This document shows, piece after piece, positions 1 to 64,000 of a stretch of DNA of 64,000 nucleotides; the first letter of the stretch is position 1; each line of letters starts with the position of its first letter. The notes beneath the pieces are model-generated. The model searched no databases and was not told the DNA's origin. It saw only the letters and a program-made list of their open reading frames with translations. The DNA lies in NCBI GenBank assembly GCA_032622095.1, contig CP136068.1, positions 122,083,989 through 122,147,988 of the forward strand, in the 5' to 3' direction. The position numbers and the translations under genes were made by a program. Origin of the DNA: Siphonodentalium dalli. Taxonomy: Eukaryota; Mollusca; Scaphopoda; Gadilida; Siphonodentaliidae.

Positions 1-190
1 TTGCATTCCGACGTCGAACAATGCATGCACGAGATATGTACTGCGCGATCAAAGGGGCATAACCGAATGTTTTTGTCGCGCGTTATTTGAAATGGTAATT
101 GCTGAAAGCTACGATGCCCAGGGAGGGTACAATGCTAGTCCGGCCATAGTATTACTATAGTCTGACTATATATCCCCTGCACCAGGCTTC

Positions 191-559
191 GTGACTTTCA
201 GTTGTCACCATCAAATGATCAATTATGTCAACATAACTTCGAAACAGAAGAAACTTTTGAATTATTTCAAATCAAATGTTACTGTTAGCACAGCTAATGA
301 AAACACAGGAAAAGATCAAGTTATGTCTGGAGTTGATTCTGTCGAACATGAACAAATGCTATCCGAAACGGCCAATACTGGCGATAAAGCTAAGAGTACG
401 GCCACTGAGACTGAATCCATCATACCCTTGTCTATAGTGAACATGAAAACACTACTAGTAGTAGGGCCTACCGCAACCCAAAGTCGTATTTATGAGGTTG
501 GCATCGTTCATGTTTTCAAAATGATTGTCTCATCATTGTCATGCATATCATTGCGTTGA
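191..559 (+). CDS. Uncharacterised 122-residue ORF
   Basis: I do not recognise this ORF. It starts at an ATG with no visible promoter. The first 25 residues (lysine-rich, ending KKLLNYFKSN) are followed by an acidic, Ser/Thr-rich stretch. That layout is seen at the N-terminus of some hAT/ZMYM-type transposases, but no catalytic domain follows and no inverted repeats were found around it. It could equally be a chance ORF in the TMC intron. Confidence 0.2.
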   Translation: MTFSCHHQMINYVNITSKQKKLLNYFKSNVTVSTANENTGKDQVMSGVDSVEHEQMLSETANTGDKAKSTATETESIIPLSIVNMKTLLVVGPTATQSRIYEVGIVHVFKMIVSSLSCISLR

Positions 560-698
560 ACAGTGTACTATCGCTTAAATGTAAGTACCGGTACTCTCAT
601 CATCACGCGAATTGACAAAGTGAATGGATGTCGGTTAAAAGCACTCTAGATTGCACAGGATCGCTCCATTTCAATCCAAGAATGAATTTTATTTTCTC

Positions 699-699
<1 letters not shown>

Positions 700-771
<72 letters not shown>
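700..771. repeat. 72-base poly-C tract
   Basis: An uninterrupted run of about 72 C on the plus strand (poly-G on the minus, transcribed strand of the host gene). It can form i-motif or G-quadruplex structures. Proline- or glycine-run reading frames over it are artefacts. The surrounding 560-1300 holds nothing else I recognise. Confidence 0.97.
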
Positions 772-772
<1 letters not shown>

Positions 773-1299
773 ATGTCAATGTACCCAATATGTATATAGC
801 CGTACCAATAATTTATTGGCTGCTACACCCCTGATGGAGATAAACGCTGTATCAGTGAGGCAAGCCAGCTCGTTCACAAACTATTTTCATGCTTGATTCC
901 CTGAATATCCAACTTAACAGAATATCTCCTAATTAGCACCACCAGGCACATGGCATATAATATGTCCAATTGGCTTCTTTCAAAACGCAATTCAAAAAGA
1001 TATCAGAACAATTGAAGTTATTATGATCATAAAACCAATAAATAATGGCTCATAGCTGTGACAAAAATTTCAGACATATCCACTGTTCGAACACAGCTCT
1101 GATTTGGACCCAATTCAGCTACTAAAAATTACTAAGATTGGTAATAATCAAGCAATCTGAAACGGAGATTGTTTAGTCATCTAACAACAAAGTGTTATGT
1201 CATCCTGAGCAAATGATTTTATAGAAATGGAATTCACTGAAATTGGCAGCAGATTACAACTTAAAAATAAATAGAAGGGGCCAAAAACAAGCCTTGAAA

Positions 1300-1645
1300 T
1301 AGTGTGTCTGACAGTTCAGGCTAGCATCACCAAATTCACCCTCTGGGTACCTCATTCTGCTCAGGCCTCATTTTCTGGGAAGTATCTATTATCTCAAATT
1401 AACATTGTTTATTGTTACTTTTTCCCTTCTCTTCTGTTTCAATATCCCATAATTTTCATAAGATAAAATGCAAAATCGAGGTGACTAATAGGTGAACATC
1501 ACCAACTTCAACTGGGGAAATTCAATCTGATCCTAGGTCTCCCAAAGCAGTTGAGGTCTAAGCAGAATGAGGTGCCCAGAGGAAGCGGGATAGCATAACT
1601 AAATTCACCCTCTGGGCACCTCATTTTGCAAATGTCAGACACACT
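1300..1645. mobile_element. Foldback repeat family C, copy 1
   Basis: The ends carry a divergent inverted pair: a segment around TTCACCCTCTGGGNACCTCA and its complement. The inside holds segments shared with 3732-4165, 33818-34172, 48097-48518 and 48764-49212, such as CTGATCCTAGGTCTCCCA and GGTGAACATCACCAA. No ORF. This is a non-autonomous dispersed element in the intron after coding exon 11. A short piece of the same end also lies at 2620-2668. Confidence 0.65.
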
Positions 1646-1703
1646 TTATACAGGATAGTATACCATACATTAATGCATACATTTTTCACTGTGCTGTAGG
1701 TAC

Positions 1704-1806
1704 TGGTTATCAGTGCACACAAGTTAGCCATTCTGAGAACGAAAATTCTTGCGAGCGTTATATTCATCTCCTTTTTGCCGCTGTGGTAGCCCTCCAACTG
1801 TGGAAG
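1704..1806 (-). CDS. TMC: TMC gene, coding exon 11 (donor uncertain)
   Basis: Reading minus strand, TTTCTTGCAG precedes the exon. It enters in phase 0 from coding exon 10 and gives residues 423-456, including [20 protein letters not shown]. This matches the conserved stretch after the fourth membrane segment of TMC proteins (an E..Y......E...TL.R.F.LR pattern). The donor chosen is GTACCT just below 1704; a second GT (GTGAAA) would extend the exon to 1690. It is the last exon in the window, so the signature region and remaining membrane segments are missing because of the window edge, not because of damage. Confidence 0.75.
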
Positions 1807-4800
1807 CTGCAAGAAACAACAAGAGCATGTCAAATATATCCTTAAGCCATTTCCATTTGTACTACTACAAATTACAATAACAATTTGAGCTTACAAAAAA
1901 TATCTGATATACCCCTAATTTCAATGCCAAAAATGTGGTAAAATTCTAAGACAAAAAAAGGACCGTAACTCATGTGAAAATAATTGGACATAACCCATAT
2001 TCGAATTTGGCTTGTATTTTTAGCTGGGAAACACACATACCAGCTTTGGTTCAGATCAAATAATCTAAACATGAGTTATCAGTCGGAAACCAAAAATGAT
2101 AAGACAGTGGGACCAACGGACAGACAGACTGATTACATAATAAAACCTTTTTATCAAAAAGGCGTATAAAAAAGAAAATAAGAATATCACGTTACTATTT
2201 GGATTATGATGAAATTCAAGAAGGACTTTTCCAGGAGCCCACATTGTGACAAGCATTTTCAATGATAGATTAACCCTTCTTTACTAATACTCATTGGCGA
2301 GTACAGTAATGCCCTAAGTAATCGACTCCATAACCACAGCAGAATTATGGGTAACTTTTCAGGATATAGTCGGAAATATGGCTTGTTGCCATTCATCGGA
2401 AAGCTCTTTTGAAAATTACCCATAATTCTGCTGTGATTATGGAGTCGATTACTTAGGGCATTACTGTAGTTCCCTTAGGAAATGTTCAGATATTAAGCTC
2501 AACAAACGGCCACAGTTGAACTTATTATTTTAACATTTCTCTCCAGTATATACATGTAGGCCTTCTCCCTACTATTATTATCTGCCATCTGCTTGTTTCC
2601 TGAAAACCCCTCCAGATGACCTCATTCTACAAATGACAGGCACACTAAACTCAGACTTGATTCCAACTTCAGTTGTATATTCTACACCACCACACCTATA
2701 TTTATGTGAGTCAGTTGCAAGCCTGTAATTTGCTGGGGGGGGGGGATATATTTTCTGTTATAACACAATATCATGAAGTGGATCCCATTCCAACAAGGAA
2801 ATAATTACAATGAAAAAAAAAAAGCAATTCCATCAGTTCTCATAGCCTTTCATTGTTATTTTTGGCTTATTTGTGGCCATTTACTTGGTTTCCATCTCAA
2901 TGATGAATTGCATGCTTGGACCACCCCCAATCATGCTGCGTCCCTGTGATATGTGTACAAGAGCACGGTTTTGCATTTGTGGTTCACATCTATAGGTTTC
3001 TTGCAAGATTTAATGTGTGTTATCAATTTCGGTCTTTAACTGCAAATATTATAACCATATTCTGTCATTGAAATAATTTGGTTGCGTCAATGAACTTTTG
3101 TACTGCCCATGATCTTACCTTTGCAACAATCACTGGAACTATGATATTGATGAGTGTGAAACTAATTGTTGGTCCAAAGTTTGTGAAGAGGTCACTGCCT
3201 TTGGTCATGTCCAGCACTGTGGAATTCTCATTCTGTAAACATACAGGAAAACTGAAAAATTACTCTTGGTCTCCAAAAAAAGCATTTGATGATTATTCTA
3301 AACCTCACTCGCAATCTACTTTATTGAATTATGCAACATCTCATTAATAACTAACTTTACACCGTTATCGGCATGTGTATGATTTAACAGTAAACCATAA
3401 GAGAGTTTCACATGTTCATTGGCTATATATAATGCAGTTCTTGAAATTGGCCACGGCAATAAGCAGTGGTGTGGGAAATGCTGTGGTAACATGTTGAATC
3501 TACAGTAATGCCCTAAGTAATCGACTCCATAACCACAGCAGAATTATGGGTAACTTTTCAGGATTTAGTCGGAAATATGGCTTGTTGTATTCATCGGAAA
3601 GCTCTTCCCGAGAGCTTTCCGATGAATGGCAACAAGCCATATTTCCGACTAAATCCTGAAAAGTTACCAATGATTCTGCTGTGGTTATGGAGTCGATTAC
3701 TTAGGGCATTAATCTATAATGCCACAGCATTGCAATCAAGCCTGAGTTTAGTGTGTCTGTCATTTGCAGAATGAGTGGGCTAGCATCACTAAATTCATCC
3801 ACTGGGATTCTGCTTGGGCCTCATTTTCTCTGGAAAGTTTCTTTATTATCAAATTTCTTTAGAAAATTCTTCACATAGATTCTATTTCTTTTTTAGTTTA
3901 GTTTCTCTATATCCCAAATTGGAAGATGACAAATTGCATAATCGAGGTACCCAATGGGTGTATACGTACATTACAATATTCACAATTTGGGAACTTCAAT
4001 CTGATCCTAGATCTCCCATAGCAGTTGAGGTCTAAGCAGAATGAGGTCCCCAGAGGGTGAATTTGGTGATGCTAGCCTGCTATGCGGGGATAGTGTCACT
4101 AAACTCACCCTCTTGGAACCTCGAGATCATTCTGCAATCGTCACACTAAACTCAGGCTTGATTCAATTGCCGGCAGACATTTTTCCTAATTTCGAAGGCT
4201 GTATAATATATACAAGGAAATTGGAGATAACAAAATTGGAATCAAGTGTAGTATACATACAGTAATGTAAACTCGGGAGCTTCCTGATTTTTTTTTGAAA
4301 ACCCTGTGCCAATGCATTCTCTTATATATTCGAATCGACCATAGGTCGCCTTATAGAATTGTTAAAAAATTAAAGAAAATAAGAAAACAATGATAATTTT
4401 TTTTTAAAGAATGTATTAAAGAAATAATAATAAAAAATGATAAATATGGTTAAAGAATGTAAAAAAAAATGATAAACAATTGTTAGGCAAACATATGGTT
4501 GACTCGCATATATATGAATATGCATTGGTACAGGGTCTTTTATGTTGAGCCAGCGCTGCTCCCGTCATCAAATGGTTAAAACCATGAATATATAGCAAAG
4601 ATTACTGCTGAGTTGATTATCAAGGCAATTGGAGGAAAATCAACATATTTAGACAAATACAGAGAGATAACTCTAGAATCAAGGTGGAAAGACAAAAATA
4701 AGCCTAGCAAAAGAACAAAGTCCCATAACTCTAGAATATAAAATGGAAGATATTAAATATTCAGAGTCATCCCTCTTTAATGGCATACTGTACATAATGT

Positions 4801-7800
4801 TCAAGTCCAGATTATTATTATACAGAGAATCCGTGACAAAATATATATATTCAAGATTAAAGCGCTGTGGTGGTTTTACTACTTTTAGGCCAAATTTTAA
4901 TATTTTACATGCTTTTAATTCATAATTGTTTAAATATTATCTTTGGAATACACATATATAATGATTCTATTTACATCTTTGGAGTACTTACTATGGCACC
5001 CTCTAGCGTATTAGCAAAGTTAACATAGAATACGAGTACAGCTATCAAGGCACAACCACCACCAATCAGCAAGCTGAAAATATGTGTTCACAATTAAACA
5101 TTTTACCAAAGTGATTCATAACAATATAATTTTGGTAGTGTGGCTTAAACTAACTACAAATCAAGAAATGATTTAAAACAGATCATTTGGAGACCCCAAA
5201 CATGATCCATTGACTCGAACCAAGCTTATATATTATTAGAGGTGCCATGATTATTTGATTTTGATAATAGATAATTGGTCGTCAATAAACGACTATAATT
5301 GATTAATCGTACCTAATATTAAAACGGGTGCTGGTTATAACTGTTGTCACTGTTGTTTCAGGCATCGTCTGATGTAATTGTTATGTTAATAAAGTGTATC
5401 ATAAACCACCGGTATTGACAATAAATGAGCACAATGAATTCAAAACCAGCACAGTTCTCGGCAATGTCATGGTTACAATATTTGTGAGTTCATTAGAACT
5501 AACGTAGCCATTAATTTCAGTGTTATGAATACCCAAATATACAAACAATATAAAAGTAGGAATGCATGACAGAGTGCCGGCAGTGCCTAAAAAAAGGAAT
5601 CTTATGTTATGAAAACTATAAGTTTCAGCAAACTTCCACAGCATGGATAACAATCACAAAGGTGGGCCCCACCCGCAAATTTCTGGACTCAGAACAAGTT
5701 AAGTATTTGAATCGTCAATCAACTCCCCATTGGTCAAATCAAGGGTGAGTGCATTCAGTTCATTGAACACGATGACAGTCGACACATTTCTTGTGGACTC
5801 GTCAATAGACTAGTCTACATGCATGTCCAGAGACAGTAGCTCAACTTCAATACAGATCTCGGAAACCCAAATGGTGGAGATAACCTATATATATATTTCT
5901 CTTCTCGTTTTATTACATGAGTCAAAATATATAGGGGTGCCATGATTAATCGTATAATCGATGAACTGTTGATAAAGCCGATAATCGATTACCATTTCAG
6001 TCGTTGATTAATCTGTGTTATTTTGGACTTGGGGAAAATGCCGGGTATTATTGAATACCGTGTTTGTTTTACACAGTTTAATCTGCAACCGGGTGGTTAA
6101 CAACCTTTGATCGTGTATCAGCCCAGAGAAGGTAGCGGGACTTGAATACCAATCTTGGGAACCTGCAGGGTGGTGATTACCAATATATGTTACAATCCAT
6201 TCAACAGAATATCGAATAAAAGATACTTCAGCAGAGGATCCCAGAACTATGTCATCACGCCACACAGTTGCGATATTCTTATGAGTCAGTGCGAAGTATT
6301 ATGTCATCAACGATTCACTGTGTCAAAATAGGTCTGTTTGTACAGTAATGCCCTAAATAATCGACTCCTTAACCACAGCAGAATTATGGGTAACTTTTCA
6401 GGATTTAGTCGGAAATATGGCTTGTTACCATTCATCGGAAAGCTCTGAGTGAGAGCTTTCTGATGAATGGCAACAAGCCATATTTCCGTCTAAATCTTGA
6501 AAAATTACCCATAATTCTGCTGTGGTTAAGGAGTTGATTATTTAGGCCATTACTGTACATATATGTGTTAAATCAAACTATTGCTGTTTTCGTAGAATGC
6601 AACCAATTTTTTAAAAGTGTTTTTCACCATCATTACCACTGGAACTATATCAGTTGATTTGAAATGACACATGTTAATGTCGGATGCTGTAAAGAGAATA
6701 GAAATAATATATGCCAATTGCCCATAGCAATAATTGTTTTTGGAAACGAAGTGAATTTCTCCACAACTCAAGTGCATTCACTGTTGCTATCCAGGATACG
6801 GAATCAGAAAACGCCTTGTCATTTCTGAATGAATTTGAGTAAAAGAAAGCTAATTGTACAGTAAATTGAAACAGCAGAGAAACATTATAAGAACTCATTT
6901 GTTGTGCTATATAGCCTAAGATTGTTGTTTATGGTTGGGGGGGGCAACAGTGCATGGACTTTTGATCCTTCATTGCATGGCCTTTTGATGCTTTCATGAC
7001 GGGAGCTATAAAAATCCTGTGTCAGTGCATTCTCTTATACTGTAAAAGTACATTTAATCGGGGTGGACCAATTTTCATGGTTGTTGATATAGGTAAAAAT
7101 AAATACCATATTTAACAATAACACATGTTTGAATTATTAACTATTAACTATTAATATCAGACATCTATGCATTATGTAGTAAACGGTCGGGTATATTCTA
7201 TATAGTTAATCAGATGTTGGCTTCAGGTAAATAATCCCCATTCTCGCATTGATTGCTTTGAGAAGAGAGTGACTTTCACCTAGCTTATGTAGGCTTATGC
7301 AATAAAATCCCGTTGTTAACATTCTCCATAGTTGGAAACAAAAGCTTGCACACACGACGTGCTAATAATGTCCACAGTGTGGATGCAGAATTTCCAATGG
7401 CTGACAAGTGGCTGCACTTCTATTTGTTGGATTGTTATTATTGGGTGTATTAACCCTTTGAGTGCCAGGTCGATTTTTGTATCAACCCATATACCCTGTG
7501 CCAATGCATTCTCTTATATATGCGAGTCGACCATAGGTCGCCTCGCATATATAAGAGAATGCATTGGCCTAACATTTTTTTTTTTTACAATTTTAATAAT
7601 TTATTCTTATATTCTTTAACAGACTTATTTTGTAGGTTTAGGCCCTGGCACTGAAAGGGTTAATGGGACAAATTTACAAAATTACGAACCCACAAAAATG
7701 TTCATAAATGGCTGAATCATGAAAATTTATAACAACGAATTTAAAAGCCATTCACAGAGAATGCACTGGCTTACATGGTCATGGTAAATATGGTTAGGCA

Positions 7801-10800
7801 CTGGCACATGATCTTTAATGCTGCACCAGTGCAGCTACCGTCATGAAAGGTTTTAACTCGGGTACATATTTGATTCATGATTTAGCTCAACTAGTGCTTT
7901 GAATGTCTAATGAACACATCAGTTTGATTGTCTGATACTCTGATACATGTACCAGGGGTGCCGGAAGCATCCAAGGGCAGGGGGGCAGAGCCTACAAAAA
8001 GGGCACTTTTCCGCAAAAAAGGGCATTTTCTCCGCAAACTCGGGAAAATAACCATAAATTCATTGTGGCAAAAATCCCTATTTTAATGGTATTTGTCGGT
8101 TTTTATGGCTGTTTTGTGATAAAATTGACAAAAAATTAATATTCCTTGTGAAATTGGTGGTATTTGGACCAAAAAAGTCACATTTTGCTATAAAAACACG
8201 AGATTAAACACACAAAAAGCATTTTCTGTCTCAAGAAAAAGGGCAAGTCCTGCCCCTGCTCGACCCCCTTGGTCAAGGGCAGGGGGGGTCAGCTGCCGCC
8301 TCTGCCCCCCCCCCCTTCCGGCGCCCCTGACATGTACAGGAGAAAATGTGTTGTACAACATTCAAGGACCTATATAATGATGTTTTACTTCCCAGAGAAA
8401 AAAATTCTCAAATAATTGATTATTGGCAATCTCTCAAACAACAAGATAAGATGCTTTGTTATTTTCTTTTGAAAAAATTACAGAATTTTATATTTGATAA
8501 CAAATTATGCCCTGTGTAGGCCCCATATAGAAAACTATGGGCCTTTTTTTCAGGCCCCATACCATTTGTAAAATGCGAAGCCTGGACACCATGAGATACT
8601 CTCTATATATTGTGAAAAGAGAGTATGTATGCAAGGAATTATCTAATATTGAACAAAACATGAAGAGAATATCTAAATACAGACCAACACAAATTGATGA
8701 AAAATGATAAAATGCAAAGCACAAAATGTATTGAAAATGGAAACAAAACTGTTATCACTTTAACACCCTGAATCACACCACTGGAGAATGAGAAAATGTT
8801 CTGAAATGGTTAAAAAGATGAATTTTGCCCTTTAACTAATTTAGTGATGAACAGATTAACCGGAACGGCAATCGGCATTGTCCGATATTCTGGTTATCTG
8901 TTTACAATCGACATCGCCAAAAAATATCGTGCTGTTATTATGGCATTCTGATTGTTTCTGCTTTCCGTTATTAAGAATGGTCAGTCTTTTACATTTAATT
9001 AGTCCTTCATGGTGGTTAATACAGTGGATAAACATAAGCATAATCATATACATTGGGTGACTTTGATATCAATTAAATTGTGCACCGAAAATAGACTGCT
9101 TACTTGTCCTTGAATGCTTGACAAAATTATTATGTAATTCAGTCTGCACTATAATTTTTTATGTCGTGTCTGCGGGCCTCTGAGCCTCATGGTAAATCTT
9201 AAATTTTGATAATAAATGTTCAACATATTATCTGCTAAAAATAATCAAGCAATATTAATTTATTATTCGCTTTATATTAGGTAACTTTGACTAAACTGCA
9301 GTTAAATCACCAAAAAAATCATTTTAATGAATGTACTCATTTGTTTAGTATTTATATGCCCTTTGAAGACTTATAGAGAGAACATCACATTTTTGCAATT
9401 CTCCAGAGATGCAAGGTACAAATTGAATAAGAAATAACACAGTGACAATAAAATACTCAATCATCTGTCTAATCAAGGTAAAAGGTTAAGATATTAATAA
9501 TGTTTGATAATTTTATAGTATTTCATCAAAATTTATCAAAATTATAAGATAATAACACAGAATATAATTTTTATATTCAGACAAATTTTTCATTTACAGC
9601 ACTCAGGCTCCAGTGGTGCCACAAAAATTCAGCAGTGCAATAGATATTCCCTCTTACATATGCGAGTCTCCCATATATCAGAATGAACTGGCACAGAATA
9701 TTTAATGATGCACCAGCGCAGCTCCTGCCATGAATGGGTTAAGCAGAAAGTGCAGAATGAATCCTATTTATTAGTGGGAAATGTTCAGGTAATAAGTTCA
9801 ACTGTGGTCTTTTGTTGAACTATTTAGGTGAACATTTCCTAAGGGATAGTTTAGAAAGGGTTAACAAAACCCCATTCAGTAATGATAGTTTAAAGCTTAG
9901 GCCGCATTATTTCTAATTCAATCTGCATATCTGTTAACCCTTTGAGTGCCAGGTCGATTTTTGTATCAACCCATATACCCTGTGCCAATGCCAATGCATT
10001 ATCTTATATATGCGAGTCGACCATAGGTCGCCTCGCATATATAAGAGAATGCATTGGCCTAAAATATGTTGTTTTTTTTTTTTGTTTTTTTTTTTTTTAC
10101 AATTTTAATAATTTATTCTTATATTCTTTAACAGACTTATTTTGTAGGTTTAGGGCTGATGAGATCGGCCCCTGGCACTCAAAGGGTTAAAGTGATAAGT
10201 AAGGACATTACACGGTGATGAGCCAAGCAATAGATCTCCGAGCAACGGTTTTGCATATTTCTGATCTGCTTCTTCTCTGGATATCTTCTTGAGCTCGTGC
10301 ATCGTGCACATTGTCCTAAACATTCAAAAGCAAACATCACAATGTGTCACTATCGTTTAAGGAATAAAACTTTCCCCGCTGTAAATAAAGCATTTATAGC
10401 AATCGATATATAGGCTACCATTTCCAAGATCTGTATTCAAGTATACAGCCCATGTTCAGGGTTCCCGCTGGGGTAAATTTAAGATATTGGGTCCATTAGA
10501 TACGACTGGTCGACCATGATTCGGCAAACCATATGTGATTTTTGAAATTTAATTTAACCCTCATTTTCTTGCATCTGGGAAGATATAGTTATGTTTTCTC
10601 AGCAATAAATTCATTAGAATTTGAGACCAGGAATGACAGGGTGTCCTCTGTCATGTATTGATAAGGAAATAGCCCAAGTAGCAAATGTAGAGTTATCGCT
10701 CGTTGTTCGGGATGCTCGAGTCAAGGTATATGTTAAAGTATACAGTATTTTATTATCGTCTCATGACGGCTATCACACACTCCCAGATTCCCGCTTTTCT

Positions 10801-13800
10801 CACATCAATTATACTCCAACAAATACTCTGTAGGTACCGCCCATTCATTGCAAGAATACGTCAGTCAAACTCAGTTGTACTCTTACTGTAACACCTCCCC
10901 CCTTCACACACAAGTTCTCGTATCATTTACACGTGCAAACAACTCGGTCATAATTCTATCGTATATCATTATATGTCATACTAGCTAGGTCACGATCTCA
11001 CGGGTACCGACTTATATCCAAAACATTAAAAAATGATTACAAAGATTAACTGATTATAAAGAATACATGTGTAGATACATTATAGCTGATCACAATGTGT
11101 TGTTTATATTTCACATAGATTCGATTAAACGTTTGGTGCTTAACACCAGTCTCCCACTTCTGGTTCGACTCAAAGATCCGTTATCGCTGTTTTGATCAGA
11201 GTCATTTCCATCAGAGTCACTTCCGTTGTTAGGTATTTTTTGTAAATGTCTGCGGTTTCGCCTCAGAATTCCTTTATTTGTTTTAACAAGATAACTCCTA
11301 CCATGTGTCTCTGGTGTGGATACATTATAGCTGATTACACCAGGCTCGCTCCATTGTTTATCGTTCGCGGTGCGAATTCGAACTTTGTCACCTGCATGTA
11401 ATTCGGGCAATGGTGATGCCCCTTTGTCATATGTTCTTTTATAACTTTCCTTGTATTCCTTATCGCGCTCTTTAACTTTTTCAAGAGAAGGCCACATAGG
11501 TGTTAATGTTTCTGGTGCACATGGGATGTTTGTGCGAATGTTACCTCCCATAATTAGTTGACAAGGTGTAAATCCAGTTGATTTGAGTGGCGTTGTGTGA
11601 TAAGCCACCAATGCAGTGAAGATGTCCTTCTGATTTAGTATGTGTTTTGCCAGTTTAACACCACTTTCCGATTCTCTGTTCGATTGAGGGAAATGGGGAG
11701 ATGATGTAATGAATTGAATTGATCGGGAATTGATAAAGTCCTTGAATTCTGTCGATGTGAAATAACTGGCGTTGTCTGTTCTTAGTATTTGGGGATTACC
11801 CCAATGAGAAAACATGTTCTGCAGTCGCCCAATTATTTGGCTTGACGACTCGTTGGTTACCATTGCTATTTCCAGGTAACGAGAAAAATAGTCAATGACG
11901 ACGAGATATATCTTGCCTCCCACGTAGCAGACATCTGCTCCAATTTTCTGCCATGGTAGGTTCGGTAGTTGGTTTGTTATCAATGGTTCCTTTTGTTGTG
12001 CTGGTTTGTGTTTCTGACAATCGGCACATGTTTCCACGAGTGTTTTAATTTGTGAGTTAATGTCTGGCCACCATACGCACGTGGCTGCACGGTCCTTACA
12101 TTTTGTAACTCCTTGATGCCTGCTGTGCAGGTTTGTGAGAACTTCAGCTCGCATTGCATGTGGAATAACGATCCTCTGACAATACATGAGTAGTTCAGTC
12201 GCAAACGAGAGTTCACCGCGGACAGTGAAGTATCCTCTAAGTGATTTTGGCACAGTTTTCGCACTTTCTGGCCAGCCATCAGTTACAAGGCGAATAACTC
12301 CCTGAATGTCAATGTCTTTCGCCACAGATTCCTTTATTCGTGTTAACATCAAGTCATTGACAGGCAAATTTTGTTGAATAGAATTAGAGCTGAAACGGTT
12401 GACCCATTCTTCTAACCGGTTAACCATCGGGGTTAACCGGATTTCAACCGGTTAACCGCTAAATATCTAGCGGACCTGTCACACTAATTATGTCTACATT
12501 ATGCCATGCTCCAGGGACAAACCTAGGTGAGAAGTAGTAGCTGAAATAAAGACCTTATTCACGGCATTTAACGATATTCAAAAACACGCATTCCTTGTTC
12601 TTTTGCTGGCTCTCGTGATGGGGAATGAGCAAATGAAATTTGTGAATGGCAGGAGAGATCGCTTATTTGCCGTGATCAGCATATGTTTGGGCATTTGTAA
12701 AACGAGTAAAATAGTATGGGTATTGGTAAAACGAGTAACAAAACTATATATTAAAGATCTGTAATATATCATTATCATCATTGGTATATCCTCCAATGCA
12801 TTATATATAAAGACAAGAAAGTAATAACTAGAGAACAAAAAGGAAGGTCAGTTAGGTCAGACTCGCAGTCCTATTCAGTATTCGAGCTACATGTATTCGT
12901 CGGTATCATGATAGCGGACACAAGTGTTGGGAGGTTATATAATTTACGTTTCGGTTTTAGTATGCAATCACTTAACATATAGCAATTACTGCCAAATTGA
13001 GTGTTAATTAGTCCCACAGGCACAACCAGTTACAGAGTAGCATGGAGCATCAATTTCCTTGATAAAAGGGAAGATTATTGAAGAAGTTTTGGGTTGCTTC
13101 AACTACGATGTCTGTTTGAGTCACTCAATTGAATTGATCATATTAAATCACAACACGGAGGAAGAACGGGAAGAGTGAAGACATTGTGCAGCTGATCTCA
13201 GTCTTCAAACTTTGTCGACTTACATAGTTTTTATAAACCCCAATGTAAAACAGTTTTATATACAGTATGTCGTGGTGTGGTTCCAATTTGAATCCATGTT
13301 GCTTCGTGCAGTATTAACTATTAAGTTACGAAAGCACGCATTGCCACACAACGTCACTTTTACGTTGTCACTTCCTTGTGTGCATTCAGACTTGATACAC
13401 AGTGACTGCACACGTGCTTTTGTCGGAAGATACTTCAAAGGGGCGGAATTGATTGAAGGTCGCCGACACTTCCAGACAGTTCGAGAATTGCTACTAAGTA
13501 TCTGATACTACCGCGTGTACCAATTAATGCTTGCATTGCACTCTACTATTGGTGACACTAAATTTAGTATTAGTTTTGCATCATTTAACCTAATATTTTG
13601 AGGATTATTCACGTTCACATTCAACTGACAACGGGATGCGGTTACGTCCGGTTCACTTTTTTCTAACCGGTTACGTCGCTAACCGGATGCTAACCGGTTA
13701 ACCGTCTAACCGTTTCAGCTCTAAATAGAATTCACATAGAAATTTACCTCTTCCATGCACTCATCGATCTCACAATCATGCACTCATCGATCTCACAATT

Positions 13801-16800
13801 TTCGGTCATAACAGGCGCTCTCGAGAGACAATCAGACACGGCCATGTCTTTGCCCGGAACATACTCTGCTTTGGCGCTAAATCGCCTGAGCCTCAATAGC
13901 AATCGCTGACATCGAAGTGGGGCTTTATCGATATCAGTCTTATTGATAATTGGTACTAACGGCCTATGATCCGTTAGTAAGGTAAATGAAGGCAAGCCGA
14001 CAAGATACCTGGCAAATTTTTCACATGCCCAAACTCCGGCTAAGCATTCTTTCTCGATCTGAGCCCACTTTTGTTCCGAATTAGTCAGCGTTCGTGAGCA
14101 AAAAGCCACTGGCGCTAACTTGGACCCAATTTTGATGAAAAGAGCTCCACCCAGACCATAGCTTGAGGAGTCCGCACTCACCACCACAGGTTTACTCTGG
14201 TCATAGTAAGTTAATGTCGGAGCGGTAGTTAATTTTAGTTTCACTGCTTCGAATGCTCTCTCCTGTTCGGGCCCCCAGAACCACGCAATCTCACCTTTTA
14301 AAAGATTAGTGACTGGAGCCAGCATGTCAGACAAATTTGGAACATACCTGCCCAAGTAGTTTATAAATTCCCAGCATTCTTTGCAGCTCAGAAACCGTTT
14401 CCGGCGGCTTCAAATCCATAACTGCTTGAACTCGCTCTGGATTTGGGGTAATTCCAACTTTATCTAAAATGTGCCCAAAGAATTTTATCTGAGATTTACT
14501 AAACTCACATTTTTCTCTGTTCAGCATTAACCCCGATTCTTTCATACGCTCCATCACCTTGGCCAGGTGTTCGTCGTGTTGACTTTGATCCTTACCGTAT
14601 ACGATGCAGTCGTCTATAAGACAATCCACCACTTCCAAGCCAGCGAGCATTTCGACCATCTTGCGCTGAAAAAATTCTGGCGCCGACGTGATTCCTTAGG
14701 GGACGCGACGCCAAGCGAACCTACCGAAGGGACTGATGAATGTCGTCAAGGGGACGCTGTCTGGATCCAGAGGAATCTGAGTAAAACCTCTGCTTGCGTC
14801 TAGACGTCTGAAAACAGTCATACCTACCAGCTTAGGTGAAATATCATCCAGATTTGGCATCATGTACCTTTCCCGTTTGATTGACTCATTAAGATGTTTA
14901 ACATCAACACATATTCGAACCTTACCTGACGGTTTCAAAACTGGAACCATGGGAGCGCACCAATCAGTCGGCTCAGTAACTGGAATAATTACCTTAGTTT
15001 CAACCAGACGATCAAGTTCTTCCTTCACCTTTTCCATCAGCTGAAATGGAATCCGGCGGGGTGTGGCTACGCTATATGGTACAGCCTTCATAATTGGCTA
15101 CGGCAATCGGCAATGCCGAAGCCATTTGCTGAAGCAAACTAGGCCACGGTAAATGGTTGCCGTAGCAGATTGCCGAAGCCAGACAATCTGAATTAAAAGG
15201 GCTGATGGTATGGCACCGGGTTCTAGTTCAATCCTCACAGGAGAGCAGTTCACCAACCCACTGGTACCAAATACCTCCTCATGAACTTCTTCGGCCCGTT
15301 TCACAAGGTTTAATGCGGAAGCAGCACCCCTACCAAGCAAATTACTCTGGTGGTCTCCTTTCACTACAAAAAACCCTGAATGTGTAACGTTTACCCTCCC
15401 GGAAAACCTCCGCGGTAAATTGGCCTCGACAAATAACCTCACCCCCAGGACTCTTCAAGACAGAAGACACTGGCTTAAGTTTGGGCTTGTTTTTCAATTT
15501 CGAGTAAGTAAGCTCAGACATGACCGTGGCATCTGCCCCCGTATCAATCTTAAAACTCACATTCGTATCGCATATTCTCAACTGTGTAATCCACGGCTCA
15601 CTCTCTCTAGAATCACAATTACACGTAACAGTTCCCAAATAATAGTTCTCGTCTGTTGCTTCATCGGGCTCCTCGTGAGTTTCAGTAACCTCTCTAACAT
15701 TCCGTCGCTTATTCCGACAGCAAACAGCGAAGTGGTTAAACAGATGACAGATTCGACATCTTTTTCCTTTTGCCGCGCAAACTTGATCCTTTCCGTGAAA
15801 CCGATTACACGAACCACACCTTTTATTACCAGGTTGATTTCCATGTTGAGGATAGTATTTATTATCTGCCTGTCTCGGAGTGCGAACAAACGGTTTCGAT
15901 TTCTGGTATTTACCACGCACTTCCTCGATATTTCTTGACAAATCTTTGATCTGACCCTTCACGAGTTCACTTTGGCGAGTCATCGCTACAGCGTTGTCCA
16001 GGGTTAAGTCGACCTCCAACTGCATTTTCTCCGACAGTTCTTTGTCTACAATCCCGATCACTATCCGGTCCCGGATATGTTCAGATTTTCTGTCCTTGAA
16101 ATCACAATGCCCCGAAAGTTCGTACAAACTTCGAATATATTGTTCCACAGATTCACCTAACTGCTGTGATCGATTGTAGAATCGAGCCCGTTCATGAATA
16201 ATATTCCGTTTCGGAATGAAGTGTGCATCAAACTTTGATAATACAATATCAAAAGTATCTTTTTCCCTATTTGTTAAAGTAAACGATTGAAAAATGTTCT
16301 CTGCCTCACGTCCCATCGAATAGATCAACGATGAGACTTGCACTTTCCCGCTCTCTGCGTCCAACTTAGAAGCAGTCCGGTATCGGGAAAAACAAGCTTT
16401 CCATTCCGACCAAGCCGTAGGACAAGTAAAATCAAACGATTCCGGTGGTTGAAACGGCATAATGCAGCAGATACTAGTCCAATATCGTTCACTTAGGTAA
16501 AGTTTACTTCTGACACCATGTTCGGGATGCTCGAGTCAAGGTATATGTTAAAGTATATAGTATTTTATTATCATCTCATGACGGCTATCACACACTCCCA
16601 GATTCCCGCTTTTCTCATATCAATTATACTCCAACAAATACTCTGTAGGTACCGCCCATTCATTACAAGAATACGTCAGTCAAACTCAGTTGTACTCTTA
16701 CTCTAACACTCGTATAACATATAGGATGCGGGAATTTACATTGCCGAGTTTACAATGTGCCAATCATTTTTTCACAGAATGTATGATCGGAAATAAGTTA

Positions 16801-19800
16801 TTTTAAGGATAATGAAAGTCAAAGCTGTAATCGTCTATATATCCCCTGAATAGATTGGAAATTTCCCATTTCGAAATATCGGCTCCTCAGTTTCGTTTAT
16901 TAGTATATGATGAATAGACTGGAGTCTGAACAAGGCAAGCTGCTAAAATCAACCTTATCGAGTCGTTGCATTAATCAAATCCCACGAGTGTTCCTTTACA
17001 AATTTTCAGCACACTTATATACATTATTGAATTGCAATTGGCCACCACAACCGCAAGCTTATCATACATGTAGGTGTAAGAATCACAGGTAATAAACACC
17101 TACTGAGGTAAGACACATTATATTAACCCTTTACCCAACAGAAGGGCCCTGTGCCAATGCATTCTCTTATATATGCGAGTCGACCATAGGTCGCCTCGCA
17201 TATATAAGAGAATGCATTGGCTTAACACATTAAAAATTATAAAATTGTTAAAGAATGTAAGAAAAAATGGTAAAAAGTGTTAAAAAAAGATTGTTTTTAG
17301 GCCAATGCATTCTCTTATATATGCGAGGCGACCTATGGTCGACTCGCATATATAAGATAATGCATTGGCACAGGGCATAACTGTAACCATCACAATGTGG
17401 TCAATGAGCCGGTTCCAATGATATCCATATTTGTATGGTTTTATTGAGACAGACCGAAGATATTTTAGGCTGTTGAAGCTTTATTTGGCCGGTTTTGGCC
17501 GGTTTGTTGGGTAAAGGGTTAAGGTGCCCAATCAGGATAGACAATAGATCACACCGACATCAACAAAATTACAAAATGTAATGAATCAATGTTAGTATGT
17601 TACCAATGACAAACATGAAATAAATGTTTGTCTTTATGTGTACATGTATTTGCCCAAACCTACAGATTAGATGACAGCTGTAGGGTATAGGCGGGTGTTG
17701 AAGATCAAATCGGCAGACTCATGTGCAATGCGGGAGAATAAACGGGTCTGTCGGGATGCAAATTACCGGTACTAGGAAATACAGATTCAAAATTATTTGA
17801 CGGAGCCTATGTCGGTATAGGGAAACCCTGCATGTGCCATGTGTGTGAGTATGGAAGGCAAGCCGATATGTCGCCCAAAGAAGCAGTGAGCTTTGAATAC
17901 CATGATGATGATAAACCAATTTATCTTACAATATGTATTATATCAATCATAAAAAATTACAATTTTATCCCTTTCATGACGATAGGCCGCCTCGCATATA
18001 TAACAGAATGCATTCGCCTAACAATTTTTTTTTAATTTTGATCATTTTTAAAAATATTATTTATAATTTTTTCTTACATTCTTTAATCTTACATTCTATA
18101 AAAAAAAAATTATTATATTCTTTAAGAATTTTTATCATTTGTTTTCATTATTTCTTACATTTTTTAACAATTATAAAAAATAATATAAAATTTGTTAGGC
18201 TAATGCATTCTCTTGTATATGCAAAGCGATCTATGGTTGACTCGCATATATAAGAGAATGTATTGGCACAGGTTTTCGCAAAAATTCAGGAAGCTCCCAT
18301 CATGAAATGGTTAACAAGGTATTGTGGTATGGAAATGATGTTAAAAAATAAGAGTATCTGTCCATTGTTGTAAAGAAATTGAACGGTCAAATCGAGGCTA
18401 TTAGAAATGAAAGGAGTCTCAACATTTTCTTGTTACATACTAACTGGCTATTTTGCAAAGTTCAAATTTTTCAAAATTGGTCAACTCTGAGACGAGATTA
18501 GAAATGATATGCAGAACTATTCTTTGTGAAGGACCAAAGCAACATAAAACAACATTAATATTACTCAACCATATTTGCAATAATCTGGCAGACATAAACA
18601 CTCAATACTGATTCACCTTTTCATTTTTACCTCCAAAACAATAGTTCTAAACATTGCTACCAAAAAACTAAATTATGCAACGAAAAATGTTTGATTTTTT
18701 ATATTCTTGCATAGTCATGATTTCAATCGCAGACAGAGTATACGCCCTAGTTGGATTCCCAAGCTAGTTAATATTTCAGTGCATTTTTTATGAACTCTCA
18801 AATGACCGCCTCGAAATTCATATTTTGTGAAAAGTGCTCTAGCTCGACTCCTTAACCACAGCAGAATTATGGGTAACTTTTCAGGATTTAGTCGGAAATA
18901 TGGCTTGTTGCCATTCATAGGAAAGCTGAGAGCTTTCCGATGAATGGCAACAAGCCATATTTCCGACTAAATCCTGAAAAGTTACCCATAATTCTGATGT
19001 GGTTAAGAAGTTGATTACTTAGGGGATTACTGTATGCTTTTGGTTAAGGCCTAAAAAAAAATACATTTGTTTCCGCTAACGAGCTGAAAAAAATTAGGGT
19101 AGGTAGGTAGGCTTAACTTCTTTTTTTTTGTTAACTTTTTTTTTTTCAGTATCTTTAAAAATAACTGTATAATACTTGTCAATAACCCAAACTATGCACT
19201 TCTTAGCCCCCAATCAGGTTAACCCAAATGACAGAGGAACTAGAAACTCCAATTCAATCTTGCATATGCTTCAATATTTACATATATACTAGTCTATATA
19301 CTAATATAGTCTTTGATAATCCTAATATTTCTCATATGGTCTGGCGACAACTGGAGTCAGTCCAGCACCACTGCACTGTCACATATTGGAGTGACCGTCT
19401 TGTACCGATATCTTAATGATGGCTTCACAACCCCACCTTCTCCTCCGCATTCAGTGAAGGATCTAGGTATTTTTTGTGGACACCTATTTTTAGGCAATGA
19501 TATGCCAAAGGCATAACCTGAAGGCCTGAGTGGAGGAAGGTTTGGGAAGGGTGACCACCTAATGATGGTGGGGGTTCGCCCCCTGGAAAAATTTTGAAAA
19601 TCCATTGCATTTAGAGCTAATCTAGGGCATTTTGAGTCAGAATTTTGAATTTTACTGAGAGGTCAATTCGATCAAGTTTCTCGAGCGTAACTTTGAAATT
19701 TTTTATGTATGTATGGGATTTGAAATGCTTATAAGTTATTATCAGGTATCTTTTGGTTCCATGGATCATGCTTATCCGGCTTGAAATGAGACTTGCCATT

Positions 19801-22800
19801 ATCACTCTAATTCATATAATAGGCTATTTTATAAAATTCAAGTGAGACACATACCGGTACATAATATACTACATGTAGCACAGAAACAATGTCTACTATA
19901 AATAGTAATTACTATTTATAGTACTACTCTCTATGTTAATTTTTCATTTGGTATTATGAGATCCCACCTGATAACCAGGTTGATTCGATCAAATTGTTAA
20001 TGTTCCTGTACTGTATTTGATTGAAATACTGAAGTCTGAAGGCTGAATCATAACAAACCTGAACTGAAACTATTTGAAGTTTTCACAGATGAAAGCTAGA
20101 TAAAGCCAAACATACTTTACAGTATGATTCCAACTGTTAAACTGAAATCTTTTTGTAAACTTAAATTTCTTATGACAATATATATAAATGTTTTGCATCT
20201 TGTTATGATATGAATTGGGACCTAAATTAAAAAAAAAAAAAAAAAAAATTAAATAATTTTTTTTTTTTTTTTTTTTGTTGCAATCACAATAAAAATTTTA
20301 GGGTCGGGGGTTTAAAATAGGGTCGGTCGGGTTAGCGGAAACAAACGTCTTTTTTTTTAGGCACACTATTCGTAAATTTTCAAAAAATCATGCTTAATCT
20401 TACCTTCAGCACGCTAGTGATGCCCTTAGATAGGTTGCTTGTGGCCTCGGATGATGAGATAGAATAATCCCACGATGACCACGCAAGCAGCGAAAATTTG
20501 TACCGTGACTGACTCGGAGCCTTCACTTTGTTCTCAGCTTCATGAGCCATCCTTAAATAAAAACAATGATGATTAGGCCAAAAAAAAAAAGTTTTTTATT
20601 CTCGGGCAATTTTTTTTGAGAATCGATGAGGGAGCGAGGGTTTTATTTTTATTTTTTATTTTTGGTATAGGGATAATGCCCATAGTTAGCATGGGTTATT
20701 ATACCTTCCCAGGTTAAGAAAATCTAAGGAGAACATTGTGTGGATATCAACTAATGTATTCCACTATGAAGAATGACCAATTATCACATTATATACTACC
20801 CGTACATCATATATGAGGGTATCACCCCCCCTCCCCCCTGGATCCTGAATACCAGTTAATTTTGGGGGGTGAATCCTGAATACATGTTAAGAAATAATAT
20901 GCGATAAATGACATACAAATTGACTGTTTTAATATCAGACAGATACAAGCAGAAGTTACATAGACACATATAGTTTCCGGACGCTTTCCGGTTAACGACC
21001 GAAGAGACGCCGGTCACGTTATGGGCGCTATGAGGCCGTTATGATACGATTAATGATACTTTATGATGGTGGTCGAATATGCCTAAGAAGCTATTCTACC
21101 CACTCATTCATAGAGATAACTAGCACAAAATATTATTTTGCTCCATCAAAACCTGCGTCCAAGATGTTTTGCTTGAACCCGCATACCAGTTAATTCGGGG
21201 GTATGAATCCCGCGTACGGGTAAAAACACCCTGAATCCCGCGTACCGAAAATGGGGGGGGGGGGGGGTGATACCCTCATATATATTGTTGGTATATTTGA
21301 TATATGTATGTACCTTTTTATAGTATATTTTTATATATATTGGAAATAGGGAGATTTGTCCTCAGAAATAGGGAGATTTAGTGTAAAATAGGGAGATTTT
21401 TTTCAATGTCAGTAACATGGAAAACACTTCATATTTTTTATTTAAATGTCATAGACTGTTTGTTGCATTTAATTTTAGTTTGCATCTGCCACACCTCAGT
21501 TACCTGTTTCTTGATTTTCTGCATTCAAAGGCACACCCTTTCGGTAGTATTCACAGTTTAGTACATCTATGATCTATGCACAATTAACGGCCTTGACACC
21601 GACTACCGAGTGTCTCTAATTTCTAAAATCACTGAATCATTGGGAATAAAATTATGATTTTTCGGTTATGGATCACGCTTTATTTCCAACAAGCCAAAAT
21701 ACGATTAAAAATATATTTGCACACTATAAAATGGTGCTCTCGGATAATTTTGTCGCCAAATATATTCAGTAACATCGGTGAATTTAAAGAGAATACGCAT
21801 GGACAGAATTATTTGAGGTCCGTTCGATTCGCGTTCTCTGTTACTGCGTATACAAAACACGGAATACAACAAAGACGGAAACGGAACTAAAACAAACAAA
21901 GTTTAAATCGGGATTATAAATTTTATATCTATCTTATATACTTTAATATTTATCCATCTATACTATAGTAACTATACATGCTAGCCATACAAACTTCAAA
22001 TACTATTAAATTAAACCAGCATACACATCGCCAATATGCACCATATTTCTTTCCGGTTTGCGTTTCCGAAATTGGAAATCACATAATTGTTTACAGCACG
22101 GAAACACATTTGACTTAATAAACTTGGGGTTTGAGCAGCTTGTACGTGGTGACAATATACCTGGTAGTTATCGTTGCCTAGTGTCTGTTGTTGAAACCAA
22201 CACATACACCATTGAATGTCTATCATATTCGTTGTTTGAAACATATCTAATTTCTCTTTTCTAGTTTCCTATTTTCGTGTTATCATTTGACAGTTTGGTC
22301 AAATTGAAAATCGTAATAAAATGGTTCAACGCGGGCCTTTTTTCCAGACGCGGCTATGCCCGAGAATCAAAACCCTTTTTTTTTTGGCCTTAGCATCACT
22401 AAATTTACCCTCTGGGGAACTCATTCTGCTTAGGCTACTTGATGACAAGCCTTGAAATGATATTTAAAAAAATATAATATATATTTCCTTAAAGAAAGCC
22501 TGAACACTGAACTATATGGATATATGTCCTGCGTTTGTAAACCATAGTAGAAATAGGGGTTAACTTTTTGTGGTCGCCTACGATCCCTCACGGTATTCAG
22601 TGGCTTGCTCGGAATCAGTCACGGATGCGCAGTCCCAATATAACCGATTGAATCTCGTCAGTTTATTTTCAACTCAATCAGGAGATTGGCGAGTTGCGGG
22701 GTTGGGAATGGCACCGCCATGGGAGGGCCCTATGATAGTTCAGTGTTCAGGCTTTCTTTAAGGAAATATATATTATATTTTTTTTAAATATCATATTTCC

Positions 22801-25800
22801 GCTAAAGGAAGCCGTTCACACTGAACTATATGGATTAGTATGCAAGCCCAGGAGGAGGCACGAGCAATAAAGTTAATAGCCAAATTTTGGAGGGAATGCA
22901 TTCTTCTAAAACAGATTGTACCTAAATATGAACTCTTTAATGAATCTGTTATGATTAGTTACGTGAAATAACTCATATAATTAGAGTGCTATATTGCTCA
23001 AACATGTACCCCCCCTTGTTTTTGGAAGCAACATCCCAGGTGGTGCCATTCAATTCAGAAATGCGAGCGAACCGAGCAATTCTCTGTTCTTCATCCGTCA
23101 GTTCTAAGAATCCAGCCTTAGCGACATAACGACCTGCACTGGAGGAGGCCCACTCCAAAGATGGCAAGACAACCCACATTAAGAGTTAACTAACTGCTGT
23201 TCACCAATGCAAATGGCAGATAACCTGATGCCCAATCTGTGGCACAGGGATCAAATGGAGAGCCCATTAGCCCAAATGGGTTAGACAACTATAAGCGAGT
23301 CAAGCCATCGGATCAGAGGGAGCCCCCACCATCGCATGCTGCAGGTGGTCATGCCCAAGCTAATATCCTGGCCAAGCTGGAGGGTGGGGAGAGGTCATTT
23401 TTCTCTGATCCCTTCACGGAGGAGTGGCAGGCAAGGCCGCATTTTGTCGTTAAGACGAGCATGACCAGGGGGACGCGGCGCTTTACCTCATGGGTACGGC
23501 CCCTGCCCTACGCTTAAGCTGCCGGAGGCCCATCTGCCGGTGTCGATTTGTAGGCACGCGATTTGGCAGCTTTAGCGCCCAGAACCGCTGGCGTCTGGTG
23601 GGGGACAAATGTCCTGGAGGTCCCAAGTACCCCGTCTACTCCACCAGACGTTTCCCACAGACTGATTGGCCGCGAATGCGTAATCGGGGGAGCGTGAACT
23701 GGTCCTGCCCTTAGAACAGTTATCACACGTTCACATGTCCCTGAGGTACCTATGTATCACAATATACACATTGCGTATATATATATATAAAATGATATAA
23801 TATATATATCCGGGGGATATATTAAGTTTTCCTCATGAGACCATGTCAGAAGGCCCATCAATCTAATGGGCGGAGCCAGATCACAGCTCCCTGTCATGAT
23901 CCAACGTATCACTAAATATAGATATACAACCCCACAGAGAACATGTCTCACAAGATATCATTGCAGAAACCCGGTGACACAAATCTTTCGCATATATAGA
24001 TATATAAAATGATATAAATAGATATATCATGGTGATATATAAGTCATCATGAGATCATGTCAGAAGACCCTACTAAAGCTGCGCCCAACAATCCAATGGT
24101 CGGAGCCCGAGCAGAGGTCCCTGGCACAATCCAATGTATCATTAAAGATATATATATAGCCCCTCAGAGAACATGACTAACAGCCATGAGCATCAGGAGC
24201 GCATGGCCGAACACCACAGGTGACCAGAGCATCCAATGAGAAAGCAAACCGCTACTCTCAGGTGCCAAACAATAGTGTCGGTACGAGTATTAATTTTGGA
24301 GAAATTTCCCAACGAGCACCATCCTTTGGAATGGAGACAGACAGCAAAATGTGCAATCACAAGTATTATGTTCAGCCTAAATCCACACACATTACTATTA
24401 TTATAAAGACACAAAAAAAACATCACAAAATTGGAGCCCATGTACCGTAAAAGGAAATGAGAAATATTGGATATCTACAAATACATATTGAAGGTAAAAC
24501 CACTTAAAGCCTTCATGACTGTTGTTGTTGCATATCCAGATGTATTTACCTTTTATAATACATACACTGTCAAACACCAGAAGTCCGTTGTTATTGTTGA
24601 TAAAAAAACTAAGATCATGCATACATTTCATCGTTCATTACTTTTTTATTTGAACTCTTATACATGTTACAATATAAAAAATGAAAGCAGATATTTAAGA
24701 CGGATAATCAATGATATGATTGTTATCTTATTGAATATTGAAAATGGCTAATATATCAATTGGAGCCATGAACTGTCGTGGGTTGTCGTCTGACCATGTA
24801 AAGCGTAGAGATTTATTTAATAGATGTAGAGCTAGGTACGATATTTCTTTGTTAATTGATACGCATTCAAGTAAAGAAACAGAAAAAAGATGGAGGATGG
24901 AATGGGGTTATGAAGCCATTTTTTCTTCATTTTCCAGTGCTAAAAGAGGGGTGGCCATTATTTTTAAAAATTCAATCCAGTATGAAATACACGAAATAGT
25001 GGCTGATGACGGTGGAAATTACATCATTCTTGATATTACAATCCAACATCAGAGACTTAGCCTATGTGCTGTATATGGGCCGAACGAGGACAGCCCAATG
25101 TTTTTTGAAAAACTTTTTAACAAAATTGACAAATTGGAAAACTCCTCTATAATAATTGCAGGAGACTGGAATGTACCTCAAGACTATTCAATAGATACAA
25201 TACATTATAAACAGAAAAACAACACAAAATCAAATGAAAAAATGAAGTTCTGGCAAATGAGGTTAGATTTACACGATACATGGAGGCTTCATAACCCAGG
25301 CATTAAACGATACAGTTGGAGGGGCCCAGGAAGTAAAATGGCTAGGCTCGACTACTTCCTGGTCTCCTCTGATCTTCAGTCTTTCATAAAAAAATCTGAT
25401 ATACATATTAGTTATAAATCAGACCATTCTCCAGTGAGCTTAACTATACAATTTGTGAGTCATCCCAGGGGCAGAGGGACATGGAAATTTAACAACAGTT
25501 TATTGAGAGACAAAAAGTATATAGAATTAGTTAAAACTATAATTGCTGAGGTAGTAGACCAATATGTGAATAATAACACTGAAAATATACGCATTGGGGA
25601 GGAAAATCTTTTTAAAATCAATGATCAACTATTTTGGGAAACCCTAAAAATTATGATTCGTGGCCCAACTATTGCATACTCTTCAAATTTGAAAAAGGGA
25701 AGAAATGAATCTGAAAATAAACTTGAGACAGAAATTTCAAGGCTTTCGGAAATACTCGACAATGGTGATGAATCGGTCGCTGTAAAAATAGATAAATTAA

Positions 25801-28800
25801 AATCAGAGCTAATCGAATTAAGAGACAAGAAAATACAGGGAATAATTCTGAGAACAAAAGCAAAATGGAAAGTAGAAGGGGAAAAATCAACCAAATACTT
25901 TTGCAATTTAGAAAAAAGAAGCTACACTGAAAAAACTATTGCCAAACTAATTAAAAGTGATGGATCTGAAATAACCGAACTTTCTGACATAATTGAAGAA
26001 CAACACAATTTTTACAAAAATCTATATGAATCAAAGATTGAACCAACAGCTGGAGATGAAGAAAATAATTTTCTTGATGTTGAAAACCCTTTTCTGAATT
26101 TCTTGGATACGCAAGAAACTGAATCCTTGGAGGGACAACTAACTGAATACGAATGCACAGCATCATTAAAAAAGATAAAAAATGAAAAATCCCCAGGATC
26201 AGATGGATATACAGCAGAATTCTACAAATTTTTCTGGAAAGATCTGGGGCAATTTGTTGTTAACTCATTGAACTATGGTTTTCGTACACAAAAATTATCA
26301 GTCACGCAAAGATGTGGAATTATAACATGTCTGCCAAAACCCAATAAACCTAAAGAATACATTAAAAATTGGAGGCCTATTTCGCTTCTCAATGTTGATG
26401 TTAAAATTGGATCAACAGTTATTGCTAATCGGGTAAAGAAAGTCCTCCCAAAACTTATTTCAGATTCACAACTTGGATTTCTAGCAGGGCGTTACATTGG
26501 GGAATCAACAAGGCTTACATTTGATTTATTAGAAAAGTGCGAGCAAAGAGATATACCTGGATTACTAGTACTACTTGATTTTGAAAAAGCTTTTGACTCC
26601 TTAGAATGGAGTTATTTAGAAAATTGTTTAAAATTTTACAAATTTGGACCAGATATCATCGGTTGGGTAAAAACCTTTTATTCAGATATTTTCAGCTATA
26701 TTGTCAATAACGGAAACCTATCTAACAAGATAGATATACATAGAGGGGTAAGACAAGGTGACCCACTTTCTCCTTACCTGTTTATTTTAGCGGTAGAAAC
26801 TCTTAGCGCATCTTTAAAAAATAATATAGATATAAACGGGATAAAAATTAACAAAACTGAATACATGGTCTCACAATATGCAGATGACATGAACCTCTTC
26901 CTCAGGAATGACTCACACTCATTAAACGAAGCCCTTAATACAGTCCGAAATTTCGCAAAGATAACAGGACTAAAAGCAAACTTCCAAAAAACTCAAGTCT
27001 TATGGATTGGATCGAAACGGGGCTGTGGTGAAGAAATTCCAACAGAAGAAAATATACTATGGAATCACTCAAATTCGGTCACTATACTTGGTATTGAATT
27101 CAACCTCTTCAATGACGACTACATTGAAAATAATTACAAGACAAAAATAAAAAAGCTAGAAAATCTACTGAATGACTGGTCCTTCAGACAACTAAGTCTT
27201 ACTGGAAAAACAACAGTAATAAAGACTCTTGCACTTCCAATGTTAATTCACTGTCTATCAGTACTACCTCCCCCTTCAAAAGACACATCTCTAAAAATCC
27301 AACAAATCTTTTATCGCTTTTTATGGTCTGGAAAAAAAGATAAAATTAAACGTAATGTTATAATAAATGAAATTGAAAACGGAGGCTTGAAGTTTCCACA
27401 TATTGACTCGTTTGCAAATGCATTAAAAATGACCTGGATACAAAAATTGCTAGACACTTCCAATAATGCCAGCTGGAAAAATATAATTTTAGATGACTTG
27501 GAGCCCTTTGGTGGTCCAAAAGTTTGGTTCTTTCAAAATGAAGCACTGACTATTATGGCAAATAAAGTTAATCCATTTTGGAAAAGCGTTATACAGGCTT
27601 GGAGTTTGGTAGATCAAGATATCAGCACAGCCCCACAAGACATCCAATCCCAATCCATTTATTGGAATAAATATATAAAAATAGACAATCATATGCTCTT
27701 AAACACTAAATGGATAAAGCAGGGTGTATTTTTTATAAATGACTTGATGAAAGACGATGGTGGACTCTTAGATTATCCATCATTCTGTAGCACTTATAAT
27801 TTACAAATTCCTTTCACACACTATCAAGGACTGTTGAATGCGATACCATCCCAATGGAGAGCATGTTTGAGAAATAGTGAGAAACTTGAATCAATTAAAA
27901 AAGAAAAAATAGAAATTCTCGGGAATGCCTTAACACCATGTAAGATTTTTTACCCAATTATTCTTAGACAATATGCTGAAACACCTTCCCACATACAAAA
28001 AAAATGGTCTAATAGACTTGGAATAGCTTTATGTGATTTGGATTGGAAACAAATATATAGGAACCCATATCATATCACAGATGATACTGGCCTGATAAGT
28101 TTTCAATACAAAATTAATCAAGACATACTTTATACAAATTCAAAATTATTCAAGTGTAAACTGTCAGAAACAGAATTATGCTCTTTTTGTGGGAACACGA
28201 AAGAAACAGTTATACATCTCTTTTGGGATTGCCCCATTTCAAAATCAGTTCTACTTCAACTCCAACATAAGTTAAAAGAAAAGTGTGATATTACATTCGA
28301 ATTAAAACCAGAGTATACTGTCCTAGGTATGCATGGAGATATACATCCCAATGATACCCTTGATATCTGTACAATGCTGTATAGAAAATTTATATACTCA
28401 TGTAAGATGAGGGCTACCAACCCAACTATAAATGGACTTCTTGAATTTTTTAAATATTATAAAAGAATTGAAACTCTAAACACATATTCCTTGAATGATA
28501 GAAGTAAAAAATATGGGGAAAGATGGGAAGCTCTGGAAGCAATTCTTAGCAATTGAAAACAAGGCAATATCTACTTCTCAGTGAAGCTATTACTCAAACA
28601 TGCTCATAATATGGATTAAATAACTTCCCCCCACGACAGTTCAGAAATAAGCGATCATAAGCGATCATAAGTATCCACGTTTCACAAATACACTGATTAT
28701 CCACAAAAAAAAAAAAATTTACTTTTTTATATTTTGTTACTTTATATCTACAAATTACATGCAATCATATATACATGTATGTTCATATATACCTTAAAAT

Positions 28801-31800
28801 ATTTGAAAATGTTATACAATACTGAATAAGACTAATGTCACATGATGAAATTTAAAAAATGATCTGAATAAAAAAATATTAAAACAAAAAAAAAACTATT
28901 ATTAGGCCATCACGACCACTAGGCACCTGAGAGCAGTCCGCGTTCCCAGCGGAATACCCACCGCGATCCGATTCTAAGAAATGAAGGTGCGCCTTCTACA
29001 ACCGAAATCAGTTCAAATGATGTACAATGTAGTCAGATGATGAACACAGGTAAATTTTCACGGTCACCATACGGAATATTCAGGTCTGAGCCTCTGCCCC
29101 CCCAAACATGCAGCAGAACGACCTAGGTGTGTGATAGGTCAGTTAGTGTGAAGCATGCAGCAAACTAGGGGAAGACCCGCTCTAAAAATGGCTCCCCTAG
29201 GAAGGAAACGAATGAAATTATCATCCTCCTAGTAAAGGATACACATCCCTTTTATAATGTTGTTTTATTTTAATATGAAGAGCCAAGATAGAGAGGAACT
29301 CCCCCTACCTAAGTGGTCCTGCTTATGGCATGTTTAAGGAAGAGAGGACAAACCCAGCATAGACCGAAATGCGCAGAGTTGGCAGCATGGTTTCAGTCCC
29401 TTACGATCGGGCATCTGGTGCCATGGGGATGGGATCCACTCGTACGGGGTGGTCCCCTGCCTGCGTCTTAGGAAAGGTCGGTAATGCTGGTCAATGAGCT
29501 TCCTCGAAAGCTTAGCTGGACAGCGCAAACGTATTTGCTGTTTTATTGTCTATGTGCCAGATAATCAAATTGATATGGGCAATAGAAGTATGAAGAGCCA
29601 TGCTGATGGACTCTTGTCGGAAAGGCTATTGGCAGTGGTCGTGGGACATGTGACAATATAAATGCTTTCCATGTAAATATGCTTCATTCGTGTGTGAAGT
29701 CTATTCGCCATATCAACGGTATGAAAGGTCGGGGACACGTATATATTTGAAAATTCATTGAGACTCCAGCTAGTCCATGAATACCTTCAAAACTATGGGG
29801 TGCCGTTCCTCTATTTATCCCCTATTTAGAGATATCTCCAATTCATTTGGAGATATCTCCAATTCATTAGGAGATATCTCCAATTCATTAAGAGATATCT
29901 CCAATTGTTATGGAGATATCTCCAATTGCCAAGGAGATATCTCTTAATTCGCGAGGAGATATCTCTAAATCACAAGCAGATATCTCTTAATTCACGAGGA
30001 GATATCTCTTAGCCACGAGGAGATATCTCCTAGGCTGCTGAATTAAGAGATATCTCCTCGTTCACTAAGAGATATCTCCAAATGACTAAGAGATATCTCT
30101 TCGCGAATTAAGAGATATCTCCAATTCATTAGCAGATATCTCTTAATTCGCGAGGAGATATCTCTTAGTGGCATGATTTAGAGATATCTCTTAATTCGCG
30201 AGGAGATATCTCTAAATCGCTAGGAGATATCTCTTAATTCACGAGGAGATATCTCTTAGCCACGAGGAGATATCTCTTAGTACTGCTGAATTGGAGATAT
30301 CTCTTCGTGATCGAGGAGATATCTCTTATTCAGTTTTGGGTCAGAGAACATTAAGAATTTCTCCCCCAGCAAGTGTTTTTTTTTGCCAGCCATTGTGAAT
30401 ATTTTATGGGTTCATTTCGTTATGGCAGAAGGGCGAGTACACGATATATTGGTGCATGTGCAACAGAACCTATTAAATGGACAGAGTATAATGATTTGGA
30501 CTGTAGCAGAATATATATTTTATTTACCGCTTGGATTTGGGGAGAATATCATTAGTCCGTCTATATAAGGCAGATGCTGTGTTCGTATCATCGTTGGGCT
30601 CCACGGTCAATTTGGCTTCCCATATGCATGCAGGTGTTTGATGATCCAAATCAATTATATCATATTGTCAAATAACTTTTTCACTAGATCCATGATTATA
30701 TAACGAAAACATTATATTTATGCATGGCAATGTTGCCTTACAGCTTTGCCATCAACACCAGTTCTCAGTTCACAAAATCCATGTTTATTCTTCACAAATC
30801 AGTAGTGCATCGACGGCATCTTTGGTCCCTGAATTATTCTCCACGTAATTGACATAGCTAAAATAACCAAGGGACATCTGGCGACATAAGAGTTTCTGTG
30901 GCATCACGTTCCCTACAGGGCCTGTATACATGTTCTCGTGTTTTTTGCATGCACCTATACATTGTATCTATAGTACTATATCACTTGACACTATAGTAAC
31001 ACTGTTCGAATTTTGTGAATCCAGTCGTATTTTTCGATTTGATAACACATCATTTGACAGTCATTTTCGTTTTGTCTGACGTCTATACAAATATGTCATA
31101 ATGTGACAGGAATTGGGTCCGGGAACTCCTTAGTGGGGCTAAGGACACGCACAAAATACTTGCTGCATATATATGTCCAATTTTAACGGTATCAACAGTT
31201 AATTTCTCACTTCAGCAACAACTAATTAATCCATAAATACATATTTTATCTGTTTGATTTTAGCTTAGGAAATGGCGTCAAAGTTACATTTTCCAAGTGA
31301 TTTTCTCCACATTTCTTACTGCCATTGTTTTATGGTATGACATGTTTACATTGCGCAAGGTAGGGCAACGTATTCTAATACCCGGAGAATGTCCGACCCT
31401 CTGTTTATAAACAACGGCACGTGCTCTCGCTGTTCTATAAATAGCATCATTGAGTGCTATTGAGCTAGGGATCCTTCATTTTAAGCCTGTTCCAGTCAAC
31501 ACTGTCGAATTGGAGATATCTCTTAGCGGCCGAAGAGATATTTCTTAATTCAGCAGTACTAAGAGATATCTCCTCGTGGCTAAGAGATATCTCCTCGCTA
31601 ATTAAGAGATATCTCTAAATCACTAAGAGATATCTCCTCGCGAATTAAGAGATATCTCTAAATCATACCACTAAGAGATATCTCCTCGTGAATTAAGAGA
31701 TATCTGCTAATGAATTGGAGATATCTCTTAATTCGCGAGGAGATATCTCTTAGTGATTTAGAGATATCTCTTAATTCGCGAGGAGATATCTCCTCGATCA

Positions 31801-34800
31801 TGTCGATTAAGAGATATCTCTAAATTGCTAGCAGATATCTCTTAATTCGCGAGGAGATATCTCTAAATCGCTAGGAGATATCTCTTAATTCACGAGGAGA
31901 TATCTCTTAGCCACGAGGAGATATCTGCAAATAGGGGATAAATAGAGGAACGGCGCCCCATACAAAACACCTACCATGCCCTTTATGAACAATGCATGCT
32001 GTATTGGATGTACAGCCTGTTCTTGTACCAAGCTCACATTTGATATGGTTACTTGTCATAAATAATGTCTCCCCCCCACCTTCCTCGTCTTGGAATACCA
32101 CTGCTATTATATCGTTATTCATTGGGGAACGTCATCCAGGCCACGGTCGCCAGTTATTGACAGTGGGCCTCAATTATGTTTGTATTCCGGAAGGAGACAC
32201 CATTTAGTCGAGAAACAACCCAGCAATTTTGAAAGGATGGGTTAATTTTGCCAAATTTGGATACAATTCAGAATAATAACTAAAATCTGGAATTGAGACA
32301 ATAGTGAAACTGTCATCACGATTAATTTTAGTGTCATGCTTGCAATCATTAAATGCTAGCAGTTCAAAATTTGACAGTGAAGTTGAAGCACTGTACGAGA
32401 ATCGAATCATGTACTCAACAGAATTCTGACTCCTGTCAGATGTCAATCCCTGTCTGAAATTAATGACACTAACGAATCTTAGTACCACGACAGTCGTTAT
32501 TTTTCTGATATTGATAAACTGTAGTCAACTTCAAGCGTCGACAAACACATCTAAATCATAGGAGACATGTGTGACAGTATTGAAACAGAAAACACAAAGT
32601 ATTTTGTGAAAGCATGTTGTTTTGATGAGTTCTAGTGACTTCAGTAGTGTTCTGCAACATGCACCCACCTAGGTGTGTACATGGGTCAGCCATTAAGTTT
32701 TAATTGTCCACACCCGATCGCACAGCGTAGTGCACCCACGACAACATACCTGAACAAGTGTTGTAATGGGGAAAGTCGGCATTTGCATTCGGATTTTATT
32801 CAGTAATCTCGAATGGGACTTGTTAGCCTGACAAACTTGGTATCGGACCGAGTTCTGATTTCTGTAAGAATACCCTGACCAGGGTGCGATCCCCGGTACG
32901 CTAGCACATGGCTGAGATTGTTACATTGAAGGTGATGCTCCGTTACGAGAATCAAACCATGAACAGAATTATAACACTTGTCCAATATCAATCTCTGTCA
33001 ATTTATTAAAGTAATAATGACCCTTCTGTTATTCTTAGGTATCTGTTTTTACATTGATAAACCAAGATGTAATCAACTTTAAGTTCAAATGTGACCAACA
33101 CATCTGGATCAGTTGTATTGAACCATAAAACAACAAAGTATTATGAGAAAGAATATTGTTCATAACATTATGATAGATAGCGTCAGTAGCGATGGTAATT
33201 ATTGCTAAATAAATGTCCACGCGTAAATAAATTCCCACGAAATTAGGAGACTTCCGGTAGCGAATCACGTGGCATTTTTTATATCTGACAAATTATATCA
33301 TACCTTATAGGTTCTATAATAATTACATAGATGAATTGCTCACAATAATCTATGCGCCTCGTAAGGCCTTGAAATGGCGGCTGATTATGGCGAAATGTCG
33401 AATTTCATATTCGAAAATTTTTAAGTCCACCGCCTGTTCGAAAACACGGAAAATTGTATTGTTTGAAGCGAAACGGTCCGTGAATTCGAAACAATAATTC
33501 TAAAAACTAACGCGTAGGCGACCAGTAATTATTGTATCGATAAATTGAATTTGTTGTCAAGATGTTAAACGACAAATTCGGAACAATACTCCCTTTAGAT
33601 CCGTTCGGTTTCGTAGCAGAAAATAAACTGACGAGATTCAATCGGTTATATTGGGACTGCGCATGCGTGACTGATTCCGAGCAAGCCACTGAAGACCGTG
33701 AGGGATCGTAGGCGACCACAAAAAGTTAACCCCTTTTCTACTATGGTTTACAAACGCAGGACAAATATCCATATAGTTCAGTGTGAACGGCTTCCTTTAG
33801 CGGAAATATAGGGTGTGCCCTTTGTAGAATGAGGTCCCCAGAGGGTAAATTTAGTGATGCTATCCCGCGCAGTGTGGTTAGCATCACCAAATTCACCCTC
33901 TGGGGACTTCATTCGCCTAGGCCTCATCTTCTGGGAAGTATCTATAGTCTCAAATTAACATTGGTTTTAGTTACATTTTTCCTTCTGGGAAGGTTCTATA
34001 TCCCCTACTTTGCAGAATATAAAATGCATAATCGAGGTGACTGGGGAACTTCAATTGAATGAGGAACCCAGAGGATGAATTTGGTGATGCTAGCCCACCA
34101 TTCGGAACAGCCTCACTAAATTCAACCTCTGGGGACATCATTCTGCAAATGTCAGACACGCTATTTCAAGGCTTGACTGACTAACATATGGTCTGCAGTA
34201 TCAGTACAAATCATCATAGCAACACTATCTCAATGAAACAATGTAGAATAAAATGCATGGCTTTTAACCCTTTACCCAACAAACCGGCCAAAACCGGCCA
34301 AATAAAGCTTCAACAGCCTAAAATATCTTCGGTCTGTCTCAATAGAACCATACAAATATGGATATCATTGGAACCGGCTCCTTGACCACATTGTGATAGT
34401 TACAGTTATGCCCTGTGCCAATGCATTCTCTTATATATGCGAGTCGACCATAGGTCGCCTCGCATATATAAGAGAATGCATTGGCCTAAAAAAACAACTT
34501 TTTTTAACACTTTTTCTTACATTCTTTAACAATTTTATAATTTGTAATGTGTTAAGCCAATGTATTCTCTTATATATGCGAGGCGACCTATGGTCGACTC
34601 GCATATATAAGAGAATGCATTGGCACAGGGCCCTTCTGTTGGGTAAAGGGTTAACGATGTCAACTGTGCAATGTTTCAAATATTGGGTAACTTTCCCAAA
34701 ATTCCAATGAAATGACTAATGTGGAAAGTCCAAAACCAAGAATTCATTGTAAATGAATTGTAAAGTTGATAATTCATAAATTGGTGAGAATTAAGTAAAT

Positions 34801-37800
34801 TTATCAGCCATTACCCTCTTACCTTTTCAAAATGAGAGTGAAACTGCCAAAATAGGTCAGCAACATCATCAACAGGTAGGCCAGTGGTATATGATAGTCA
34901 CCAAAGGAACCGTAGCTGCCATAAAATATCCATAACTGAGTCAGCACACCCTGTACATAATCAAAAGAATAAGCACAGTTTAAAGGCATTCGAAATGTGA
35001 ATAGAAAGTTCGCCAATCGACTAATAAATACCCAAAATAATCGACTCCTTAACCACAGAAGAATTATGGGTAATTTTTCAGGATTTAGTCGGAAATTTGG
35101 CTTGTTGCCATTCATCGGAAAGCTCTTACTGTAGCAACTAGTGCAAATGATACCATACCAGTATTTATTAATTAGATTTGACATTTTTGACCAGAATGGC
35201 CTGTTATTGAACTATGTGATTATTGCTTCAATTTGCCCTTAAACTGAGTAGTATTATTTGACAACATCACCAATCCGAGTAATATCATTTTACAACATCA
35301 CAAATCCGAGTATTATGGTTTTACGAGATGCGGTAAATCTATGTCACTGCTAAATATGTGATGGTATCGATTTTTGTGATGTCACTCATTTTAAAGTGAT
35401 CCATCAACCCCCCCCCCCCCCCCCCCCCTCACCTGCTGATTTGTTGTCTTTGGCACACTCACCTCAGGGGAACTACTCCCTCCATCCTATATTTCGTGAA
35501 TAGTACAGTAATGCCCTAAATAAAAGACTCCTTAACCACAGCAGAATTATGGATAATTTGTCAGGATCTAGTCAGAAATATGGCTTGTTACCATTAATTG
35601 GAAAGCTCTCAGTGACAGCTTTCTGATGAATTGCAATAAGCCATATTTCCGACTAAATCCTGAAAATTTACCCATAATTCTGCTGTGGTTAAGGGGTCAA
35701 TTATTAAGGGCATTACTGTACTATTCACAAAATATTGGATGGAGGGAGTAGTTCCCCCGAAGTGAGTGTGCCAAAGAATCATCAAATCAGCAGTTGGGGG
35801 GGGGGGGGGGGGGGGGGGGGTGATGGATCACTTGAGTGTCCGTCCCAAGCCAACGACTTACAGCAACTCATATTTATATCACGAAGCAATTCTTACCTTT
35901 CCATCAATTAGATTGATGAACTTGAATGGTTTGGATAATCTCTCGTAATTGTAGCTGATAGCTGTCGGGAGGATGACAAACGCCAGCCACACACATGACA
36001 AGAAAAGATTCAGAACAAGAATCCAGCGTATGAATACAAACATGGCGCCGATTCCTGATCCAAAGTTACCTGAAATAAAACATTTCCTCTAAATATGACA
36101 AATTATTTATCAAAAGCTGTTGAGCAACATGTCCACTAATAAAGGTGGCTTGTTTGGATTCTTGTACCGTATTAATCACACTGGAGATCCGTGAACTCGA
36201 TTACCGGTCAAGAACTCGAACAACGGTTAAGCACGACGGACGGTGAGTGTAATCTTTATGATATATACCCATGTGATGTGCCATAATTCAACTATTTTCT
36301 CAGTTCATTGTGTATATAGATAATGGTTCTGTGACATGATCGTTAAAACACCAATGTTTAATCAAATTTGTTTGTATATGGGCTGGTAAATGAAAAATAT
36401 TCCTCCGACTCGTCTAAACTTTCTGGTTCAATGGATCTTCACACGGTTGCCTGTTGACCTAGATAAAAACTGGCACCCATATCGGATAGCACAAACATCC
36501 CCCACGATATTCACATGCCCAGCGTTTCGCGTGAAAGCGGGTCACCGACAAAAACTGACATAATCAACTCGAGTGTTGAAGCTCGGAATGAACTCGCACA
36601 ACGGTTACTCAAAACTGGTCTAAACCACGCACAACGGTTATCGATACCACGCGCATAGGTTAAGCTACCGATATTCAGTGCTGCAAAGTAAATCATGCTG
36701 ACGAAATGTGATGGCTAAATGGTCTATGTTAGTTGAAACACCATCTATAACATATTGCATGTATTTTAGTGCGCAATCAACCGCCTATTGTTGTTATAAA
36801 CAATGCAATTTACATTAATTTTAATTTCTGTTTTTGAACAATGTTGCCATGATTTAATTTGAATTATGTTTCGTTCAGGCGTTCGCATACATTGTCTAAT
36901 TTCCTAATATTATATGTATTTACAGATACAGCTGTGATGATGCCACAAGATGGTGATTTCATAGACATTGGCACCAACCCACCAACCGTGCAGAATATAC
37001 AATACAACAGACCACCCGTTTCTCATGTCATGAGTGTGGCAAAAGCTATCAATGGAAGAGTTCGTTGCGTCGACATAAGATCAGTGCTGGATGTTTCCTT
37101 TCCAGATAGCCAATCCTTCCAGTGTTGTCATACAAAGAGTAAAATCCAAGATGGCTGCTGGCGGTCATGTTTTTTGGCCGAATGACCCAAAAATGACTCT
37201 TTCCCATCTACATGTCATTGTTAACATCCATGAAATTTTTTATGATGATCCGACCAAAGGTACGACCTGTAGCCCGTGTCAAAGGATTTAGTCATGCAAA
37301 GAGTAAAATCTAAGATGGCTGCCGGTGGCCATGTTTTTTGGCCGAATGACCCCAAAATTACTCGTTCCCATCTACATGTCAATATTAACATCCATGACAA
37401 ATTTCATGACAATAAAACGAACAGTACGGCCTGTAGCCCGTGCTAATGGATTGAATTTTGAAATGCAAGATGGCCACTGGCGGCCATGTTTTTTTTCCGA
37501 ATGACCCCAAAATGACTCGTTCCCATCTACATGTCAATGTCAACATCCATGACAAATTTCATAATAATCGGACCAAAGGTACGAACTGTAGCCCGTGCTA
37601 AAGGAAATTGTTGACGCATCACGCACACACACATGGACGATGGATACCAAGCCATGGCAATAGCTCAAACTTTACAAAGTAAAGTTGAGCTAAAAAGTAT
37701 GGTGTTATATCTGAATTTCTATAGAAGGTTTAAAATTCATCAGAGAATTATTTTCCACAGAAATTCAATTTGTCCCCTTAATGACTAACTATAGCTACTC

Positions 37801-40800
37801 AAATTATAGAACTTAAATAGTAGCATGCGTTGAAAACTGGCAACACAAAGTTATTTACTGCAAAAGTCACTTCTTAACCCTTTACCCAACAAAATGGCCA
37901 AAAACGCCCAAATAAAGCTTCAACAGCCTAAAATATCTTCGGTCTGTCTCAATAACACCATACAAATATGGATATCATTGGAACCGGTTCATTGACCACA
38001 TTGTGATGGTTACAGTTATGCCCTGTGACCCGCCATATCAAATACAGTCGGAAGTCGGGATTTTTTTTACCCTGTGCCAATGCATTCTCTTATATATGTG
38101 AGTCGACCATAGGTCGCCTCGCATATATAAGAGAATGCATTGGCTTACAAAAATTTTATCATGTTTTTTAAATAAATGTTTCTTACAATTTTTAGGACAT
38201 AAAATAAAAAAAACATCCATTATCCTGCAGGGAGCCCCACACATATATAGAAGCACATAGAAGAGTGTTGTCTGCTCATGTTTGTCTGGGGCTCTGTATG
38301 GGTGAAATTATAAAATTGTTAAAGAATACAAGAACAAATTATTAAAATTGTAAAAAATTGTTAAGCCAATACATTCTCTTATATATGCGAGGCGACCTAT
38401 GGTCGACTCGCATATATAAGAGAATGTATTGGCACAGGGTAAAAAAATCCCGACTTCCGACTGGATTTGATATGGCGGGTCACATATTAGTGATGGTTAT
38501 TTCAATTTTTCTTTACATTGACATGTTTCCAGTATTTTGCAAATTGAGTATCTGTAGTCCTTAATATGACACGTTGATGCTATATGGTAGAACCTCAGAC
38601 AGATGATGGACTTATCATTAGCAAAGATTTGCAATTAAATTAAATTAAATGATCATTGGCCCAGTGTGGAATTTATTCACGAAGAGAAAAACAACAAAAA
38701 TTAGCTTGATATGCTAAGTCTAGACTCACGGGAAGGGGTGCGAGGGAAGAAAGGCAAGCTCTTGAAGATTTTAAACACACATTTCTCTGATTCCACTCAT
38801 TTATTACTTAAGAAATAAATGTTGATTTGTTGCGTTCCAAGGAGTATGGATGCAAGTTGGTCTGACATTTTGTGTGGGACTTGAAAATGGTTCCATACAT
38901 AATGAAAGTAGTTCAACTTGGAGAAGGGATAATGACATACATTACAGTCATTGGAGCAATAAAATGCAGAAAGTTTAAATGTTTAAAGGGGTACTGTACA
39001 CCAATTTCAATAAATTCCCGGTGACAATAGCGATCTAATATGAATATTATATTATAAAATAACTAATTTGAGTCGATGATGTCTACTCAAAACGTTCTGG
39101 TTAATAACAGGCTATCGTAAAAGTAAAATTGAATTATTTAATATAAATTCATTTATGACTGGAGTCATAAAATGGTGAATTATGCCATTACGAGTTACCG
39201 TTCTTGAAATCGCATCTGCTGCGTGTCTTTTATTGACGACCGTTCGCGAACATTATTGAGTTGCAAACAAAACATGTTACCTGCAAAAGGAAGGCCCGTT
39301 ATAAACGATTCGGAAAAAAAGGAGAAAGAAACAAGAGTCATAAAGCATCAAGTACTTTTATAGGGAGTGAGATTGTTCGATGGAAGAGATTGAATGCATC
39401 AATCAAAGCTGTGAGCAATGAACTTCCGGTTCTTCCTGAGACCTGCGTCTTCTCCGGTGAAGGTCAAAAACATGGCGCGTAGTTTGAAATCGTAATATTT
39501 TTCTTTCCAAGATCAATGTGTACAGTACCCCTTTAAGCATTAGCAGAAGTCAACCTGAAGAGCTATATGACGTTTGAGATCAATTGGATGTAAAATGCTG
39601 GCTGTAGGGTGTGCTGAAGTATTTAGTCATGCAAAGATTAAAATGCAAAAAGGCTGTCGGCAGCCATTTTTTTTATCGAACATCTTTCAAATTCGATACC
39701 CCCATCTAGGAGTGATCCTGAAGATGCTTGTAAATTTTCAATATACATGTATTTCTCCAATAAATGTGGGCTGCATGATGTGGTGATATTTCAAATGTGA
39801 AATCCAAGATGGTCACTGGAGGCCATGTTTTTTAAACAAATATGGGAAATATTGATGGCTCCCATCTAGAGGTCAACCTGAACATCTAGATAAAGTTTGA
39901 TGATGATTGGATAAGGGATGTGGCATGTAGGATGTGCCGAAGGATTTAGTCATGCAAAGAGTAAAATTCAAGAAGGCCGCTGGCAGCATGTTTCTCAACG
40001 AAATTTGGAAAACTTTGATGGCTCCCATGTAGGGTCACTTCAAGGATGCACATGAAGTTTGGTGACAATTGGAAGAGGGATGTGCCCTCTAGGGTGCACC
40101 AAAGAATTTAGTCATGGATAGAGTAAAATCAAAATGTTTTTCATAAAATCGGGCTGTAGGGTGTGCCGGTGGTCATGTTTTTTAACAAACTATTGGAAAA
40201 CAAGAGGTGGCATCAGAGATGCTGTGTCTCGTTTTCAGTGGCTTACCGCCGGTGGCTACCGCCAATTGGTGTGCATCAGTATCGGTAGACTAATTAATAG
40301 GTAAAATCGAAAAATGACTAATTAAGGGCCATAACTCCATCAAATTTTATCGGGCCAGGCTGGTTTTCGAACTCGTCCGAAATATTCTTGGCAAGTATGT
40401 CTATTCCAAATTTTAAACAAATCGGAGGACGTTTGTTGAAGTTATCGCGCTAACGAGCTAAAAATTCACGAAAAAATGACTAATTAAGGGCCATAACTCT
40501 ATCAAATTTTATTGGGCCAGGCTGGTTTTCGAACTCGTCCAGGATATTATTGGAAGACACTTATATACCAAATTTTAGTTGAATCGGATGACGTTTGTTG
40601 AAGTTATCACGCTAACGAGCTCAAAATTCGTACAAAATGACTACTTAAGGACCATAACTCTATCAAATTTTATCGGACCGGGCCGGTTTTCTAACTCGTC
40701 CGAGGTATTCTTGGGAGACACCTATATATCAAAATTTCAATCAAATAGGATGATGTTTGTTAAATTATCGCGCTAACGAGCTGAAAATTTGTGAAAAAAT

Positions 40801-43800
40801 GACTAATTAAGGGCCATAACTCTATCAAATTTTATCGGACCTGGCCGGTTTTCGAACTCGACCGAGATATTCTTAGGAGACACCTATAAACAAAATTTCA
40901 ATCAAATCGGATAACGTTTGTTGAAGTTATCGCGCTAACAAGCTGAAAATTCGTGAAAAATGACTAATTAAGGGCCATAACTCTATCAAATTTTATCGGA
41001 CCAGGCCGGTTTTCAAACTCCTCAGAGATATTCTTGGGAGACACCTATATACCAAATTTCAATCAAATCGGATAACGTTTGTTGAAGTTATCGCGCTAAC
41101 AAGCTGAAAATTCGTGAAAAATGACTAATTAAGGGCCATAACTCTATCAAATTTTATCGGACCTGGCCGGTTTTCGAACTCGACCGAGATATTCTTGGGA
41201 TACACCTATATAACAAATTTCAATCAAATCGGATAACGTTTGTTGAAGTTATCGCGCTAACGAGCTCAAAATTCGTGAAAAATTACTAATTAAGGGCCAT
41301 AACTCTATCAAATTTTATCGGACCAGGCCGGTTTTCGAACTCATCCGAGATATTCTTGGGAGACACCTATATACCAAATTTCAATCAAATCGGATAACGT
41401 TTGTTGAAGTTATCGCGCTAACGAGCTGAAAATTTGTGAAAAATTACTAATTAAGGGCCATAACTCTATCAAATTTTATCGGACGAGGCCGGTTTTCGAA
41501 CTCATCCGAGATATTCTTGGGAGACACCTATATACCAAATTTCAATCAAATCGGATAACGTTTGTTGAAGTTATCGCGCTAACGATCTGAAAATTCGTGA
41601 AAAATGACAAATTAAGGGCCATAACTCTATCAAATTTTATCGGACCAGGCCGGTTTTCGAACTCATCCGAGATATTCTTGGGAGACACCTATATACCAAA
41701 TTTCCTGAGACCTGCGTCTTCTCCGGTGAAGGTCAAAAACATGGCGCGTAGTTTGAAATCGTAATATTTTTCTTTCCAAGATCAATGTGTACAGTACCCC
41801 TTTAAGCATTAGCAGAAGTCAACCTGAAGAGCTATATGACGTTTGAGATCAATTGGATGTAAAATGCTGGCTGTAGGGTGTGCTGAAGTATTTAGTCATG
41901 CAAAGATTAAAATGCAAAAAGGCTGTCGGCAGCCATTTTTTTTATCGAACATCTTTCAAATTCGATACCCCCATCTAGGAGTGATCCTGAAGATGCTTGT
42001 AAATTTTCAATATACATGTATTTCTCCAATAAATGTGGGCTGCATGATGTGGTGATATTTCAAATGTGAAATCCAAGATGGTCACTGGAGGCCATGTTTT
42101 TTAAACAAATATGGGAAATATTGATGGCTCCCATCTAGAGGTCAACCTGAACATCTAGATAAAGTTTGATGATGATTGGATAAGGGATGTGGCAAGTAGG
42201 ATGTGCCGAAGGATTTAGTCATGCAAAGAGTAAAATTCAAGAAGGCCGCTGGCAGCATGTTTCTCAACGAAATTTGGAAAACTTTGATGGCTCCCATGTA
42301 GGGTCACTTCAAGGATGCACATGAAGTTTGGTGACAATTGGAAGAGGGATGTGCCCTCTAGGGTGCACCAAAGAATTTAGTCATGGATAGAGTAAAATCA
42401 AAATGTTTTTCATAAAATCGGGCTGTAGGGTGTGCCGGTGGTCATGTTTTTTAACAAACTATTGGAAAACAAGAGGTGGCATCAGAGATGCTGTGTCTCG
42501 TTTTCAGTGGCTTACCGCCGGTGGCTACCGCCAATTGGTGTGCATCAGTATCGGTAGACTAATTAATAGGTAAAATCGAAAAATGACTAATTAAGGGCCA
42601 TAACTCCATCAAATTTTATCGGGCCAGGCTGGTTTTCGAACTCGTCCGAAATATTCTTGGCAAGTATGTCTATTCCAAATTTTAAACAAATCGGAGGACG
42701 TTTGTTGAAGTTATCGCGCTAACGAGCTAAAAATTCACGAAAAAATGACTAATTAAGGGCCATAACTCTATCAAATTTTATTGGGCCAGGCTGGTTTTCG
42801 AACTCGTCCAGGATATTATTGGAAGACACTTATATACCAAATTTTAGTTGAATCGGATGACGTTTGTTGAAGTTATCACGCTAACGAGCTCAAAATTCGT
42901 ACAAAATGACTACTTAAGGACCATAACTCTATCAAATTTTATCGGACCGGGCCGGTTTTCTAACTCGTCCGAGGTATTCTTGGGAGACACCTATATATCA
43001 AAATTTCAATCAAATAGGATGATGTTTGTTAAATTATCGCGCTAACGAGCTGAAAATTTGTGAAAAAATGACTAATTAAGGGCCATAACTCTATCAAATT
43101 TTATCGGACCTGGCCGGTTTTCGAACTCGACCGAGATATTCTTAGGAGACACCTATAAACAAAATTTCAATCAAATCGGATAACGTTTGTTGAAGTTATC
43201 GCGCTAACGAGCTGAAAATTCGTGAAAAATGACTAATTAAGGGCCATAACTCTATCAAATTTTATCGGACCAGGCCGGTTTTCAAACTCCTCCGAGATAT
43301 TCTTGGGAGACACCTATATACCAAATTTCAATCAAATCGGATAACGTTTGTTGAAGTTATCGCGCTAACAAGCTGAAAATTCGTGAAAAATGACTAATTA
43401 AGGGCCATAACTCTATAAAATTTTATCGGACCTGGCCGGTTTTCGAACTCGACCGAGATATTCTTGGGATACACCTATATACCAAATTTCAATCAAATCG
43501 GATAACGTTTGTTAAAGTTATCGCGCTAACGAGCTCAAAATTCGTGAAAAATTACTAATTAAGGGCCATAACTCTATCAAATTTTATCGGACCAGGCCGG
43601 TTTTCGAACTCATCCGAGATATTCTTGGGAGACACCTATATACCAAATTTCAATCAAATCGGATAACGTTTGTTGAAGTTATCGCGCTAACGAGCTGAAA
43701 ATTTGTGAAAAATTACTAATTAAGGGCCATAACTCTATCAAATTTTTTCGGACGAGGCCGGTTTTCGAACTCATCCGAGATATTCTTGGGAGACACCTAT

Positions 43801-46800
43801 ATACCAAATTTCAATCAAATCGGATAACGTTTGTTGAAGTTATCGCGCTAACGATCTGAAAATTCGTGAAAAATGACAAATTAAGGGCCATAACTCTATC
43901 AAATTTTATCGGACCAGGCCGGTTTTCGAACTCATCCGAGATATTCTTGGGAGACACCTATATACCAAATTTCAATCAAATCGGATAACGTTTGTTGAAG
44001 TTATCGCGCTAACGAGCTGAAAATTCAAAGGGCCATAACTCTGTAATAAATGTGCGGACGAACCCGATTTTTTGTCTGCAGCTTACGTGCATGGATATGT
44101 ACTCACACACCAAAAAAAACACGCCGCCCGCCCCGCCCGCCCGTCCGCCGCCCCTCATCAAACTATAAGTCGAGTTTTGGAAAAAAACTCGACTAAAAAT
44201 TGATGGCTCCCATCTAGTATCTAGAGGTCACTCCGAACATCCACATGAATTTTGGTTACAATTGGATGAGGGATGTGGTAGGGCCCTGCGAACCTTATAA
44301 TTTAGGTCGAACCGAACCTTGAAACCGAATCATCGTCTTGGTTTCGAATCGAACCGAATCTCGAACCACGAACCCAATTACCGACCGTGTCATTGAAGAG
44401 AGTCCAAGCGACGTACTCATAATACTAGTAGCCAGTTAGAACGTATGTGGATCATTATAATAGTACAATCAACGTGTTATATACAAATTTATCGTATACG
44501 ATATAAGATAATTACATGTTGAAGAATTATTTTATATTGGAGATGAATGACAATCCGATAAAACGTTGATTTTATGTTCCGTTTATGTCCATACATTATA
44601 TTACATAACCCCGATTAAAACAGATATCCGATTATCATTCTCCGTATATACCCGCGTCCGCTCACTGAGCATCACTCATGAAAAATCATAACTTATAACT
44701 TATTCTAACAGTAAGTGAGACAGATGTCTGATTGAATCATCGGTCAAGCTTCCAATAGTAAATATGTACAATGTAAACAACGCGATAAACGACGCATTGA
44801 ACTCCTAACACACTGACAACATGAACGCGCCACGTGACATAACTCGGTAACTATTAACAGACTCGTCAATCTGTAACTGCGACAACACATGACAAAGATC
44901 AAAGCGTGCCGACGTCGCGTTGTAGCAATTAAGTGTCATAAGACAAAGCACATCGGGTTACATAATCATGTCAATCATTTATGCTGATAAACAATGGCCA
45001 CACCTTCTCCTCACTGTGATTGGTTGACTCCAATTGTTGACACAGAAGGCTGCCGGAAATACCTATTTACTTTCAGCCAGTTTACGGAATTCAAAAAAGC
45101 TTGTTCGATCTGTATCCATCAATAATCATAACTTATTGTTTTGTTTGTTAGGTATAATTATGTCTATTAGTAAAGTTATATGGAGAATAAAACAAACTTT
45201 GACGAGGTAGAACTTTGACTGAGATAGAAATGTTATAGTTTTACTAATTAATTATCACGAATTTGACATGTCCGACTGGACCGTTTAGCGGGAGCGGAAT
45301 AAAGTTATGCCAAAAGACCCGTTCAATGAAATATCACCCAGTTACCCCGCCCGAGTAATGATCAAAGTAATTATGTCCAATGTAAACATAAAATCATAGT
45401 ATCACACAGTTGTATGTAAACCAATTAATATACGGTACCGTATATAATCAATAAACAATTCCCAGTACGCAAAATTTGCCCATTTTGCGGGACTAAAGAA
45501 AAGGTTCGATATAAACGAATCCCGTCTAAGGTTTCGAACCGGACCGAATCATCACAGCGGTTTCGAACCGAACCGAACCTCGAACGGTTCGCAGGGCCCT
45601 AGGATGTGGCCTGTAGGGTGTGCTAAAGTAAATTTTTGACATACGGATGTCAAGTTGAGCTAAAAATGTCAGACCAACTTGCATCCATACTCCATGGAAT
45701 GCAACAAAATCAACATCCATTTCTTATATTTACACTCAAATTGTAGATTAAAAGAGCAGTTAGCACCCATTTTGAACAATAATCTTGTATGGCATTGTAA
45801 GTTGTGTTCATACAATATGAAAACAAGCCTGTACACGACATCACATGATGTGATTTCAATCAACCGATGTCCTCCATTCAAGATCCACAATATGAATGTA
45901 CAGTAATGCCCTAAGTAATCGACTCCTTAACCACAGCAGAATTATGGGTAATTTTTTCAGGATTTAGTCGGAAATATGGCTTATTGCCATTCTTCGGAAA
46001 GCTCTCACTGAGAGCTTTCCGATGAATGGCAACAAGCCAAATTTCCGACTAAATCCTGAAAAAATTACCCATAATTCTGCTGTGGTTAAGGAGTCGATTA
46101 TTTAGGGCATTACTGTATGTAGGAGTGTAAATATTAATGAAATGACTTGCAGATCAATTGGAGTCATTGGGTTTTGACTGGCAGAATAATTAAACAATTA
46201 ATAAAGGGGTTGTTTAATTACTCTGCCGGTCAAAACCAATGACACCAATCGATCTGCAAGTCATTCCTTATAATCATATACCAGTATATTTTGCTAGAAC
46301 ATTAATCATTTGAACAACTTTTCAAAACAATTATAAGGAACATATTGTTCCAATTCCAACACAGTCTCCCAATAACAACATGCAATGAGCGTGTGCACAT
46401 GATCAGCTTCAAGTGACGTAGGCGTTTCTGATGTTCATCAACCAATAACTGAAGTATCAACTTCTGTTATTGGTGAATGAACATCGGAAACGTTCATGTA
46501 AACCGTATGGTGAAATGTACTGATTCCAACAGCTGCTAATTCTGTGAATGTATGTAGGAATGTAAATAATACTCTCTGTGGTAATGAAAAGGGAGAAAGA
46601 ACATAATAAGACTTACTTTCAATTTCTCTTATTTGTTCGCGAAGCAAGAAGAATTCAGAGTCCTTGTTCTTCCACCTCTTGTAAGTTACCTGAAAAAAAC
46701 AACATCATGAGCAAAGTAAAAAGCAGATAACAATTTTGTTTTCCGAAAGACAGATACATGGCAAGGATGGCTCTGTTAGTTTGCAAAATAATATATAATA

Positions 46801-49800
46801 CATTTTCCTTTTTTTGCCTCATAATTGTTTGGGATAGAGTTTCTAACTAAGGCCAACAAAACAAGATACTATGTTTCCGCACATCGACCAACCATAAAAA
46901 TAACCGCCAACCCTAAACTTGAAAATGATATTTAATAAAAACCCCAATATAAAATTAAAAGTCCAAAAAATATACCTTTCCATGACTGGAGCTTCCTGAA
47001 AGTTTGAAAACCTGTGTCAATGTATTCTCTTATATATGTGAGTCTCCCATAGGGAGCCTTGCATAAATAAGAGAATTATATTTACGCAAAAAGTAACTAA
47101 TATTTTTGTCAGAGATTTGCAATTAACTTTTTTCCAGACATTCTGTGGAATGTATCTTACCTTGAAATCATGCCATTTCAGTTTGAGAAACCCCATCTGA
47201 CGACGAACATTCTTATCACCAACCACAGATCTGAAACAGATCAGAGAAATGTATGATAGAAAATGCAGTGCTCACTGACCAACTATTGCATTTTTGGGAC
47301 CTGACGTAGGAATTAACAGCCTTGGGTTATTGATATTCACTGGGGTAGAACATGATATAGGCATCCAATATGACAGCTATTACATACTGTATACACCCGT
47401 CAGTGAGCCCGGGGGACTAGTGCATGTTTTTGCTCAAAAAGTGGGTACTGGTCCTCATCCCAAACCCCTCCCCCCCCCCCACGCAAAAATTCAGTTAGCC
47501 TTTAGGTGCCGACCTACCATCATATTTTTACCAATACCATGTTTTGTATTGAATAAAGATAATAATGTGTTTTATTTATATTATTAAGATCAATTTGGAT
47601 AACAAGGGTATACTATTATATATCTTTATATTTTAAGAAAAACAACCGGAAAAAATAATAAAAGCACATATGTACTTGAACATCTTTTCCTATTCTACAG
47701 GATAGAAAGATGTCATTGTATTCACCTTTCAAATGCTCCAAAATAGGGGTGGGCTTATCTACGAGGACCACCCCATGTTTTATTTAGGGTAACTGGGCTT
47801 ATCGTCGAGGATGGGCTTACTGACGGGTGTATAGAGTACATTATCTTCAATTGGTTACAAAAGTGAAATATTCACACTTGACATCTAAAATGCCTACATT
47901 CAGTTCCACTAGTAGAAGCTCAGAAGAACACAGGAAACCAGAAAAGATTTTCCATAAGAATGTGGCTTTGTACTATCAATCAGTTTGTATCAAGCTTGTG
48001 TGTTCTTTTTGGGCTTTTTATAGACCTGATTCAGGTTTCATGCAAAAATTAACTGGAGTTTTTGGATTTCATTCGCCCAGGCAGCATAATATTGTCAAGC
48101 CTGGATATATGTGCGTCTGACATTTGCAGAATGAGGTCCCCCCAGGATGAATTTAGTGATGCTACCCCATATGGTGGACTAGCATAGCCAAATTCACCAT
48201 CTGGGAGACCTAGGATCAGATTAAAGTTCCCCAGTTGATGTTGGTGATGTTCACCCATTAATCACCTCGATTATGCAATTTATTGTCTGCAAATTAGGGG
48301 ATATAGAAACTGAAAAGAAGGGAAAAAGTAACTAAAACAACACTGAAAACAATGTTAATTTGATATTATAAATACTTCCCAGAAGATGAGGCCTAAACAG
48401 AATGTTGTCCCCAGAGAGTGAATTTGATCATGCTAGCCCACTGTGCGGGGTAGCATCACTAAATTCACCCTCTGGGGACCTCATTCTGCAAAGGTCAGAT
48501 ACACTATTTCCAGGCTTGAATATCGACAATATCTACCTACCTCTTTTCGGTTTGCCATGGGGATAGTGTGCCATCTCGGTTATCTTCAGGTTCTGCCAGA
48601 GATAAATTTCCAACACTAGGTCCCCAACGTACTGTAGAACTCACATGATCCAAACAATGTGTGCCAACCTGAACCCGCTGTGTGAATGATCGTGCCATAG
48701 ATATCTTTTTACCAAGAGCAATCTGGAAAATAGAGATGAAATGTCAGATCTGGCTTTCTGGCAAGCCTGAGTTTAGTGTGCCTGTCATTTGCAGAATGAG
48801 GTCCCCAGAGGGTGAATTTAGTGACGCTATCCCGCTTAGCATCACCAAATTCACCCTCTGAAGACCTCATTCTGCATGGCCTCATCTGCTATGGGAGACA
48901 TAGACTCAGATTGAAGTTCTCAAATGGTGAATATTGTGATGTGCACCCATTGGGAACCTCGATTATGCAATGTCATCTGCCAATTTGGGGATATAGAGAA
49001 ACTAAACTAAAAAAAAAAAAAAAATTATGTGATGAAGTTTATATAGAAATTTTATAATAAAGAAACTTTCCAGAGAAGATGAGGACTAAGCAGAATCAGA
49101 TCCCCAGAGGGTGAATTTGGTGATGCTAGCCCGCTATGCGGGATATCCTCACTAAATTCACCCTCTGGGGACCTCATTCTGCAAATGACAGGCACACTAA
49201 ACTCAGGCTTGCTTTCTAAAAAATCCAGTAGTGCAAAAGAATATCCTCCGCAATTTATCTAAAAGCGCAATTACACTCCTAATTGACTATTTCTAATTAT
49301 ATTCCCATGAAAATATGGATGGGAGATAGAACCGATGCATCGGTGAATCGAGATATGGAATGCTGAGAAACATGTATTGTATCAGGTCGTATAATATCAC
49401 GTATCGCGATATGCCTAAATGTTTAAAACTTTGAGCATTGCAGCTTGTAGATTTCCTTCGCGTTGTGTGTTGTCTCAAACAATTTCTATTGGGTTTTATT
49501 TCAGTACGCCAACACTCTTAATTCAGATTTTTTGCTTCTGCAATCCACTATGGCAACCCTTTATCATGGCCCAGTTTGATTCAGCAAATTGCTTCGGCAT
49601 TGTTGATTGTCGTAGTCAATTATGAGGGCTGGTACTCTGTCGAAACTTCACATATGTGTCAAAGTTGTGATCTGTCATCTGATGTTTCCCATTGATTCAC
49701 AACACGTGCAAGTGACACTGTTGGCTACAATAACAGTGTTTATGTACGTTGCAGCATTAATAAAAACATCAAAGCATCAAATACTCATATAGCTATATCT

Positions 49801-52800
49801 CATCTGGATTCTTCATAACATAAATCCCTGCTTAATTTCAATATTCCAATTAAAAAATGTCATCGATTTTCAGCATATGATATGCAACACAGATCGTATT
49901 GAAAATAAACTCCAGGGAAAAACCTCGATCACTGAGATATATTGAAACTGGCCAATTGAAAAAAGATGATTGAAGAATGCTAATGACCATGTGAAGTGCA
50001 TTCAAACTAATTTAACTTGTATTGCACTGTGTAAAAGAATTGATTCTTGTTATGCGCTATGTAAAAGAATTGATTCTTGTAATGTGCTATGTAAAAGCCT
50101 GAAGCACTGATTATTATTTCAATGTCATAGACGGAGAGATCGTCAGAGTGGTTTGTTTTGCCTCAACTGGACTGAATGTTTGCGGAGGCACAGACCTACA
50201 CTTCACTTAACCCTTCCATGACTGAAGTTTCCTGAAATTTTGCGAAAAACCTTGTGCCAAGCATTTTCTTATATATGCGAGTCTCCCATAGGGAGCCTCG
50301 CATATACATGTGAATGTATTGACCTAACAATATTTACCGTCAGCCAGTGATTATCTTATATATGCGAGGCTCGCTATGGGAGTCTCACATATATAAGAGA
50401 ATGCACTGGCACAGCTCCCGTCAAGAATGGGTTATCATTAGGGCTGCAACAATTCAGACCTTCACGATGCAAATTGCAATTTACTATCACGATGCGATGT
50501 GCATCGTGATGCAAATTTTTGGCAACTAGATGTGAAAACTAGATGAACCGCTTAATCATTTTAGTATGTATGTATGTATGTATCATTTTAGTATGTATGT
50601 ATGTATGTATATCACAGTTGTTGGAAATTTGTGTCAAAAACCCCGAAAACAAATATCCCCACCCCTACTTAGTATATAATGGACGTCAATTATATACTAA
50701 GTAGGCGTGGGGTAGGGCCCGACGAAGCTTCTCGATTCGATTCGATTTTGAATCTTGCTACCCGATTCGATTCGAAAGCGGTTGTGTGATTCGGGATATT
50801 TCGAATCGTTGTATAAAAGTCCTTTATCGGCCGCATTTTCCCCAAATAGTTAACAATAATCCACGACCGCCGTGTAGGGTAAGTTGCCAAATAGATCATT
50901 CTTTCTCCCCCACTAATCCAGCGTGCCTATATGAAGTCATGTGAGATAGCTAAGTGGAATTTCCTACCTCGGATGAGCACGTGGTGTCTGTCTCACATGA
51001 GACACGTGACTTGTCACATTTGCATACTCGATTGACGAAAGCACACATCGAAGGTGTCATTTTTCAAATAAAATGTTAAAATGTAATCGAACTGAAATAT
51101 GTGTGACGAACATTAAATGAATGTACATGTAATAAGTTTCAGCTTGTTAATTGCATGTCTAACTGGGTATTCCACACAAAACAACTTCATCTGGAAATAT
51201 ATACATCTGATTTGACCCAATTCTACGCGTTACCTATATAACCAAACCACACGATTGCTGTTGATATACGCAATGTATATAGTTCGGCGTTTCTGCAAAA
51301 TGCATGTGTCCATCATATACATTAACATTAATTGTATTGTATTGCAAATGTATAACATAAAAGTAACTCGATAATTGAAATTTATAGGTTGTCACAGCAA
51401 CATAAATTTCTCATTAAATATTTCTTCGCTCGAATTTAACGAGCAGACTTTAATCTTTGTCTTGAATCCGAATATCTAAATGTTCTGACGGACTCAATTA
51501 TTTATTATCTCTATACGCTGTACCAGTTAGTTTGTTTTCAAATATAAACCTTTGTTACATACCAAATTTGTACTTTTGACCAAGTTTTTGCAAGTTATTA
51601 GTTTTTGTCACAAACATTTTGATAATGTTAGAATGGCGACATGAGCGATTTGGGGGCAGAAACATCATCCTGGGTGCATGAGTGACTGGTGTGCATGGGA
51701 TGGTAAAATCTCACCCTCAGGACAATATTTTTGTCCCAGACACTCGACAAACCTCGTGTCTGGCTCAAATATCTTTCCCCTCGGGTAACATTCCCCATCC
51801 GATAGATACACCACCACCCATCGAGGATAATAATAATAATCTCATTCCCAATGAGTGGATATATATGACAGTGGGCAACAGACACTCAGTAACAATTTAA
51901 TTAATTATAAACGTTCATGTTATTATTCTGAATACAAATAATTTGTTTCATTTAATCATTGTTGTTGTTTTTATTCTTAAATGAAATTCGGATTCAGGAA
52001 ACATAGAATTCACATATATAAGATATAGACTATAGACACAGGATTTACCAAGCTATCCAAGATGGTGGATTGCTTGCGATATTCCTACAATTAACACTTA
52101 TTTCTGAAATCTGCATGTCTTCAAATGGTTTCTTTTAGGGAGTTTTTGGCGATAAACACACAAAATAGACATGTATTTTATAAAATTTTAATATTGACAT
52201 TTAATTATAATATTTACTTTCTGTCAATACCCACGCTTTTGAAGCATACTTAAATACGGATATGGTATCCGGAATCTGGGAATATATACCGCAAATCTGC
52301 CGCGAGTGTTGGCAATAGATTCGATTCGAGATTCGATTCGATTTCGAATCATAACCATGATTCGATTCGATTCGATGTTGAATTTGCCGATTCGTCGGGC
52401 CCTAGGGTGGGGATATTTGTTTTCGGGGTTTTTGACACAAATTTCCAACAACTGTGATGTATATTCTCATCAGTGTTCACCTCAGCATATTCATTGATGT
52501 AAATTATAATACCCACATGTGGTAGTAATTTAAGGGCCCTGGACTCTTTCCAAATTGGGAAGAAATTTTTTAAAGGATTGCCATCCTGATGAATACAACA
52601 AAACATTATCGGAAAGCCACCCCTATTTTGAACACAATGATCATCTAAGTCTCATGATTATCACGTAATAAATAAGCCGAGAAATAAATAATTATTCCTC
52701 CATCGGTTGTCCGGCTATCCCCGTGGCAAATCCTCATATGACGTCAATTGAGTAGACTAATTAAAAACATGGAATCAGAGTAAGAGTTAATTATGTCTAC

Positions 52801-55531: not shown

Positions 55532-55544
55532 ATTTTACTTTAAT
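55340..55544 (-). CDS. TMC: TMC gene, coding exon 1 (start codon at 55531)
   Basis: TTTATTTACAG acceptor at 55545, 13 bases of 5' UTR, then ATG at 55531-55529 and 64 codons to the GTGAGT donor. The protein starts [20 protein letters not shown], an acidic, Ser-rich cytoplasmic tail. The acceptor directly before the ATG shows that at least one untranslated exon lies further right; I could not place it. No in-frame ATG lies upstream within the exon. Family assignment rests on phase continuity with downstream exons. Confidence 0.78.
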
Positions 55545-55805
55545 CTGTAAATAAATATAGAAGTTGGTTTGAACCTGAAATTAATCGCTTTTATTACATC
55601 GCGGTCCGGTTTCTGAGGGCAGGGGGAGGGGTGGGCATAATGAATTGAAAATGTGTGAAATACTTTTACGTATATAGACTTTAATATATGCCGCAGAAAT
55701 ACATGTACCTATTCAAGTCTTGGAATTTAGAAAATTCAGCCTCCCCCCACCAACTTCTCTTCAGCATGAAACAATCAAGTTACTTGTTAGTCTATCCATT
55801 ATACA

Positions 55806-55945
55806 TAATTATGGGTAATTTTCAAGATTTAGTTGGAAATATGGCTTATTGCCATTCATCGGAAAGCTCTTCCCGAGAGCTTTCCGATGACTGGCAACAA
55901 GCCATATTTGCGACTAAATCCTGAAAAATTACCCATAATTCTGTG
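55806..55945. mobile_element. Foldback MITE family A, copy 8 (both ends truncated)
   Basis: Starts CATAATTATGGGTAATTTTC and ends AATTACCCATAATTCTG. Lacks the TA-CAGTAATGCCC ends, but the central hairpin with GGAAAGCTCTTCCCGAGAGC is intact. Confidence 0.8.
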
Positions 55946-56831
55946 GTTTATATTAAAATAAGAGTGCATATCGTAACTTTGTCTCACTTCTGTGCAAAAA
56001 AAAATTGAAAGCTAGAAAATTACTATGATGGCAAGATGAAGTAAATTTAATAGTGATGAATTGGAATTAAATTGAAATAATGTTCAATCTATTTGCACTT
56101 ATTCAGTATACTTCAATTTAAAAGTAACGCTCAGCAGCACTCAGTGCAATTTAATTACGCATCATTGTAATTCAATTGGCCATTAGTGTAATTGAATTAT
56201 TCTTCACAGCAATTAATTACTATGATGACATTTGTAAAATTAGTTATCCACAAAATGGCTACTCTAGTGTGCCAATAAACAAACATGTACGTTTATTAAT
56301 TATATGAACAAATTCCACCCTACACGATGCTTATTCGGGCCTGCCCTTTTTTTTTTTAAATTGATGGCTCGATAGTGGAGTCCATAACGGCTGCCGGTGC
56401 AAATAAAATACCAGAATATCGGTTCTCAAAGTGGCAGTCGCGAGACAAACATCTTAATATTCTTACAAGAAAATGTGGAATTGTTGTTATTACGTTGTTG
56501 CACTTCCGGGAATTTGAAAAATTATTGCCTTTTTTTGTGAGAATTGATAACATGCTTCCACCCAGTCTGGAGTAAACTACATACCCACATATAAAAAATA
56601 GTGGTCAGTATCAGTATGAATCTGAGTGTATGTTTACATAGACTGGCTTCCACCCTGTACTTCTATTCCGCCCTGCACTATTATTAATTTTAGGCAGTTT
56701 TCACCCTGTACTAATATTCTGCCCAGAACTTCTATTTTGCACACAAGAGTAACCCCATCCAAGTTTATTGAAATAACCGCACATCCAGAGTTGATTTATT
56801 CAGTGTCTGTTCTGGCAAAGTAGGAGAAGTA
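55946..56831. other. Non-coding, repeat fragments
   Basis: 56270-56350 is related in inverse direction to 53314-53420. 56645-56760 repeats CACCCTGTACT-like and TTCTATTCCGCCC-like words. No exon recognised; the TMC 5' exon may be here or further right. Confidence 0.4.
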
Positions 56832-57044
56832 CAGTAATGCCCTAAATAATCGACTGCTTTACCACAGCAGAATTATGGGTAACTTTTCAGGATTTAGTCG
56901 GAAATATGGCTTGTTGCCATTCATCGGAAAGCTCTCACGGAGAGCTTTCCGATGAATGGCAACAAGCCATATTTCCGACTAAATCCTGAAAAGTTACCCA
57001 TAATTCTGCTGTGGTTAAGCAGTCGATTATTTAGGGCATTACTG
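56832..57044. mobile_element. Foldback MITE family A, copy 9
   Basis: 213 bp, TA-CAGTAATGCCCTAAATAA ... TTTAGGGCATTACTG-TA. Both arms carry GACTGCTT / AAGCAGTC instead of GACTCCTT / AAGGAGTC. Confidence 0.9.
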
Positions 57045-57122
57045 TATTGGGTAGTAATGGTTAACTTCGCGGCTTCAGCTCAGTTGGCTTCTCTTCCTTT
57101 TACAATGGATTACAATTTTTTA

Positions 57123-57500
57123 TTAACCCTTCCATGACTGGAGCTTCCTGAAATTTTGCGAAAACCCTGTGCCAATGCATTCTCTTATATATGATAGGCT
57201 CCACAAGGAGCCTCGCATAAATAAGAGAATACATTGGCCTAACAATAATATTTATCTTGACTTGTAAGCCAGTGCATTCTCTCAGGGCTCGATTTAACTG
57301 GATTTGCATCGCAATTTGCGATGCGATTTTCAATTTCTGCCGACCAATTTACAATGAAAAAACATTGGTGGGGAATGCTTTACAAAATGTAACCAGTGCT
57401 GCAAAATGCTATACAAATTTAAACATTAAATCAACCCCTCTGACTGAGATTCTCTTATAATTTATTTGAGACTGCATAATTATATAAGAGAATGCACTGG
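57123..57500. repeat. Palindrome-core MITE (CATGAC type) interrupted by another repeat
   Basis: TTAACCCTTCCATGACTGGAG, then a core at 57172-57238 with centre GGCTCCACAAGGAGCC. A fragment starting AGGGCTCGATTTAACTGG (hAT-like end with CGCAATTTGCGATGCG words, 57285-57335) seems to split it. The other side, AGAGAATGCACTGGCACTG, is at 57488-57506. Confidence 0.55.
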
Positions 57501-57972
57501 CACTGACAATGAATTGTGATGAATATTTCATGAATGGAGGTTTCCCAGGGATTGTTCTGCCTATTTTGGGAATGGGTCCGGGTCCCTTCAAATTGGGAAA
57601 AATGTGTCTTTACAGACAAAAATTGGGAATTTTCCATTGTTTTAGAAAAATTCAATTAATCACTATTACACACAAGTAAATAGGACTAATACCGTACTTT
57701 TCGGTGTATAACGCGACTTAAACACAGGTAACTCAAAGATGGAGTAAAATCCCAGCCCATTGAGGTCCATTTCTCAGCCTCAGGTAAGTTGAAAATTCAC
57801 AGATAACAAAGGAAGGATTCAAGCCATCCACCAAACTTCGACGGAAAAACGGTAATACAATACAATAATTAATTTGTATAGCGCTCAATATTATGAGTAC
57901 ATATTCAACGGCGCTTTACATTACATCGAGCTCATTGCCTAATCAGCATAATACATGTACATGCACATATAT

Positions 57973-58565
57973 CTAGGAATTAAATGCTACATCAAAGAGA
58001 TATGTTTTGAGGCCGGTCTTAAACTTATTTAAATCAGTGAATATTTTCAAGTGAGGTGGAATGCTATTCCATAGATGTGGACCTGCAAATGAAAATGCCC
58101 TATCGCCAAACGTTTTCTGTTTGTTGAAAGGAATGTACAAAAGCATACTGCCATCAGATCGTAATCCATATGTACACACATTTCTGTCTTTGATCATATC
58201 CTGTATATACAATGGTGACATGTTATTACGAGATTTGAATACAAGCAAAATAATTTTGAACATGATTCGATACTCCACTGGCAGCCAGTGTAATTGCTTG
58301 AGAACTGGAGTTATATGTTCATGCCGAGGAGTGTATGATACAACTCGCGCCGCAGCATTTAGCACTTTTTGCAGGCGATCACACTGGTAATCCGGTAGTC
58401 CATACAGTAAAGAATTACAGTAATCTAAGTGTGACGTGACAAAAGCATGGACCAATGTCTTAGTTGAGTCTACATCAAGGTATTGTCTAATTTGTCGGAT
58501 TTTGTATAAACCTCTGAACGCCTTCTTACACATATTAGAGATATGGTTATCCATTGTCATGTTTG
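57973..58565 (-). pseudogene. LINE RT C-terminal region
   Basis: About 195 codons after the hAT insertion: ISNMCKKAFRGLYKIRQIRQ, HLDYCNSLLYGLPDYQ, AARVVSYTPRHEHITPVLKQ, LHWLPVEYRI, WNSIPPHLK. This is the conserved thumb/C-terminal region of CR1/jockey-type RTs, ending at a normal stop. It is separated from the rest of the ORF by the hAT and so cannot be made as one protein. Codons 58574-58758 of the open frame belong to the hAT. Confidence 0.88.
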
Positions 58566-58574
58566 TGTCAAAAT

Positions 58575-59806
58575 TAGTGCTGAAACGGATATCCGGATAA
58601 CCGGTTGGCAACCGGCTACCGTCGGCAACCGGTTGAACTACGATCAACCGGTTAACCGCTATGTAATACACACATGCAATGCCACTGATAAAAACTATCG
58701 TGTTCAGGTCCTTCAGATCAAAAGTCTTCCATGAATGGTAGATTACATAGTCTGGCATTGGCGGCTAAACATCAAAGATGCATGACGTCAACTTTGATAT
58801 TCCGATGTCCGGTAAAAACACGTGCACTGACGCCACCTGGTCATCGGCAAAGATCAATACAATCGTTTTCACTGCAGTACGGCGTGATCATTTGACTTAA
58901 TTCTACTCTCCGACTCACTACTTGCAGACAGTGTCATGGATACCCAAGAAATGAGTAAATCAGATGCCTGGGCACATTTCAAAGAGAAATTGGCAGAATG
59001 CAAACTCTGAGAACCAACCCTATTTACATACGCTCGGTCTATACTTCTAACATTACTGAGTTTGAGTAATCTCAGTCGATGAAGTTCAAATGAACTCGAA
59101 TCACTTAAGTGGTGTTCCCGTGCAGTCGGACTTATTTGCATCCTACTAATGACTATAAATTTTCAGCATTTGATTGTCTTATAACAGAAAACACTGTTTT
59201 CAGCTGTTTTTTAAATTTTCATTTGTTAACTACATAAAGTTCACAATCTTCATAATTGTGTTTATCGATGTCAATCATGATCCTATCAATCACAAATTGC
59301 CAAAGAACACCCAGCAGTTAGAATACCTGAGTCACATGACCTAATAATCGGCCAGAACCCGCAAACACTATAATGGCAATAAAAAAAACACTGCTGATAT
59401 TTGCATGTACGAACATGTATATAGGTCACACAATATTCTTCCCAAGACGAGAACGATAACAAGTCAGGTAGCAGTCGCAACTGCAGTACAAACAGGTCAA
59501 GCATGACACGTCTATTTATAAAAACTGAGTTTTAGTTCACTGTGTCATCTGCCAAGTTGTCAACACGTGGCTTTGTGACGTTCGTGTTTGGTGATTTACA
59601 TTCGTTTAATAGAAGCTATGTCTGTGTAAACATTACGCGAGTGTGCCATACAGTTAATAAATCAAATTATACTGATATATTGGTACATATTATGGTGTAA
59701 ATAATCAGTGTAAAGTCATAGGTTGAAAATAGCGGATAACCGGTTATGATCCGGTTACACGTCGCGGTTAACCGGCTACAAAAATAGGTCAACCGTTTCA
59801 GCACTA
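58575..59806. mobile_element. hAT non-autonomous element inside the LINE
   Basis: Ends TAGTGCTGAAACGG / CCGTTTCAGCACTA with perfect 8-bp duplication GTCAAAAT (58567-58574 and 59807-59814). Subterminal ACCGGTT/AACCGG words. 1232 bp, no transposase. Related to the insertion at 12385-13723. Confidence 0.93.
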
Positions 59807-59814
59807 GTCAAAAT

Positions 59815-60282
59815 ACGATCCCAGGTTGCGAACAGTGTCCTTTGTTGGTATGTCGGCGTCTCCCACATGAATTGAACTGATGTTGACTTTCTGAAGTTGT
59901 TGTCGAGAACCAATGATTATGAATTCAGTCTTATCGCATTTATCATGAGTCGGTTGGTAATCATCCACGCTCTAATGTCCACAATACAGTTCTCCACAAT
60001 TTGACGTGCTTTAGTTTCGCCTCTCTCTGTCGGTCGAAATGAAAAGTAAATTTGGGTATCATCTGCATAGCCGTGAACATCGGGGAGGTGACTTTCAACA
60101 ACTGAGAATAATTTCGAAATGTAGAATAAGAACAGCACGGGTCCAAGACAACTTCCTTGTGGAACTCCGCACTCGATGGGGAAATTTGTAGACTTTGAGC
60201 CATTAATGGATATTTGCTGTGATCGGTTCGTGAGGTAAGATTTCAACCAGATAGCTGCAGTGCCGCGAACACCAAAGTCAGA
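59815..60282 (-). pseudogene. LINE RT palm region
   Basis: ORF 60246-59917 has SYLTNRSQQISINGSKS, GVPQGSCLGPVLFLFYISKL and GYADDTQIYF (YADD catalytic box). It stops before the hAT. A stop near 60282 and a frame change separate it from the upstream ORF. Confidence 0.88.
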
Positions 60283-61359
60283 TTATAGAGTATCTAGAAG
60301 AATATCATGGCGGACGGTGACGAAAGCAGCGCTCAAATCTAGTAGCACAAGCAGAGTGACCTTTCTTGTTTCCATGCTGCAGAGAATATCATTTTTGACT
60401 TTAAGCAGCGCGGTTTCAGTTGAATGGTGTTGACGGAAAGCAGAAGTGTTTATTGGAAGAGGTGCATGTTGTTCGCTGTGCCGAATGAGTTGGTCTATCA
60501 CTGTCTTTTCACACAATTTAGAAATGAAGGATAGGTTGCTGACGGGTCGGAAGTTCTTGAAAACAAGATCAGCACCGGATTTCTTGAGAAGAGGGTGAAC
60601 TATGGCTGTTTTCCAGCTACTGGGAACATGTCCTTGGCTTAATGATAGGTTTATCAACTGGGTGATGATAGGTATCAGGGAGTCACATTTCTTGAGTAGC
60701 GTTGTTGGTATAGGATCGAGTTCACAAGATGCAATTGAAGAGCGTTTGATGATTTTAACAACATCGTCAAGGTCGAGATCGTCGAATGTTGTGAACGTTT
60801 CCGTGGCTTCCTCTTTGTCGACACAAGGCGCTTTCACGGTGATGTTGTCAATCTTCTTTTGGATAAGTTCTATCTTTTCAGAAAAGAATTCACCAAACTG
60901 CTCCGCCAATTGTCCTGCTTCATCATGTGGTGGTAGTGTCTCATTCGGTTTCTCCTCACACAACTTTTTCACAACTTTGAAAAGTTGCCTGCTGTCACCA
61001 TCGCACTTGTTGATCGAGTCGGTGTAGTGTGACTTCCGTTGATTGGAGAACTTGTTTCGGGCATCACAGTACGATCTTTCATGATCTGCAGACGTGCCTC
61101 GGGTCCTCTCCTTTTTTCTCCGGTCGGCTTTGAGTACTTTCAGGTTGTCGTTGAACCAGGGTAGCGTTGGACGCACGACTATTGTTTTGGTCTTAGTTGG
61201 TGCATGTTGGTCTAGCAGCTGGGATAACGTGTTGTTGTAACAAGACACAAGTCCATTTAAATCAGTCCATTGTTGTTTATGCAGATCTGATTCTTTGATG
61301 TCACTGTCGAATTTCTCAATATTGATGTTGTTAATTTTGCGGAAAGTCACAGTTTTCAT
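60283..61359 (-). pseudogene. LINE ORF2, linker and RT N-terminal region
   Basis: 358 codons. The first ~190 form the basic linker between endonuclease and RT (LPWFNDNLKVLKADRRKKER), then RT motifs PIPTTLLKKC, PSSWKTAIVHPLLKKSG, NFRPVSNLSFISKLCEKTVI, and HHSTETALLKVKNDI. LVLLDLSAAFVTVRHDILL holds the first catalytic Asp; the usual second Asp in this motif is Val. The endonuclease is missing and the ORF ends in a stop, so the copy is dead. Confidence 0.9.
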
Positions 61360-61669
61360 GAAACGCCCAAGTCACAGTTTTAATGAAACACCCAAGGATG
61401 TTTTAATGAAACACCCAAGGATGGATAGGTATCTAGTTGTAATTCAATAAATAAATAAAAATAATTAATACCAAATCAATGTGTCCGTGTTATCATTCCC
61501 ATATTGAGCTACCAGTACCGTACTACCATAATGAAGATACAATGAGCCTATATATAGATGGTAACCAACATGGGTGATTACCGCTCATCAAAGACATATT
61601 TTAAAAAAGCATGCATGAGTTCTTTTCACTTCACTGCACTGTCACATGACAACATTGTAAACAACCTGA

Positions 61670-61939
61670 TTAGCAATCACTGAGTGGCAGCCTATCCTCC
61701 ATTTCGCCGGTATCAGAATCACTGTCTGGCTGTTCAGAATTTTCCGCCACCGAGATAGTTTTCTCAGAATTGTCCGCTGACACAGAAGAACTATCATTTT
61801 TTGACGAAATTGTCTCGGTGGCGGCGGAATGGTTAACTATCGCGGCTGTATCGCGTCGCAGAAACTTTGTGATAGTCTGCTCCGGCTTGTATCCCCGCTT
61901 TGTTAGTTTTTTCACATAGTATTTTGAATTGTGCGACAT
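61670..61939 (-). CDS. Uncharacterised 89-residue ORF
   Basis: MSHNSKYYVKKLTKRGYKPE, a basic start, then an acidic Ser/Asp-rich tail and a stop. The short basic start plus ITKFLRR resembles N-termini of some hAT-derived proteins, and it lies between the candidate CAGGGAT ends. No DNA-binding or catalytic motif is present. Could also be the start of a spliced host or transposon gene. Confidence 0.3.
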   Translation of the reverse strand: MSHNSKYYVKKLTKRGYKPEQTITKFLRRDTAAIVNHSAATETISSKNDSSSVSADNSEKTISVAENSEQPDSDSDTGEMEDRLPLSDC

Positions 61940-62306
61940 GACAAGTATTTACTGTACACGTGTTTTATATAAATCAGCAATTTATTTCGAGTTATCCTCC
62001 CTCTTTCATAAATGCGCTGACTGGTAGAGGGGAGGTAATTTGCATGTTAAGCTAATAGTTAGATCGCCGCGTCTACATTGTACAATGCGGGCTCCCGATG
62101 TCGCTGCTTTTCAGCGGTTTTCAGCCGTTTATCGACTGAGTGTACAAAACGTCGGAAAAAATTGATAATTATTCAATAAACCCGATGGTATTATATACCT
62201 GCCTGCAATTGGGAATTTGGTGGTTGAAAATTGGGAATAAAGGTGCCTTTTCCCATTGGGAATGGGGCCGAATACCGGACCCTGCGGACACCTAAAAAAA
62301 TCCCTG

Positions 62307-62419
62307 TTTCCACATGTATGTATTCATTAGTGGGAGGAGCTTTCCATTGCTAGGAGAAAAGGATTCTGCAGAAATAGTTTAATTAGTTTTACAGCCAATG
62401 TCTATATGTATGGAATACT
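62307..62419. other. Short unassigned segment
   Basis: Nothing recognised. Confidence 0.3.
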
Positions 62420-62765
62420 ATTAGGGCCACATCATAATGGTGCTTTTGGCGCCACTACATGTAGTAGCGCGCCATTACGATGCACATTTTTATGCGCGCC
62501 AAAATCTGCGATATTACTGCTTGTTTTGGTGTGCCACAAGCGACAAAACATGCATCATTAGTCGCGCGCCAAAACATGTGCTAATGCTGTAATTGTGCAC
62601 ATTTGGCGTGCACCAAAATGTGCGATATTATAGTGCCAAAATGTGCGCCATTATGGCATGCCAAAACATGCGTTAATATTGCACATTTCAGCGTGCGCCG
62701 AAATCACCAAATTGTGCGCACGATTTGCCGCTTCACATATGTTTTGGCGCTTTCGGAGTGAACCA
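62420..62765. repeat. Degenerate array of GCGCGCCAAAACATG-type words
   Basis: Over 340 bp the words GCGCCAAAA, TTTTGGCGC, ATGTGC, GTGCAC and CATTA/TAATG recur in both directions at irregular 20-40-bp spacing, bounded by TTTTGGCGCTTTTGGCGCC and TTTTGGCGCTTTCGGAGTG. An outer GGGCCACATCATAATGG-like edge may mark a MITE. A TA microsatellite lies at 62793-62813. I recognise no family. Confidence 0.6.
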
Positions 62766-62813
62766 TTAGGAAGTGTCCAGAATAGTATTAGTATATATAT
62801 ATATATATATATA

Positions 62814-63365
62814 TGACTATACATACGTTCTCTTCATCTTTAATTAAATAATTGTGTGAATAAATGTGCGAGTGTCATGTAAAATAAAATAACAACATTA
62901 ATAATGGATTGATTTCCAATATTATTGTACAAATCGTAATTTCACAACATTAAGATTTCAAAAATTTTGTTTCAAAATTGAAAAGAGGCAATTTAACATT
63001 ATTATCACTTTATAGGGCGTTCTCTAGGCCATTAGCACTGTTAAACCGGGCGTTCGAAATGATGTAACACTCGGCATTTTTCCGGGCCGATATTGGATCG
63101 TGCTTTTCAATAATGGCCCGCAGAAAATATCCGCAGCAGAATTACCTCCCTTCTCAATTTGCGCTTCCGTTTTAGGCAAATCGCTAACGAAAAATGGGAA
63201 CAGATTATCACTAATTTACTAATGTTTTCCACTAATTTACAGTCGGATAATTCCTGTTTTTCGAAGGATTATTACCCCAAAGGTTAGTATCAGGGCCTGA
63301 CCCAGCCCGTTTTCGACTCCCATATACCGGGTTTGGGGACATTGAGTTTGGGCGCCCAAACAAAT
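62814..63365. other. Non-coding, nothing recognised
   Basis: AT-rich with a short GC-rich segment near 63045-63140; no exon or repeat structure identified. Confidence 0.35.
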
Positions 63366-63650
63366 TGAAGGCAAAAAAAAAAAAATTAATTTAATAAATA
63401 TATATATTTTTTTTAATTCAGGTCCCAATTCATATTATAACAAGATACACAGCATTTGTGTATTTATATATATATTGACATAAGACATTTAAGTTTACAA
63501 AAAGATTTAAGTTTAACAGTTGGAATCATACTGTAAAGTATGTTTGGTTCTATCTAGCTTTCATCTGTGAAAACTTCAAATAGTTCAGGTTTGTTACCAT
63601 TCAGCCTTCAGACTTTAGTATTTCAATCAAATTAAAGCGAAATTACACAA
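63366..63650 (-). repeat. Dispersed repeat shared with 20030-20260
   Basis: In the minus direction it carries the same segment as the interior of the 19049-20362 element (ACTGAAGTCTGAAGGCTGAA, CATACTTTACAGTATGATTC, ATGAATTGGGACCTAAATT). Confidence 0.75.
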
Positions 63651-63784
63651 TACAGTATGGTATAGGAACCAGGGATGGATCCAGGGATTTTTTGGGGACA
63701 CCTGTTTTGGGACCATGATATGCCGTAGGCCCGAGATGGGGGTAGGTATGGAGGGGGTCGCCCCCTCCCTTATGTGCAGCATTA

Positions 63785-63955
63785 AAGATCCCGCATAAGA
63801 AAATGCACTGGCTTACAAGGTCAAGATAAAGGCCAAAGTATTATCTTATATATGCAGGTCTCCTTAGATGGGAGACTCTCATTTATATAAGAGAATGCAT
63901 TGGCACAGGATTTTTGCAAAATTTCAAGAAGCCCCAGTCATTAAAGGGTTAAAAT
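63785..63955. mobile_element. Palindrome-core MITE (CATGAC type), partial
   Basis: Left side GAAAATGCACTGGCTTACAA; right side ATATAAGAGAATGCATTGGC then AGTCATTAAAGGGTTAA. Core centre CTCCTTAGATGGGAG. The right TTAA is kept. Confidence 0.6.
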
Positions 63956-64000
63956 ATTTCTCACTGGACACATGATTAAGCAAATAAAAGCTCTATATCA

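Follow-up and report, generated by a model that had tools for sequence, protein, structure and literature searches.

What kind of sequence are the two arrays of GATATC-containing palindromic repeats found in the 64-kb stretch of DNA analysed here (the window), and how could they have come to stand in mirrored and direct copies around a common middle? The original prediction placed a foldback element at positions 29794–31962, closed by inverted ends and a perfect CAAAAC duplication, and recognised no described family for it. We examined its ends, arms and middle region, and compared it with known transposons and with prokaryotic and viral sequences.

The inserted element and its ends

The inserted element spans 29794–31962 (2169 bp), which are the very bases proposed originally. 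Its left terminal inverted repeat (TIR) is 34 bp long (29794–29827, forward strand) and starts with TATGGGG; it pairs with a right TIR on the reverse strand (31929–31962) that ends in CCCCATA. The two TIRs are identical at 33 of 34 positions and share the sequence TATGGGG(T/C)GCCGTTCCTCTATTTATCCCCTATTT, with one mismatch between both ends. The hexanucleotide CAAAAC at 29788–29793 recurs as a perfect 6-bp copy at 31963–31968, each flush with the adjoining TIR end, so that both the inverted ends and the duplication proposed earlier are real. The arrays of repeat cores start 1 bp inside the TIRs on both sides. The identification of 29794–31962 as an insertion of foldback type, bordered by a target-site duplication (TSD), is well supported.

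The window contains 1838 pairs of TAYGG..CCRTA motifs 100–10,000 bp apart, two of which, one being 29794–31962, have an identical 6-mer outside both ends. Equal flanking 6-mers occurred by coincidence in 14 of 36,760 shifted flank pairs, a rate that corresponds to about 0.7 chance matches among 1838 pairs, so that about one is expected. The end sequences separate the two cases: 29 of 30 end bases match in 29794–31962, compared with 10 of 30 in the other pair with equal 6-mers. In 22 pairs of the window, 20 or more of 30 end bases match, and only 29794–31962 among these has equal flanking 6-mers. The inverted identity of its ends stops at the motif, with 4 of 30 bases matching outward. For 16 of the other 21 pairs the inverted match continues outward (at least 19 of 30), which identifies them as inner positions of other dispersed repeats; the remaining five (three starting at 4494 and two at 55810) match at 8–14 of 30 bases outward and have unequal flanking 6-mers.

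Between the arms lies a middle region of about 1.2 kb (30341–31500) with a G+C content of 38% and no recognised coding sequence. Its longest open stretch has 75 codons, and none of the 21 middle open stretches with 35 codons or more had a Pfam match at E 0.01, as expected for a non-autonomous copy. No second copy of the middle, and no transposase, autonomous relative or second copy of the element, was found within the 64-kb window, and Rfam gave no match anywhere in it.

The window is rich in eukaryotic repeats, satellites included, and resembles the DNA of a marine invertebrate, perhaps a mollusc; one of its satellite motifs had no match in the literature searched. A 1323-bp element at 44279–45601, whose ends we take to be hAT-like, has an 8-bp duplication (GGATGTGG) and inverted ends that both carry TAGGGCCCTGCGAACC. 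Another element, of 1848 bp (50611–52458), has a 4-bp GTAT duplication; its inverted ends do not differ in the 40 bp compared, and the left one adjoins a GTAT microsatellite. A dispersed, self-complementary family of about 218 bp occurs at 3501–3717, 6341–6558, 18844–19034, 35503–35721, 45898–46118 and 56829–57046, in addition to fragments, and five of these six copies have the left end TACAGTAATGCCCTAA. A non-LTR retrotransposon is represented by an open frame of 1273 codons (24735–28556) that matches endonuclease and reverse transcriptase; pieces of LTR-type RNase H and integrase are also present, together with weak gag and protease matches below the cut-off. A 2272-bp tandem duplication with 99.7% identity (39433–43973) overlaps an array of an approximately 161-bp satellite (40309–44026) and is either a recent duplication or an assembly artefact. 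There is also an uninterrupted run of 72 C residues at 700–771 and a run of 25 G residues at 35796–35820.

Cores, spacers and copied segments of the arms

The left arm (29829–30325, forward strand) comprises 23 GAGATATCTC-type cores separated by spacers of 11–17 bp, and the right arm (31513–31927, reverse strand) 19 cores separated by spacers of 11–18 bp. These numbers agree with the units counted originally, provided that the degenerate right-arm core GAGATATTTC is included; strict GATATC counts are 23 on the left and 18 on the right. The perfect palindrome GAGATATCTC is present in 36 of the 42 cores, and the 64-kb window has no perfect site outside the element. Every unit had been described as palindromic, which is accurate for the 10-bp cores, most of them perfect, and does not extend to the spacers: palindromic spacers were considered and rejected, as their self-complementarity is not above that of shuffled spacers. 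The first five spacers at the left end are 11 bp long and are followed mostly by an alternation of 11 and 12 bp, which gives rise to a 21/22-bp unit and a 43-bp dimer; a few spacers in the arms measure 16–18 bp. Helical phasing of the cores is weak, with a vector strength of 0.39 at 10.5 bp in each arm.

Folded as single-stranded DNA, the left arm with its TIR reached a z-score of −17.5 and the right arm with its TIR one of −21.5 versus shuffled sequences, none of 100 shuffles reaching the native value in either case. The right arm folds nearly entirely upon itself and contains an exact internal inverted repeat of 59 bp (31600–31658 with 31718–31776). No exact internal inverted repeat of at least 25 bp was found in the left arm, which holds imperfect ones (99 nt at 83%).

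Comparison of the arms with each other revealed both mirrored and direct copies. The left inner block (30047–30327, forward strand) is mirrored in the right inner block (31513–31792), with 90.4% identity in inverted orientation over 280 columns and an inverted pair within the blocks that reaches 93% over 246 nt; aligned directly, the same two blocks share 80.7% over 218 columns. Ten consecutive inner spacers occur in mirror order, with a score reached by none of 2000 shuffles, and the test for direct unit order between the arms is also extreme (1 of 2000 shuffles). For the outer blocks, identity between left and right is 71.9% inverted over 135 columns and 93.2% direct over 117. Among the exact matches between the arms, the longest is in direct orientation: a 94-bp segment of the left inner arm (30182–30275, forward strand) reappears in the right outer block (31833–31926, forward strand) as a direct, not mirrored, copy, and none of 1000 unit-order shuffles contained a match of this length. 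The longest exact inverted match between the arms, 51 bp, is not unusual, since 155 of 1000 unit-order shuffles reached it.

Mirror order had originally been assigned to the outer units, which is incorrect, as the mirroring resides in the inner ones. The accompanying suggestion that the arms are copied from each other finds support in the ten mirror-ordered inner spacers, but the right outer block is a direct copy of left-arm sequence. Copying of segments has thus taken place in direct and in inverted orientation, both from arm to arm and inside the right arm.

We searched for similar sequences beyond the window. Three spaced cores were found in no stretch of IMG/VR and in two stretches of prokaryote genomes, both of them short local arrays in bacterial metagenome-assembled genomes (MAGs). 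In these arrays, located at L040 7498–7640 and L041 7093–7146 in a Bacteroidales and a Pseudomonadales MAG, the GAGATATCTC-like palindromes are spaced 21–23 bp apart. No sign of the element at 29794–31962 was seen around them in the 701 and 501 bases inspected. The two bacterial arrays are likely independent of the element and convergent, and arrays of the same palindrome in bacteria suggest that this form can arise independently. A degenerate version of the first 16 bp of the TIR matched 39 IMG/VR stretches, which we attribute to chance, as none of them continues the TIR (at best 6 of the next 18 bases). A blastn search of the element against phages gave no match at E 0.001. When the core sequence was looked up in the literature, the titles among the matches listed pointed to unrelated work, and its occurrence in the available text of a mussel paper is as part of a primer.

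Family assignment and alternative explanations

The absence of a described family from the original prediction turned out to be too pessimistic, because the termini and the duplication fit IS3EU/GingerRoot. According to the accessible part of the IS481EU paper (PMC10045372), TA..TA termini are constant among complete IS3EU families, whose TSDs are usually 6 bp long, and GingerRoot families have 6-bp TSDs and mostly TA..TA, occasionally TG..CA, termini. A set of IS3EU elements from seven rust-fungus species is described, in the available text of the TET/JBP paper (PMC12730594), as having TIRs of more than 30 bp, TAYGG..CCRTA ends and 6-bp TSDs. The element shares all of these features: its ends, TATGGGG..CCCCATA, conform to TA..TA and to the rust-fungus TAYGG..CCRTA, its TIRs are 34 bp long with 33 identical positions, and CAAAAC flanks the one copy on both sides. 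It also has the long inverted tandem-repeat arms around a middle that define a foldback element, the inner blocks being inverted and the outer right block direct. We regard 29794–31962 as probably a non-autonomous, cut-and-paste DNA transposon of the IS3EU/GingerRoot type with foldback architecture. As this assignment derives from the ends and duplication of a single copy, the element is best called IS3EU-type rather than a proven member.

It differs from the described IS3EU and GingerRoot elements in that a transposase is absent here and in its palindromic-repeat foldback arms, which go unmentioned in the available portions of the two papers (PMC10045372, PMC12730594). No foldback IS3EU element was found in the literature searched, a body of text that apparently excludes Repbase Reports. 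The two terms "IS3EU" and "foldback" coincide there in one paper only, on oyster satellites (PMC8268682), in the available part of which "IS3EU" is used two times to label satellites in a table and "foldback" is found once, in the title of a reference.

The ends could also be read as TGGGG..CCCCA bounded by TA on either side, as in a TIR element with a TA dinucleotide duplication (of Tc1/mariner-like or other TA-inserting type), CAAAAC being coincidental. Such an origin is unlikely, as it requires a chance 6-bp direct repeat in exactly the right place, an event of the frequency given above for shifted flank pairs. About equally improbable is that the foldback element belongs to a different superfamily (Mutator-like, the affiliation suggested for Tetris, or P-like, that of Galileo) and has a duplication of atypical length. 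The attraction of this alternative lies in the long repetitive arms around a middle, which, in the available text of the respective papers, are typical of Tetris (PMC4079207) and present in Galileo (PMC3573991); the duplications given there, 8–10 bp for Tetris and 7 bp for Galileo, do not agree with the 6 bp found here in combination with TAYGG..CCRTA.

The repeats are tandem and were detected as 21/22- and 43-bp arrays, as would be expected of ordinary minisatellites or satellites that happen to be inverted, with no transposon involved. We consider this very unlikely, given that on either side 1 bp separates the array from matched 34-bp TIRs, which the 6-bp duplication adjoins without a gap, and that no perfect core is present in the window outside the element. 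Least probable of all, and scarcely to be expected, is an assembly artefact in which the arms are partly mis-assembled or collapsed. Self-complementary repeat arrays are difficult to sequence, and the 72-C run and the 2272-bp tandem copy are other suspect features of the window, but the arms differ in unit order and content, so that neither merely copies the other, and the ends and the duplication are clean.

Proposed mechanism and comparison with other foldback elements

For an IS3EU/GingerRoot-type transposon with foldback arms, mobility would depend on a DDE transposase of IS3EU type supplied from another place in the genome. This enzyme would bind the TIRs, excise the element and insert it with a 6-bp stagger, moving it in trans as a passenger. 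The arms may have grown and been reshuffled through template switching, gene conversion or unequal exchange. Palindromic cores give every segment enclosed by a pair of them direct as well as inverted homology at its borders, and such a segment could thereby be duplicated, deleted or flipped; the presence of both mirrored and direct copies in the arms might be explained by these two homologies. The least certain step is that the core array may provide extra binding sites for a dimeric protein, which could be the transposase or a factor of the host; a comparable role has been proposed for the repeats in Galileo arms. The form of the cores is that expected for the site of a dimeric protein, but the non-palindromic spacers and weak helical phasing weaken the interpretation as a binding array. 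Tentatively, and with considerable doubt, we propose a foldback lineage within IS3EU, in which the arms would be self-reshuffling arrays of putative dimeric-protein-binding palindromes that recruit transposase or a host factor, and in which the cores would be the points at which segments are flipped and copied, the arms being rebuilt continually in both orientations. Copying in direct and in inverted orientation can still be read from the arms, which makes them suited to testing how palindromic repeats drive arm turnover.

In the Foldback (FB) element of Drosophila, the arms consist, as here, of short tandem repeats on either side of a loop; FB differs from the element at 29794–31962 in its 9-bp TSD and in its repeats. 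Tetris of Drosophila virilis is, in the available text of its description (PMC4079207), likewise a non-autonomous foldback element with tandem repeats inside long TIRs and a variable middle without apparent coding capacity; it differs in its 220-bp repeats, TIRs of up to 1,735 bp, TSD of 8–10 bp and suggested affiliation to Mutator. Galileo, as far as the available part of its description goes (PMC3573991), also has long TIRs, and in one subfamily these contain tandem repeats, the number of which is unequal between the arms of a copy. Recombination and conversion have been proposed for it, and for several superfamilies, Galileo's included, it has been suggested that repeats within the TIRs hold secondary transposase sites (PMC3573991; cited in the available text of PMC4079207). 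In contrast to the element described here, Galileo belongs to the P superfamily, with a 7-bp TSD, repeats of about 210 bp and copies that contain transposase sequence. Foldback architecture has thus been described, in the available parts of these two papers, in elements assigned to Mutator-like and P-type transposons (PMC4079207, PMC3573991). Its occurrence together with IS3EU ends would be a further, independent example, in support of long repetitive arms being a convergent trait.
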